64,000 nt of DNA from Thraustochytrium sp. TN22 (taxonomy: Eukaryota; Sar; Bigyra; Thraustochytrida; Thraustochytriidae): contig JABLUY010000014.1 of NCBI GenBank assembly GCA_013306675.1, positions 186,001-250,000 of the forward strand, given 5' to 3'. The notes beneath the pieces are model-generated. The model was not told where the DNA came from, made no database searches, and saw only the letters and a program-made list of their open reading frames with translations. The first letter of the stretch is position 1; each line of letters starts with the position of its first letter. Positions 1 through 64,000 of this stretch are shown here, in pieces. The position numbers were made by a program, and so were the translations under genes.

Positions 1-2705
1 TCGCGCTCCTCGTCGCCCCAGGGGCGACGGCCACAGCACCGGCAGCACCTGGAGGCAGATGGCACACCATGCGAGCAGCAGCCGCGCCTGCCAAATTTGA
101 GGCAGCAGCCGATGACGACACCTGACAGCATGGTGAGGCCCATGCCGCCCACAATGCCAAAGACGCTCAGGCGCGACTGGTTCTCTGCGTGATAACTAGT
201 GGACGACGTGCTCAGGTAGGTCCCGTCGCACTTCTCGCGAGCCTCCTCGATGGTGATGGCGAGCTGCGCGCGGTCAATCTTCTCGCGAAAGCGGTCCAGC
301 ACCGTGGCGATCCACTCGTTCATGGTCGTGGTGAACTGCTCCTGGTAGTCCTCGCGCTGCACCCTGCGCTCCATCTCCGGCATGCCGGGCGAGCTGCACT
401 CGATGCAGCGCACGCCGACGCGAATCGTCTCGAAGCTCGCGCCAATGGCCTCGATGGCCGCGTCGTCCAGGCGCGCCAGCACGCAGTTCAGGTCCAGGAT
501 CTGCTCGATGGACATGGTTTCAAAGTCGGTGCGGTTCACCATGGCGAGAAAGTCCACATAGGCGGCAAACCCCTGGAAGCTGACCCAGAACTCAAACTTG
601 TTGGCGAAGCTTGTAGCATCGCCATCAAAGTTAATTTCCAGAATGACGGAGAGCGTTACGGGCGGCAGGTCGCCGCTGTCTCCGTCTGTCGCCGTGCCGT
701 TGCTAGCGCTGGCCGCAAGAGCCAGGAGGCGCTTCTCGGCCTCTTCTCCGCGCATTTGCTGCAGCGAGCGCCGCGCCTCAGTGAGCGGGCCGCCCAGCTT
801 GAAGGAGTTGCGCAGCACGTAGGGCCGCGGTGTCTCCATGAAGTGCACGTCGTACATGGAATCGAGGCCTGACACGCTGATCTCGGCCGTAGACATCGTG
901 AAGGTGCCCACGGGAATGGCCAGATCCGCCATGGCCACGTCCTCCTGCAGTATGTAGGTGCCAGCCTCACCGCTCTGTGCCTCGCACATGGGCGCCAGGT
1001 AGCCCTCGTTGATGTCCGGCAGCACGTCGTCGCGCACAACCGTTACGAGATCTTGAAAGTACGAGTCGCCCGCAAAGTCAAAGTAGGGATCCTCCGTGTA
1101 CGCGGCGGGGGGCGCGCAGTCGGCGCCACGAATGAGCGTGTCGAAGCCGCTCGTCAACAGATCTGGCCCCTTCTCCATGAGAATGCCCGGCAGGGCCAGG
1201 AGGCCGGAAGGTCCGTACACGTGTAGAAGTGAGGTGAGCACGTCTTGCACAAGCTTGTTCACCTCTGGACTGACCAGACCGCTGAGACGTGGCGCGGCGT
1301 TGAAGCTCTGCACGCTACCCCAGACGCGCGATGCCTCGAAAAAGTCAAAGGTTGTCAACACGCAGTCAAACGGGTTTTCCAGCACCGCACCAAAGCCGAG
1401 TTCCCACGCACGCACGCTGTTGATGGCCAGTGCGACGGCGAGCTGCACCGTGAGCTCGTGCACGTCGAGGGAGAGCCGAAAGACCTGACGCTCCAGCACG
1501 ATGCCCACCTGCTCGAGGCGCCGCCGGTGCTCGCTCGTGGCACCGCTCAGCAGTTGCAGGTCAAGAACGAGCTCCGCTTCCGCTGTAAGATCAGCAAAGG
1601 TGATGTTGCTCTCCACCGTCATCGCCCCGTACACGTGCGCGGGATCAAAGCTCAGGACCTGGTCCAGGCCGTTCAGCTCGAGCCGGCTCATCTCCAGGCG
1701 CAATGAGAAGATGTCCTCCGCGGAAAATTCGAGCAGCGTGATGTTGCCGGCGTCCACCTCGTAGTTGCCCGTGCCCTGCGTGATGGACCGCACCAGGTCG
1801 GCGGTGGATGAGTTCCTGCCGAGCTCGAGGCCCTCCTCGGGCGTCAAGGAGAACCCGCTGTTGAAGGCGTCAAAGGCCATGCCAAAGATCTCACTTGTCT
1901 CGAAGTCGACCCAGTCTTCGTTGGGCTTCAGCACCGCATTTTCCACTCGGAGCCGGTCCACAAAGTCGTTCGCCAGCCCCTGGTAGCGCTCGATATAGGA
2001 GGCGAGATCGCCCAGCGCCGGCGCCAGCGAGTCAGACACGCCAGATGACATCAGCTCGCACAAAAGGTTGTCCTCGCTGTTCAAATTCAGAGCCTTGTCC
2101 AGTGCACTCGCCGTGGTGGACCGAATGGTCTCATCGTACGAGCTCTGTATGGTGTCAAGAAACGAGTTGAGCGCCTCATCTGCGAGGTTGAGCTTGACGG
2201 AGAAGTCGTTGTACCAGTCGATGGTGAGCGCGCACTCCCCCACGGTTGCTTCCGTCGGCGGGAGCAGCTCTAGGTCCTCCCCGGCCAGCACGAGCGTGAC
2301 CTGGGCTTCGTCCAGCGAGAAGTGCACCTGCGTCGTGGCGGCGCCCTTGACCACCGGCAGCGAGAACACAACCACCTCCATCGTGGTCTGCCACTCGCAC
2401 GTGAAGCTCGCGTTCCGCACTCCGGTCCCGACGTGGCGCTTGTGCGCGGCGTCGTCCTCGTCCTCGCTCGGCGTGAACCAGACCTCCGCCACGCTCACGT
2501 CGTGGCAGGTCAGGTTCTTCAGGTTCACCTTGACATCGTACGCTCCGCCGGCGATCGTCACGTCCTCATCCAGATCTTGAAGCTTCAGAACAACCTCCTC
2601 GAAGAGCTCCGCATACGAGCCCACGGCGCCGGCCAGCACGGAGGCCGCGGTCGCCGCCGCCAAGGCCCAGGTGCAGATCGCCGCGCCGCCGCGCCGCCGC
2701 GCCAT
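1..2705 (-). CDS. Secreted or type I membrane protein, unknown function (3' end off the window)
   Basis: The frame is open without a stop from an ATG at 2705 down to base 1, giving about 901 visible residues; the 3' end lies outside the window. Residues 1-30 look like a signal peptide: an Arg-rich start, then an Ala/Leu/Val-rich core. The long middle part has at least eight N-glycosylation sequons (such as NLT near 64, NAS near 98, NIT, NGT, NRT and NQS) and scattered cysteines, as expected for a lumenal or extracellular domain. A hydrophobic Gly-rich segment near residues 845-869 looks like a membrane span. It is followed by a Cys/Arg-rich tail with CC, CCRCC and RRP clusters, which could be cytoplasmic and lipid-modified. 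I recognise no family. It is head-to-head with the coiled-coil gene at 3152. Confidence is high that it codes and low on function. Confidence 0.8.
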   Translation of the reverse strand, partial: MARRRGGAAICTWALAAATAASVLAGAVGSYAELFEEVVLKLQDLDEDVTIAGGAYDVKVNLKNLTCHDVSVAEVWFTPSEDEDDAAHKRHVGTGVRNASFTCEWQTTMEVVVFSLPVVKGAATTQVHFSLDEAQVTLVLAGEDLELLPPTEATVGECALTIDWYNDFSVKLNLADEALNSFLDTIQSSYDETIRSTTASALDKALNLNSEDNLLCELMSSGVSDSLAPALGDLASYIERYQGLANDFVDRLRVENAVLKPNEDWVDFETSEIFGMAFDAFNSGFSLTPEEGLELGRNSSTADLVRSITQGTGNYEVDAGNITLLEFSAEDIFSLRLEMSRLELNGLDQVLSFDPAHVYGAMTVESNITFADLTAEAELVLDLQLLSGATSEHRRRLEQVGIVLERQVFRLSLDVHELTVQLAVALAINSVRAWELGFGAVLENPFDCVLTTFDFFEASRVWGSVQSFNAAPRLSGLVSPEVNKLVQDVLTSLLHVYGPSGLLALPGILMEKGPDLLTSGFDTLIRGADCAPPAAYTEDPYFDFAGDSYFQDLVTVVRDDVLPDINEGYLAPMCEAQSGEAGTYILQEDVAMADLAIPVGTFTMSTAEISVSGLDSMYDVHFMETPRPYVLRNSFKLGGPLTEARRSLQQMRGEEAEKRLLALAASASNGTATDGDSGDLPPVTLSVILEINFDGDATSFANKFEFWVSFQGFAAYVDFLAMVNRTDFETMSIEQILDLNCVLARLDDAAIEAIGASFETIRVGVRCIECSSPGMPEMERRVQREDYQEQFTTTMNEWIATVLDRFREKIDRAQLAITIEEAREKCDGTYLSTSSTSYHAENQSRLSVFGIVGGMGLTMLSGVVIGCCLKFGRRGCCSHGVPSASRCCRCCGRRPWGDEER

Positions 2706-3151
2706 GGTCTCCAAACGCGCAGCGCAGCGCAGCGCAGAGCAGCGCAGCGCAGCGCTGGACGGAGCGAGTGGGTTGGGGTTTTGATTGATTGCCGCTCGCA
2801 ATCGGCTCGGACCGGGCAGACGCTGCGTTCGAGCCGCCGCAACAACATCATCATCTCGCGCAACGATGCCCGGACCTGCACGAAGAGACCGCGCATCCGT
2901 TGCCGCCGAGCGAGCGCCCACGGCTCGCTCGCGCGCAACGGAAACAACGCCACTCACGTCAGTGCTTGGAACCCGGAACCCACGGCGCTCGGGTCCTCCG
3001 CAGTCCTCCGGGTCCGCCAGGCCCGCCGAGTCCGCGGCGAGGGAGACAGGCAGCCAGGACGGGCAGACGGCAGCGCGGCGCACTTCGCGCGCGCTCTCCC
3101 TCGCGTGGCCCCGAGGTCGAGCTCGCGCGCGGGGCGCGGCTGGCGGCCGCC
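2706..3151. promoter_or_regulatory. Shared upstream region of two divergent genes
   Basis: These 446 bases separate the ATG of the leftward membrane-protein gene (2705) from the chosen ATG of the rightward coiled-coil gene (3152). The frame of the rightward gene stays open upstream to 2789, but that part begins at a non-ATG codon and translates to low-complexity Arg/Pro-rich sequence, so I read it as leader. A short tandem GCGCA-type repeat lies at 2717-2755. I see no convincing TATA box. Confidence 0.4.
2717..2755. repeat. GCGCA-type short tandem repeat
   Basis: A five-base unit (gcgca / agcgc) repeats about seven times with one interruption, just upstream of the leftward gene start. It is probably part of that gene's 5' UTR or promoter. 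Confidence 0.7.
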
Positions 3152-6100
3152 ATGTTGGATGCGGACGCGCTGGAGACCAGGCTGCACGAGCTCGTGGCAG
3201 GCCTGCACGACGAGGAGTGGGCGCGCGAGCAGGCGCGCGCGGCGCTGCGAGCGCAGGTGGCCGAGGAGGCCGCCGCTGGCGCGGAGCTGCCGCCGGCGCG
3301 AGCGCTGCTGGCGCCGGAAAGCGTGACGGCCGGGGAGCGCTTCGAGCTGGTCGGCCCGAGGATGCTAGCGACGCTGCTCGCTGGCGACGACGCCGCGCTG
3401 CTCATGCTGCGGGATGCGGCGCAGGGCGACAACGGCAGGGAGGCCGCCATGTGGGGGCGACCGCTCGACCTCGCGCGCTTTGGGCTGCTGCCGCGCCTCG
3501 TTGACGCCCTGCTAGACTATGGCGTCAGTGTGGATCTCTGGCGCCGCGGTGCATGGAACGCCGTACGCAATGTCGAGCACGCCTTTCTGCTTGGCCAGCA
3601 ACTTGACCAGCAAGAGGACCTGAAGGCTGGCGCGACAGGTCCGCGCCTCGAGCTGCTGCGCGTTGTGCAGGCCGATGGGAAGACATGCAGAGCCGTCCTG
3701 CTCGAGACCGTCGCGCTGGCCGCGCCCGCCGACGAGGCGGCCTGGGCCCATTGTGCCAGCCTATTGGGCCGTCCCTGGCCTCCATGCGGCGGCTCAGCAA
3801 CAGCGCGTCTCGGGGAAACCTTTTGCGGCCTGCCCGGCACACAGGTGCTCGCTGCCGACGAGCACCGCTACTTCGCGGCGATCGATATGCTCCGGGGCGG
3901 AGCGGGTCGGCCTGTCGAGAGGTTCGAGGTGCGCGGGCGAGGCGCTGTGGAAGATACCAAGGCGGCAGCAGGGGCCCATCGTGCTCTTCCTCCGGCCTCT
4001 TCGCCTCACTCCACTGCTGCAGGGACGTCGCCGCTTACAAAGGCCGACGACAAAGGGCTCCCAATGTATGCCCACGGCGCCAAGATGGCCGCAGCGGTGC
4101 TGGTGCCGAGTCTCATCGCCCAGGGCATTGACCGAGTGAGCGGCGTGCTCCGGGAACGCGCATTGCGAAACCTGTGGTCTGACGTCTTGAAGCGCAACAC
4201 GGACAAGCATGCGGAGCTGCGAACCTCGGTCAAACGCCTTGAACACACGAGCAACGTGGTGCGCCTGCAGCGCGACGCTGCCATCGAACAGGTGCGGGAC
4301 ATGCAAGACGAGCTTGAGCAGTCCAAGGCAAGCCTGCTGGCGGCGTGCCGCGAGGCACGAGAGGCGGAGCGAGCCTGTGAGGCCTTGCGTAACGAGCTCG
4401 TGCAGGCACGCGAGACGATTGCGACGCTCCGCTCTGCAGGCCCGACCATCGTTAGCGGCCCAGAGTCCCACGCTGACGCCGCCACGTCGCCACGCGCGGC
4501 GGGATGCGAGCGCGACGAGAGCGCTGGCTGTTCGCAAGCCCAGAGTGTGTGGACCTCCAAGGCTGCGGCCTTGCGAAAGTATATGAGCAGCGCCGCGAGC
4601 AGTCGGTCGCCGAGCCCGCTCACCCCGCGTCTGCAGCTCGAAGAGGCGCTTCAGGCGCTCCAGGCATACGCCATGGTGGACCCGCCCAAGTCCCCGCTCA
4701 CCATCGGCAAGTCGCTCGAGGTGGGCATCCCGCCGAACGTGGTGATGACGTCGCAGGTTGTCCTGCCACTCCGTACAGTGGAAGACCTCGAGGTGGTTTC
4801 TGTTGAGGAGGAGTCCAAGGGCGAGGCCAGCCAGGGAGAGTGCGTGGAGGAGGAAGCGCTGCGCGCGGGCAAAAGGTCCATGCCACTCCCGCAGACCTCG
4901 GAGGCCTCCGATGCGGCGAGCAGCGACGACGACGACGAGGATGCTTTCGCGGGAGATTGGCCCTCAGGTGCTACGCGGGCCCGAAATGCGGCGGGCGACG
5001 CGCCGCACAAGAACCAGCTGGACAACGCTTCGGAGACTGGCCCAGACGAGGACCGTATTCTGTGCCTGGAGGCGCAGGTGCGCCGTCTGCAGCGTAGCAA
5101 CCAGCAGCAGAAGGGGCTCATGCTCGAGCAAAAGCGCGAGATCTCCCTCCTCCAGTCTGCCGCGAAGCAGCATTCTCGACGCGGGCCTGCACCTCGGCTA
5201 GCTCTGGAGACCTGGCCGGGCGGTGGCGAAAAGTCCGCATTTGTCACGGCCCACCCTGGCGGCGCGGGCATGCAGCCCGAGCACGACGATGGCGACGTCG
5301 CAGCGAGCGGGCCAAATGCGCGATCGTCGTGCCATGGGGCCGGCACAGTGCCGAGCAATGACGTCGCGCAGGCGGCGCAGACCGAGCTATCGCGCGTACA
5401 TCGCGAGCACCGCGAGGAGCTCGCAACGATGGAGAAGAATCACCTGCAGCAGATCAAGAGCCTTCAGACGCTCATGAAGGAAGCCCTGCAGGAGGCGCAA
5501 AAGCGGCGCACGGTAGATTCGCCCGCCGTGCTTGCCTCGCAGGCTGCAGATGCCCGCCTCGAGGCGGAGCTGCGGTCACTCGCCGCGGACCTGGCCGAGG
5601 CGCGGGGCGAGAACGAGACGCTGCAGGCCGACCTGCAGGCGGCTCGCGAGCGCGTCTGCTCAATGGAGTGCGCGTTGGACGAGCGCGAGACCGTTTTGCA
5701 GGCCAAGGAGCAGTTGCTGCGCTCCTTCGAGCAGGAGATTAAGCACCTGCGCTGGGCCGTGCCAGCCCGGCAGCGCGTCCATGTGGACCTGCTCCGAGCC
5801 ATCGCCGACCGCCTGCGCGTCGACCTCGAGGCTGGGCGTCGCTCGCAGGCCGGCACACGCGACCTGGAGCGCGCGCTGTGCAGTAAGAACACCGTCATCG
5901 GTGGTCTGCAGGCACAGCTGGCTGCGCAGGCCGCAAGCGTCGAGGAGGTGCGCAAGGCGAGTCAGGAGGTGCGCGCCAAAGAAGCCGCGCTGCGCGTCGG
6001 ACTCGATGATGTAAAGCGCGAGTTGCTCGAGGAGCGCAACGCGCACGAGGAGACCAGGTCGCTCTTGAAGGACGCCGAGGCCTGCATTCGCTCCAACATG

Positions 6101-7066
6101 GCGCTGTTGCGGACGGAGCCGCCGGCCGGCGGTGTCGACGCCACTGCGACAGGCAGGCAACGCCCTCCGCAGCTCAGAATGGACTCGCAGCGCTCACGGC
6201 GCGCGGGCGAAGGCGATGCGGCCGTGGCTGCCGAGGCGGGTGCCTGCGAGGGCAACCTAGTCGCCAATGCAAAGAGCAGCGAGCGAGCCCTTGGCTCGCG
6301 GCCCTCTCCAGGCATCCTCTCGGCCCTCGAGCAGGTGGAGCGTCTCGAGTGCGCGCTGCGCTCGCAGCGCGCACAAATTCGCGTGTACCAGGAGCTAGTG
6401 GCCAAGGCGCAGTCGGCCCAGTCCGCCAATGAACTCCGCCTGCGCGGACTTGCTGCCGGCATGCATGCGACTCGCTGCGCCGCCGAGCGTGCCGCACGGG
6501 TGGACAAGGTTCGCCTGGGCAAGCAGGTGACTGCGCTCAACACGCAGATTGAGTTCTTGCGCTACGAGCTCTCGGAGCACGTCCGGGAGCGTAACGTCTT
6601 GCAGCGCGAGTTGCAGGACCTAAGGCGTGGAATGAGCGAGCTGAGCACTTCGCGTCTGCACGCTGACACGGACGATGTCCAGGACGTCGTACGTCGCATG
6701 CAGGACCTGCACGACCGCATCCGCGATTTGCAGGATCCGACGAGCCCGCAGAGCGCGAGCGACTCCCTGGCCAGCGCCCAGCGACAGATTCACGCGCTCG
6801 AGCAGCTCGCGAAGCGTCGCCACGAGGCCCTGGTAGAGGCTCGGGCCGAGGCGCGCACCGAGGCTGCCCAGCTCGAGGGCCGCCAGCGCCAGCTCCAGGC
6901 GCATTGCGACCGCCTGCTCCCGCGCAGCGCGTCGGAGCTCATCGAGGCCTTCAACGTCCCGCCGACGGTGGAGCCCAGCAAGCGCGCTCGCATTCAGGCC
7001 ATCCTTGAGGACCTACGTGTCACCCTGGCCTCGCTCGACCCCTTTCTCGCCCGCGAGCCGCTCTAA
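3152..7066 (+). CDS. Long coiled-coil protein, unknown function
   Basis: The protein is 1304 residues and single-exon. I chose the ATG at 3152 because it has a strong context (gccgccATG) and starts a regular helix; upstream sequence in frame is low-complexity. Residues 1 to about 230 are a mixed, probably globular or helical N-terminal region with no family I recognise. From about residue 340 the sequence is mostly heptad-like, rich in Glu, Arg, Ala, Leu and Gln, typical of extended coiled coil. It is broken by Ser/Pro and acidic low-complexity linkers near 460-620. The C terminus is short and hydrophobic. Such proteins are often centrosomal, basal-body, Golgi or cytoskeletal scaffolds, but nothing here decides between them. 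It does not look like myosin or kinesin, since no motor domain is present. Confidence 0.8.
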   Translation: MLDADALETRLHELVAGLHDEEWAREQARAALRAQVAEEAAAGAELPPARALLAPESVTAGERFELVGPRMLATLLAGDDAALLMLRDAAQGDNGREAAMWGRPLDLARFGLLPRLVDALLDYGVSVDLWRRGAWNAVRNVEHAFLLGQQLDQQEDLKAGATGPRLELLRVVQADGKTCRAVLLETVALAAPADEAAWAHCASLLGRPWPPCGGSATARLGETFCGLPGTQVLAADEHRYFAAIDMLRGGAGRPVERFEVRGRGAVEDTKAAAGAHRALPPASSPHSTAAGTSPLTKADDKGLPMYAHGAKMAAAVLVPSLIAQGIDRVSGVLRERALRNLWSDVLKRNTDKHAELRTSVKRLEHTSNVVRLQRDAAIEQVRDMQDELEQSKASLLAACREAREAERACEALRNELVQARETIATLRSAGPTIVSGPESHADAATSPRAAGCERDESAGCSQAQSVWTSKAAALRKYMSSAASSRSPSPLTPRLQLEEALQALQAYAMVDPPKSPLTIGKSLEVGIPPNVVMTSQVVLPLRTVEDLEVVSVEEESKGEASQGECVEEEALRAGKRSMPLPQTSEASDAASSDDDDEDAFAGDWPSGATRARNAAGDAPHKNQLDNASETGPDEDRILCLEAQVRRLQRSNQQQKGLMLEQKREISLLQSAAKQHSRRGPAPRLALETWPGGGEKSAFVTAHPGGAGMQPEHDDGDVAASGPNARSSCHGAGTVPSNDVAQAAQTELSRVHREHREELATMEKNHLQQIKSLQTLMKEALQEAQKRRTVDSPAVLASQAADARLEAELRSLAADLAEARGENETLQADLQAARERVCSMECALDERETVLQAKEQLLRSFEQEIKHLRWAVPARQRVHVDLLRAIADRLRVDLEAGRRSQAGTRDLERALCSKNTVIGGLQAQLAAQAASVEEVRKASQEVRAKEAALRVGLDDVKRELLEERNAHEETRSLLKDAEACIRSNMALLRTEPPAGGVDATATGRQRPPQLRMDSQRSRRAGEGDAAVAAEAGACEGNLVANAKSSERALGSRPSPGILSALEQVERLECALRSQRAQIRVYQELVAKAQSAQSANELRLRGLAAGMHATRCAAERAARVDKVRLGKQVTALNTQIEFLRYELSEHVRERNVLQRELQDLRRGMSELSTSRLHADTDDVQDVVRRMQDLHDRIRDLQDPTSPQSASDSLASAQRQIHALEQLAKRRHEALVEARAEARTEAAQLEGRQRQLQAHCDRLLPRSASELIEAFNVPPTVEPSKRARIQAILEDLRVTLASLDPFLAREPL

Positions 7067-7691
7067 ATTATAGCTAACTTAGCTAGCTCTAGCTAGCTAG
7101 AAGACCCGTCAGTCGGTCACGCTGCTGAGACCTGCGCCGCCAAGCCCCGTCCGCAACTCGCCGACCCGGCCAGATGATCATTCATCAGCGACGTCGCGGT
7201 TCGTAGACCGTGCAGCACGCCCGCAAGCTTTCGTTCGTAGAAGCTAAACTCTCGTGTAACCTTCCACTGTATTTCCCCCCCTGGCAGCGCACCTACATCC
7301 CAATGCCTCAGAATCTCTTGCCAGCCTGCTCATAGCAACGGTGAGGACTCGGACGAACCTCTCCGCGCATTGTTTTTCATTGGAGCCACTCGCTCGCCGT
7401 CCGCCGTCCGCTTCTTGTGCGGCTCGACGATCGCGCACGGGTCGGCCGTCCCAGGGCGGGCACCTTGGATCGTGGTCACGTTCGCAGGGCAGGCCTCGTG
7501 CGCCGCGCGCGCGCTTCAGGTCCACGCCTCTTCCTTCTTCTCCTCCTCCTTCTAATTCTTCTGATTCTGCTGGTTCTGCTGCTCGTGCTCGTGCTCGTGC
7601 TCGTGCTCCTCTGCTCCTCCTGCCTGTACGAGCACGCGAATGCCAACCGTGCCGGGCAGGCGGCCCGGGCTGAGCCGCGGGGTGGGCCGGT

Positions 7692-7781
7692 ATATCCTGC
7701 ATCACGCGGCATATCCTCGCGCCGGGCCCCGGCATATCCTGCGTCGCGCAGCATATCCTCGGCTTCGAGGCGGCATATCCT
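7692..7781 (+). promoter_or_regulatory. Array of five ATATCCT motifs, 19-23 bases apart
   Basis: ATATCCT starts at 7692, 7711, 7734, 7753 and 7775. Four of the five copies share the longer core GCATATCCT followed by C or G. The spacings are 19, 23, 19 and 22 bases, close to two helical turns, and all copies have the same orientation. The array lies 440-530 bases upstream of the E2 start codon. It could be a protein-binding cluster or a decayed tandem repeat; function is inferred. Confidence 0.45.
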
Positions 7782-7856
7782 CGAGTCGCGCGCTTCGCGA
7801 CCGCCGCCGCTGAGAAGCCGCGGAGGCTCTGCCAAGCCAAGCAAAGCTCGATCACT

Positions 7857-7879
7857 GGCGGCGGCGGCGGCGGCGGCGC

Positions 7880-7922
<43 letters not shown>
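7857..7922. repeat. GGC triplet run
   Basis: An almost uninterrupted GGC/GCG trinucleotide tract, split by a short gcgcgcgggc segment, lies in the likely 5' leader of the E2 gene. Confidence 0.8.
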
Positions 7923-8222
7923 GTCCTCGCGCGCGACCGGCGCGGAGCAGCGGCGCGGCAAAGGCGGCGCGGCAAAGGCGGCAGCGGCGGCGCGGGCGCG
8001 GCAAAGGCGGCGGCACCGGCCCTCCGTTTCCGGGCGAGCGCTGGAGAGAGAGAGAAAGAGGACGACGCGCGCGAAGGAGGGAGCGCGCGAGGGAGACGCG
8101 GGGAAGGGACAGGGGGAGGCCTGCGTGCTTCGCGGAGCTCGCGCTCTGCTTGACGCTTCACGAGGGTCTCACGGTCAGTGGGTGGAAGGCCCGATCGATC
8201 TTTGTTTCGCAGCGCGATCAAG

Positions 8223-9077
8223 ATGAGCGCAGAGCAAGCCGCGGACGATGCGAGCCTGACATCCACGACGGCCACGGTGACGGGCCCGACGGCCACGAAC
8301 GACGCGGCGTCCACCTCGAGTGTGGCAGCTGCGGCGGCTGCTGCGAGTGCGCCGCCCGCAGCCGTGGGCAGCCCTGTGCCGGCTGCCGCGAGCGAGGCAG
8401 CCTCCGCCGGTGCGACGGGCGCGTCGGCGGCGTCGGCGCCGCCGCAGCCTCGGCCGGCGCCCATCAGCACGTCGACACCCCCGAGCGCCGCCACCCTCAC
8501 GGCGTCAAAGCAGCGGCTCATGTCTGACCTGCGTGAGATGCACAACGAGCCGCCCGAGGGCTGCAGCGCGGCCCCGGCCAATGACTCCAACCTGTATGTG
8601 TGGAACGCCTCCATCATTGGGCCGGACGAGAGCCCGTGGGAGGGCGGCATTTACGGCCTGCGCCTGCATTTCCCGGAGCAGTACCCGAGCAAGCCACCAA
8701 AGGTGCGCTTCACCTGCGAGGTAAGTGACAGCTGAAGGGCGGAGCTCGCGCGCTTCCGGGGACTTGTGCTCACTTGCTTTTGTTTGCCGATGGGAAGGGA
8801 AGAACGAGGTCGACTGACAATGATTGGACCGCTATCGCGCGTGCAGCTCTTCCATCCCAATGTGTATTCGGACGGCACGCTCTGCCTGGACATTATCCAG
8901 GACCAGTGGTCGCCAATTTATACGACCAGCACGATTCTGACGTCCATTCAGTCGCTCTTGACGGACCCAAATCCGAACTCGCCCGCCAACCCGGAGGCTG
9001 CCAAGCTCTTCGTCAGCGAGCCCAAGGAGTACAAGAAGCGCGTGAGGAGGATTGCGGCCAAGTCCTTGGAGGGCTGA
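8223..9077 (+). CDS. RAD6: Ubiquitin-conjugating enzyme E2, Rad6/UBE2A type
   Basis: Two exons, 8223-8720 and 8847-9077, encode 242 residues. The intron 8721-8846 (126 bases, GTAAGT...GCAG, phase 0) splits the UBC fold just before its HPN motif. The UBC domain begins near residue 95 with the typical RLM-DL start and carries YPSKPP, then HPN (169-171) and the active-site Cys179 in the LCLDI motif, followed by the family-typical [17 protein letters not shown] stretch. Its best match from memory is Rad6/UBE2A-B, which monoubiquitinates PCNA and histone H2B with Rad18 or Bre1. The acidic tail of yeast Rad6 is absent. Residues 1-94 are an Ala/Ser/Thr/Pro-rich extension not usual in Rad6. The start was chosen at MSAEQ; an in-frame upstream codon at 8178 is not ATG. 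Confidence 0.93.
8721..8846 (+). other. Intron of the Rad6-like E2 gene
   Basis: Donor GTAAGT and acceptor GTGCAG. Removing it joins two parts of the UBC domain in phase 0 with no missing family residues, while reading through hits a stop within a few codons. Confidence 0.92.
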
Positions 9078-9576
9078 TGGGCGTCACCCACCAAGAAAAA
9101 CCTAAACCCACACGGTCCGGTGTGTTGCCGCGCATTCCCGCGCCACGAAGCGCAGCCAGCAGCCAGCAGCCAGAAGCAGGCGTGCGTAGTCGCGCTCAGC
9201 GGGGCGTGCTCGTAGCTCTCGAGCGCCGAGCCAGCTTGCCTACCCGTTCGAATTTCTGACTGGCTAACTGGCTAGCGCTCCGGAGGTGACACCCAAAGCA
9301 GTACCACCAGGACCTCGCATGCGCTACCGCCGATCATCGTTCGACTCGCCCCGACTCGAATTTCCCTGAACTTCACGAGTCGACTGCATATTTGATCTGC
9401 CCAACACAACTTGTCAAATCCCTTTTCCCTTTTCTCCTCTCTTTTTGACCGACAGAGAAGGGTATCTCGCCCTTTCATTTGTTGGTGCCCTGCATCACCT
9501 CGACTTCTCGATGCACATGACAAGAAGAGCTTCTTTTTCTCCTACTTACCCTTCAACTCGCCTCGGCACAAGAACG

Positions 9577-9636
<60 letters not shown>

Positions 9637-9677
9637 CTCTCTCTTGATGAAGAAGGTTCGTATGTGCTCTGCTTTTG
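9078..9677. other. Spacer between convergent genes with a CT microsatellite
   Basis: This holds the 3' flanks of the E2 gene and of the giant armadillo gene. It is less GC-rich than the coding DNA. The only clear structure is the CT run at 9580-9634. Nothing gene-like was seen. Confidence 0.6.
9580..9634. repeat. (CT)n microsatellite
   Basis: About 27 uninterrupted CT dinucleotides lie 43 bases beyond the stop of the leftward giant gene, so the run probably falls in its 3' UTR as (AG)n. Confidence 0.97.
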
Positions 9678-12600
9678 TTACCTCGTCTTTTTGATGGACT
9701 TGTCAAGAAACTCCTTGGTCTTGCTCTGGGCCATCTTGCGTGCCAGCGAGCCGACAGGCTGGCCTGTGGTGTCGTTGGCGGCCGAGGAAGGACCTGACGC
9801 AGCCTGCCCGCCGCCGGAGGCCTGCGAGGCAGTAAATCGGTTGAAGTCGTCCTGGTCCTCCTGCGGCAGCAGCTTGACTGCATTGGAGGCCAAATGGCCG
9901 ACGGTGAGCGCTGCCTTGTACTGGAGCTCCTCGTCCGTGGACCGCGCGCGCGCCAGGCGCAAGAGTGCCTGAATGCCGCCTTCGCTGGCGATCTTGATGT
10001 GGTTCTCGTAATTGTCGGCCAGCTTGAGCAGCGCCAGGCCGGCGTAGTGGCGCGGCTCCGCCTGCGTGGACATCATGGCCACGAGCGGGCGCAGCGCACC
10101 AGCCTGGACCAGCCTAATCTGCAGATCGCGGTTCGACGCGAGGTGCGCCAGCGAAAAGGCCGCGTACTCCTGCACCTCCACATCCTCAATAGCCGCGTAC
10201 TCGATGATAATGTCCATGGCGCCGTCGCGCACAAGGTCGTCGTGGTACACCATGCTCTCGGCGAGGAGCGCAAAAACGTAGGCGCAGTTGCGCTTGATCT
10301 CCATGTCACCATTGTGCGCCTGGGAGAGCACCGTGACGAGCCCGCCCTGTTCCATGATGCGCGCTTTGACCTCCTCCGCCTCGCAGCAGCAGCCAACGCA
10401 GTAGAGCGCGCTGCGCACGCACACCAAGTCGCGCGAGTTTGCCACGAGCGACAGCACCGGCATGACGCCCTTCTCCTGCGCAATGGCCATCTTGGTCGCG
10501 GCGTGCTTGCCGAGCGCCAGCGCCGTGAGGCCGAGGATGGCGGACCGCTGCACCTCGACGTCCGGGAAGCGCACGAGGTCCACAAGCGGGCTCACCGCGC
10601 CTTCCTCCACAAGGCGGATCTTGTTGTCGCCGTGGTCGCCCAGCGCCAGGCCAGCCACAGCCAACGCCGCGTACCGCTGCACCTCAACGTCCGGGAAGCG
10701 CGCCAAGAAGAGGAGCGGCCGCGCGGCGCCCTGCTCCACGATTTCCGTCTTGTCGTCGCCGGCAGCCAGATTGCACAGCGCCAGCGTCGCGAAGCGCTGC
10801 GTGGCAATGTCCAGCGAGCGCGCCATGGCAAACAGCGTCGGGAGCGCGCCCTTCTTGAGCAGCAGCGGCTTGAGCTCGCCCGGTACGGAGATGCACGAGA
10901 GCGCGCGCGCGCAGTCGCGCTGCACGCGGGCGTCCTCACCGAGGCCGACCTCCGAGAGCACCTCGATGCCACCCTCACGCGCGATGTCCACGTGATACTC
11001 GGGCGAGTCCGCCACATTGGCAAGCGCAAAGGCGCAGTCGCGCTGCACTTCGAGGTCCTTGAACTGCATGCATGCGAGGATCTGGCCCAGACCGCCTTCG
11101 CGCACCAGCTTCGTCTTGTTCTCCTCGTTCAACGAGAAGCTCGCTAGCGCCGCCGCGGCCGTGCGCTGGTAGTCCAGCAGGGGCGACTGTGCCAGCGCCA
11201 GGAACGGCTTCAGTAGGCCCTCCTTGACAATGAAGACGCGAATCTCCGCATTCGTCGACAGGAACCGCAGACCCATGGCTGCATACCTTTGGCACACCGT
11301 ATCCGAGGAGTTTGTCAGCTTTACGAGCGCGCGAAGAGCGCCCTGCTTGTACGCCTTGATGTTGTTTTCCTCGTTGCTCGTCAGGTTCGCAAAGCACCGA
11401 CTCACATCCTGCTGCATCTCGTCATTGTTCACGTGAGCCAGCTCCACCAGGTGCGGCACGGCACCGTCTTCCACCATGATGACTTGGTTCTCCAGGTCCT
11501 CGCTCAGGTTCGCCAGCAGGCCGGCGCACTGCAGGCGCAGGTTCAGATTCAGCGACCCGCAGCAGCGCAGCACCGGCAGCAGGCCGCCCTCCTGCACAAT
11601 CATCTTTTTGATGAGCTTGTGCTGCGAGAGGTGTCGCAGCGAGGCCACCGCCAACGTGCGAAGATCCAGGGAGTCATCGCGCGCCAGCTTGATGAGAGCG
11701 TGCACACCGCCCTCCTCCGCATAGCGCTGCCGGTGGTCCGGATTGGCCGCCAGGTCGCGCATCGCGGTCGCCGCCTGCCGCTGGATCTTGATGTCCTGCA
11801 CCTGCGTCAGGTAAAAGAGCGACTGAAGGCCGCCCTTGTTGATGATGTTGGCGTGCGACTCGATGTTGGGCGCCAGCTTGCGGAACGCCAGCGCCGCATT
11901 GTACAGACACTCTGGGTCCTGCGAGAGCGCCAAGTGTACGAGGCCCACGATGCCGTTCTGAATGATCTGCGCGTGGTTCTCGAAGGACGTGAGCAGGTTC
12001 GCCACAGCGCGCGACGCCTCGCGGTGCACACTCAGGCTGGTGTGGTGCATGAGGCCGATCATGAACTCCCCGCCGCCACGCTGCGCGATAAACTTGTGTG
12101 TGTCCGTGTCCTCCGCGATATTGGCGATGGCGCCGCACGCCTGCCGCGCAATCTCCTCGTCCGGCGACTGTGCCAGCCGAATCATCACGGGCAGTACCTC
12201 GCTCGCCGCAATCGCCGGTTTGTTCTCGTCCGAGAGCGACAGGTTGCTCAGCGTCGCTGCCACCTCGCGCTGGATCTCCACTGGGCACTCGTCGCCCTTG
12301 GCGTTGACCGCCGCCGCCAACGGGCCTAGCACGCGGTGCTGCACAAGCAGCCCGCGGTTCGCTGCGTTCGTTGCCAGCCGACGCAGCGCCGCCAGAGCCA
12401 GGCACCGCGCGTTCTCGTCCTCCGAGTGCGCCAGCGCAATGAGCGGCGGGATCGCCCCGCCCTTGCCCAGCTTATTGTGGATCTCTGCGTTCGACGCCAT
12501 GTTCGCCAGCGCGAACGCCGCGTACTGCACCACGTCGTCGTCACCGCATTTGGTGAGCGCCACAAGCCGCTCAATTGACCCCTTGGCCAGCAGCACGCTG

Positions 12601-15600
12601 TGGTTCTCCTCGTTCGCACTGATGTTCGTCAGTGCCATGGCCGCGTACCGCAAAATGTCCACGTCCGTGATGCTCTCATCATCGCCAGCATCATCCGCTT
12701 CGGCGTCCGCACGCGCTGCCTCGGCGTCTTCCTTCTCCTCGCTACTGCTCCTGGCCTGCTGGCCGTTGCCGCCCGCAACGAGCGCCTCCTTCGCCTCTTG
12801 GCGGCGGTACTGACGCTCGCGGCGCTCGGCATGCGCGACACCGCCCTCCGTCCCGCGCAAAATTGGGCCCAGGCCGCCGTGCACAATAACTTGCACCTGA
12901 GTGCCGCGGTCGCAGGCGAGGTTGCACAACCCAATCAGGCCGTAGCGCTTGCAGTCCATATCCGGATCCTTGGCCACGAGCACCATGGCTTGCAAGCCGC
13001 CGCCCTTGGTCGCGTCGGCGCGCGTCGCTGCATTTGCCGCCAAGTTGCACAACGTCATGGCCGCGTACCGGCGGCAGTCCACGTCCTGGCTCTGCGCCAG
13101 CTGTACGAGCGGCACCGTGCCGCGATCCTTGATGATGGCCTCGTGGTTGGCCGGCACGCACGACAGGTTGTACAAAGCGAGCGCCGAGCTGCGCTGACAC
13201 TCGAGCCGAGACGAGTTCGCCAACTGCACCAGCGGCCCGAGACCGCCCGCCTCGACGATGCGACGCCGGTTTGGGATGTTCACACTCAGATTGCACAGAC
13301 ACATGCCGCAGTAGCGCTGCGTCTCCAGGTCCGAGGTGGCCGTGCTGCGCGTGCCGTCGATAAGCGGGCCAAGGGCGCCCACCTCGGCGATGAGCGACTG
13401 GTTGTCCGGGTTCTCCGCCAGGTTACACAGCGTCATGGCTGCGTACCGCTGACACTGTGGCGAGCCGTCTCGCAGCACCGAGACCAGTGGACCCAGGCCC
13501 TTGGCCTGCACAATGATGGCCTGGTTGCGCAGGTCGCTCGCAAGGTTGCACAGCGCCATGCACGAGGCAGTGCGGCAGTCGTCGCTCTGCTCGGCGCCCA
13601 GCAACCCGACGAGCGCGGGAACGCCCTGGCACTCTGTAATACGGCCTTGGTTCTCCGCGGCAGCTGCCAAGCGGTACAGACACCGCGCCGCGTAATGACG
13701 GCAGTCCGCGTTGGCGCTCGCGCAGAGGTGCACGAGCGGCGGGATGCCGCCGCAGCGCGCAATGGTGGCCTGGTTCAGGTGGTTAATGGCAAGGTTGCCC
13801 GTGGCCATGGACGCGTAGCGGGCCGTCTCCTCGGACGCCGACCAGCACAACTGCAGCAAGCTGCGAATGTCCTCCTTGATGTAGACGTCCGCCTGGTTAT
13901 GCGCGTTCGCCGTCAGGCTCGCGTGCGCACGCGCCACGCCCTCGCGCACCGCCTCGCTCTGCGACTTGCTCATGTGCAGGAGCGCAAGGAGGCCGTCCTC
14001 TTCGACGATGGTGAGCTGGTTCTCCGGGTTCTCCGCCATGTTGGCCAGCGTGTGCGCAATTTGCGCCATCAGGTCCACGTTTTTGGCGCCGCGCGCCGCC
14101 TCCACGAGCGCCACGAGGCCTCCTAGCTCCGTGATTTGCCGCTTTACGCGGTCATTCAAAGACATGTGCCTCAGACCGGCTGCCGCCAAGCAGGAAAGCT
14201 CCACGGAGAAGAGGTTCTTGGACACGCCAGCGTCGTCTACCTCGCGCACAAGCTCCTCGTTTGGCTTGCGGCTCTTTGCGCGGTGCGCCTCCTCGTCCTG
14301 CCGCATGCGTGCCAGCACCGAGTTCTGCTGCGCGAGCAGGTCCACCATGATCTTGAGCCCGCCCTCACGGTACAGCGTCCACTTTAGCTCTGGGTTGGAC
14401 GCGACGTCGCGCAGCGCTGACATGGCATGCATCTGGATCACGGGCTCCTCGGCGTTGAGAACCAGATTGAAGAGCGGCTTGAGGCCGGCCGATGTGCACA
14501 TCTCCGCGTGTGTGCGTACATTGGGCGTCAGCTTGCGGTAGCAGAGCGCCGCATGCAGTTGACACTGCAGGTCCTCGGACTTGGCCACACGGAAGACGGA
14601 AGGCAGCCCGTCCTCGTCCAAGAAGGTCTTGTGCGTCACGTGTAGCGAGCCCAGCAGGTTGCTCACGGCGCGCGACGCCTCGCGGTAGACCTCTACCTTG
14701 CGCGAGCGCATCAGGACCGAGAGGAAATGGATGCCCTGCTCGTCTACCATGATTGGGTGCGTCTCCGGGTCCTCTGCCACGTTGGCCAGCGCAGCGCACG
14801 CCTGGCGCGAGACCTCAATGTCCGTGCTCTGCGCCAGCGTGATGAGCACCCGGAGGCAGTCCAGGTCCGGCTTGTGCGGGCCGCAGCCGGAGAGCGCCAG
14901 CTTGGCATCGTCCGACACGCTCAGGTTGCACAGCGCCGCGGCCACCTCGCGCTGCACCTCGAGGTCGCTCGTCTTGCCGGCGTCAGCAAGCGCCGGAAAG
15001 AGCCGCGATCGCAACTCGAGCGCCTCGTCGCGGTTGCGGTCCTCGTTCAAAATGCGCCGCAGCGCCGAGATGGCCTGGCACCTGGCCTGCGCCGTGGGCG
15101 CCTTTTGTGCCACCGTAATGAGCGGTGCCATCGCCCCTGCGCGTCCGATGGTCTCCAGGAGCGCCGGGTTTTTGGCCAGCTTTCCGATCGCGAAGGCTGC
15201 GTTGAAGTGCGTCTCGGCGTCGTCGATCACGCCGGGCCGCCCGAGGGCCGCCACCAGCGGGCCGAGCGCCTCGCACTCCATGATTTGCTCGTGGTTGATT
15301 GGGTTGGCCGCCAGGTTGCCCAGCGCCAACGTCGCGTAGCGCCGCGCCTCCATGTCGTCACGCGACAGGTCGACGCGGCCCAGTTCGTCCACGCGCAGGC
15401 GCACCAAATCGGCAAGCGCGCGCACGGCACCGGCAAACTCGGGGCTCGTGGGCTCGCCAACCTCGCGCTCCACCACCTGCTCGTGGAACTTGGGCCGCGT
15501 CGTCAGGTTCATGATGCCGAGCGCGCCCAGGCGTTGGGTGACCGGGTCGGCCTCGTAGCACATGGCGCGCACAAAGGAGAAGTGCGCCCCGTCCTGGACG

Positions 15601-18600
15601 AGGCGCTCCTGCATATGGAAGTCGGCGCCCAGGTTTGCCAGCGCGCGGGTCGCCTCCCGGTACACGCCGGTCATCTTGGCATTGCGCACCGAGGTGAGCG
15701 CACACAAGAAACCGACGCCTTCGATGCTCACGATAAGCTCGTGCGTCGTATTGTTCTCCGCCATGTTGGCCAGGCACCCACAGCAGTAGCGCACCACGTC
15801 CTCCTCGCCAGTCTTGCAGAGCCGGATGATCTCCGGGAGCACCTCGTTCTGCGCGATCTCCAGCTTGGTGTTTTCGTTCATGGCCAAGTTGAAGGCGCAA
15901 GCCGCCACCTCGCGCCAGATGATGATGTCGCGCGTGCGCGCGCCCATCATGAGCGCCTCCAAGCCGCCCTCCTGCACAATACGCTCGCGCGCCTCGGGCG
16001 AGGCCGCCATGCCTCGCAGCGTGGCGATGGCCGCGCGCATATCGTCGATGTCCTCGGAGCAGGCGAGCGCGATGAGCGGCGGCAGGCCACCCTCGGCAAT
16101 GACGGCCTCGCGGTTCTCCTCCTTGGACGCTAGGTTGCACAGAGCGTACCCGATTGCGCGCTGCGTCTCGAGGTCAGCTGAGTTTGATACAGTGATGAGC
16201 GGTGCCAGCGCGCCGCCCTGCACGATGTTTTCGTGGTGCTCCTCGGCGCTGGCGATATTGCCTAGCGCCACTGCGCCAAACAGTCGGTAGGTCGTGTCGG
16301 CCGAGCACAGGAAAGACACCAGGCCGGCCACATTGATAGCGCGGGCCACTGTCTGGTGCTGGTCGCCGATGCAGCCCGAGAGCGAGAGGTTGCACAGGCA
16401 GGCCAGCACCTCATGCTGTACCGCGACGTTTGAGGACTTGGCCAGCTCCAGCAGCGGGTCCAGCGCGCCCTCTTCGATGATTAGGTTGCGAATGACAGGG
16501 TCGCACGCCAGACCGCGCAGCGCAGCCGTCGCGCGCAGTTGCGCCTCGGCATCCTCCAGGCCGATCAGGTACACGAGCGGCTCCACGACGCTCTCCTCGA
16601 GCAGCAACTGGTGATTGTCGGCGGAGGCCGCGAAGTTCGCAATGGCGAAGGTGGCCGCATTGCGGATCTCCACGTCGTCGTGCTCCATGAGCTCCGCGAG
16701 CAACGGCAGCACGGCGCGCTGAATGAGCGGTGGGTGGTTGCTGCGCGTGCAGGACAGGTTGCAAAGCCCGAAGACCGCGTAGCGCTGGCACTCAATGTCG
16801 CCGTTCCCAAATCCGGCCAGATGAATGAGCGAGTCCAAGCCGCCCTCCTGTAAGATGCGCGGCTGGTTTGCCACGTGCGTAGCCAGGTTGGAGATGCCCA
16901 TGGCCGCGTAGCGCTGGCTCATGACGTCCGGCGAGGAGAGCGCCGCGATAAGCGGCGGCAACGCGCCGCCCGAGGCGATCTCCGAGGTGTGCGCGTACTC
17001 GGCGGATAGATTGGCGATGGCGCGCGAGGCCTCGCGCTGCACGGCGATAGACTTGCTGCGCAGCACGAACTTGAGGTGCTGCAGCGCGCCGGCCTCCACC
17101 ATGGGGCCCTGATTCTCCGTGACCTCGGCCAGGTTGGCCAGCACACCACATGCCTGGTGGGCCACCTCCATGTCGCCCGAATGGCCAAAGGTGACCAGCA
17201 CCGAGAGCACGCCGGCCTTGACGATGGTGAGCTTGTTCTCCTCCGAGAGGGACAGATTGCGCAGAGCCGCCGCTACTTCGCGCAGCACCTCGACGTTCGA
17301 CCCGGACCCGAGCCGGATGAGCGGCGCCAGCGCACCGAGCTCCACGAGCTTGATCCGGTTGGCCGCGTTCAGCGCCAGATGCCGCATGGCGATTATGGCG
17401 TGCAAGTGCGTCTCCGGGTCGTCTTGCATGGCGAGGCTGACAAGCGGGCGCACAAGACCCACGCGTTCGCCAATTGCGTGCGACGCCTCGTTGGCGCAGA
17501 GACACTCGAGCGTGAAGGCTACGCAGCGGCGCGTCTCCATGTCGTCGGACTGCGCCACGCGCACGAGCGCTGGCAGGGCGCCCTGCTCAATGAGGTCAAC
17601 GTGGTTGGAGTGCTCCAGTGCGAGATTCGAGAGCCCCAGTGCGCCGTATCGCTGACACTTGAGATCCTTGCCCTTGACGTAGGCCATGATCTGCGTCAGG
17701 CCGCCGCAGGAGATGAGGTCACGCTGCGAGTCCGAACACGAGGCAAAGAGCGCCAGACAGCGCGCTACCTCACGCTGAATCTCCGCCACTTCCGAGCCGG
17801 CCACCTTCATGAGCGCGGCCAGCACGCCCTCTTCGATCATGATGCGCTGCGTTCGGCCCTCCACCATTTCGGCGATGTTGCCGATGGCGATGAGCGCGTA
17901 GCGTTCCCGCTCACGGTCGCACGACTGTACGAGCTGGATGAGCGCCGGCAGGCAGCCGGAGCGGCCCACGGCCACCTTGTTCTCCTCGTTGAGCGTGAGA
18001 TTACAAATGGCGGCGGCAGCCTCGCGCTGCGTCTCGATACTGTCGGCCTGTGCCGCAAGAATGAGCGGCTCCACACCGCCATTCCGCACGATGGCCAAAC
18101 GCACATCGGCGTTGACTGCGAGGCCGCGCAGCGTCGCGACGGCCTGAAACTGAACGTTTTCGTCGCCAGGAAAGGCGAAGGAGATGATGGGTTTGAGGCA
18201 GCCGCCCTCCACGATGGTATCAAGGTTGTTCGGGTTGGAGGCGAAGTTGCCGAGCGCGTAGATGGCATGCTGGCGGCAGACGACATCGCGCGACTTGCTA
18301 AAGCCCACCACGAGATCTAGCGTGCCGGCGTTGATGAGGTACTCATGGTTCTCGTGCGAGACAGCCAGATTGGCCAGGCAGAGCAAGGCGTATCGCTCGG
18401 TCTCGGCGTCGGAGGTCGTGTTCGGGTCAAGCCCCTTGGATGCCATGGTAATCATGGGCTCCACGACCTCCATGAGCACGAGCTTGGGCTGAAGCTTGAT
18501 GTTGGTGGCCAAGTTCGCCAGCGCCATGGAGGCCATGCGCTGGCAACCCATGTCGTCATAGCGCAACATGAGCACGAGGCAGTCCACGACGCCGCCGCGG

Positions 18601-21206
18601 AACATCTCCTCGCCGTACTCGCAGTTGGCCGCCAGGTTGCCCAGGCAGCGCGCGGCCTCGCGATTGGCAAGCGGTGCATCCGTCTGCAGCGCGCGGATGA
18701 GCGGGGCGATGGCACCCTTTTGTACGATGAGCGGCTGGTTCTCCACCTCCTCGGCCAGGTTGGCCAGCGTGCAGCAGGCCTGGCGTGCCATCTCCTCGTC
18801 TTCAGTCACCGAGCAGAGCTCGATGAGCGGCTCGAGGCCGCCGTGGCGGCAAATCTCCATCTTGTTGGCGTCTGCAAAACTCAGCGTGCACAGCGCCGGA
18901 AGCACCTCGCAGTGGATCTCAGCGTCGTTGGTGCGTGCAAGGAAGAGCACAGGCTCCAGGCCGCCTTCGTCCGTAATCTTCTTGCGGATTTCCGCATTGT
19001 GCGCCATGCGCACGAGCGCAAATGCGGCGTACTGGCGCACCTCTGGATCGGGCGAGCTGGACAGCGAGATGAGGAGCGGCAGAGCGCCCTCTTCGACGAG
19101 TTGGACGTGGTTCTCCACAGAGGACGCCAGGTTCGCGGTGGCGAGCACGGCAAAGCGCTGGATCTCGAGCTCGAGGTCCTCGGAGCGCGCCAGTGACATG
19201 AGCGGCTCCAGCGCTCCGGATTGCATGAGGGTGACTCGGTGCTTCGTGTTGGTGGACAGGTTGCCAATGCCCATGGCGCCCACGCGCTGCGAGGCCGTGT
19301 CGGGCGACAGGAGGTAGGAGATGAGGACCTGGTGGCCGCCGTTATCCACGACGCGCTCCTGGTTGCCCTCCTCGGCGGCCAAGTTGGCGATGGCGCGGCC
19401 GGCCTCGCGCTGCACCTCAACAAAGGGCGAGCGCAGTGCCTGCACAAGCTTCTCCACCGCCTGCTCATGACCCAGCTTGACCTGATTCTCCGGGATCTCC
19501 GCCACGTTGGCCAGGGCCGCGCAGGCCTGTCGCGAAACTTCCATATCCTCGTTGAGCGCGTGCTGCACAAGCGGCGGGAGCGCGCCGCTCTTGGCCATCT
19601 CGAACTTGGTCTCATCTGAAATGCTCAGGTTGCAGAGCGCCGCGACGACCTCGCGAAGCACCTCCACGTCGCGCGACTTGGTGAGCAGCACAAGGGGCTC
19701 CAGGCCACCCTCCTGAACGATCTTCATCTTGTTGGTGTCATTCACCGACAGGCCTCGGATTGCCGCCGCCGCTTGGTTGTGCACGTCCGGGTCCCGCGAG
19801 TAGCAGAGCGTGATGAGCGGCTGCAGACCGCCCATTTCGACAATGACCTCATGGTTGCGCGCGTTGGACGCCAAATTCGCAAGCGCGTATGCCACGTAGT
19901 ACTGGCTCATCACATCCGCCGCGTTTGAAAGCGAGTACAGGGCCGCCAACACCCCCTCCTGCAGCAGCGCGGGGTGGTTACTGATTGTGGCCGCCAGGTT
20001 CGCGATGCAGAGCACTGCGTAGCGGCGCGCTTCAATCTCGCGCTCGGAGTCGCCGGCCAGCTCGATCAGAGGCGCCACCGCGCCCTCCTGCACAATCTTG
20101 ACCTGGTACGCAACATTGGTTGCCAGGTTCGCGAGCCCCAGCGCGCCAAAGCGCTGCGAGCTGATGTCCCGCACCGAGAGCGCGTCGATGAGAGGGCGCA
20201 TGCCGCCCTCGCGCATGATCTGCTGCTGCACATCCCGGTTGGCCGCCAAGTTGGCAATGGCTCGGCACGCCTCGCCCTTGGTGGCGACATCATCCGAGAC
20301 AGCCAGGGCGATGAGCGGCGGCAGGCCGGACTCCTCCAGTAGCTTGTCGTGCAGTTCAACCATTTCCAGCAGGTTGGCCATCGTGCAAACCGCCTGCTTC
20401 TCCACCTCCGCATCGCCCGAGAGCGAGAGCGAGATGATGGTCGAGATGGCGCGGTCTGCGATCTCCGACTTGTTCTCATCCAGCGATGACAGCGAGTTGA
20501 GCGCCGCGCCGACCTCGCGCTGAATTGCCACGTCGTCGGACCGCGCCATGAGCACGAGCGGGTCCAGCACGCCCTCCTTGACAATCAGCGCGCGGTTCTC
20601 CGGTGTGATGGCCAGACCGCGCAGGCAGGCAAGCGCCTGGCGTTGCACGTTGGAGTCATCCGAGCAGGCCAGCTCCACAAGAGGAGCGATGGCGCCCTCC
20701 TCCACGATGCGTGCGCGGTACTCCTCATTGGACGCCAGGTTGCTGATGGCGAAGGCGGCATACCGGCCGCATTGGACGTCCTCTGCGCGGAGCAGCATGA
20801 TGAGGGATTCGATGGCGTTGAGCTGCACAATCTCCTCATGGTTGGCTGTGTTGGCTGCTAAATTTCCGAGCGCTAGCGCTGCATACTGCCGTCCTATGGT
20901 GTCTCCGGCTTCATTACCTATATAGTTGATGAGCGGCCGGCACACGCCCGCGTGCACCATCTTGACGCGGTTCTCCGCCGTCGATGCGATGTTGCCCAGC
21001 GCCAGCGCCGCGAAACGTTGCGTCTCCAGGTCTGCCGTGCGCTCCAGCAGCTGGATTAGCGTTGCGCATCCTCCCTTTTGCACGACACGCGTGTGGATGT
21101 CAGGGTGCGTCGAGAGGTCCGCAAGGCCGAAGGCCACTTCGCGCTGCTCACGCGGGCGCCGCACGCGCCTGCCGCGTGCGATCAGCGTCTCCAGCACCTT
21201 GGCCAT
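9678..21206 (-). CDS. Giant armadillo-repeat protein (about 88 ARM repeats)
   Basis: A single uninterrupted frame of 3842 residues from the first ATG at 21206. The frame stays open upstream only from a TTG at 21431, through Arg/Pro-rich sequence I take as leader. Almost the whole protein is about 88 armadillo-like repeats of some 41-42 residues. Each has the signature of a QRYAA-ALANLA helix, then an N-x-x-I-V helix and an EGGL/GALPPLI helix. This resembles Vac8 and beta-catenin-type ARM arrays, but both have around a dozen repeats. Repeat subtypes recur in fixed order with a period of about seven repeats. An acidic Glu/Ala/Asp-rich linker (about residues 2785-2850) interrupts the array. The C-terminal 60 residues are Ser/Gly/Ala-rich and end Lys-rich. 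No enzyme domain, signal peptide or membrane span is visible. The likely role is a very large scaffold; partners are unknown. It is head-to-head with KAP3, itself an ARM protein. Confidence 0.92.
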   Translation of the reverse strand: MAKVLETLIARGRRVRRPREQREVAFGLADLSTHPDIHTRVVQKGGCATLIQLLERTADLETQRFAALALGNIASTAENRVKMVHAGVCRPLINYIGNEAGDTIGRQYAALALGNLAANTANHEEIVQLNAIESLIMLLRAEDVQCGRYAAFAISNLASNEEYRARIVEEGAIAPLVELACSDDSNVQRQALACLRGLAITPENRALIVKEGVLDPLVLMARSDDVAIQREVGAALNSLSSLDENKSEIADRAISTIISLSLSGDAEVEKQAVCTMANLLEMVELHDKLLEESGLPPLIALAVSDDVATKGEACRAIANLAANRDVQQQIMREGGMRPLIDALSVRDISSQRFGALGLANLATNVAYQVKIVQEGAVAPLIELAGDSEREIEARRYAVLCIANLAATISNHPALLQEGVLAALYSLSNAADVMSQYYVAYALANLASNARNHEVIVEMGGLQPLITLCYSRDPDVHNQAAAAIRGLSVNDTNKMKIVQEGGLEPLVLLTKSRDVEVLREVVAALCNLSISDETKFEMAKSGALPPLVQHALNEDMEVSRQACAALANVAEIPENQVKLGHEQAVEKLVQALRSPFVEVQREAGRAIANLAAEEGNQERVVDNGGHQVLISYLLSPDTASQRVGAMGIGNLSTNTKHRVTLMQSGALEPLMSLARSEDLELEIQRFAVLATANLASSVENHVQLVEEGALPLLISLSSSPDPEVRQYAAFALVRMAHNAEIRKKITDEGGLEPVLFLARTNDAEIHCEVLPALCTLSFADANKMEICRHGGLEPLIELCSVTEDEEMARQACCTLANLAEEVENQPLIVQKGAIAPLIRALQTDAPLANREAARCLGNLAANCEYGEEMFRGGVVDCLVLMLRYDDMGCQRMASMALANLATNIKLQPKLVLMEVVEPMITMASKGLDPNTTSDAETERYALLCLANLAVSHENHEYLINAGTLDLVVGFSKSRDVVCRQHAIYALGNFASNPNNLDTIVEGGCLKPIISFAFPGDENVQFQAVATLRGLAVNADVRLAIVRNGGVEPLILAAQADSIETQREAAAAICNLTLNEENKVAVGRSGCLPALIQLVQSCDRERERYALIAIGNIAEMVEGRTQRIMIEEGVLAALMKVAGSEVAEIQREVARCLALFASCSDSQRDLISCGGLTQIMAYVKGKDLKCQRYGALGLSNLALEHSNHVDLIEQGALPALVRVAQSDDMETRRCVAFTLECLCANEASHAIGERVGLVRPLVSLAMQDDPETHLHAIIAMRHLALNAANRIKLVELGALAPLIRLGSGSNVEVLREVAAALRNLSLSEENKLTIVKAGVLSVLVTFGHSGDMEVAHQACGVLANLAEVTENQGPMVEAGALQHLKFVLRSKSIAVQREASRAIANLSAEYAHTSEIASGGALPPLIAALSSPDVMSQRYAAMGISNLATHVANQPRILQEGGLDSLIHLAGFGNGDIECQRYAVFGLCNLSCTRSNHPPLIQRAVLPLLAELMEHDDVEIRNAATFAIANFAASADNHQLLLEESVVEPLVYLIGLEDAEAQLRATAALRGLACDPVIRNLIIEEGALDPLLELAKSSNVAVQHEVLACLCNLSLSGCIGDQHQTVARAINVAGLVSFLCSADTTYRLFGAVALGNIASAEEHHENIVQGGALAPLITVSNSADLETQRAIGYALCNLASKEENREAVIAEGGLPPLIALACSEDIDDMRAAIATLRGMAASPEARERIVQEGGLEALMMGARTRDIIIWREVAACAFNLAMNENTKLEIAQNEVLPEIIRLCKTGEEDVVRYCCGCLANMAENNTTHELIVSIEGVGFLCALTSVRNAKMTGVYREATRALANLGADFHMQERLVQDGAHFSFVRAMCYEADPVTQRLGALGIMNLTTRPKFHEQVVEREVGEPTSPEFAGAVRALADLVRLRVDELGRVDLSRDDMEARRYATLALGNLAANPINHEQIMECEALGPLVAALGRPGVIDDAETHFNAAFAIGKLAKNPALLETIGRAGAMAPLITVAQKAPTAQARCQAISALRRILNEDRNRDEALELRSRLFPALADAGKTSDLEVQREVAAALCNLSVSDDAKLALSGCGPHKPDLDCLRVLITLAQSTDIEVSRQACAALANVAEDPETHPIMVDEQGIHFLSVLMRSRKVEVYREASRAVSNLLGSLHVTHKTFLDEDGLPSVFRVAKSEDLQCQLHAALCYRKLTPNVRTHAEMCTSAGLKPLFNLVLNAEEPVIQMHAMSALRDVASNPELKWTLYREGGLKIMVDLLAQQNSVLARMRQDEEAHRAKSRKPNEELVREVDDAGVSKNLFSVELSCLAAAGLRHMSLNDRVKRQITELGGLVALVEAARGAKNVDLMAQIAHTLANMAENPENQLTIVEEDGLLALLHMSKSQSEAVREGVARAHASLTANAHNQADVYIKEDIRSLLQLCWSASEETARYASMATGNLAINHLNQATIARCGGIPPLVHLCASANADCRHYAARCLYRLAAAAENQGRITECQGVPALVGLLGAEQSDDCRTASCMALCNLASDLRNQAIIVQAKGLGPLVSVLRDGSPQCQRYAAMTLCNLAENPDNQSLIAEVGALGPLIDGTRSTATSDLETQRYCGMCLCNLSVNIPNRRRIVEAGGLGPLVQLANSSRLECQRSSALALYNLSCVPANHEAIIKDRGTVPLVQLAQSQDVDCRRYAAMTLCNLAANAATRADATKGGGLQAMVLVAKDPDMDCKRYGLIGLCNLACDRGTQVQVIVHGGLGPILRGTEGGVAHAERRERQYRRQEAKEALVAGGNGQQARSSSEEKEDAEAARADAEADDAGDDESITDVDILRYAAMALTNISANEENHSVLLAKGSIERLVALTKCGDDDVVQYAAFALANMASNAEIHNKLGKGGAIPPLIALAHSEDENARCLALAALRRLATNAANRGLLVQHRVLGPLAAAVNAKGDECPVEIQREVAATLSNLSLSDENKPAIAASEVLPVMIRLAQSPDEEIARQACGAIANIAEDTDTHKFIAQRGGGEFMIGLMHHTSLSVHREASRAVANLLTSFENHAQIIQNGIVGLVHLALSQDPECLYNAALAFRKLAPNIESHANIINKGGLQSLFYLTQVQDIKIQRQAATAMRDLAANPDHRQRYAEEGGVHALIKLARDDSLDLRTLAVASLRHLSQHKLIKKMIVQEGGLLPVLRCCGSLNLNLRLQCAGLLANLSEDLENQVIMVEDGAVPHLVELAHVNNDEMQQDVSRCFANLTSNEENNIKAYKQGALRALVKLTNSSDTVCQRYAAMGLRFLSTNAEIRVFIVKEGLLKPFLALAQSPLLDYQRTAAAALASFSLNEENKTKLVREGGLGQILACMQFKDLEVQRDCAFALANVADSPEYHVDIAREGGIEVLSEVGLGEDARVQRDCARALSCISVPGELKPLLLKKGALPTLFAMARSLDIATQRFATLALCNLAAGDDKTEIVEQGAARPLLFLARFPDVEVQRYAALAVAGLALGDHGDNKIRLVEEGAVSPLVDLVRFPDVEVQRSAILGLTALALGKHAATKMAIAQEKGVMPVLSLVANSRDLVCVRSALYCVGCCCEAEEVKARIMEQGGLVTVLSQAHNGDMEIKRNCAYVFALLAESMVYHDDLVRDGAMDIIIEYAAIEDVEVQEYAAFSLAHLASNRDLQIRLVQAGALRPLVAMMSTQAEPRHYAGLALLKLADNYENHIKIASEGGIQALLRLARARSTDEELQYKAALTVGHLASNAVKLLPQEDQDDFNRFTASQASGGGQAASGPSSAANDTTGQPVGSLARKMAQSKTKEFLDKSIKKTR

Positions 21207-21903
21207 CTTCTCGAGGACCGCGAGCGCCGCTGCCCGCGGTCTCGCGTCGTTCTTTGCGGCCTCGCGCCGCGCGCCTCTAGCTCTAGCTCTACTTCGTCCA
21301 GGTGACCGGCGGCGACCGCTGCCGCTGCCGGGCGACCAGGGCTGCGACACGGGCGAAGGACCGGGCGCTTCACTGAGCGACCCTTTCCCCGCTCTTGCCA
21401 AGGGCGGCCCTTGCCCGCGACTCTGGCTCAAGGCGCGATGTGATGTGTGAGCTTGGCGGGCCCGTCAGAGTCAACGGACACATGTTTGCTAGTTATGCGC
21501 GCGCTGTCTCTGTCAACGTGCTCGCACCGCCTCTCATCCCTTAGCATCGACCAGACGAGATCGCTCAAATCGCCTGCGCTGGTGGAGCAAGCCGCGGCGG
21601 CGGGGCACGAGCGCGCCGCGCTCCGGGTCTGTGTGCCGGCTGGCTGTTCAAGCCGCGCACGCCCGGGCAGCTGCGTCAAGGGCGAGCGAGCGAGCATCCA
21701 AGCAGCTCAGCTCGCTCGACGAACTTCGAGCTTGCCGGAGCTGAAGCTTGAAAGCTCGGGGCAGCAGCAGCGAGGTGCTCTCACCAGCGAAGCGCGCTCC
21801 CGGTGAAGAGCATCGTAAACGTCTCGCGCTGCGCAAGCGCGCGCTGACGCAGGTCGTCGTGGTCGGTGCGTCGGACTGCATTTTCTAAGAAGTCCAGCAC
21901 CAA
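21207..21903. promoter_or_regulatory. Shared upstream region of the giant ARM gene and KAP3
   Basis: These 697 bases lie between two divergent start codons. The left third is still open in the ARM frame but has no ATG and is Arg/Pro-rich, so it is probably leader. A CTAGCTCTAGCTCTA stretch lies near 21280. I found no RFX X-box-like palindrome by eye. Confidence 0.4.
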
Positions 21904-24756
21904 ATGCCGACGCATCATGACTACGATGCGGCGCCAGCGACGCAGTACGACGGTACAGACTACCGCGAAAACCCCAAGTACCTGAAGCGCAAGGTGAAGT
22001 CGGGTCACGTGACGCTGGATGAGAGACGGCGCGACCTGGTGCTGACGTACGAGGTCGAGGCGACGGTGGTGGGAGACACGGGCAAGGCGATGCAGACGGA
22101 GCGCAAGACACATAGCATGGCGATGAAGGTGAAGCTAGACGCGCACACAAACGTACAGCTATACGCGCGGCAGCTGGTAAGCCAGAGCGACCTGATTCCG
22201 AACAGCAAGGTGGATCACGTGGAGCGTCTGCTGCAGCAGCTCAAGGAGCTGACGTTGGAGGACCGGTACCGAGCGGATTCGTCCAAGAAGGTGACGCGCG
22301 ACAGCGAACGCAAGCGTAAGGAGGAGCACCGGCGGGCGAAGCGCGACGCGCGGCGGCAGCGCGAGGAGGAAAAGGCCAAGGAGGAGCAGGCCAAAGCAGA
22401 TATGGAGGACTTGGACGACTACCTGGAGAAGCTGTACGAGGAGGATATGGATGCAAAGGTGGCAGGCACGGGCATGATCTTGCAGCTGGCGCGCAACGCT
22501 GGGAATCTGGAGGATCTCTCGGAGAACGAGGCGCTCATGGGCGCACTCTCGCGCACGCTGCACGAGGATGCGCGTCGCAAGATGGAGCTGGCGCTGCAGA
22601 TCATGAACATCTTCTGCGCCTTCTCCACCTTTTCGCAGTTCCACCAGTGTCTGCACAGCTACCAGGTGGGCAACAACACGATGCGCATCATTCGGTGGGA
22701 GTTGGAGCGGCACGATGCGCGCGTGCAGGAGATGACTCTCCTCGAGCGCGTCGCCGAGGCGCAGGCACGCGGTGAGGAGCCCGAGGTGGATCCGCGCAAG
22801 TCCAAGAAGCGCGCTGAGCCCGTGGACCTCAAGATGGAGCGTGCCAAGACGCGCGCCCTGGAGCGCAAGCAGGACAAGCTGCTCTCGGCCTGCATGCACG
22901 TGTTGCTTAACCTGGCTGAGGACGACCGCGTGGAGCGCAAGATGGCCAAGCGGGATTTGGCAAAGGACCTGGTGCGCATCGTTTCGACGCGACAGTCCAA
23001 AAATGCGGACCTCCTCGTGCAGGTATGCACCTTCATTCAGAAGCTGGCCATCACGCGCGAGAACAAGGACGCTTTCCGCGACCTGCGTCTGGTGGAGCAC
23101 CTCATCAACTTCATCCCGTGCTCCAACGAGCGCCTCATGCGCACCGTGCTCTCAGCGCTGTTCAACCTGTCCTTTGACGCGACTGTCCGCGAGCAGCTTG
23201 TCAAGGCCTCGGCCATCCCGAAGCTGGTTGACCTGCTGCAGGAGAAGCAGTACCGCGGCGCTGCGCTGCGCCTGCTGTACCACTTGTCCATGGACGACGC
23301 TTGCAAGTCCATGTTTACCTACACAGAGCTGATCCCCTACATGATGCGTATGATCATCGACTTCCCCGCGCCGCACGTCGCCAAGGAGCTCGCAGCGCTC
23401 GCCATTAACCTGAGCCTGAACGAGCGCAACTGCAATTTCATGTGCCAGGGCACCAACTTCAAGGGGCTTATCGAGCGCGCCATTAAGCGCCAGGACCCCC
23501 TCCTGCTCAAGGTCGTGCGCAACCTGGCGCGCTGGACGCTCGGCATGCAGACCTCGCTGCCGGACCCGCGGCCCACCGCGCGCGCTGCAGCGGCCGCCGA
23601 TGAGAAGCGCATCGACGCGCTCTGCCGCGGGGGTGAGTCCAAGAACGGCCAAGACGACGAAGAAGAAGACGGTGTCGTCGGCCAGGACGCCGCTGCGCTC
23701 GTGCGCGCCGGCTCGGGCTCCTCTCCGGGCAGCTCGAGCCGGTCCGGAGCGCGTGCCGCGGACTACAAACACAAGCGGATGTGGGGCCCTTACGTTAAGG
23801 ACCTTATCGTCCTTATGAAGCACACGGACAATCAGGGCGTTCTTGTGGAGGCCATGGGGATCCTCGCCTGCCTGACGCCGGCCGACCTCCCCAAGTCCGA
23901 CAGCTTCGGCCATCTTATTCTCGAGCACGACCTCATCGAGTTCCTGCACAAGCACCTGCTTCCGGGCTTCTCCGAGGATGATCTCTTGCTCGAGGTCATT
24001 ATGATGCTCGGCCAGTTCTGCCTCGACGCTGATGCTGCGCGCCTGCTCTGCGGCTCGCCGCTCATCAAGCTCGTCTACGACGTCCTGCACGAGAAGCAGG
24101 ACGACGCCGAGATTGTCCTGCAGACGCTTTTCACCTTTCACCGTCTCCTGCGCCACAAGACCACGGGCCACGCGCTGCTCTATGAGACCCAGATGCCGCG
24201 AGACGTGTGCGAGCTGCTCGAGCACGCCAACCCGGTCGTGCGGTGCATGGCCGACAACCTGCTGGACCTCGTTGTGGACCATGACGAAGCCAACGAGACC
24301 TCCATGGACCTCAACCGCCGCCTTGCGCGCAAGGCCATGGCCGGCTCCCGCGACGAGAACGCGCGCCGCCGCCGTGGAGACCTCAACGACATCGCCGACG
24401 ATGGCCCCGACAGCATCGACCTCGACCAGGACTACTACTTCGAGCTCAAGGGCGCCATCTCCAAGATGGTCCGCGCCAAGCGCTTCAGTATCCACAACAA
24501 GGAGTGGGTCGATATGGTCACCCAGGAGGAGCTCGACGAGCTCGAGGACGAGGAGGACTCCGAATCCGACATTCACGCCCACCCCCACCCCCGCCGTCAT
24601 CGTCGCCACGACGACCTCCTTGACGACGAGGAGGAAGCCATCCGCGTGCACGCCGCCGCTTACCGTCACCACGCTGCCGACTACAACCCGGCCAGCCCGC
24701 TCTCCCCGGACTCCTTCCTCAACGACAACTCCCTCTCTGTCATCGAGGACTACTAA
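21904..24756 (+). CDS. KIFAP3: Kinesin-associated protein 3 (KAP3), kinesin-II subunit
   Basis: 950 residues, single exon, starting at ATG 21904. KAP3 is the non-motor ARM-repeat subunit of heterotrimeric kinesin-II, which drives anterograde intraflagellar transport. Family landmarks are in order: YLKRKVKSG near residue 26, the VTYEVEAT-like strand, the acidic DDYLEKLYEED segment, ILQLARN, FCAFSTFSQFH, LLNLAEDDRVE, IPCSNERLM, LFNLSFD, LYHLSMDD-CKSMF, DPLLLKVVRN, EDDLLLEVIMM and the tail NKEWVDMV. This follows animal KAP3 along its length. Odd points are a charged insert (about 120-165) and a low-complexity insert near residues 555-620 between ARM repeats; the latter has no stop and stays in frame. 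The C-terminal tail is Asp/His-rich. Presence implies a cilium or flagellum built by IFT. Confidence 0.95.
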   Translation: MPTHHDYDAAPATQYDGTDYRENPKYLKRKVKSGHVTLDERRRDLVLTYEVEATVVGDTGKAMQTERKTHSMAMKVKLDAHTNVQLYARQLVSQSDLIPNSKVDHVERLLQQLKELTLEDRYRADSSKKVTRDSERKRKEEHRRAKRDARRQREEEKAKEEQAKADMEDLDDYLEKLYEEDMDAKVAGTGMILQLARNAGNLEDLSENEALMGALSRTLHEDARRKMELALQIMNIFCAFSTFSQFHQCLHSYQVGNNTMRIIRWELERHDARVQEMTLLERVAEAQARGEEPEVDPRKSKKRAEPVDLKMERAKTRALERKQDKLLSACMHVLLNLAEDDRVERKMAKRDLAKDLVRIVSTRQSKNADLLVQVCTFIQKLAITRENKDAFRDLRLVEHLINFIPCSNERLMRTVLSALFNLSFDATVREQLVKASAIPKLVDLLQEKQYRGAALRLLYHLSMDDACKSMFTYTELIPYMMRMIIDFPAPHVAKELAALAINLSLNERNCNFMCQGTNFKGLIERAIKRQDPLLLKVVRNLARWTLGMQTSLPDPRPTARAAAAADEKRIDALCRGGESKNGQDDEEEDGVVGQDAAALVRAGSGSSPGSSSRSGARAADYKHKRMWGPYVKDLIVLMKHTDNQGVLVEAMGILACLTPADLPKSDSFGHLILEHDLIEFLHKHLLPGFSEDDLLLEVIMMLGQFCLDADAARLLCGSPLIKLVYDVLHEKQDDAEIVLQTLFTFHRLLRHKTTGHALLYETQMPRDVCELLEHANPVVRCMADNLLDLVVDHDEANETSMDLNRRLARKAMAGSRDENARRRRGDLNDIADDGPDSIDLDQDYYFELKGAISKMVRAKRFSIHNKEWVDMVTQEELDELEDEEDSESDIHAHPHPRRHRRHDDLLDDEEEAIRVHAAAYRHHAADYNPASPLSPDSFLNDNSLSVIEDY

Positions 24757-25140
24757 TTAGACGACGGCACCACCGCATGCAACATTCCTGGCCCGTAAGA
24801 GTGGCCGCTCTCGGCCAAAGAATCGATCTGTCCATCCCATGGCTTTACTCCCTGTCAGCGAGCGTGACATCGAACTTGAGCTTGAGCCCAAGCGAGTTGG
24901 TTGAGTTGACGTTGGGGTTACGTTGACTTCCGTTGACTCGGACGCATCGTGGTAGCGTAGCAAGTCTGCTTCAAGTCCCACAGAGTCCCAACCCCCGAAA
25001 GGTCGCGCGCGGAAGACGGCGACGAGCGGCGCGGCGCGGCGCGGCGCGGCGTGGGGTAGCGTGGCGCAGCACCGCCGGGCGCGGCGCGGCGCGGCGCGGC
25101 GCGGCGCGGCGCGGCATAGGGGGGCGCGCGCCTGGTCGAC
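24757..25140. promoter_or_regulatory. KAP3 3' flank and DNAAF5 upstream region
   Basis: 384 bases without a gene. Three TTGAC motifs lie at 24906, 24923 and 24933. A G/C-only tandem run (GGCGC units, 25028-25112) fills most of the last 110 bases before the DNAAF5 start codon. Confidence 0.45.
25028..25112. repeat. GGCGC pentanucleotide tandem repeat
   Basis: Two blocks of perfect GGCGC units are separated by a short unique segment (about 25053-25078), directly upstream of the DNAAF5 start codon and probably in its leader. Confidence 0.85.
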
Positions 25141-27591
25141 ATGGCGGAGGCGGCATGGGCCGACCTCATGGCGAGCGACGAGGCGGCGCTGCGGCAGCAT
25201 AAGGAGAACAAGCGGACGTCGTCGGTGCAGCAGCACATGGCTGCGGACGACGTGCTGCGCGCCCTCATGAAGTCCGACAGCAAGAAGACGAAGAAGGCCA
25301 AGTCCAAAACCAAAACCAAGACGAAAATGGCGAACGTCCAGAAGCCGACGCGGGAAAACGATGTGGAACGGGGCTCGCCAGAGGCCGCTGTAGCGCCCAA
25401 GACAGCCAAGGCGCTCCCCGTAGAGGTGCTGCAAGACCCGGCCCTTGTGCTTCGCGTGCTGCAGCGCGACATTAACCTTCTGGGCGACGCCAAGGAGGCG
25501 CAGACGCGCATCAGCGCGGCGCAGAGGCTGATGGGCGTGCTGTTCCCTGAACAAGACGCACCTGAGGAGGAGGAGAGCGGAATGGACGAGGGAGTGCTGG
25601 GCGGAGTGTTTGCGGAGCTACAAAAGCCGCTGCTGCGGCGTTTGGGCGACCCGGCCGAGCGATGCCGCGAGTTGTCTGTGGTGATGCTCACCAAATTCCT
25701 CGGCCGCTGCCAGGACCTGGGACCCGTGCTGCCTTACCTATTTCCGGCCGTGATGGACCGGTGCTCGGACAGCTTCGCGTTCGACGTGGAGAACAACATG
25801 CTGGTTCGCGACGTGGAGGCGCATGAAGAGCGGCAGCGCGGCAAGGCCGTGACGCTACCGGACGGCGGCACCGTGTACAAGCACAGCGTGCGGGAGCCGT
25901 CCGAGGAGGTACGGTTGCTACTGTGCGGGATGCTGGAGACCTTGCTCGACTCGTTCCTCTCGCGCGAGCTGCACTCCATGCTAGGCCCTTACTTTCATGA
26001 CATGGTGATGTTCTTCCATGCGAGCGCGGTGGACCCGTACCCGACGCTGCGCATCGAGGGTCTGCGCGCGTTGCAGCGGCTCGCGCAAGAACGCGCCTTC
26101 GAGAATACGATGCACCACTACTGCACGGCACTGGTGCGGTCGGTGATGCCGAGCCTGCGGCACCGGCGGTCGTCGGTCAAGGTGGCCGCGCTGCGGTGCA
26201 TTGGCGCGCTGGTGGCCTGCCCGTACCGCAACAAGTGCAGGGGTGGCGGAACCGAGGCCATCGTGGATCTAGTGGGCTTTCGCGAGGACAACGTGATCCC
26301 CATCTGCGCCTTTTACCAAGGTGAAACGCGACTCAACTACCTAGGTCACCTGGTGACGGATGAGAACGCCTCTGTGCGGCTGGAGCTGTACAAGACGCTG
26401 GGCGGCTGGCTGACCGGCCTCCTGGACCGCTGGGACCACGCCGCCCGGCTGCTACCATTCTTTTTGAGCGCGCTGTCGGACTCGTGTGAGGCGGCGCAGG
26501 AGACCGCGCTGGAGACCCTGGACGAGCTCGGCCGCCAGTACGAGGAGGAACACCAGGACGACGTTTTGGAGAAACGTCAGTATGGCGTGGACGGCGCGCA
26601 GGGCCGTGCGAATTACGCCAAGCCGCTGCCAGCCCCGTGGAAAGCGCGGCCGCGCATCGGAACCCGCATGTACGTGCGCCAGCACTGCCGGCGTTTCCTG
26701 CACACGGTGCTGCGCGAGCTGCAGGACTGGAAGTCGACGACGCGGTCGCACGCGGTAGGCCTGCTGCGCACCATGCTCGTCTACATGGAGGAGCACGTGA
26801 CGATGGAGCTGCACTCGCTTATGCAGACGTACCTGCGGTTAAGCCAGGACCCGGAGGCGGGTGGGCGAATTGCAGAGTGCGCCGAGCTGACGGGTCGCTT
26901 CGTGGACCCAGAGGCGTACCTCGCACTCCTGCTGCCGCACGTGGAGGGCGCCGAAGGCTCGCACGGCTTAGCGGCTGAGGCGCGCTGGGAGGCCACGGCG
27001 CGGGCGCTGGCCGTTTTGCGGCCGGCGCTTGATGGTTCGCTGCCCTCGCACGTGGTGCCGCACTTTTCGGAGTTGGCGCGCGTGCTGACGGCGCCGGTGC
27101 TCGTGCGCGCTGCAACGCAGCGGCCCTCGCTGCGCGCACAGCTCGTCAAGGCCATGGAGGTACCGGCTCGACTTTTGGGATCCAGCGAAGGCGGCCGCGC
27201 GGCGGCGGACGCGCACTTCATCGCGACGGGCCGCCTCAGCTCGCTTCGCAAGGAGGCTGCGGACCTGCTTGCAGGCGCGGCTCGGCTTGCGGATAGTGTT
27301 GGTGGTGGTGTCAACATCAGCAGGAGCACCACCAGCTTGGAAGCAGAAGATACCGACGAAGGCCGGCTGCTTGGCCTCCTGGTCGACGCGACAGCGAGCT
27401 TTGGCGCGCCCGGCGATTTGCTTGCCGCCCGGGTCATTGTGACCGCCGGCCACGGAACCGTCGCGGACCCTGACGCATGGGGCGCGCTCAAGGCGCTTGC
27501 GCGGTTGCGGCCGAGCGAGACGACACAAGCCGCCCTGGAGAAGCTGGTGGAGTCCGGCGTGGGCGCTCTGCAGCTCGACGAGGAGAATTGA
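25141..27591 (+). CDS. DNAAF5: Dynein axonemal assembly factor 5 (HEATR2)
   Basis: 816 residues, single exon. DNAAF5 is a cytoplasmic HEAT-repeat factor needed to pre-assemble axonemal dynein arms. After a Lys-rich N-terminal stretch (about 40-65), the HEAT solenoid carries segments matching the animal protein: LGDPAERCREL, EEVRLLLCGMLETLL, SSVKVAALRCIGALV, ENASVRLELYKTLGGWL followed by LLPFFLSALSD, EELGRQYEEE-like (DELGRQYEEEHQDD), RIGTRMYVRQHCRRFL, MLVYMEEHVTMEL and ELTGRFVDPEAYLALLL. The order and spacing agree with DNAAF5 over most of its length. The C-terminal third is less conserved and Ala-rich. It follows KAP3 in the same orientation, 384 bases downstream; both serve motile cilia, though each has its own upstream region. 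Confidence 0.88.
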   Translation: MAEAAWADLMASDEAALRQHKENKRTSSVQQHMAADDVLRALMKSDSKKTKKAKSKTKTKTKMANVQKPTRENDVERGSPEAAVAPKTAKALPVEVLQDPALVLRVLQRDINLLGDAKEAQTRISAAQRLMGVLFPEQDAPEEEESGMDEGVLGGVFAELQKPLLRRLGDPAERCRELSVVMLTKFLGRCQDLGPVLPYLFPAVMDRCSDSFAFDVENNMLVRDVEAHEERQRGKAVTLPDGGTVYKHSVREPSEEVRLLLCGMLETLLDSFLSRELHSMLGPYFHDMVMFFHASAVDPYPTLRIEGLRALQRLAQERAFENTMHHYCTALVRSVMPSLRHRRSSVKVAALRCIGALVACPYRNKCRGGGTEAIVDLVGFREDNVIPICAFYQGETRLNYLGHLVTDENASVRLELYKTLGGWLTGLLDRWDHAARLLPFFLSALSDSCEAAQETALETLDELGRQYEEEHQDDVLEKRQYGVDGAQGRANYAKPLPAPWKARPRIGTRMYVRQHCRRFLHTVLRELQDWKSTTRSHAVGLLRTMLVYMEEHVTMELHSLMQTYLRLSQDPEAGGRIAECAELTGRFVDPEAYLALLLPHVEGAEGSHGLAAEARWEATARALAVLRPALDGSLPSHVVPHFSELARVLTAPVLVRAATQRPSLRAQLVKAMEVPARLLGSSEGGRAAADAHFIATGRLSSLRKEAADLLAGAARLADSVGGGVNISRSTTSLEAEDTDEGRLLGLLVDATASFGAPGDLLAARVIVTAGHGTVADPDAWGALKALARLRPSETTQAALEKLVESGVGALQLDEEN

Positions 27592-27753
27592 CACAGTGAG
27601 TAAGAGCAAGGGATTCGTATGAAGGGTACATCAAAGCACCTGGGGGACAGGAGAGCCCACGTGCCGCGCTGTTCGCTCTAGAGCGCAGCAAGGAACGAGG
27701 GCCGCTCCGAGTCGCCGAGTCGCCCCGGTGTGTGTGTTCTTGGTTCATGATTG

Positions 27754-30700
27754 TCAGTGCAAGAGGTTGAGGAGCGAGGAGGCGTGCGAGGAGAAGGCTT
27801 GCGTACGCAAGAGCGCGGCGTAGAACTTGCGGTGCGAGGGGTTGACGGCGTCGAGAAAGCGGTGCTCATTGAAGATGATGAGCGAATCGGAGGCACCAAA
27901 GTTGAGCGGCACGCAGTGCGCCACGACGTGCTCGAGCAGCTTATCCACGACCATGCGGAAGGAGGCGCGGATCTCGTCAGCGGGAAACGCGACGCGCGAG
28001 CCCGAAGGCGCGAGACTGTCGCAGGCCTCGAAGCGCGGCTGCGTGAGGCGGCGCATGTCCTGCAGCAGGTGCGCGCGGAGCTCCTGTGGCAGCTCGAGCT
28101 GGGGTCCGAGCGAGGACTCGTCGTCGTAGGCCGAGAGCGCGTCGTCGCCGCCGCCGCCGCCGCCGCGCGCGGTCATGGAGGGCATTTGGATGGTGCCGTG
28201 GTCGAGGTTGACAACGACGGCGTCGAGGACGAAGGGGAAGTCCTTTTTGAAGGCGTAGTCGGTGTGAATGCCAATGATGAAAGGTGTCGGGCATTGCAGA
28301 TGATCGAGCATCTTGCGCGGCAGCACGGGCGCATAAACATGGCTCCACTGCAGCGGCTGCAGCAGGTCGCGCAGCGTCTCGGCAAGCGCGGTAAGCGCCG
28401 TGTAGCGCTTGGACACGCAAAGGATCTTGCGCTCCAGCAGACAGCACTCGAAGAGCTTGATGATGTCTTCGTATGCGAAGACCTCAAAAAGCAGCGCCAT
28501 GCGGCCGGTGCCGGCGGGCTCGGGCTCTGAGTCGGCGGCGAGCGCACGCTCGAGTGTGGCGCGCACGTCCACGGAGAGCTCTGAGAGGTCTGCCTCGGAC
28601 GTGGCCTGCTCCAGGGCGGTGCGGTGCTTTTCGGCCACGGCCTGGAGCAGGCGGCGCTGCAGCTCGAGGCGCCGCTGGTCTGCCGTGATGCAGATGCCGG
28701 TGTAGCGCAGGGCGGACCTGAAAGAGAGGCTGCAGCCGTACAGGCCGGTGCCCATGACGAAGTTGAAGAGCAGCGGGTACTGGTTGAGGTCATCCTCGAC
28801 AGCGTCCTGACCGCTGCCGCTGCAGAGATGAGGCAGGAAGAAGCGTTGGATCTGGGGAGGCACCGAGTCACCGTCCGCCGCCGAGACGGCGAGTGGGTCG
28901 GCAGCGCCGGGACCGGCCACGAAGAGAAGCGCATGGCGCAGCAGCGGGTCGCCGACCCTCGCGCCGGCCGCCCGGCCGTCGCTGTCGGTGTTCGCGTCGC
29001 CGGACCTGCCTGCGGAGCTGCCGGCGTGCGACGCGTCGGGTGCCACGGCGCGATGCGTGTTGAGGTAATCCGGGAGCTTGGCCTCCTGAAGCAGCGCAGA
29101 GAGACGCGGCATGTACTTATCGAGGCAGGTCTCGTCGCCGTCGTTCTTGGCGGCAGCATTGAAGGCGTCCCAGACGATGCGGCCGAGCGAGTGGTGCACG
29201 AACTGGCGGTGCAGGTCGCGGCAGAGAGGGCGCAGGCGGTCGCGCAGGGCCGCAAAGTCGAGCGCGCCGGCGGCCTCGTCGAAGACGCGCTCCCGGCGCG
29301 CAACGTGGACGAAGGCCTGTTGAAAGAGCGCAGGGCAAAACGACGCGGTGCTCCAGAGCGAGAGCGCACTGGCAATCTGCGTGGTGGTCTTGGAGGGCTC
29401 GAGGCTGAGTGTGTAGAGCAGGAGCGCGGCGCAGCACTTGCGGTGGTCCAGGATGAGGTCAAGCGGGACGATCTGGCGCACGAGGCGCGAGAAACGCGGA
29501 GCTTCCAGCCGTTCTTTTCGCCGAGCTTCTCGAGCGCGCGCTCCACGTCCTTCTCGTGCAAGAAAAGTGCGAAGGTGTCGTTGCGCACGAGCTCCTGGAC
29601 GTGGTCGAAGAGCAAGTCGAGAGCCTCGATGGACCCGGTGCGCAGCACCTCCCGGCGCGCGGCGGCGGCGGCACGGTCTTTGCGCAGAAAGTCGCGGATG
29701 GAGAAGTCTGTGTTTCCGCCCTGCAGGTACTTGGCGGCGACGCCTTTGCGGATTGAATTTTCAACGGTGGCCTGATTGTAGCGGTGCTGGCCGGTCTTGA
29801 TGCGCTGGCGAATCTTGACGACCTCGACCAGGAACATGATCTGCGCCACGGCGGTATTGATGTAGCGCGAGCCGTCCCCGTTGGCAGCTTGGTTGCCGGC
29901 GCTGTTGCCATGCAGGGACGCGGCGGCCTCTTCGTCGTCGATGCTGGAGACCTCGTCGTCTGTGACGGTGAGCTGCTCGTCATCGTGGCCGGCATCGGCA
30001 GCCGACGCACTCTTTCCTTGCTGGTGAGCATCCTCGCGCAGCTCGCGCTCGAGGGCGCGCTCGTTGCGGGAGACCTCGCGGAAGTTGGACGAGTCCAGGT
30101 AGCGGTTGACGAAATTCAAAAAGATTTCGAGAGGACCATTGGAGATGAGCACAGAACCGAGCTGGAGAGGCTCGGGGCGGCGCCAGAAGCGCAGCACGAT
30201 GGGCCGCGGGCTGTCCCGGATGAAATCCGTGAGGTCTGTGAGCGACTCGTTGCAGCGGATCCAGCGGTCCTCGCACGATGCGCTCAAGATGATGTCGCCC
30301 TTGGCGATGAGTCCTAGTTTGTATGCGGCCGCGCCCGTCAGTGCCTGTACAAAGGTGTGGTCCTTGTTGGACAGCGTGAGGCCAATGGACCGCCCGGAGA
30401 AGTACACGTCATACATGATGTGCCGCCGCTGGTTGCCCTGCACGGACGCAAGTCGGAAGACGCCGCCGTCCGGCCGGTACCACTTGTTGCGCTCGATGGG
30501 CGCACCAAGGGGAGGGCCGCCCGGTGCGGCTGGCGGCGAGGCGCCTGCGCTCGAGGCGCCGCCGTCATCCTGCATGGGATCTCCGCCGCTCACATCGCGC
30601 GGCACGGTCGGGCGCTCGGCGCCCGCCTGCACGAGCTCCTCGAAGGAGAGCGCCAGAGGTTCGCCCAGCACCAGCGCCCCGCCCACGTGCTGCACGGGTC

Positions 30701-30818
30701 TCCTGCGGGTGCTCTCGCCCTCGGCGCCCTCCACGGGTTCCCTGTCGCCGTCCTCGTCCTCCAGGAGCGACCTCAGCTTGGCGCTCGCGCCAGTGCCCGT
30801 ACCTGGGCTAGCGGACAT
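27754..30818 (-). CDS. PDZ-RGS-DENN protein with a one-base frame break
   Basis: Two overlapping leftward frames together make one protein of about 1020 residues. The first, from ATG 30818, holds an acidic N terminus, a PDZ-like domain (about 134-216: GLTL, GLIAKGDIILSA) and an RGS-like helical domain (about 226-432: FLNFVNRYL, FLVEVVKI, LFDHVQELVRNDTFALFL). The second frame runs to 27754 and carries a tripartite DENN module: uDENN (YPLLFNFVMGTGLYG), cDENN (LLERKILCVS, VYAPVLPRKMLDHLQCPTPFIIGIH) and dDENN (FNEHRFLDA to the end). DENN domains activate Rab GTPases; RGS domains stimulate G-alpha hydrolysis. The frames join naturally if one base is added at an A4 run (29515-29518 on the + strand). 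That is a sequencing error or a real frameshift; no GT-AG intron fits. Upstream in-frame sequence to 31700 lacks a believable start. Confidence 0.8.
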
Positions 30819-30885
30819 GCTGGTGCCTGGTAATGACACTCCAGCAAGATACTTTGACGCTAGCGCGCGGTGATCTTGCTGCGCG

Positions 30886-30931
30886 CAGGCAGGCAGGCAG
30901 GCAGCTTTCAGGCAGGCAGCTTCAGGCAGGC
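30886..30931. repeat. CAGG-type tetranucleotide repeat
   Basis: Repeated caggcagg units, partly separated by ctttca and cttca, lie in the probable leader of the PDZ-RGS-DENN gene. Confidence 0.75.
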
Positions 30932-32482
30932 ACGTTCGCCGTTGCCAGCGTGCCCCGCCCGGCCCCGCCCACGCGACCCGCCGCAACGGAGGCTCCAGGG
31001 CGAGCCAAGCACGCACAGACGCTCGAGCGAGCGGACGCCACCCCGCCGCCTCGCGCGCCCGCCTCCGCCGCTGCCGCCGCCCCGACGCGCGCGTAGCCCC
31101 GCTCTGCGCTTTTGCAGAGGAGGAGTCGTCTTGTCGACGGCCGAGCGGACGACTTTTTGGACGAGGTCCTGCCGTCCGAAATCCCTTCGCCCCGTCCGCG
31201 CGAGCGTGGCCCTTTCGCCCCCATCTTCCCCCTCTCCCCGCAGCCCGCTCCTCCTCACATCCCATGAACCGCCGCCTCACACGCAAGCAGTAGAGGCGCC
31301 CCCCTGTGCCACTGGCGCTCAGTGTGGAGGGGACGCCTCTGGTGGGACCTGCGGAACGGCTTCTCATGCGGGCACTCTCGCTGTGAAGGTCAGTGACGGC
31401 CTGCGCTACGACTGGCACTGCAGGCGGAGTCCGCCACCTCCTCGGCCTCCTGCTAGCTCTAGCTAGCTGGCGCCAAGCGCCGCCACCAGCGCCGCAAGCT
31501 CCGCCACCGCTAGCCAGCTCCTGCGCCGCTTGCCCGGGTGCGCCATGCTCATCATCACAGTCAGCGCGAGGCTGGTGGCCTCTGCCTGGCGTGCAGCTGG
31601 AAGCGGCCTCGCGCGGCCTCGCTGCGCTCGCTGCTAACAACTGCTTCGTGCCGACTTCGCTGCAGCTGCCAGCACCAGCTGCGGCTGGGCCGCCACCCAC
31701 CGGTGGCGCCGCGAGCGCCAGGCGGCGAGGCCGTGCCGTGGGCGCCGCTGCTCCGCCCGCTCCGCCTCGCCGCCGCGTTCACGCGCCTGGCCTGCGTGCA
31801 GTGCTTCTTCAAGTTGTGGTTGGTTGGCGGGACCGCCCTCGCCTCGCGCGCCCTCGCGCGCCCTCGCGCCGTCGCCGCGGCGTTCGCACACTGTAGCTCC
31901 TGTGCTGCGCAGGCTCCGCTGCACAGGCGCTGCGCTGCGCTGTGCACGCGCCTCGCCGCTTCCTCGCCTCGCGCCGCCTCGGTTCGGCCTCTCCGCGCGC
32001 CGCCGCTGCCCGCGGCGCTCGCCGCGCCGCGCCGCCGCGCCGCCGCGCCGCCGCGCCGCCGCGCCGCCCGCCGCCTGCCGCCAGCAGCGCCGCGCCGCCT
32101 CGCCGCCGGCGCTGCGCCTCTCTCTCCCCTCTCGCTCTCGCCTCATCTCCCGTCTCCATCCATTCTCCCATCCTCGCGCGGGCGGTCAGCGGCGGCGGCG
32201 GCGCGCGGCGGCGGCGGCGGACGGCGGCGCGCGGCGGCGACGGCGGCGCGCGGAGGCGACCCCGCGCCACGGCCCGCGCTCGCCGGGCGCGCTCGGGCGC
32301 GCTCGGGCGGCGGCGGCGCGCGGGCGGACCGCGAGCGCGGCCGCGAGGGAGTGAGTGAGTGAGTGCGCTCGCGCGTGCTCGCGCAGCGGCACGGCAAAGG
32401 CGGGCAAGCAGGAGGCGGCCCGGGCGCGGCAGGGCAGGTAGCGAGGCGCGGCGCGCGAGGGCGGCGGGCGCGGCGGGCGGTG

Positions 32483-32545
32483 CGGCGGCACCGCGGTACG
32501 GCGGCACCGCGGTACGGCGGCACCGCGGTACGGCGGCACCGCGGC
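32483..32545. repeat. 16-base tandem repeat abutting a start codon
   Basis: The unit CGGCGGCACCGCGGTA is repeated about 3.9 times without error, ending eight bases before the ATG at 32554. Each unit contains the palindrome CCGCGG and could fold into G/C-rich hairpins in the mRNA leader. Confidence 0.95.
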
Positions 32546-32553
32546 GGGGCAAG

Positions 32554-33195
32554 ATGGTGCAGTTCGTGTTTAGGCACCTGAGCATCTTCCGGCGGCCGTC
32601 GAGCATCGAGGGCAAGGAGGCGTGGGAGGAGGTGCACGAGCCGCGCATCCTGCTGGACTTCAAGGTGGGCGTGTCGTGCCTGCTGTTTCTGCTGGTGGCG
32701 GCCGTGCTGTGGAAGTACGGCGCCTGGTTTGGCGCCTACACCTTCCTCATCGTGACGCTCTTCTCGACGCTGTCCGACGCCGTCTACTATCGGCATTACT
32801 ACCTGGATGTCATCGACCGGCTCACTGCGACGCTCGGCGCCTTTTACATGATGTGGTTCTCGACGCGCTGGGTCATCGCGTGCGACCTCACGCACATCGC
32901 CAGCTGGTTCAAGCTGCTGGTCCAGGTCGGCAGCGCCATGACGCCCTTCAAGTTTCTCAACCAATGCCGTCAGTTCCCCGTGCGCTCCGAGCACTGGCGC
33001 AAGAACCACGTCATGTGGCACATCTCTGGCACGCTCGCCATGATCCTCTCCATCTATGTCAGCCAGGGCGGGCTCGACGACTACCTGCACGACCTCCACA
33101 CCCTCGACATGGAGACCCTCAAGCTGTACATTGCCGAGTCCTCCCTCGTGGAGCTCATCGACCTTGAGCCAATTGTCAGTCTCCTCGAGATCTAA
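32554..33195 (+). CDS. Multipass membrane protein with CREST-like residues
   Basis: 213 residues from ATG 32554. Hydrophobic segments near 37-55, 59-75, 86-108, 112-130 and 153-169 suggest about five membrane spans; the last 40 residues are an acidic, probably soluble tail. A Ser (71) and Asp (75) at the end of span 2, then His81 and Asp88 at the start of span 3, and a HVMWH pattern (His152, His156) in the last span recall the CREST hydrolase superfamily (alkaline ceramidase, PAQR, Per1, SID-1, TMEM8), where Ser, Asp and three His residues bind zinc. The family usually has seven spans, so the fold match is partial and the assignment is inference. It could equally be an unrelated lineage-specific membrane protein. 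Confidence 0.72.
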   Translation: MVQFVFRHLSIFRRPSSIEGKEAWEEVHEPRILLDFKVGVSCLLFLLVAAVLWKYGAWFGAYTFLIVTLFSTLSDAVYYRHYYLDVIDRLTATLGAFYMMWFSTRWVIACDLTHIASWFKLLVQVGSAMTPFKFLNQCRQFPVRSEHWRKNHVMWHISGTLAMILSIYVSQGGLDDYLHDLHTLDMETLKLYIAESSLVELIDLEPIVSLLEI

Positions 33196-34798
33196 TCCCG
33201 CGACGCACCCATGTATTGCTTGGGCGCCCCGCACACAGCTCACACAAATCCACCCCACCCCACCCCGGACATCAAGCATCCAGCTCGCGAAGTATTCGTG
33301 GCCAGCGTGCCAGTACTACTTCGCCGCGGCCCTCTCGGCGGCGATGCTTGTTACCATCGCTGCTCTCCTCGCGCGCGGCACTCACGGGCTGCAAACCCGC
33401 AGCCCGCACGCCACGGATGTCCTTCTTTTCTCCAAGTTTCCGAGCGACGGCCGCAAGGCCTCTCACACGTTGTCGGCGTCCAACACACCTACGCACGCCG
33501 GCCGGCCCGCGCCTGGGCACGAGAGAGACCCGGTCCGCCGCACGCCAGTCCAGTTAGGCCTAGGCTAGTGCACCTCTGTGAATGAACGAATTAGGCGCTG
33601 CTTTCTTTTTTATTATTTTCAACTTGATCGATCTCGCAACTTGACCGGGGCAGCGCACAGTTTGAAGCCGGGCTGGCGTGTCCACCAAACCCTTGTTGGC
33701 ATGCAGCGCCGAGTTGGCTTGCCACCATGATGATGCGGGCCATCATGATGGGAATGAGAAGAGATGACTAGGAATGGGAAGAGATGACTGGTCACAGCAT
33801 CTTGTGCGGAGCCTCGGACTTGAGAGGCCACACCAGCTCGCAGGTGCGCCTCGCGACGCGGTCACTCGGCTGGCTGGCCTGCAGTGCTGGCTGGCTGGCT
33901 CAGCCTGCCAGTGGCAGTGCCACAGTGCCAGTGGTTGACCAATCAGCAGTCAGCTGGGACGCGCGACAGAACATGCGTCCAGTCACGGCACTGACCAAGA
34001 AAAGGGCTTGCCAGTGCCAGTGCCACTGCAACTTGAAGTGAGAAAATAAAGTCCAGTGGGTGCGTTAACGTTACATCAATTTCGCATCGTCGTAGCAGTC
34101 AGCCCGACCTTCACCCCGAGCTGGCTGGTGATGGGCCGGTGAGCGCCACTGTTGAAGCTCGCAGCCAGCCAGCAGCGCAGCGCAGCCAAGCTTACGGCTC
34201 AGTACCTCCCTGCAAAGCCAGGCCAGGCCAGGCACAGGCGGCCGGGTGGACGAGCCTCCGACGAGGGACACGCAGCCAGCGCGCCAGCGCTGCGGCTGCG
34301 AGCGCTGAGCCCCAGCAACCCGCCACAGACACACGCCAGGACTCGGCGCTGTCCTCCGCGCCGCCTCTGGCTCGTTCGGCTCTAGCTAGTACTAGTAGAG
34401 AAGCAGGCAGAGCTACCCTAAGGGCTAGGCTATCTTCTTTCTCCTCGGCGGCCAGCTCGCGCGGCGCCAACCCCACCTCGCAAACCCGCTTGCGCGCGCG
34501 CGAGAGAGAGAGCGAGCGAGCGAGCGAGCGGCGGCGGCGCCCGCGAGGCGAGGCAGGGCGCGGCAACTGGCCTCGGGGCGCGCGTTCGCAGAGCGCGGCG
34601 GCGGAGGCGCCGCGGCGCAGCGGCGCAGGTGCAGAGACTCACTGCGCTCAGCCGGCCAGGTCATTGTCAGCGCAGCGCGCCAACGTCCCGTCGCCTCAGC
34701 CCGGCAGCGGCGGCAAAGCGAGAGCTGCCGCCTGCCCGGCCCCGAGGCGTCGCGAGAACCGCGCGAGAACCGCACGGTAGACCAGGGACAGGGGGATC
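33196..34798. other. Spacer with short repeats, no gene seen
   Basis: 1.6 kb between two rightward genes. It begins with the 3' flank of the membrane-protein gene, including a CCACC run near 33242-33266 and a T-rich stretch (33601-33620). It then holds a near-perfect duplicated segment (33749-33791), a tract of overlapping TGGCAGTGCCA-like elements (33880-34035), one CCAAT (33939-33943), a GAGC run near 34510-34530 and CTAG-rich sequence near 34380-34420. Open frames here are short or start at non-ATG codons, and none resembles a protein family. Confidence 0.55.
33749..33791. repeat. Short imperfect tandem duplication
   Basis: GGAATGAGAAGAGATGACTA and GGAATGGGAAGAGATGACTG are adjacent, about 20 bases each and differing at two positions. 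Confidence 0.85.
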
Positions 34799-35749
34799 AT
34801 GACGACCACGAGCTCGCCGCAAGCGGCCGCGGCCGGCACCAAGACCAGGCCCCGCACCATGCTCGAGAAGCAGCCGTACATGTTGGGCTATGGCTGTGCC
34901 ATCTCGCTGTTCTCGCCCACGGCATCGCTGTACCAGCTCTGTAAGCTGAATCCGCAGGTCCAAATGACCAAGCCGCAGATGGTCAAGATGGCGCTGCGCA
35001 TCTTGCCGCACCAGACGCTGCTCAAGACGTTGCAAATGGACGCCTCCACGCCCGTCAAGGAGCATTTGAACCCGTGGGCCGCCTTTGCCTTTGTTGGCGT
35101 GCTCCAAGGTACGTAGAACTCACTCGCATCCCCTGGGACGCAACGCGCGAGGACGGGACCAGCAGCAGCTTTCGCTGTCGCTGTCGCTGGTGTTGCTTTC
35201 CAAAACTCGAAAATGACTGACGAACCCCGCGGCTTGACCCGCATTGCATTGTATCGCATCGCAGGCGGCGTCTATGGCCAGGCCAACATTTTCTTTTCCC
35301 AGGCGCTCAAGCTCGGAACGCCCAGCTACCGAGGCCTCTTCCGCGGCGTCGGCTTCGCGGCCGGCCGCGACACCATCTCCCAGGGTGTGCCTTTTATGTT
35401 CTCCGACTCCGTGCGCGATAACATTATCGAGCCGCTCGTCCCGGCACCCGCGGGCGGTGACTCGGCCGTTATCAAGTCCGTCAAGCACTGGGTTTCGGTG
35501 CTCAGCTGCTCCGTGGTCTCCACCGTCGCGAGCCAGGGCATGCACAACTGCCAGATCACCATGCAGTCCAACCAGGAGCTTAACCACCTCAGCGCCATCC
35601 AGCAAGCCTTCAAGCGGAATGGCGTCGCGCTCTTTTACCGCGGCGCCGAGGCCCGTATCGGCCTCCTCATTATCGTCAACGTGCTCAACGAGGTGCTCCT
35701 CAAAAAGGCCTGGGAGCGGGTGCCCGTTGAGAACGCCGCCTCCGCTTGA
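34799..35749 (+). CDS. Divergent mitochondrial-carrier-like (SLC25-like) protein
   Basis: Two exons, 34799-35108 and 35265-35749, encode 264 residues. The intron (35109-35264, GTACGT...CGCAG) is in phase 1, and splicing joins GVLQ to GGVYGQ without a break. The second half has carrier-like elements: a YRGLFRGVGFAAGRD segment and FKRNGVALFYRGAEAR, matching the family's Y-x-G-L-x-x-G and F-Y-R-G-x-x-x-R signatures at the end of carrier repeats. The P-x-[DE]-x-x-[KR] motifs are weak: SPTASLYQLCK in repeat 1 keeps Pro but lacks the usual acidic residue. Length is slightly short of the usual 300. It probably acts in the inner membrane of the mitochondrion or another organelle; the substrate cannot be told. 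Confidence 0.72.
35109..35264 (+). other. Intron of the carrier-like gene
   Basis: Donor GTACGT, acceptor CATCGCAG, 156 bases, phase 1. Without splicing the first frame stops at once. Confidence 0.88.
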
Positions 35750-35858
35750 ACCTTCGCATGACCTGCTTGCTGCCTGGCCACCGCGATGTCGATGTCTGTC
35801 TGCGCGAGCGGGTCCGCGAGCGGGTCGAATAGCATCTGCCACCTGATCATCCTCGCCG

Positions 35859-35893
<35 letters not shown>

Positions 35894-36548
35894 TCTTTTT
35901 GCCTGACGTGCTGACCGAATTGCCTTAGAACCTGTCTGTCTCTCTGTCTCTCTGTCTGTCCGTCTCCTGCGCTTCTTCTCCTGCGCTTGTCTTTTGGCCT
36001 CGATGAATCTTGTCAGCGCCAGCGCCTCGGCAGCACATGACAGTGAGCGTGGAGTCGACTGCGAAGCAGGTCCCCGCGGTGGCTCGCTTTTCCTTTTCAC
36101 TCACAGTCAGGCTGGCTGGCCGCCGCGACCGTGGAAAAGTCCGCCGCGAATGTAAAGTAAGAGAAGCGAGCAGCAGAACGCCAACTGCTCCGGCGCGCGG
36201 CGGCGCGCGGCGGCGCGCGAACGGCGGGCGGACGCGCGCGCGTGGGGGTGGGGTGGGGCGCGTGCGTGGGCGGCGGCCGCAGCCGTCTCCGGCCTCGGGA
36301 GCGGGCGGGAGGAAGCGGTGAGGCACAAGGCGCTTCGCGCGGCCCAACCGCTGCTGATCGATCTCTCGTCCCGTCTCGGCGCGGGGCTGCGCGGCGCAGC
36401 AACAAGAGGCTGAAGCAGCTGCTGCTGTCGCTCAGGTAGTAGGTCTGCAGGCTGATCTTGGCCTTTCGTCAAGCGGAAGCTGCTAGCAGGGACTGACTTT
36501 TTCAGTAGATCCGGGTCTGGACCTTGTGCTCTCTACTGCGCAGACCGA
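35750..36548. other. Spacer with CCTG and CTGT microsatellites
   Basis: 800 bases with no supported gene. A (CCTG)n run lies at 35858-35892 and a CTGT/CTCT run at 35933-35965. Next come GC-rich repeats (36195-36260) and the probable leader of the leucine-rich-repeat gene. Confidence 0.6.
35858..35892. repeat. (CCTG)n microsatellite
   Basis: About eight uninterrupted copies of a four-base unit in the 3' flank of the carrier-like gene. Confidence 0.95.
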
Positions 36549-37703
36549 ATGAGCACCATGAGCAGCAGCGAAAGGCTCTTCGCGCTGCGGCTAGTCTGCG
36601 ACGAGGGCTGGTTCAGGTTTGCGCACCGCGAGGTGCTCGCGTGCAGCTTGGTCTGCTGGGCGTGGCGCGAGGCGCTGCGCGGGTCGCCGGCGGAGGACAG
36701 CACCTTGCGCAACGTGAACTGGGTGCTGCGGTGCTTTCCGGCGCAGGAGGGCGAGGCGTTTTGGCGACTGCGCTCGCTGCGGCTGAGCGCACCCAAGGCG
36801 GACCCGGACGCCTCGACGGCCCCCGCGAAGCGGCACCGGCTGGAGGGCGCCCTGCAGGCGCCGCTGGCCACGGTGGCGAGCCAGCTGCGGCACCTGACGT
36901 CACTGGCGCTTATGGCGGACTTTTGCCGCGGAAGCTCGCTGGCGGCGCTGCGCACGTGCCGCAGCTTGCGCCAGCTAGAGCTGGGCAACGCGGATCGTCA
37001 CACGACGCTGAGTTTTCTGGAGAACTGCGACCAGCTGCGCAGCTTGCGCATTTTTGAGGCCAGCACGGTGCGCGAGATCGACACGCTTGGCACGCGGTGC
37101 CCAAAGCTAGCGCACCTGGTGCTGCGCAAGTGCGTGCACCTGCGCGACCTGGAGGGCCTTCGCGGGTGCCGCGCGCTGGAGTCGCTTGACCTCACGGGCG
37201 CCATGCAGCTTCAGAGCGTCGAGGCGCTGGCGCTTTGCGGGCGCCTGCAGAAATGCCTGCTCGTGCGCTGCCTCGCGCTGCGCAGCATCGCGCCCTTTGC
37301 ATCTTGCGAGAACCTCGAGGTGGTCTATCTGAGCCATTGCGAGCTCGTGCCGTCCATTGAGGCGTTGCGCGGCAAGCTGCGCCTGCACAGCCTCTGGCTC
37401 GCCAACTGTGCGCGCCTGCGCGACCTCTCGCCGCTCGCCAGCTGCCCTGGTCTGCGCACGCTGTCCATCTGCAACTGCCCGGAGCTCTTTCGCCAGGAGG
37501 TCTTGGACCCGGTCCTGCAGGCCGGCACCGTCAAGGAGCTCTACGCCAGCGGCATGGCACGCGGCCAGCTCGACGCCGCCACCATGCGGCGCATCACCAC
37601 GGACTTTTCCTTTTACTGCGATGTGCTCTCACGCTTCGGCAGGCCCCGCGGCTCGCGCGCCCGCGTGCCGCGACACGCCGCGCCAGTCAACCTCCCGTGG
37701 TGA
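36549..37703 (+). CDS. Leucine-rich-repeat protein, possibly F-box type
   Basis: 384 residues, single exon, first ATG at 36549. The N-terminal 55 residues carry a pattern (EVLACSLVCWAWREAL) similar to the helical end of an F-box, which would link it to an SCF ubiquitin ligase through Skp1. From about residue 110 to 345 there are around nine leucine-rich repeats of the cysteine-containing or SDS22-like kind (L-x-x-L-x-L, N/C-x-x-L). The last 40 residues are basic and not repeat-like. Substrate or partner is unknown. The repeats are clear; the F-box is tentative because its first half is not obvious. Confidence 0.78.
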   Translation: MSTMSSSERLFALRLVCDEGWFRFAHREVLACSLVCWAWREALRGSPAEDSTLRNVNWVLRCFPAQEGEAFWRLRSLRLSAPKADPDASTAPAKRHRLEGALQAPLATVASQLRHLTSLALMADFCRGSSLAALRTCRSLRQLELGNADRHTTLSFLENCDQLRSLRIFEASTVREIDTLGTRCPKLAHLVLRKCVHLRDLEGLRGCRALESLDLTGAMQLQSVEALALCGRLQKCLLVRCLALRSIAPFASCENLEVVYLSHCELVPSIEALRGKLRLHSLWLANCARLRDLSPLASCPGLRTLSICNCPELFRQEVLDPVLQAGTVKELYASGMARGQLDAATMRRITTDFSFYCDVLSRFGRPRGSRARVPRHAAPVNLPW

Positions 37704-37812
37704 ATAAAGGTTCATTGGGTTGCTTTTTTTTCGTTCGCCCGGTCGCCCTATCGGCGCCAAGCGATTGGATACAGAGATACAGACACAGGGGATGCGAAAC
37801 TCACGCTGGTAG

Positions 37813-38595
37813 TCAGGTGGCGATGCCAAAGATAGCATTGAGGTCGCCGCGCGAGTACGAGGCAACGTCCTTGGCGCGTACCAGCCTCGCGTGCACCTTG
37901 CGCGCGAGCACCGTCTCCTTCTTCTGCGTCTTTTGCTTCTTGAGGGGCGCGGCCTCCTCGGCATCGCTTCCGTCCTCGTCGTCGCTGGCCTCGGACTTGC
38001 TGCCCTCCTCCGCCTCCTCCTTCGAAGCGCGGCTGCGCTTCTTCGACGATGGCTTCTTCTCCTTGTCGCTGGACTTGGTCTTCTTCTTCTTCTTCTTGGA
38101 CTTGGACGCGGCCTCGGCCTCGGCCTGAACGTCGACGGCGTCCGAGGTGTGCTTCTCGATCGTGACAACGTCCACGTCAACCTCCTCCTTGCCGTCGCCC
38201 AGGTCGGTGACCTTGACGAGCGTGGTGGTTGCCGTCGCGAGCTCCTCCGAGGCGCCGGCAGCCTGCGCCTTGAGGCGCTTGCGCATGCGGCGCTCCTCCT
38301 TGCGGCGCTGCGCGTCGGCCCCGTGCGCGCGCTGAAGGTTCTGCAGGACGTCGTTGAAGTTGCTAATCTGGCCCTGGAAGGCCGCGTTGCCCACGCCATC
38401 CTGCTCGGTGCCGAGCCCCAGCGTCTCGGTGCGCTTCTCCACCTTGACGTGCGACGCGCGCCCGTCCTCGTTCTTGCCGGCGCCCTTGCCGTCGGACCAC
38501 CCCATCTTCACCAGCATCTTGTACCCGAACTTGCTCTTGTCGTTCGCCCACCGCTGGTTCAAGGTGTCCACGCCCTTCATGTTCACGCCCGGCAT
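37813..38595 (-). CDS. PINX1: PinX1/Gno1-type G-patch nucleolar protein
   Basis: 260 residues from the first ATG, 38595; the frame extends to a GTG at 38622, which I reject. The G-patch lies at about residues 21-58: SKFGYKMLVKMGW, then GKGAGKNEDGR and a VKV strand. An FNDVLQNLQ segment matches the FNQLL region of PinX1. A long Lys/Ser/Glu-rich tract follows. The C-terminal segment HARLVRAKDVASYSRGDLNAIFG matches PinX1's KGKDLSSRSKTDL-IFG element, here moved to the very end. PinX1/Gno1 activates the helicase Prp43/DHX15 in pre-rRNA and snoRNA processing and can inhibit telomerase. It is divergent from RRP9, another rRNA-processing gene. Confidence 0.88.
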   Translation of the reverse strand: MPGVNMKGVDTLNQRWANDKSKFGYKMLVKMGWSDGKGAGKNEDGRASHVKVEKRTETLGLGTEQDGVGNAAFQGQISNFNDVLQNLQRAHGADAQRRKEERRMRKRLKAQAAGASEELATATTTLVKVTDLGDGKEEVDVDVVTIEKHTSDAVDVQAEAEAASKSKKKKKKTKSSDKEKKPSSKKRSRASKEEAEEGSKSEASDDEDGSDAEEAAPLKKQKTQKKETVLARKVHARLVRAKDVASYSRGDLNAIFGIAT

Positions 38596-38934
38596 GGCGC
38601 CGCCGTCCTTCGCCGCGCCCACCTACGCCGCGGCCGCGCCCGACGCGACGCGACGCGACGCGCGGGGCCGAGCGCGGGCGCGGGCGGGGAGAGCGCGCGC
38701 GCGCCGCCGCCGCCGCCGCCGCCGCCGACCCTGCGGACGAGCGGGTGGAGCGGAGTCTGCTGTTTGTTTGTTGGCTGGCTGGTCACGGTGGCGCGGGAAC
38801 GGGTGGCTGCGCGCGCCCAGGCAAGGCGAGGCAAGGCGGCGCAAGCGGCAGTCCCGCTTCGCCTGCCGCGCCGCGCGAGGGCTGCTGCTGCGCGGGCGAG
38901 GACGGCCGCACGGGCAGCGCGCTGCATCGCTGCC
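38596..38934. promoter_or_regulatory. Bidirectional promoter of PINX1 and RRP9
   Basis: 339 bases between two divergent start codons whose products both act in nucleolar rRNA processing. It holds a CGCGA/CGACG pentamer run near 38641-38668, a GCC run (38697-38729) and a TGTTTGTTTG-like AT-richer stretch near 38758. No TATA box is visible. Confidence 0.5.
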
Positions 38935-40733
38935 ATGCCGCTCAAGCGCGTCGTCGGCGGTGCCAAGGTGAGTTGACCTCAAGGCGGTGGCCAGCCGGCC
39001 AGGCGCGACGTGCACTCGTGAACTGGAGGGACGAGATGTACGAGGCCCAGGACGCGGGCGGGGCGGCTGGGCGGGGAAAGGGGCAAGGGGCAAGGTGCTG
39101 CCGATGAGGATCTCTGCAGTTTCGACTATAAATGGAATTCCTCGTTTCCGATTCTGCTGCAAGGTAGAAGGTGAGACTGTCCGAACCTAGGCTGTGATGG
39201 CTATCTGAGGCGTTGCATCAAACCCCCCTTACCTCGCTTTCATCCCTTCCCGCATTCATTTATCCACGCGAGAGATCAGGCAGATTGACTAACAGGGCAA
39301 CGAATGTCTCTGCTGCACAGGCAACACGCAGCGCTAAGCGCTCAAGGCGCGACGCGAACCTCAAGGTGGACAAGGTCGACTGGGAGGTGCCGAGCGACGA
39401 TGAGATCGATTCGGATGAGGAGGTCAACGGCCGTAGCGCGCCTTATAGCGCCAAAGACGAGGGGCCCGTGGAGTCCGCCTCGGAGAAGCGCCTGCGCATG
39501 GCGCGTGAGATCCTCGACAAGGTCCGCGGCGCGGGGGCGCTAAAGGTCGAAGAAGAAGAGGATGATGAGGACGATGCGAGCGTCGAGGAAGAGGACGGCG
39601 GCGGTGGCACCGTGGTGCCCGTGGACCGGCGCGGCGAGAATGGTCTGGACCCGGTCTCTCAGAAGCTGCACAACGACCTGCTCCGCGCCGAGGGCCGTCT
39701 GCGGCGGCCCATGGCACAGCAGATTGTTGCGGACGAGGTCGTCTCTCAGCAGTGCCCGCGGTCGCATCGGCTATCCGTGACATGCGTGGCACTGAGCAGC
39801 ACCGAGGATGTGGCATTCACGGGCTCTAAAGACTGCTCTATCGTGCGCTGGGACGTGGAGACCGGCAAGCGCGTGGCGCAGCTGCCAGGACGGCCCGCGA
39901 CCAAGTCGGTGCCGGCATCGAGCATCAAGGGTCACCACGATGAGATCTTGGCGCTGGCCGTGAGCTCGGACGGCCGGTACCTTGCTAGCGGCGGCCGCGA
40001 CAAGGTCATTCACATCTGGGACGGCCGGTCCAACGAGCTAGTGGACAGCTTTGAGGGTCACCGCGAGGCGGTCTCCGGGCTGACTTTTTTGCAGGGCAAG
40101 CACACGCTGTACTCGGCGTCCATGGACCGCAGCGTCCGCGCATGGAGCGTGGACGAGATGGCCTACATCGAGTCTCTCTTCGGCCATCAGTCGGAGATTC
40201 TGGGCATCGATTGCCTGCACCACGAGCGCGCCGTGACGTGCTCCATGGATCGTACCGTGCGCTTTTGGAAGTTCCCTGAGGAGTCGCAGCTCGTGCTGCA
40301 GGGTCTGCACAAGGCGTCGATCGACTGCGTCGCCATGATGGACGAGGCGCATTTCATCACCGGCTCGCAGGAGGGCTCTCTCGCGCTCTGGACCACGGCC
40401 AAGAAGAAGCCCAGCTCCATCGTGCGCCGTGCGCACGGCAGCACCTGGATTTCCGCCGTGGCGGCCATGCCGAATGCCGACGTGGCTGCTTCGGGCGGCT
40501 CGGACGGCTTTGTCAAGCTCTGGAACGTCGCCACCTCGGTGCGCCAGATCCGCGCGCCCTCGCTGGCAAGTCTACCGCTGCCGGGCTATGTCAATGCGCT
40601 CGCCTTTGGCCCGTCTGGCCGCGTGCTCATCGCCGGCACGGGCCAGGAGCACCGCCTCGGCCGCTGGGAGCGCAAGTCCGAGGGTCGCAACACGCTCCAC
40701 ATCTTTCGCCTTCCCCTCGTGTCCGAGAACTGA
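38935..40733 (+). CDS. RRP9: U3 snoRNP WD40 protein Rrp9 (U3-55K)
   Basis: Exon 1 (38935-38967) encodes only MPLKRVVGGAK; exon 2 (39321-40733) gives the rest, 481 residues in all, joined in phase 0. Rrp9 binds the box B/C motif of U3 snoRNA and belongs to the SSU processome that cleaves pre-rRNA at early sites. An acidic N terminus is followed by the conserved coil (KLHNDLLRAEGRLRRPMA) and seven WD repeats with family markers: VAFTGSKDCSIVRWD, GRYLASGGRDKVIHIWDG, GHREAVSGLTF, LYSASMDRSVRAW, ESLFGHQSEILG, RFWKFPEESQLVLQG and the closing GTGQEHRLGRWER. These match human RRP9 closely in order. Confidence 0.94.
38968..39320 (+). other. Intron of RRP9
   Basis: Donor GTGAGT, acceptor TGCTGCACAG after a pyrimidine-rich stretch, 353 bases. 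It follows a first coding exon of only 33 bases. The frame is also open upstream of the acceptor to 39213, but that part translates to unrelated sequence. A TATAAA lies inside at about 39126, with no gene attached that I can see. Confidence 0.85.
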
Positions 40734-43664
40734 CTGACAGTATAGGCCAGCAGGCTGGACGATGTGCATGTAGTAGAAGAAGCATTTGAAAATCACATCC
40801 CTTTGCAGGGCCTAAGTTTTAAGTAGCGCTGGATGGGGTTGTCCTCGCCTTGGGACAGCTCTTAGTCAGAGCGCCGACGTTTGGTTTGTTACGCCGTCCA
40901 TGTACTTGGGTAGATGCTGCGTCTGATGGCGACGCGTTCGGGCCCGTCGCCCAGGCTGGTCGTGTTGCTCCAGCGGGGTCATGTCCACGACCACCGGGAG
41001 GGGCGGCCTCAACATTCGTTGCGTCTCTGGCTCTTGCCAGAGGAGAAGAGCTAGCTTCCGCGTCGGAGAAAGCTCCACGCAGCGCGGCAGCGTCCCGATT
41101 CTTCTTGTTTCCGTCGCGTCAGGTGCACGAGGAAATGAACTTGGTAGCGTTGATGACCTCCGCGGTGCAGGACACGGAGGAGACGGAGAAGCACAAAGAG
41201 GACCAGAAGGACGACTCGCTCGCAACAGGTCTTCCAGGGTCGTGGGCAGGCACCGGGTCTCGCTGCGCGAAACCTTGGATGGCGGTCCTCCTCGTAGCAG
41301 GTGCACGGAGTCCGCCGGGACTAGCTGCGTCTCGCACGGCGTGGCGGTCTGCTCTTCCATCGTCGATGCCCTCGATCGATACTTCGACGTTCGGGTTGTG
41401 CGCTCGGCCTGACCCGCTTCATTCTCTCGTCCTTCTTAGGGGGGTGAAAGCGTCACTGGAGGGCAGCAGACTCGCTGCTTGCGGGTTGACCAGCCAACGC
41501 TATAAAAGGAAGTCGATTGGCGCCCTCCTCTGTAGCCACCGGCGTCTTTCGTCTCTTTCGTGTTTCCACAGACCGATGCGCTGCACGCTGCTTCTTTCCA
41601 AACCACTGTTCCCCCACGGTGAGGCCTGCCGGCGCCCTCCACAGCGCATCCACAGTGTCCCAGCGCAGAAGAAGCGTACCAGCCGTTGCCCGCCCGCCCA
41701 AGAACCCAGGCTGAACTTGAAAGCCGACATACGAAACCTTGAACGGAAGGCATGCACCAAGAATTCCGCTGGTCGCTCCAGGCGCCGCCCGCCAGGGCGA
41801 AGTTTACTGCACCAACCAGCCAAGAGGGGGCCTCGAGCGAGTGTCAAGGATCAACGAGCGCATCGTGATCATTTGTGCTGGCGCACTGCCCTGTTGTCAA
41901 AACGGCGGACTTGCTCAACTGGCGGCTCCGCCGCTCCGAGTCAGTTGGTCCCGGTTGGCAAGTTCAAGATGCTCTCTGCGCACGCGTGCGACTGGCTAGG
42001 CGAGCGCCGTGGCTCGATGAGGAGAAGCGACCGACTTGGCTCTTTGGCTCTTGGCGCGAATGCTCGAGTCCACAGCGGCCGGGAGGCTGTGGCGCCGCGT
42101 TGACCAAGGGGTCACCGGGGGATCACTGTGGCTGCTGCCGCTCCACTGGCGGGGCCCTCTCCCAAGATCCGTGCGAGTCTCTCTCGCTTCTGCCGTCCGA
42201 GTCGGCGTGCGTGGCGAGCTTGCGCAGCCAGCCTGCCACGGCCACATCGCCCGATCCCGGCCAAGCTTCGCGGCCTCTCGATCGCATCCGCGTCAGGCCA
42301 GCCTTGATCATGACCAACGTGCGTGTCTTTCAAGCTTTGTAGGCCTAGACTCGACGGACCACCAAGGAGGTCGACTCAGGCTCAGGCTGGCTGGAGCCCA
42401 CTAGCAGTGCTCCGTACGCGGACAGTGATGTGCTCAGCAAGAGCAAGCAGGATCCGCAGCGCTGGCAGGGAAGGTATACGGCAGAAGGGATCCAGCCTGC
42501 GAAGACGAAGCGAAGCAGACTCGCCGAGCCCAGTCCGCCTCAGGCTGCTGGCACGGCCGCCACTCGATCCCGCTCGGTCACGGTGCAGCTGGCGGTGACT
42601 CGGACAGCCTGAGAGCAGTGAGTGCCGCCGCGGGGCCGCCGCGCGAGGTCTTCTGTTCTTTGAGACGCGACCAGGTTGGCGGTGCAACGTTCTACTTCGA
42701 GTCCGAGTCGCGTCGGCCACGGGACTCGGGAGCGACCTGGACTCGGATAACGATACCAGGGCTTACCCTGTCCTAAGTTAGGCCTAGCTCTAGGGAGAGC
42801 AAGACTTGAGATGCGTGGCCGAAGGCAGGGCCCGTTCCGAGCCGCGCCCAACTCCAAGCTCGGCCCCAGGGTGCGCTAACTTCAAAGCCGAGTCGCCCGT
42901 CGCTGCTTGGCAGTACTTGCCTGTTGAGTTGAGGCGACCCTGCTGAGAGACGAAAGATCCCCGATGAGCCGGCTGCGGCATCCTGGCCTCAGCGGCCGCT
43001 GGCTTTGGCGACGCGTCGGACGCCGCCAGCGCGCGCCAACCAACCAACGAACGGCTCCAGGCTTTGGGCGCCAGGCACCTGGCTGGTTGCTGGCAGGAGA
43101 ATCCCCCGCTGCCCATGGCTTGTTCGCCGCGTGACCCTAATAAGGCCCAAGGCCCTCTGGTTGCTACGCGGCCCTAGCGAAGTCCCTAGCTAGCGGGTGC
43201 CGCCGCCCCCGACAAGAAGGGCGAGCGTCTAGTCGCGCATACCGAAAGACCCGCCGTTGGCCTGCCCGTCGGGCCCGTGTCAAAGGCCCATAGCTAGACA
43301 TCGCAGCGGAACACAGCGCAGAGAAGAACGTGGTAGGCGGGCACTAGGCCTAGCGAGACTTTCCCTTTCTTTGTGAGAAGAGCGCACAAGCTGCACGGCA
43401 CGTGAGTCGGTGTCCTGCGAGGCTCTCTCCCAGGCACGTCTTGAGTCGCAGACCCCGAATCGCTGTGCTGGACGGGCTCTCGATCGCGCGCCCGCCGGGC
43501 GAGAGGCTCTCGGGCGTCGGGCCTCGCCTGGCCTCGACTCGACTCGCATCGTCTCGAGGCTGGGTCGTGGCGGGAAGCCAGGCTTCGTCTCGCCACGCCG
43601 TGCAGCCAGCCCCCCTGGCGGCGCGCGATCAGGACCTGGCGGGCTCTTCCTGCGTGTGCGCATT
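40734..43664. other. 2.9 kb stretch without a convincing gene
   Basis: Bases here are clearly less GC-biased than in the flanking genes and third positions of its frames are not G/C-skewed. The longest frame (40850-42103, +, 417 codons) starts at TTG, resembles no family I know and changes character along its length; I give it a low chance of coding. A textbook TATA box (TATAAAAGG) sits at 41501-41509 on the + strand. Several CTAG-rich palindromes occur at 42340-42350, 42778-42794, 43180-43190 and 43343-43353. The end probably contains the promoter and perhaps a first exon of the kinase. A long non-coding RNA, a decayed gene or plain spacer are all possible. Confidence 0.5.
41501..41509 (+). 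promoter_or_regulatory. TATA-box-like TATAAAAGG
   Basis: An exact TATAAAAGG in GC-rich surroundings. Transcription would start about 25-35 bases downstream near 41530, inside the long stretch without a recognised gene, so its target is unknown. Confidence 0.35.
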
Positions 43665-44588
43665 ATGCATCTTCTTCAATCAGGCTCATCGGCACAGGTC
43701 TTCAAGGCGAACGGGACGGACGCGATGGCACATGCGGCCACGGGCCTTACAGGGACCTTCGCGCTCAAGGTGTACCCCCCCAATACCATGGAGCCGAGCG
43801 ACGAGCACAAGGCCGAGCTAGCGGCGCTAACACGGCTCGGCCAGCTCGGCTACCCGCCGAGCTTCGTGGTGCGCTTCCTGTGCAGCACAGAGATTCAAAT
43901 GTGCAGGGCGCAGTGGCCGGCGATCGCGCTCGAGTTCTGCGCTGGGGGCGACATGTACGACCTTCTCAGGCAAGGGGTGATGCCAGAGCAGGATGCCCGA
44001 TGCTATGCTGCCGAGATCGCCATGGCGCTCGAGTACCTGCGAGCGGCGGGCGTCGTGCATGGCGATCTCAAGCCGGAGAACATTGGTCTTTCCGCAAATG
44101 GCCACGTACGCCTCTTGGACTTTGGGCTGGCGCGCATCATGGACACGGACCTGGCGCAGACCAGCCTGGTGAGCGGCACTCTGCCCTTTGCGTCGCCAGA
44201 GGCGCTCCGACGCAAGCCGTGCAGCTTCTCCTCGGATTGGTGGGGTCTGGGCGCGACGCTCTTTAGCATGCTCTTCGCCGCAGAGCCTTTCAGCACGTCC
44301 AGCATGAGCACGCAGGAGATCATGAGCAACATCGTCAAAGGTGAGATCCAATGGTCAGCCGGGTCGTATGTTTCTCCTGAAGCCAAGGATGCGTTAGAGC
44401 AGCTGCTCAACGTAGATCAATCCATGCGGACGCAGACCGCACAGGCGTGCGCCGCGCATCCTTTTTGGAGCGCTGTGGACTGGGTGCAGCTGTACGAGGA
44501 GACTTGGGTGCCGCAGCACTTTCGTTTTTTCTGCCAGAGCCAGGATCGGGCGGCGGCGCCTGTTCGCACCGCTTCTGCAGATTTTTGA
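43665..44588 (+). CDS. AGC-like serine/threonine protein kinase, first exon probably missing
   Basis: From the first in-frame ATG (43665) there are 307 residues. Kinase landmarks: ATP-binding Lys35 (FALKVY), helix-C Glu51, the catalytic loop HGDLKPEN with Asp134, DFG at 152-154, a GTLPFASPEA activation-segment end, DWWGLGATLFSML, and a C-terminal HPFW-VDW-QLYE resembling AGC kinases near PDK1. HRD is changed to HGD, as in non-RD kinases. The glycine-rich loop is only half present: GSSAQVF stands at residue 7, right at the start. A good acceptor (cttcttcaatCAG, ending 43683) lies in front of it, so a 5' exon upstream is likely and the listed start may be intron. I could not find that exon with confidence. 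Confidence 0.8.
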   Translation: MHLLQSGSSAQVFKANGTDAMAHAATGLTGTFALKVYPPNTMEPSDEHKAELAALTRLGQLGYPPSFVVRFLCSTEIQMCRAQWPAIALEFCAGGDMYDLLRQGVMPEQDARCYAAEIAMALEYLRAAGVVHGDLKPENIGLSANGHVRLLDFGLARIMDTDLAQTSLVSGTLPFASPEALRRKPCSFSSDWWGLGATLFSMLFAAEPFSTSSMSTQEIMSNIVKGEIQWSAGSYVSPEAKDALEQLLNVDQSMRTQTAQACAAHPFWSAVDWVQLYEETWVPQHFRFFCQSQDRAAAPVRTASADF

Positions 44589-45046
44589 CGGAACTCGCTG
44601 ATTCGAGCAAAATAAATCTACCAAAATTCAGAACCCGCCATCGGCGCCTCTTCGTACTCGTCGAACGAGAGGACGGGGCTTTCTTTCGTTTTGCTGGCAA
44701 GCTTGCTAGCTAATGCAACCAACATCAAGCTTCTGCTTACCCAAACTTATTCGTCTGCAGAGTCATGATGGCACTCCGAGCAAATGCAACAGAAGAAATG
44801 TATTGTAGTTCTCGTCATCGTCATCGTCATCGTCGTCTTGGTCTTGGTCAAGACAAATACCTCCTTGGCCATCAAGGGGGGGGGGGGGGTCGGCTGCGTT
44901 GTAGGGCAAAAGTTAAAGGAGTGCTGAGTGGAGGTGCGCACGCCATGGCCGACCGAATTGCGCGCGGAGCGAGCGTCCACAAAGACTCTCATCTGCACAG
45001 TGCGATGCCATGCTTGCTTGTTCACGTGTGCGGTGGCTCGCGCATT
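44589..45046. other. Spacer between convergent kinase and DGAT2 genes
   Basis: 458 bases, AT-richer than the genes. It has an AATAAA-like sequence just after the kinase stop (44609-44615), a (TCATCG)n run around 44812-44835 and a run of 14 G at 44876-44889. No gene seen. Confidence 0.6.
44876..44889. repeat. Run of 14 guanines
   Basis: Fourteen consecutive G in the 3' flank of DGAT2, where they would be C14 in the DGAT2 mRNA sense. Its exact length may be unreliable in an assembly. Confidence 0.95.
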
Positions 45047-46579
45047 TCAACTTTGGATGAGGAGCGAGCCCTGGCGGTGCACGGCCCAGCGCTCCTTATA
45101 GAGGTTCCAGAGCTCGCGCAGAGCGCGCACATACTTCTCGTGATACTTGTCGACGAGCGCGACGCCGTCGGCGGTGGTGGAAAGGGCGCGGCCCTTGAGC
45201 TCGTCGGGGATCTTGGGGATCTTGATAGGCTTGCCGACGACGACGATGATGGGCTTGCGGTGCGGCATGAGGCCCATGTTGTACTGGAAGATACCGCGAC
45301 CGCTGAAGATGGGCGTGGCAAAGCCAATCTTCTTGCGCACGAACTCCTGGACGTTGCGTGCCCAGGAGTTGGGCGGCAAGTAGACGGTGTCGAAGACATC
45401 GTTTTCGCCGAAACCCAGGACCGGGACAAGGTCGGCGCCGTTGTCAAGCGCCACGCGCACGAAGCCCTTGCGACCGAGCGTGAGGCGGTAGGTGCCGGGC
45501 TCCGAGTCGAGCGACTCAGCGGCGCCGCCGACGACCAGCATGATGGCCGACCCGGGCCCGCGCTGCAGAATCTGGTTGCAGGAGCGCTTGGATGCGCTGC
45601 AGAGGCCTAGGTAGAGCAGCAACTCGCGCAGCACGGGACAGTAAAAGTTGAGCGCCAGCGTGAGCACGCGCAGGTCGATCCCCGGGAACTTGCGCGAGAA
45701 GCCAGTCGAGTCCGTGGCGAAGTTACCAAAGGCACCCAAAGAGATGATGCCGTGCGGGTGGTAGCAAAAGACGTACTTCTTGCGCGGGTCGAGCGGCGTG
45801 GTCCGGATGAGGCGCAGCGGAAAGTAGTTGGCGAAGTGCCGCCACATCTTCCAGTAGCGCAGGAACGGCCGCCGGCTGCCCGTCTCCGGGCTCTTATCCA
45901 GGTAGACGATCCAGATGAGGTAGATGAGCGTGGGCAGCGTGGTGAGGGGAAATACTAGCAGCACGGCCGTCCACGTGTACACGACGGCGCAGAGCGGCAG
46001 CAGCATCACGAAGAGCAACACCATAGCCGTCTGCTTGCGGCGCGCCAGGGGTACGTCCCAGAAGCTCACCGTGTGGACCTTTTTCCCGAAAAAGACACGC
46101 GCCACGAAAGACACGGGCCAGAAGACGACCGACAGGAAGACGTTCACCACGCGCAGCGCAATGAGCACCGGCATCCACGCCAACATCGAATACCAGGACC
46201 CGGGCTGCTCCGCCCAGGCATCCTCCTCGCGCCACTCCTTCTCGAGCCGCAGAAACAGCTCGCGCTCCTCCTGCGTCAGCTGCCGCCGCGATGCCGTCGA
46301 CGTCTGCGGCGACCCCGCCGCGTGCTTGCCCTGCGCGCCGCCGTGCAGGCCCTCAAAGTCGAGCGCCTCACCGTCCGCGTCCGACTGCGCGTACTCGCCC
46401 GACGACGAGTAGCTCGACACGGATCCCATCGACGTGCTGTACGGCGTGTTCATCCCCGTCGGCGTCGCGACCCCGTCATCGTCCTCGCCGCCGCGCAGCT
46501 TCTCCACGCGCCGCTGGTACGCCGCGCCGCGCTGCCGCGGCCGGGGCGGCAGCATCGCGTCCTGCTCACGATCTCCCAT
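45047..46579 (-). CDS. DGAT2: Diacylglycerol acyltransferase 2
   Basis: 510 residues from ATG 46579; the frame extends upstream only through a non-ATG start. DGAT2 makes triacylglycerol from diacylglycerol and acyl-CoA at the endoplasmic reticulum and lipid droplets. Residues 1-130 are a Ser/Gly/acidic cytosolic extension. Hydrophobic segments lie near 133-164 and 184-227. The family motifs follow: YFP (252-254), HPHG (274-277) in YVFCYHPHGI, SLGAFGNFATDS, GGAAESL, a KGFVRVALDNGADLVPVLGFGEND block, and a C-terminal VVVGKPI-IPKIPD. The overall order matches DGAT2, not the unrelated DGAT1. The N-terminal extension is longer than in animal DGAT2 and could be regulatory. Lipid storage by this route suits an oleaginous protist, but the gene is widespread. 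Confidence 0.93.
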   Translation of the reverse strand: MGDREQDAMLPPRPRQRGAAYQRRVEKLRGGEDDDGVATPTGMNTPYSTSMGSVSSYSSSGEYAQSDADGEALDFEGLHGGAQGKHAAGSPQTSTASRRQLTQEERELFLRLEKEWREEDAWAEQPGSWYSMLAWMPVLIALRVVNVFLSVVFWPVSFVARVFFGKKVHTVSFWDVPLARRKQTAMVLLFVMLLPLCAVVYTWTAVLLVFPLTTLPTLIYLIWIVYLDKSPETGSRRPFLRYWKMWRHFANYFPLRLIRTTPLDPRKKYVFCYHPHGIISLGAFGNFATDSTGFSRKFPGIDLRVLTLALNFYCPVLRELLLYLGLCSASKRSCNQILQRGPGSAIMLVVGGAAESLDSEPGTYRLTLGRKGFVRVALDNGADLVPVLGFGENDVFDTVYLPPNSWARNVQEFVRKKIGFATPIFSGRGIFQYNMGLMPHRKPIIVVVGKPIKIPKIPDELKGRALSTTADGVALVDKYHEKYVRALRELWNLYKERWAVHRQGSLLIQS

Positions 46580-46659
46580 GCCTGCCTGCGCGCTTCGCCC
46601 ACGGAGCCAACCCGCGAGAGCGCGACCGCAGCTCGGTCGCACGCGCCGCCGCCGCCTCT

Positions 46660-46662
46660 TCT

Positions 46663-46712
<50 letters not shown>

Positions 46713-46720
46713 TGCCGCCC
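46660..46720. repeat. (GCC)n trinucleotide run
   Basis: A near-perfect GCC/CCG run of about 20 units immediately upstream of the DGAT2 coding start, probably in its 5' leader. Confidence 0.9.
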
Positions 46721-46970
46721 GCCCGCGATCGCGCTCTGCCGCGCGACGCGGCGCGGCGCGGGGCGGCGACGATCAGCCCGGCGAGCCTCACCCGATTTTT
46801 CCCATTCCTGTCAACTCCGAGGGCGCGATCGGAGATCTGGCCGAGCCTGAGCTGACTGAGATGATCTTGAAGTCACGGTGGCAGGTGCCAGGCAGCAGGC
46901 GACACTGCAGTGGCCTTGGCGCGGTTGCGTCGTCATCGCATCGTTGTCGTCGTGGTCGCCGTCATCCTCG

Positions 46971-46992
46971 TGTAGGCTATTATTAGCCTACA
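46971..46992. other. Perfect short hairpin
   Basis: TGTAGGCTA, a TTAT loop, then TAGCCTACA: a perfect 9-base stem with a 4-base loop in spacer DNA. Confidence 0.85.
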
Positions 46993-47637
46993 TGGCATCA
47001 TCCGAGTCCTGCGCGGGCGGCACCCGCCTAGCTTAGAAGTCCAGCGCTCGCAACTGCCGGCCATGGTGCTCGCGGCCGCGCTCGCGAGGCTTTGCGAGCG
47101 TCTTGCGAGCCTTGGCTTGGCTGGCCTGCAGTGGCTGGTACAGCTGAGCTGTGAGGCTTGCCGGGCCTTCCTTCCCCTGGCTTGCGAGGACGATCAAGTC
47201 GGGTCGACGGACGGACGGCGAGGCGGAGGGACTCCAGGTGCGCGGGCGAGCCGCCGCAGCAACCTCGCGAGCCGCTGCAGCAGTGCAGCAGGCTTGCAGC
47301 GCCTCGCAGCCACTAGCTCGCATCGTCGTTAGCTCAGACTCTGCTTGTCATTAGGGCACGAAGCGAACCAAGCTTCGCTGCCAGTGGTAGGCAGGCAGAA
47401 GGCAACGGCTGACGCCGCGGCTGCGGCCGTAGGGTGCTAACGTTACCCGAGGAAAGACCGGCGGCAAATATCCTTTCAGTGAATGAATGCTCCGGCGACT
47501 TGATCGCCACGAGTGACGCTCGTGAAAACATAGGTAAGTTCGATTTTTTTGCTCACTCGTCACGGTGCTCGCTCGTGCTCGCCCGAGCTGTGTCCTTTCC
47601 TTCATTCTTTCATCCCTTCTTCATGCATCATTGACAC

Positions 47638-49731
47638 TCACTTCCGTCGCGGCGTGCGCTTGTTGGTCTTGGACTTGCGCGGCGCCGTGGATCCGGCCGA
47701 GGTGCCTGTGGTGGGCTGGAGAGGGGTGGAGGGTGTCGAGAAAAGGCCGCCCGAGGAGGAAGCGCCGCCGCCGCCACCGCCAAAGGGGTTGGAAGAGGAG
47801 GTCGAGGCTGTGGTGTTGGTCGAGGCCCCGCCGCCGCCAAAGAGAGAGCCGCCGCCCGATGAAGGCTGCGCGCTCACGGTGGAGGTGGCACCGAAAAGTG
47901 AGCCGCCAGCGTTCGAGGTGTCGCCGGAGCCCGTGGCGGCGGTGCCTGTGGTGCTGGTACTGCCGCCAAAGAGCCCACCACCAGCACCAGCACCAGCAGC
48001 AGAGCTGCCCGTGGTGGAGCTCGTGCTCGAGGCACCGCCAAAGAGCCCCGTGCTCGGCGCCGCAGTGCTGGTGCTCGTGCTGCTGCCGCCAAAGAGGTTC
48101 GAGGACCCGGACGCGTTGGAGTTTCCAAAGAGACCACCGCTTGTCGATGCGCTCTGCGCAGGTTGGCCGAATGGCGTCGTTGTCGTCGCCGTCGTCGCCG
48201 TCGTCTGTTGTTGCTGCTGCTGCTGCTGACCAGACTGCTGGTGGCCGGGCTGCGCACCGCCGTTCGTGGGGCCCGTCCACAGAGCGGCCTGCTCATCGAC
48301 CTTGCGCAGGAGCTTGCGACGACGCTCGCGCTCCTTGTTGTCCTCCTGCTGGAAGTCGCGCGGCACATCGCCGTGCACCATGACGTGCCAGTCCTTGTAC
48401 TGCTCACGCAGCTCGTCCATCTTGTCGTGCATCTCGGCGACGGCGGCAGCGATGGCCTTGAAGGCCTGATGCTGTTGGCGCATGATGGACACAATGACGT
48501 GAATAGGCGCTCGGTTGCGCGCGCGGTCCTGACTTGAAAGAAGCGTGCTGAGCTCCTTGGTGCGCGCCTCGTAGTCGTTGAGACGCGCCTCGAGCGACTG
48601 CAGCAGCAGCCAGAAAAAGTCGGACGGGATGGCCTTGTTGGTAGAGAAGCCCCCCGGATGCGCCATGCGGCGCGCCTCATGCAGCGCGTCGTCCACTGCC
48701 TTGAAGGAACGCGAGTCTGCCTTGAGGCCGGCCACCATCTCCTCCTGGCGCTTGAGCGAGTTGCGCACATGCAAGACGCCCTGGTCCACCTGTGCCGTCT
48801 TTTCCAGCAGCTTGAGCGCCTCCTCGCTCGACTGGTTCAAAATGTCGCGCAGCATTTTGCTCTGCTTGTTCATCTCCACCTGCTGCTCCAGCAGCTGCGC
48901 GTGCAGCGGTTCGGGTACCACGCGAACGCGCACGCAGTCCGCGGGCTCTCGGGCGCCCTCGGGAATGGCGCCAAACTGCAGGTCGCTCGCGTCCGCGTAC
49001 GCCAGCAGCTGCAGCGCACCCGAAAACGGGATCTGCTGCTGCTGCTGTTGCTGCTGCAGCGGCTGTTGCTGCTGCTGGCCGACGCCGCCGAAGACGTTAC
49101 CGCCACCGGCAGTGGTGTTTCCAAAGAGACCGCCGCTGCCAGCATTGTTGCCGCTGGTGGCGCCAAAGAGGCCGCCCGAGGTGTTGTTGGAGTTTCCAAA
49201 GAGACCACCGCCTCCGCCGCCGCCGCCGCTCGTGTTGCCGCCGAAGAGGGAACCGCCGCCAGTGTTGCTGGAGCCACCGAAGAGGCCGCCCCCGCCGCCG
49301 CCCGCGTTGTTGTTTGTTGAGCCGCCGAAGAGACCGCCGCCGCCGCTCGTGCCCGTCGAGGAACCGCCAAAGAGGCCACCGCCGCCAGTGTTCGTCGACG
49401 AGCCGCCAAAGAGGCCGCCGCCGCCGTTGTTGTTGGTGTTGTTGTTGTTGCCGCCGGAGCTCCCAAAGAGGCCGCCGCCACCGCCGCCCGTGGAGCCTGC
49501 GTTGTTTGAGCCGCCAAAGAGACCGCCGCCGCCCGTGCCGCTCGACGAGCCGCCGAAGAGGCTGCCGCCTCCCGTCGCGGGCGACGCGGTGGAGCCCCCG
49601 CCAAAGAGGCCGCCGCCGCCGCCCGTGCTCGGCGTGGACGACCCGAAGAGCCCACCGCCACCGCTCGCGCCGCCGCCGCCGCCGCCGCCGAACGGGTTGG
49701 CGCCGCCGCTCGAGGACGAGCTGCCGAACAT
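47638..49731 (-). CDS. NUP58: FG nucleoporin Nup58 (Nup49-type) of the central channel
   Basis: 697 residues from ATG 49731, which begins MFGSSSSSGG; the longer frame to 49983 starts at a non-ATG and is Arg-rich leader. Nup58 forms the Nup62-Nup58-Nup54 channel complex of the nuclear pore. Residues 1 to about 235 are dense GLFG/LFGG repeats in Gly/Ser/Asn-rich sequence. A helical coiled-coil region (about 235-480) carries SDFFWLLLQSLEARLNDYEARTKEL-like residues in the form of the Nup58 PSDYF-Q-E-RL-YR-IEEL element, then IMRQQHQAFKAIAAAVAEMH and LREQYKDW. A second GLFG block follows, with a basic Lys/Arg end as in the human protein. Long antisense Pro-rich frames here mirror the Gly-rich repeats. 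Confidence 0.88.
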   Translation of the reverse strand: MFGSSSSSGGANPFGGGGGGGASGGGGLFGSSTPSTGGGGGLFGGGSTASPATGGGSLFGGSSSGTGGGGLFGGSNNAGSTGGGGGGLFGSSGGNNNNTNNNGGGGLFGGSSTNTGGGGLFGGSSTGTSGGGGLFGGSTNNNAGGGGGGLFGGSSNTGGGSLFGGNTSGGGGGGGGLFGNSNNTSGGLFGATSGNNAGSGGLFGNTTAGGGNVFGGVGQQQQQPLQQQQQQQQIPFSGALQLLAYADASDLQFGAIPEGAREPADCVRVRVVPEPLHAQLLEQQVEMNKQSKMLRDILNQSSEEALKLLEKTAQVDQGVLHVRNSLKRQEEMVAGLKADSRSFKAVDDALHEARRMAHPGGFSTNKAIPSDFFWLLLQSLEARLNDYEARTKELSTLLSSQDRARNRAPIHVIVSIMRQQHQAFKAIAAAVAEMHDKMDELREQYKDWHVMVHGDVPRDFQQEDNKERERRRKLLRKVDEQAALWTGPTNGGAQPGHQQSGQQQQQQQQTTATTATTTTPFGQPAQSASTSGGLFGNSNASGSSNLFGGSSTSTSTAAPSTGLFGGASSTSSTTGSSAAGAGAGGGLFGGSTSTTGTAATGSGDTSNAGGSLFGATSTVSAQPSSGGGSLFGGGGASTNTTASTSSSNPFGGGGGGASSSGGLFSTPSTPLQPTTGTSAGSTAPRKSKTNKRTPRRK

Positions 49732-50892
49732 GGCGCCGCCGCCGCCGCCGCTGCCGCCGCTGCCGCCGCCGCGCCAGCGCCGCCGGCCGCGCCGCGCTGC
49801 GCCGCGCCCGCCCGCCCGCGCTCGCCGTCTGCGGCGGCCGCGACGACTTGGATGACTCGGATCGCTGCTAACTAACCGCGGCGGCGAGGGCGGCGGCCCA
49901 ATCAACGTTGGGCCCCTTTTCTTTTCGCTCAAGCGTCGTTGACAAGCGACGCTCAAGCGACGCTCAAGCTTGCGAGCAAACACTGCTTAGGCCTGGCGAG
50001 CAGCCTTGCAGGCCTCGCTTCTCTGTCAGGCCCAGGCTCCATTCGATCCAAGCTTTGTCGATGCGAACATTCATCAGGTCACGGCTCGCTGGAGCAAGAG
50101 AAAGAGCGAAGAAATGCTTGCGAGAAGGCAGCTGAGATGAAGCCTCGAAGCGGCCTCGTTGAGCTCTCCGCGTCTTTCGCGACTTGTCGAAGTTCTCCTT
50201 TTTTTTCATGGCGGCGCATCAGGATCTGCCTTGTCTCTGTCGCCTCCCGAAGTGCCGTGCGTCGGTCCATCCCCTTTCACAGCAGGCCGCTTGCTTCTCC
50301 CTCTTTCTCCCGACGCAAGCAGGGTCCACCGGCCCCAGAAAGTCTGCGACAATCATCTCCACGATCATCCGCGTCGCGGCCTCGCTGCCTTGCCAGAGCC
50401 CAGAGCGCCCGAAACCTCTGCGTTGACTGTGAATGAACTTGATTCCCGTCCGCGCCTGCCTGGCGGTGGCGCGTGCCGCGTACACCGGCGGCGCGCGCAC
50501 GCGCAAGTCGGCGCGAGCGTCGCGCGCAAGTGGACGCGGGCAGCGTGCAAGTAGACTATCCGCGGCGTGGGGTGCGGGCGCAGCGCAGCTCGCCGGCGGA
50601 ACGTGCAACAACTTGAAGCAGGGGCGGGAAAAAGAGCTTCCCACAAGTACGGCGCGCGGATGCGGCAGTGCCGCGCAAGGGCGCGGGCGCGCGCAAGTGC
50701 AGTATCGCTGCGGCTGTCAAAGCAAGCTAGTAGCTCGGGTAGCTACTAGCTAGCTAGAGAAGAGGGAGCGCGCGGCAGCAGACAGGCAGAGCGGCGGCGC
50801 GGCGCGGCGCGCGGCGCGGCGCGGCGGCGGCGCGCGGCGCGGCTCGGCGCGCGGCGCGGGCGCGCCCCGGCCGCGCGCGCGCGCGCGCGCGC

Positions 50893-50923
<31 letters not shown>

Positions 50924-50970
50924 GCGCGGTCAGACCATTCCAATCCAGTTCGAACGCGCCGCGAGGCGAG
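49732..50970. promoter_or_regulatory. Divergent upstream region of NUP58 and the PHIP/BRWD gene
   Basis: 1.24 kb without a supported gene. It includes GCC-rich NUP58 leader, a duplicated GCGACGCTCAA (49946-49968), a perfect 11-base-stem hairpin (50725-50751) and a very G/C-rich block (50787-50934) of GCGGC and (GC)n units ahead of the rightward start codon. Confidence 0.45.
50725..50751. other. Perfect 11-base inverted repeat
   Basis: AGCTAGTAGCT, loop CGGGT, AGCTACTAGCT: a perfect 11-base stem about 220 bases upstream of the PHIP/BRWD start codon. It is built from the AGCT/CTAG units that recur in this window's spacers. Confidence 0.9.
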
Positions 50971-53900
50971 ATGACCGAGGTGGACCCGAGCGGCGCGGCG
51001 ATGCAGGCCGCGCAGGGCGCGCAGCAGGCGCAGCCCGGCGCGGACGTGGCGCGGCGGGAGGAGACGGCGCAGGAAGCGCAGGACACGCGCGGCTCGGAGC
51101 GAACGCCGCAGCGCGAGGACGCGCACAGCGCCGGGGACGCAACCGTGGACGACGTCGTCGAGGCGACACTGCGCGAGCTCGTCGCCAATGTCGAGGCCTG
51201 CGTGGACCAGGGGGGGAATGCGGCTCGCGGCGGCACGCACGTTCAGGGCGACGAGCCACGCGCGGAGCAGGCTGCGGCGCCTCAACCGACGCAGCGTGAG
51301 CCGGACGAGGCAGCTGGGACGGAGCGCAACGCGGCAGCGGTTGCGGCGGGCGCCGGCGCCCGGGAGGAGACCAAAGACGACAACGGAGCAGACGGAAGAA
51401 ACGAAAAGGACGGGGAGGCCGTGAAGCGAATTCGGGACCAGAAGCGTGAGCCCCCGCGTGCAGCTTCCGTGGGCGGGATCACCTCCCTGGGCGACGATCT
51501 GCTCGGCTCTTTATCGATGGATCAAGACGACGCAGAGGCCTTCATGGAGGACCTGGACGCCGACAACGGCAACGACTTCGCCTCCGTATCGATCTCTGGC
51601 TTTGGCATCGGCTCGCTGCCCGCGCTCTCCGTGGCTGGCGATCAGGCTAGCCAGACCAGCCAGGAGGGTGACCCGGGTGACCCTTCAACCGCAGACGGGT
51701 CCACGGTGGCGGGTGGGACCGCTACCAAGGTTGAGGAGGGTAACGGTGTGAGTGGCGACTCGCCACGAGCCGCGGATGGGGACGCGATGGAGCTCGATGA
51801 TGAGCACAGGGCACCTGCGTCGCCACAGGATCCGTCACCACCAGTCGGCGAAGCCAACGGGACCACCGAGGGACAGCAACATCGCCGGACGGAGGAGATG
51901 CCAAAGGAGGAGGACGAGGACAAGAAGGACAAGAAGGACGAGAAGGAGGACGAGGGCCAGGGCCAGGGCGAGGCCGCTGTGTCAGCAACGAGCGAAGCCT
52001 CCCCCGGAACCAAGAAGGACACGAAGGAGACCGAAGTAGCGGCCACACCTGCGTTCGCACCGGTACCCTCTTCGACAGTGGCAGAAGAAAAGGAAAAGGA
52101 GGAAGTAGAGACAGAGGAGAAAAAGGAGACGATGGAGAAGAATGGCGAACCGCCCGCGTCAGGAGCAGCGGCGGCCGTCCCGTCTTCCACGCTCGCGAGC
52201 GCGGCCGCGGCTGTAGAGCAGGCGGAGCCCGGCGCGGCCTCGGCCGCCGCGAGCACTCCTGATGCTGCCCCCTCTGCCCCGGCCTCCACCGCCGCCGCCG
52301 ACCTCGCTCTGGCCACCGCTACCACGCCCGCATCGGCTGCACAAAAGACGTCACAACCGGCCCTTGCGACGCCGGGATCGCCGGGCGTGCTTGCCGCCGC
52401 CGTGAGGAGCGGTGCCAACGCGGACGCCGACATAGAGATGCTGGACCAAGATACGGACGATGGCGCTGATGCCAGCGGCGCGGACCTGGAGCTCGAGCTG
52501 ATACGCGCGAGCCGTGGGCGGCTGGAAGACGCGACGCGGCAGGCGCGCATGCTGCACTTTATTGCGGCATACCTGGAGCACGAGCTGGGCTGCTCGTCCG
52601 CCGTAGAGGCCCTGCGCAATGAGGTGGCGCAGCGCAAGCTGCTGCCGGGCGTGACGCTGTGGACGGGTGACCAGCGTGCCGGGACTCTGGACGACACGCA
52701 GTGGCGCTTTGGCGACCTGCGGCCTGTGCTGCCAGACTTGTCAGCGACGATGACGACCGGGCTGGAGCAGGCGGCGCGTGCACCGGCGGCCGAGCAGGGC
52801 CGGCTGATTCAGGAACTCGTAGATACGCGGTCGGCGATTCGCGCGCGGCGACGCGAGGTGCGCGTGCTGGAGCGGCAGGCCGAGGCGGATCCCTCGCGCA
52901 ACTTTGAGCGGCGGCGCGAGCGCAAGCTGCGCGAGGCGGCGGCGCTCGAGGGAGAGGCGGCCATGTTGCGGCGGCGCATTGCGCTGGAGCGGCGGCCCGT
53001 GCGGCCGGCGTTCGCCGGCCAGCACAACGAGCCTAAGATGCCAGCCGGGACGCTGTACTCGAAGCTCAAGTTCCTCAAAAAGACGCAGGGCCACGACTCC
53101 TTCGTTTACTGTATTGGCGTGGACCCTGACGGCGAGTTCGTGGTGACGGGTGCCGACGACACGCTGCTCAAGGTGTGGTCGGCGCGCAGCGGCGAGCTGC
53201 TCAAGACTCTCCGTGGGCACAAACATAACGTGTGCGACGTGGCCATCAAGCGGCGCGCCGAGGGCGGCGTCCTGCTGGCGTCCGCCTCGGACGACCTGAC
53301 CATCCGCATCTGGGAGCTACCCTCGGGCCGCGCGCTGTGCGTGCTCAAGGGCCACACCAAGGGCGTCGAGGCTGTGCGCTTTGACGTGCACACTGGCCTA
53401 CTGTACAGTGCCAGCAACGACGGCTCGCTATGCGTGTGGGACACGGACTCCATCTACGAGACTTCCGTGGTCCGCGGCGAGGTCACCACCCCGGAGCAGC
53501 GCACGCCGCTCGTGCTCCCGCACGTGAACCGCAATAACGCGCGACCTAGCGAAGTCAACGTGGTGGCCGTGCACCCGGCCGGCGGCTTCATCGCCACGGG
53601 TTCCGAGGACGGCATGCTGCGCGTGTGGTGCGGCCACCGCGCCCCGAGCCAGGAGCTGCTCAGCAGGTGCAAGACCGCACTCATCGCGGCGGCTCCGCTC
53701 GTCGACGGGCCGTACCGCAACGGGTCCGACCGCCTCGTCAGCGAGGAGCACACACGCCTCAACACCGTGTCGAGCCTGGTCTGGTCCAAGGACGGCTACC
53801 GCCTGCTGGCTACCTCAGCCAAGCAGGGCCTCGTACGCGTGTGGGAGTGGAAGCACACCTCTCAGTATAGCTCTCTCGACGTGCACGCCGGCTTCCTCTT

Positions 53901-56900
53901 TGGCGCGCCGCGCCCTGCCTTTAGCCTCAGCACGCAGACTGAGTCGCCCGACGCCGAGAGCGTACATGTGACACTGCCGGTGCCGCCAAGCGGCGCCGCG
54001 CCGCAGGCCGCGCAGCCGCCGCGCAGCCCCGGTCCGGCCGGCGCGGCCGGCACGGCGAGTGAGCCCGGGGCGGCGTCCGCGCCGGCCGCCGGCCGTGCCG
54101 GTCCGGGCCCTGGCCGCCGCACCAAGCGCATCCCAGGTCTCGACGCCGTTGCGTGGTCCTGCGACGACCGCTGGATCGTTACGGCGCAGACGCTTGTGCC
54201 CTCCAATACGCGCGACGTGCGCGCCTACTGGGGGCAGGAGATTCGCGTCTGGGACGCGCACGCGCACGGCGAGCTCGTACACGTTCTGCGCAAGCACCGC
54301 AGTCAGGTGCTGGCACTCGTCACGCACCCGACCAACCCACGCCTTGCGATGAGCGCCGGCTGGGACGGCCTCGTGCTGCTCTGGGACATTGTTGACGGCA
54401 CGCTCATCTGCGAAAACCTCGCTTTGCACTCCTCCGGCATCGCCTTCGTGCTTGACGTGCAATTCCTCCCCTACGGACGCACGGGCTCCGACGTGGTCTG
54501 CACGGACTCAATGGGCCGCCTCAACTTCCTCGGCATTGGCGACGGCCGAGAGTACCGCGGCACCTACCCGATGCAGTTCTTCGCACGGGACCGCAAGGGC
54601 ATCGACCATGACGCCGGCGGCAACGCCATAGACGCCGAAACGCAGCTCCCGCCGCATCTGCTTACAACTCAGGCGCTCTGCGACGCGCAGCTCGTCCCAT
54701 ATCAGGAGCAGCCGGGCGAGGCCAACATTGAGGCACGCGTGCGCGAAGTGCTCAACATGGAAAAGGTGCTGCGCGAGAAGGAGGCCAGTGCACACCAGGA
54801 GGTCAAGGCCATCCTCGAGGAGCAGGATCGCGACATTGTTGAACGTGGTCGCCACGCCTCGCGCCGCCGTATCATCACCTACCGCGATGACGAGCCTTCT
54901 GCGCCGGCGCCGGCGCCAGCGGTGCGCGCGAATGGGCGCGGCGGGACTGCTGGTGTTGGTGCTGGCGGCCCTCTTGGCGCCGGAGCACTCTCCGCGGCGG
55001 CGCGCGCCGAGCTTGTGCGCAGCAACAGCATCGATGGCGACCCCGAGGACGAGGCGTACGAGGTGGAGTTCGGTGAGGAGGAAGAAGAGGAGGAACGTCG
55101 CGCCGCAGGCCGGCTCCAGATCACCCGCGGCGAGCTGCACTTGCTGCGCTCCGAGAGTCCGGTCAGTGGGGTGAGCCAGTCACCATCCCACACTGGCGCG
55201 GGTCGCAGCGTGCGCCGCGCCGCGCGCCGCGCCGTTGGCCGGCTGCGCCAGGTCCGCGAGAGTCTAATTGACGCCAATGGTAACGTTGTCTCTCCCGTTG
55301 CGCATTCGGCCCAGGGCGCCGTCTCAGCGCCAGCGCCATCTCATGAGCGCCAGCACCAGCCGGCTGGGTCCACCTCTGCAGGTGCGCAAGCAGCCTCGCA
55401 GGGCGCGCAGGCGGCCTCACAGCGGGCGCTGCAGACGGGCTCCGGCGCCGCCACCACCGCCGCGTCCTCCTCCTCCTCCTCTTCTTCTTCTTCTTCTTCT
55501 TCTTCCTCGAGCGCTCCGCGTGGGGTGGCCGCCAGCAGCGCGCCGGTGCCCACACCGGCAAGCGCGTCCAGCTCGCAGGGGAAGACGGCGCGCGCAGGCC
55601 CCGTGCAGCGCATCGCGAGTTCCAGCAGCGCCCTCTCCAGTCTTGGGGACGACGACCCGGCCTACGTCGGCGGCGGCAGCTCGCTGTCGCCCGCGTCGCG
55701 CCTGCCGTCCGGCGTGGGCAACGAGCTGCCTGCGCAGCTGGACCGCGAGTGGATGCGGCGGTCAGCGCTCTTTGACCGCACCTGGCTGCGCTCGCATCCG
55801 CGAGTCCCGCAGTTCGGCGACGTCATCATCTATAACGCGCACGCGCACAAGATCATCACGGATCGGTACTTGGAGCTGCGCAAGACACTTTACGCGTCGC
55901 AGAATAGCCAGATGGCACCACTCTTTGCGCCGTGGGACGGCACGACGCCGCCGTACGACAAGGCGCATTGGCCCCTTCTCGAGTGCGAGATCGTGGCCGC
56001 CAAGCCCATCTTCCCTTACTCGAAGAAGTCGCTCTTTGTGAACGACTCCATCTTCGCGAGCGAGTACCACGAGGCGCTGACGGCCATCGCGCTGGAACTG
56101 AAGGTGCGCGTTCTCGCCGTGCCGCCCCAGACCGCGGTACGCGACCTGCCGCGCACGAACGCCTGGGTGCGTTGGGACGGGCCTGAACCCTTCCTCTTCG
56201 ACATGGTTTACTTCAGGCCGGAGGCTGGTGACCCTCCCATTTTTCTCTCACGCGGCGAGTTCGACGCCTTTGCAGTTTCTGACTTCGCCCAAGGCCAGCC
56301 CGTTGTGGACGCTAAGGGTCGCCTTGGCGTTGTTCAGGGTTACCGCATTGCCGAGCCTGAGGTCTGGCCCAACTCTCCAGTACGCGCCATCCACGTTGCG
56401 TTCGCGGCGCCGGCTGCCACCGTGGAGCAGCTCTCGCCCTGGGAGCTGCGCCCGCAGACCGCCCGCGTCGAACCTTGGGTCATCCCGTTTGAGCAGCCCA
56501 TCGGCGCCCACACCGCGACGAAGATTGCGGACGGGCTCACGGATCTCGCCACGCGCAACCAGAATGCCCAGCCGTTTCGCGAGCCGGTTGACCCACAGCT
56601 CGTCATTGGCTATCTCGCCTTCGTCGCGGCGCCTGTTGACCTGTCCATGATTGTCACGAACCTTCGACGCAACCATTACCACAGCGTGCATGAGGTGCTT
56701 TCGGACCTCGAGCTGCTCTACCAGAACTGCCTCACTTACAACCCCAAGGGAACGCCAATCCGCCGGCAGGCCAAGGTTCTGCGCCGCCTCGCGAACTTGG
56801 CCGTCATTAATAGCGTGCCGGCCAACGCGCTGCCGGAGTCTTTTGACTCCGACAAGAACGAGCTGCGCAAGTACGTGGACCCGACCAAGAAGCGTGGCAG

Positions 56901-57696
56901 CCGCCTGCGCAAGACCCCGGCCCTGAGCCCGGCCGTCAAGGACTTTCGCAGCGACAAGCGCAAGACCGCGCCCCGCAAGCGACCCCGCGTGCCATCCACC
57001 CCGGGCGCCGGCGCGGGCGGCGCGGCGAGGCCGCCCAAGAAGCGCGCCACGTCTGGCTCCGCTTCCGCCGGCTCTAAGACCGCCAAGGCCGGTGCAAAGG
57101 CTACCTCCAAGGCTGTCGCTACCCCGGGGCCCACTGCGGTGCCCATGGCCATGGGTGCCCCGCACCCCTCGCTTGCGGCTGCCCAAGTGTCCATGTCGAA
57201 CGGCGGCAACATGTATGAGATGACCCCCGCCCAGCTACAGGCTCAGCAGCAAATGGCCACGGCCCAAGCACAAGCTCAGGTCCAGGCGCAAGCCCAGGCC
57301 CAGGCCCAAGCCCAAGCCCAAGCCCAAGCCCAAGCCCAGGCCCAGGCCCAGGCCCAGGCCCAAGCCCAAGCCCAGGCGCAAGCCCAGGCGCAACAAGCCA
57401 CAGCGCATGCACAAGCGCAGGCTCGTGCGGCACAGGCGGCTCAGGCGCAGATGTGGCAACAGCCCGGGTGGACCCCGCAGGTGGCGAACGGGCCCATGAC
57501 CGCGGCCGCGCAGGGCGATGCTTCCTCCGTGGCGCCCGGGCGCAGCCAGATGCCCGCCGCACGCCAAGCTGCTCGAAGCGACTCGGATCGTTCGCACGAC
57601 CCCCAGCAGCAGCAGCAGCAGCAGCGGCAGCGGAAGCAATCGCAGCCCTCCAAGACCAAACAAAAGCAACAAAAGCAACAGCAGCAGCAGCAACAA

Positions 57697-57737
<41 letters not shown>

Positions 57738-58137
57738 GGCGTACTACGGCATGCTGACACCCGAACAGCAACAAGAGCGGTACAGGCAGGCGCAGGAGGC
57801 GGCGCGGCGTCACCACAGCGCGAGCTCGGAGAATGGCTACACCGTGCCAGCAGCGCTCGGTGGCCAGCAACTGGCGCAGCAGCAGGCAACGCCACAGCAG
57901 CAACAAGGCATGCCCCAGCAACAGGAGCAGTACATGCAGATGTTGCAGCAGCAACAGCTCGCAGCGCGTCAGCAGGCGGAGATGCAGGGTCGTGGCTACC
58001 CGATGCCGCAGTATTCCATACCCCAGGCCCAAGCGATGGCAATGCAGCAAGGCATGGTGCACCCGTACCAGCAGGTCGCCACGCAGCAGCAACAGCTCAT
58101 GCAGCAACAACAGCAACAGCAGCTAATGCAGCAGCAA

Positions 58138-58169
<32 letters not shown>

Positions 58170-59075
58170 GCAGCAGCAACAGCAACAACAACAACCACAA
58201 ACAAAGCAGCCGCAAAAGGCGCAGAGCAAGGCCAAAAGCCGTGCTGCAGACAAGGTCTCAAGTGGCAGCAGTACGGCGGCGACCACTCCGGGTGGCGCGC
58301 CCAAGACGGAGAAGCCTCGCAAGAGGTCACCAAGTGCCAAGTCCAAGCCGGCCAAGACTCAGAACCGACGGTCGACGTCCAATGCGTCGGGATCCTCGGC
58401 GTCCAATCCGAGCTCGACATCTGCCGTATCTGGCGGCGCCGACCTTGTGCCTCCGCAGTACCACCAGGCGTTCCCTGGCTTTTATCAGCAACCCCAGGGC
58501 TATGCTCATCCAGGCTATCAGATGATGCCGCAGGCGCAACCCATGCAGCAGCAGGGCCAGCAGCCTCTAGCGCAACAACAGCAGCAGCAAGCCCAAGCGC
58601 AACAGCAGCAACAGCAGCAGCAGCAGTACCCGCAGCAGCACCAGAAACAGCAACAGCAGCAGCAGCAGCAGCAACAACAACAGCAACAGCAACAGCAACA
58701 GCAACAACCGGGGCAGCAAGCGCAGCAGACCCCGTACACCTACCAGCAGCAGATGCGGATGCAACAGCAGCAACAGCGGCGGCAAGAAGATGACGTGCAA
58801 CAGCGGCAACAGGCCAAACAGCTGCAACCGCAACAAGCGTCAGATTACCATCGTCAGATGATGATGATGCAGCAGATGCAGATGCAACATCCTCATCAGA
58901 AGGCGCAAGGGCAACAGCTCGACTACCAGCAGCAGCAGCCGCAGCAGCAGCCGCAGCAGTCGCAGCAGCGTCAGCACCAACAGCCGCAGCAACCGCAGCA
59001 GCAGCAACAGCACTATCAGCCGCCGTCGGCACAGCAGCGTGACGACATGTACGGGCAGCAGCAGTACATGATGCA

Positions 59076-59106
<31 letters not shown>

Positions 59107-59718
59107 CAACAACGCCAGCAGCAACAACAGCAGCAACAACTGCAACAGCAGCCACAACAACAACGCCAGCAAGATGAGGACGTGCAGTACCGCCAGTACC
59201 CGCAACAACACCAGCAGCAGCAGATGCAGGCGCAGCAGCAACAGCAACAACCCCAGCAGCAACAACCTCAGCAGCAGATGATGATGATGGCCCAGGGCCA
59301 TCAAGGTATGGGCTACGGCGGGCCGCAGGCGCAGGGCCAGTGGTACCCGAATCCTCCTGCGGGCGCGGCGGCGAGCTCTTCGTCTGACGGCAGCAAGCCG
59401 AGCGGCGCAGCGGGCAAGGGCGCGACGAAGCGACCAGCCAAGAGCGCCAAGACCAGCAAGGCGAAGCGGACGAAAGATTCGCCAGTGCACCTGGACGAGA
59501 CCAGCAACAAGTGGTACTTTTTCAACTCGGAGGGCGCCATGGAGACGCTGGGCAGCTTTCGCACGGAGCGCCAGGCAGTCAAGGCATACAATGAACGGCA
59601 GCAGGAGCGCGAGATGTTCAGCAATCTATCTGCGCTGGAGTCGGCTACGCCCGACATCAAGGACATCAACAATGACGACCTCATCGACGAGCTGTCACAG
59701 GACCTGACCTTTTTCTGA
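50971..59718 (+). CDS. PHIP/BRWD-type WD40-bromodomain protein with polyglutamine tail
   Basis: 2915 residues in one exon of 8.7 kb, starting at ATG 50971. Residues 1-510 are acidic, low-complexity. A helical segment (521-558: MLHFIAAYLEHELGCSSA, ending KLLP) matches the N terminus of PHIP/BRWD. WD40 repeats fill about 697-1190 (TGADDTLLKVWS, SASDDLTIRIW, TGSEDGMLRVW, SAGWDGLVLLWD). The family bridge (MQFFARD...LPPHLLT) follows. A crypto-Tudor-like region (1590-1830: VPQFGDVIIY, LSPWELRP) precedes one bromodomain (about 1860-1950) with CLTYNPKG holding the acetyl-lysine-binding Asn. Animal PHIP has two bromodomains; I see one. Then come basic nuclear-signal-like stretches, a Gln-Ala tract (2090-2150) and polyGln (2211-2773). 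The last 80 residues contain a small domain like an AP2 fold. Likely a nuclear histone reader and CUL4-DDB1 adaptor, as in its family. Confidence 0.9.
57235..57420. repeat. Gln-Ala hexanucleotide tract in the PHIP/BRWD gene
   Basis: CARGCN hexamers (mostly caagcc and caggcc) repeat about 28 times and encode alternating Gln-Ala. They vary at third positions, so the tract is not a pure microsatellite. Confidence 0.92.
57604..59290. repeat. Polyglutamine (CAG/CAA) tracts
   Basis: At least six blocks of mixed CAG and CAA codons, up to about 20 in a row, are separated by Met, Pro, Tyr and basic residues. The CAA interruptions would limit slippage. Other frames through this region stay open because of the repeat, and they are not taken as genes. 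Confidence 0.93.
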
Positions 59719-59906
59719 CCTAGCTAACAAGGCATGTGATTGATTGTGATCCTGCTCTCTCCTGTGCTATTCGGTATGGGGCGTAAGCTGGCGCGTGCTG
59801 CCCCGCGGACCCGACAATGATCGCGTGCGCAGCAAAATAGGCGAAAACGGGTTGGGCCCGCTCGTGATGCATGGTGTCGTGCCCTCTCCGTCGCTTCTCA
59901 TTTCGC

Positions 59907-60815
59907 TCAGGCCTCGGTGGTCTCGACCTTGCGCTTCTTAAAGTCCGGATTCATCTCTTTGAGGGAGGCGAGGATGTGGTTGGCGACGTCGGGCACGCCG
60001 ACACGGTTCTTGACCTGCGTGAAGAGTGTGGGGCCAGAGCCGCGCATCTTCTTGGCGTCGCGGTCCATGACGGAGAGGTCGGCGCCGACGAGCTCAGCGA
60101 GGTCAGTCTTGTTGATGACGAGCAGGTCCGACTGCGTGACTCCAGGGCCGCCCTTGCGAGGCACCTTGTCGCCGCCCGCGACGTCAATGACGTAGATGAT
60201 GTAATCCGCGAGCTCGCGGCTGAAGTTGGCACTGAGGTTGTCGCCGCCCGACTCGAGCAGGATGAGCTCGGGGCTAAACTTTGCCGTGAGCTCCTCGGCC
60301 GCGGCCAGGTTGGCGCTCACGTCCTCGCGGATGGCGGCGTGCGGGCAGCCGCCCGTCTCGATGGGCTTGATGCGCTCCGGCTCCAGCGCCTCGTTGCGCA
60401 CGAGGAACTCGCCATCCTCGCGCGTGAAAATGTCGTTCGTGATGGCCACGATGTTCTCGTGGCCGGTCTCGCGGAAGTGCCTGCACAGCTGCATCGTCAG
60501 CGCCGTCTTGCCGCTGCCCACCGGCCCGCCGATGCCGATCGTGAACGCGCGCTTCTCAAAGCTCTCGCGTCCCTCCTGTACCATCTTGGGCGCCTCGCGC
60601 TTTGCGAAGTCGCCCGGACCGTCCAGGATCTCGTGCGAGTGCCCGTGCCCGCCGCCTCCGTGCTCGTGCGAGTGGCCCCCGTGCTCGTGCGAGTGCCCGT
60701 GCCCGCCCTGCGCGCTCGCCGCCACGCCATCCGCCGGACCGGCGCCCGCGCCTTCGCTGCCTGCGCTGCCTGCGCTGCTGCCCGCCTTGAACGTGCACGT
60801 CTCGTCGCCCGCCAT
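59907..60815 (-). CDS. UREG: Urease accessory GTPase UreG with His-rich N terminus
   Basis: 302 residues from ATG 60815. UreG is a SIMIBI-class GTPase that delivers nickel to urease with UreF, UreH/UreD and a nickel donor. The P-loop GPVGSGKT is at 97-104, a metal-binding Cys-Pro-His at 157-159 ([13 protein letters not shown]), the Walker B-like [10 protein letters not shown] follows, and the NKTD guanine-specificity motif is at 235-238. Residues 38-61 are a His/Gly tract ([17 protein letters not shown] pattern) that likely binds nickel, as in plant UreG and bacterial UreE or HypB. The C-terminal KKRKVE resembles a nuclear-signal-like basic patch but may be chance. No other urease gene is nearby, as expected in eukaryotes. 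It is convergent with the PHIP/BRWD gene. Confidence 0.95.
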
Positions 60816-62299
60816 CCTCTCGCCTCGCCGCGTAGCTGCTCCGCGCGCGCCGCCTCCACCTCAGGACCGATCTTGTTGCGTCTCTGCTCCGAGTCGCCCT
60901 GGGCTGTCCGGCGGTATCGGCGCTGACCTCGTCGGCCTCACCAACGTGAACCTCGACCCCGACACCGGCGCAAGCGGCTCGACGAGGCCAGAGTTTCGCT
61001 TGCGCCGCGCGAGCCGCCACCGATCGCTTGGACCTAAGCTTACTCTGCGAAGAGTACATCGAATGCTCGCGGATGCTTCGCCGGGCTTGCTTGGCCTTGA
61101 CCTTGGCTCGCCGCACGTGTCACGGTGATGCAGATGAACAAATCCAAATCGTCTCGAGAGCTTGAGATCAGCCACGATGCCACGGCGAGGCGACCAGAGG
61201 CGGGGCGAAGCGAGGCGAGGCACGGCGCTCGCGTCAAGAAGAAGGGCGCCGACAGAGTCGACGCCGTCCAAGGCGGCGCTGCGCCTGGCTGTGGAGCATG
61301 GGCGGAAGATCTATCTGCCCACAGAAGTGCAACTGGATTGCAAGAGCGGAAAGTCCTGCCGCGCCAGGACCGCAGGCCGTGTGAGGCCTGGCATCCGCGG
61401 GCAAACATGGAGAGCGCAGCGGCGGCGTCTTTGCCGTGGTCGCCGTGCGAATCGTCCCTGGAACTGTCCTGTGCAAGTTGCGGCGGTCCCTCTCGTAAAG
61501 GCCTTCAAGTGGTGCGCGCTGGCAGAGCCCCGAGGACGTCGACGACCTCGGGACTGTCGAAGAGACACAGCGAGGAGAGAGCGTTGCGTTGGTTTGAAGG
61601 CTCTGCGAGCGCGCTGCAGAGGCAAATGTTAGTGGCCATGCCAGCGCCAACTGCGGGCGCACACGAGGCCCGGGCTGCGCACCGCAACAGCCATTTTCGA
61701 GGCCTACACGGCTGACAGGCGAGCGCATGGACCTCAAGCGCGCGCGCGAATGAACGTCGACACGCTAGCCTCTAGCTCTAGCTAGAGAGAGTGGTCATCT
61801 GTCTCAGCGGCGTGTCTACGATGGCCAGAGCATTGGCCCGGACTCGCTCGAGCGGCCGCTTCGTCGCAACTTTGCTCATGCGCGCGTACGCCGGTGACGC
61901 CAATGAGTTCGAGCTAGCTAGGTCGCAGCTTACGTTACGAGCACGAGCGTATCGACGCCGATGAGCTGGTGTGAAAGCTACGGCGCAACACGAGCGCGAG
62001 CGCATCAACTCATGTGAGATCGCTAGCTAGGTCGCAATGTCGTGCAGCGCGAACGCATCAACTACGATACGCTCGAGCTCCACGAAGATAGCATCAAGCT
62101 CCGGCTCAAGCGCAAAGGCCACTGACAGTGTTTCCTGTTTGCTGCAGTGGGCTCCGAGGAGGGCCGCGGACCTGGACTCGGACCCGGACTCGGACTCGGA
62201 CTCGGACTCGGGCTCGGTGGCGGCGGCCACGAACGGCCAGGCGCAGAACCAGAAGCGCGGCGCGGACGCGGGCGCGGCGGCTGCGCGGCGCGGAGGACG
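60816..62299. other. Divergent upstream region of UreG and the PRPP-synthase-like gene
   Basis: 1.48 kb with no supported gene. It has a CACGTG at 61114-61119, CTAG clusters at 61768-61790, an exact 15-base repeat (61913-61927 and 62022-62036) and a GGACTC hexamer run at 62168-62213. A frame at 61125-61715 starts at GTG and matches no family; I do not call it. Confidence 0.55.
62168..62213. repeat. GGACTC hexanucleotide repeat
   Basis: About seven imperfect copies of a six-base unit (ggactc) lie upstream of the PRPP-synthase-like start codon, in the probable leader. Confidence 0.88.
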
Positions 62300-63763
62300 A
62301 TGCTCGCGGCGGCGGCGCGGCGCGGCGCGCGCGCGGCGGCGCCGGCGCTGCGGCGCGGGCTGGCGCAGGGCGCGAGCGCCAGTGGCCGCGCGGCGGCGGG
62401 CGCCACGGGCTCGACGGCCACGACGACGGCAACGGCGACGGCGACGGCGACGGCGAGCGCGGCGAGGGCGACGACGAACGGGGCGGCGGGCGGCGCGACC
62501 GGCGCGACCGGCGCGCGGCGCGGCGGCATGAACTGGGGCGCGCTGGCGGCGTGCGCCGGCGTGTGGGGCGTGGGCGGCGCGCTGGCGTACGGCGTGGTGT
62601 GGCTGGAGACGAAGCCGGCCGCGCAGGCGCAAGGCGAGGCCGAGGAGACGAAGCTGACGTCCAAGTTCACGTACTACAGCGGCCAGAAGCTGTCAGACAC
62701 GGAAAAGGTGATGCTGTTCAGCGGGAGCGGGTCGCAGGCGCTGGCGGCCGACATGGCCAAGTACATGGGCATCGAGCTGGGCTCCATGAACGTGTCGCGG
62801 TTCGCGGACGGCGAGTGCTCCATCAAGGTGAACGAGAACATTCGCGGTAAGCACGTCATCATCGTGCAGTCGACGTGCCCGCCGTCCGTGAACGACTCGC
62901 TCATGGAGCTGCTGCTCATCATCGCCACGATGCGGCGGTCCTCGGCCAAGACCATCACGGTGGTGATGCCGTACTGCGCCTACGCGCGCAGCGACGCCAA
63001 GTCGGGTCACCGGCGCCAGCCCATTGCGGCCCGCGACACCATGACCATGCTGGAGACCATGGGCATGGACCGCCTCGTCTGCGTCGACATGCACAGCGGC
63101 CAGATGCAGGGCTTCCTCTCGCCGAACGTGCCCAGCGACAACATCACGGCCATCAAGGTGGGCGGCATCTTCTACGCGGAGAGGCTCACCGAGGCGCCCG
63201 ACCGCAAGGTCGTGGTCGTGGCACCCGACGAGAAGGCCGTGGGCCGCGCCAAGGAGTTCTGGAACGTGCTGCTGGAGCGCGGCCTGCCCGAGGCGCGCTT
63301 CGCCATGGTGTTGCCCAAGCCGAGCATTCAGGAGCGCGAGCGCAAGCAGCAGCTGCGTGCGGGCGACGAGCCCGCGCCCGAGCCCGCCGCGCCCGAGCGC
63401 GAGATCGTCGGCGACGCGGCCTCCATCGAGGGCTGCGACGCCATCATCGTGCAGGACATCATCGACTCCGGCCAGTCCATGAGCGACGCCGCTAGCGCGC
63501 TCAAGGCCGGCGGCGCGCGCGCCGTCTATGGCTTTGCCACGCACGGCCTCTTCTCCTCTGACGCTCTCGACCGCCTGGAGCGCGCGCCGCTTGACCGCGT
63601 CGTTGTCTGCAACACCGCCTCTGACGCCGCCACGCCTGGCATGGACAAGAAGCCCCACGATAAGATCACCTGGATCTCTATCGCCCCTCTCCTCGCCGAG
63701 ACCCTGCGCTGCATCTGCGAGAAGGAGTCTCTCAGCCCTCTGTACTCCCTCCCTCCCAAGTGA
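62300..63763 (+). CDS. Membrane-anchored PRPP-synthase-like protein, catalytic loops altered
   Basis: 487 residues from ATG 62300; the frame reaches 62147 only through a GTG. Residues 1-30 are Arg/Ala-rich without acids, like a mitochondrial presequence. A Thr-Ala linker follows, then a membrane span (79-101). From residue 138 the class I ribose-phosphate pyrophosphokinase fold is clear: SRFADGE, QSTCPPSVNDSLMELL, PYCAYARSDAK, the catalytic His in DMHSGQMQGFL (near 263) and ATHGLF near the end. However the Lys/Arg catalytic flexible loop (KRRP in active enzymes) is replaced by a longer Pro/Glu/Arg-rich insert near 345-375. The PRPP-binding loop reads QDIIDSGQS (from Q385) where DD-x-x-DTG-T is usual. 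These resemble mammalian PRPP-synthase-associated proteins, which also carry a loop insert. It may be a regulatory partner and not an enzyme; activity is uncertain. Confidence 0.88.
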   Translation: MLAAAARRGARAAAPALRRGLAQGASASGRAAAGATGSTATTTATATATATASAARATTNGAAGGATGATGARRGGMNWGALAACAGVWGVGGALAYGVVWLETKPAAQAQGEAEETKLTSKFTYYSGQKLSDTEKVMLFSGSGSQALAADMAKYMGIELGSMNVSRFADGECSIKVNENIRGKHVIIVQSTCPPSVNDSLMELLLIIATMRRSSAKTITVVMPYCAYARSDAKSGHRRQPIAARDTMTMLETMGMDRLVCVDMHSGQMQGFLSPNVPSDNITAIKVGGIFYAERLTEAPDRKVVVVAPDEKAVGRAKEFWNVLLERGLPEARFAMVLPKPSIQERERKQQLRAGDEPAPEPAAPEREIVGDAASIEGCDAIIVQDIIDSGQSMSDAASALKAGGARAVYGFATHGLFSSDALDRLERAPLDRVVVCNTASDAATPGMDKKPHDKITWISIAPLLAETLRCICEKESLSPLYSLPPK

Positions 63764-64000
63764 AGTGCGAGTCAGCATGCATCAAGACAAAGGGCCAACT
63801 TAGCTAAATCTTGGGCAAGGTCACCATGCGCCGAGGGATGTAGGAGGGACCCTGTATGCCGCCCGGCGCGCGCTTTGTCAGCGCCGCAACCGCGTCCGCA
63901 GCTGTCCCCCCTTCTGCGCCAGCTCATTTGACCTTTTTTTTCATCTCTGCTATCATCTTCTCCGGGAAACTGCCATCCGCCTGCTCGCTGGCTAGAGCGA
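63764..64000. other. 3' flank of the PRPP-synthase-like gene
   Basis: 237 bases to the right edge. T-rich around 63930-63960. No gene seen. Confidence 0.5.

Follow-up and report, generated by a model that had tools for sequence, protein, structure and literature searches.

A giant armadillo-repeat protein of Thraustochytrium sp. TN22 with a seven-repeat cycle concentrated on the H3 groove face

Introduction

Armadillo (ARM) repeat proteins typically contain some 6 to 13 repeats. The yeast vacuolar protein Vac8, which is myristoylated and palmitoylated, contains about 12 ARM repeats and is a solenoid with Asn at the groove position of helix H3, as is the protein described here. ARM repeats are also found in ARMC4/ODAD2, a ciliary protein of the outer dynein arm docking complex, and in importin-alpha, in which Trp-Asn pairs line the groove. 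Among other folds, nebulin and titin are giant modular proteins in which a seven-module super-repeat matches a periodic filament. In designed ARM proteins, according to two reports (PMC4756613, PMC6838082), extended peptides are bound on the H3 face with one dipeptide per repeat, the peptide backbone is held by an Asn ladder, and Glu30 and Trp33 are part of the peptide site.

In this study, a gene for an ARM protein of 88 repeats was analyzed in a 64,000-nucleotide stretch of contig JABLUY010000014.1, referred to as the window. A preliminary description had proposed that seven repeat subtypes recur in this protein in a fixed order. That description knew of no protein with a comparable build, and a literature search on this protein or its architecture found no paper naming either.

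Results

Gene, reading frame and repeat array

The minus-strand frame at 9678..21431 contains 3917 codons without a stop and begins at TTG; its first ATG, at 21206, gives a protein of 3842 aa. The GC content by codon position turned to a coding pattern at approximately 21200 (0.74/0.48/0.78 compared to 0.70/0.76/0.72 just upstream), which makes this ATG a credible start, and an exon 5' of it may exist. Over the whole gene the values were 0.68/0.42/0.85, and in the KAP3 gene they were 0.67/0.36/0.86. The GC content of the window was 65.9%, and the genome amounts to 37.9 Mb. Elsewhere in this genome, a 3044-aa frame (G000:C124:26703-35603) encodes a PfaA-type PUFA synthase (2539.7 bits), and a second synthase-like frame is located nearby in the opposite direction (G000:C124:38227-41142). 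Such PUFA synthases mark thraustochytrids among eukaryotes, and the one found here is in keeping with a stramenopile genome.

The protein matched the Pfam family Arm (PF00514) with an E-value of 9e-278, and 16 Pfam families matched it at E ≤ 0.001. Iterative HMM searching, with the profile built from the repeats of the protein itself, gave a total of 87 ARM repeats, a few of them weak, and one further repeat at aa 2038 was recognized by eye; the approximately 88 repeats reported earlier were thus confirmed, in a single open frame (Table 1). The tandem three-helix repeats of approximately 41 residues match PF00514 as in the ARM superfamily, and the Asn ladder of this superfamily, in H3 of the groove, is present as well. 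The earlier statement that the protein is far longer than Vac8 or beta-catenin was right on length, with 88 repeats compared to about 12 in Vac8. ARMC4/ODAD2 is 1044 aa long compared to 3842 aa, and the longest PDB chain among the best 60 of 158 matches had 1,048 residues. A charged acidic linker sets off the last quarter of the protein.

Table 1. Positions of the giant ARM-repeat gene, its repeat groups and the adjacent genes in the window
Feature	Position	Strand	Description
Giant ARM-repeat gene	9678..21206	(-)	Single open frame, 3842 aa, 88 repeats
Units 1-52 (aa 17-2211)	14574..21158	(-)	Seven-type cycle
Units 4-18 (aa 140-757), two adjacent super-blocks	18936..20789	(-)	Predicted three-helix ARM solenoid
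Units 53-57 (aa 2212-2457)	13836..14573	(-)	Together with units 49-52, a nine-unit block seen again 19 units later (68-76)
Units 58-65 (aa 2458-2784)	12855..13835	(-)	Run of QRYAAMTLCNLA-like repeats, neighbors alike, without the seven-cycle
Charged acidic linker (aa 2785-2847)	12666..12854	(-)	From sequence; predicted disordered
Units 66-77 (aa 2848-3342)	11181..12665	(-)	Cycle back (67 G, 68 A, 69 B, 70 C, 71 D), blurring afterwards
Units 78-88 (aa 3343-3795)	9822..11180	(-)	Diverged ARM repeats
C-terminal tail (aa 3796-3842)	9681..9821	(-)	Ser/Gly-rich, then a basic predicted helix (low-confidence model)
Intergenic interval, giant-gene ATG to divergent KAP3 ATG	21207..21903	.	697 bp
KAP3 (kinesin-associated protein)	21904..24756	(+)	PF05804 E 1.6e-149; PDB KAP3 E 5.7e-119
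DNAAF5 (dynein axonemal assembly factor 5)	25141..27591	(+)	PF25757 1.2e-40, PF24573 7.5e-28

The repeats follow an imperfect cycle of seven types

When aa 1-2050 were compared with themselves by BLOSUM autocorrelation, peaks were found at 41, 82, 289, 248, and 330 residues, and the peak at 289 bears out the super-period near 290 residues proposed earlier. At the level of repeat units, lags 7, 13, and 6 gave z = 4.3, 4.4, and 2.6, respectively, in units 1-50, and lags 2 and 3 were below chance (z = -2.0 and -2.2, respectively). The order of types in units 1-52 was DEFG ABCDEFG ABCDEFG BCDEFG ABCDE G ABCDEFG ABE G ABCDEFG ABCD, that is, whole cycles minus one to three units. Offset 13 is as strong as offset 7 because several cycles have six units or fewer, with A, F, or C, D, and F together absent.

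In a held-out test, types were set by position alone from units 5-18, and unseen units were then classified by similarity. Over units 19-88, 25 of 69 steps were +1 steps compared to 11.4 under the null, a value reached in 0 of 20,000 shuffles. Over units 19-52 the number was 17 of 33 compared to 5.0 by chance (0 of 20,000 shuffles), in agreement with the earlier claim that the cycle extends, with losses, from the N terminus to approximately repeat 50. No cycle was found in units 53-66 (+1 steps in 1 of 13; P = 0.86), and the result for units 66-88 was marginal (7 of 22; P = 0.044).

Smith-Waterman alignment of the unit string against itself scored 21.9, and no value above 11.5 was obtained when the order was shuffled 100 times; the top self-alignments were mainly at offsets 13, 7, and 6. 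Within units 5-18, the best partner was seven units away in 9 of 14 cases (chance 1.1) and elsewhere in the other 5. A tree of the 52 units contained 12 type changes compared to a mean of 35.7 and a minimum of 30 in 500 shuffles; as the type labels were partly set by similarity, the tree is not as independent a test as the held-out one. When stretches cut near the cycle boundaries were aligned with MAFFT, six of the eight added rows shared one register on the second super-block, and unit 40, typed E, was placed under C. Almost no rows aligned to the first super-block. This alignment, on which the first fold was based, is shallower than its nine rows suggest, since row 2 partly duplicates the query and row 3 partly duplicates row 2. 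Labels from an unsupervised cyclic EM procedure (2-12 types) were discarded: they followed position stepwise, and the likelihood rose with the number of types.

These findings show that the seven-repeat cycle is real in units 1-52 and that it is imperfect. An autocorrelation lacking a peak near 290 residues, or a clustering of neighboring repeats, had been named beforehand as evidence against it, and neither was found in these units.

The memory of the cycle is strongest on one face of helix H3

The type motifs had been placed in helix 2 in the preliminary description, but they are actually located in ARM helix H3. In a label-free column test, lag-7 pairs (units 1-18) and lag-13 pairs (units 2-38) were compared over 38 columns with shuffled order; these lags were chosen after the discovery of the cycle, and a few of the pairs are out of phase. 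The strongest phase memory was found in columns 10, 17, 7, and 14 (z = 7.6, 6.6, 5.7, and 4.0, respectively; jointly z = 9.8). The other columns of 1-17 gave z = 5.3 and columns 18-38 gave z = 4.5; by helix, H1 retained z = 4.8, chiefly through columns 22 and 19, and H2 z = 0.9. The spacing of columns 7, 10, 14, and 17 is that of one face of H3, with column 17 just beyond the end of the helix because the model puts H3 at columns 2-16 (unit 4). In HMMER alignments of units of types G, B, and D, columns 10 and 14 correspond to the groove Trp and Asn of importin-alpha H3. By their spacing, positions 30, 33, 37, and 40 of designed ARM proteins would correspond to columns 7, 10, 14, and 17, respectively.

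Asn occupies column 14 in 55 of the 88 units. Types A-D are polar, with Q/E at column 7, R10 in type D, R13 and no Asn in type A, and E17 in type C; types E-G are aromatic or aliphatic, with F/Y at column 7 and L/F at column 10. This distribution of residues by type leans to H3 by construction, because the type labels came largely from H3 motifs. As read from sequence, the memory of the cycle is concentrated on the H3 face used for peptide binding by importin-alpha and by designed ARM proteins. The new result is the label-free localization of this memory to one H3 face.

The cycle might be a mere trace of block duplication, or it might be kept by contacts between repeats, so that the groove would have no periodic ligand. 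Duplication is well supported by the held-out test and the tree, phase memory is present outside the groove as well, and E17 of type C could pair with R10 and E7 of type D in the neighboring unit. However, there is near-saturation at silent sites, and a neutral trace would not be expected to favor one helix face while H2 keeps none. We regard this explanation as doubtful.

The duplications are old and their history is mixed

The preliminary description explained the growth of the gene by copying of a block of approximately 290 residues. The held-out test, the unit alignment and the tree support block copying, but the history is more mixed than one block would give: whole cycles were copied, single units were lost, units 58-65, in which neighbors are alike, expanded locally, and a nine-unit block recurs at offset 19, with units 49-57 found again as 68-76. 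Lags 1 and 19 were strong in units 51-88 (z = 4.9 and 4.1, respectively), and lag 7 gave z = -0.4. Grouping of repeats by type rather than by neighborhood, which had been predicted for a repeat phylogeny, holds in units 1-52; in units 51-88 neighbors are alike. The return of the cycle after the acidic linker, as noted in the preliminary description, was confirmed for units 67-71 and is weak afterwards. In sequence, the returning units keep the residues of their types, namely E7/N14 in unit 69, Q7/N14/E17 in unit 70, and E7/R10/N14 in unit 71.

In-phase units shared 39% of residues and 53% of bases, and their third codon positions were identical at a frequency of 0.43 compared to 0.37 expected by composition. 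With this residue identity and third positions near the composition floor, the duplications are old, and relatives would therefore be expected in related species. Similar giants may sit unannotated in other stramenopile genomes. The constraint on the repeats is deduced from paralogous repeats rather than from orthologs, since one species was examined. A different ARM protein of this genome (G000:C248:11587-15627) has 44-residue repeats, several of them identical, indicating that it was recently expanded, unlike the giant gene.

Predicted structure and database relatives

Units 4-18, which make up two adjacent super-blocks, were predicted to fold as a three-helix ARM solenoid with H1-H2-H3 triplets (pLDDT 91.6, pTM 0.80). 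When the C-terminal 1,059 residues were folded by themselves, the model was poor (pLDDT 63.5) and was used for disorder and helix order only; in it, pLDDT was < 50 over aa 2784-2845, in the linker.

Among the matches listed, Vac8 was the best native PDB match by both sequence and structure. A greatly extended Vac8-like tether at a membrane or vacuole was considered. Consensus-like ARM repeats should draw Vac8 in any search, and by eye no N-terminal lipidation motif was visible in frame upstream of the first repeat, although the gene may have an exon farther 5'. The eight Vac8 repeats recognized, which are not all contiguous and have at least one missed between them, showed no significant seven-type order, with P = 0.69 for the best phase and P between 0.09 and 0.71 for runs of 3-7 units (0.092 and 0.087 for the best runs of three and five units, respectively). 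On these eight repeats, Vac8 is not supported as the source of the seven-unit block, as no significant common phase was found in them. A Vac8-like tether seems unlikely to us.

The next native match after Vac8 among those listed was ARMC4/ODAD2, for the whole protein, for aa 2840-3842 and for units 4-18; for aa 2840-3100, importin-alpha ranked above it. In a Foldseek search with units 4-18, the first three rows were ciliary doublet entries with the ARMC4/ODAD2 chain. This chain superposed poorly on the model of units 4-18 (rmsd 9.4 over 575 residues), and its best sequence-aligned stretch, of 437 residues, was with aa 2920-3356, which belongs to the poorly modeled C-terminal part.

Importin-alpha is itself among the PDB matches, and the Asn ladder would suit an importin-alpha-like transport adaptor. 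This function is very improbable, as the groove Trp is gone, no importin-beta-binding domain was found among the 16 Pfam families matching at E ≤ 0.001, and the protein is far longer than the importin-alpha chains among the matches listed.

The best match within the same genome was an ARM paralog with an open frame of 1480 aa (30% identity over approximately 550 residues), in which 12 repeats, some of them weak, were matched by HMM. In this protein (G000:C115:24937-29580) the repeats appear by eye to alternate between AGALANMA and ARAIFALA with a period of two, and a BTB-like region follows them, also by eye. Searches of IMG/VR and GTDB with single-protein and three-block queries gave no relative confirmed by tblastn; this negative result for prokaryotes and viruses shows little because the pattern scan is insensitive. 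Two viral predicted structures matched at E < 0.001, but they were rejected as relatives with rmsd values of 13.8 and 17.8.

Ciliary genes beside the giant gene

The giant gene is head to head with KAP3 and DNAAF5 is next after KAP3; both neighbors are ciliary, as is ARMC4. No PDB match was found for the DNAAF5 ORF at E ≤ 0.001. A family match was also obtained for farther ORFs of the window, among them those for RRP9, a DGAT, an FG nucleoporin, a WD40-bromodomain protein, and PRPP synthetase. These five have no ciliary name; an LRR protein and a kinase, both of uncertain assignment, were matched as well. The WD40 repeats and bromodomain are encoded by a 2915-aa ORF (50971-59718) that resembles BRWD/PHIP. 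An ORF of 1425 aa (2789-7066) had codon-position GC values of 0.76/0.51/0.79 and no Pfam match at E ≤ 0.001. A near-perfect GGCGC run with a period of 5 occurs at 25030-25118, just upstream of the DNAAF5 start.

Motile-cilium genes are retained in the genome, with 18 Dynein_C matches, two RSP3 matches, and IFT57. As a control for the neighborhood, 20 loci were examined, comprising 17 dynein heavy chains (3' side, approximately 1.4 kb of flank), two RSP3 genes, and one IFT57 gene; the eighteenth heavy chain, located where its contig ends, and another match to the IFT57 family were left out, and 40 of the 45 listed ORFs were scanned. In these short flanks 14 of the 20 loci had a Pfam match, which exceeded the curated cut-off at 13 of them, and none of these matches was diagnostic of cilia; EF-hand and cNMP-binding neighbors were compatible with cilia and likewise not diagnostic. 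Since no ciliary clustering was seen in these short flanks, the KAP3/DNAAF5 neighborhood may be due to chance, and a flagellar role is a lead only.

Both intergenic stretches beside KAP3 (21207-21903 and 24757-25140) contain a single exact copy of the 11-mer TCCGTTGACTC, along with further copies of CGTTGAC. The 11-mer was rejected as a ciliary promoter motif, with 7 copies in the genome compared to 5 for the reversed control, and with four of the five other copies inside long ORFs.

The giant protein could be a flagellar scaffold, axonemal or at the basal body, made together with KAP3 for zoospore flagella and extended along a periodic ciliary structure. The head-to-head arrangement across 697 bp followed by DNAAF5, the rank of ARMC4/ODAD2 after Vac8 among the matches listed, the ciliary doublet entries at the top of the Foldseek search, and the retained motile-cilium genes are consistent with this. 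In contrast, ciliary genes were generally unclustered in the short flanks of the control, divergently oriented neighbors should be frequent when a genome is compact, the shared 11-mer is not a ciliary motif, and ARMC4 is outranked in sequence by Vac8, and by importin-alpha too for aa 2840-3100. A flagellar scaffold is consequently a tentative proposal, possible rather than probable. The flagellar apparatus is nevertheless the most likely single site of action, and a putative one.

Discussion

With its cycle written mainly in the groove, the protein has the appearance of a very long scaffold whose partner is itself repetitive. One continuous or once-hinged solenoid of 88 ARM repeats, with the acidic linker as the hinge, would form the scaffold, and the period of its groove would be seven units, four polar or charged (A-D) followed by three aromatic or hydrophobic (E-G). 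Each super-block may grip the same or a similar ligand segment, and either many copies of one partner or one long, internally repeated partner may be aligned along the groove. The groove would measure approximately 61 angstrom per super-block and approximately 76 nm in total (7 and 88 repeats, respectively), given the spacing of 8.6-8.8 angstrom per repeat that is stated for importin-alpha in one report (PMC4756613).

We consider the chances to be about even that the protein is such a long ARM scaffold, with a seven-unit periodic groove for a repeated candidate ligand. We infer the periodic ligand from the memory in the groove, and contacts between repeats could keep the same H3 residues. Two observations argue against this reading: phase memory reaches beyond the groove, into the other columns of 1-17, columns 18-38, and H1, and units 53-66 lack the cycle, which is also weak beyond unit 71.

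In the giant protein, the seven-cycle signal is strongest on the H3 face with which importin-alpha and designed ARM proteins bind peptides. The internal repeats of consensus designed ARM proteins are alike, whereas seven types alternate here in a groove without Trp. Compared to the Trp-Asn pairs of importin-alpha, Asn is kept and Trp accounts for 0.1% of residues. Nebulin and titin share modular super-repeats with the giant ARM protein, but they have other folds and belong to muscle filaments.

A molecular ruler can be envisaged in which the grooves of the super-blocks would bind successive copies of a periodic flagellar partner, or of a repeated ligand elsewhere, and the number of blocks would set length or spacing. 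We think it quite unlikely; if true, the super-repeats of nebulin and titin would have a counterpart that is entirely helical. An array of 88 repeats with a period written in its groove would be a natural long modular peptide-binding solenoid, which is what designed ARM proteins aim at, and such a period would allow the repeating partner to be predicted from sequence. Should the protein prove to be flagellar, a large new structural component would be added to those of the heterokont flagellum.
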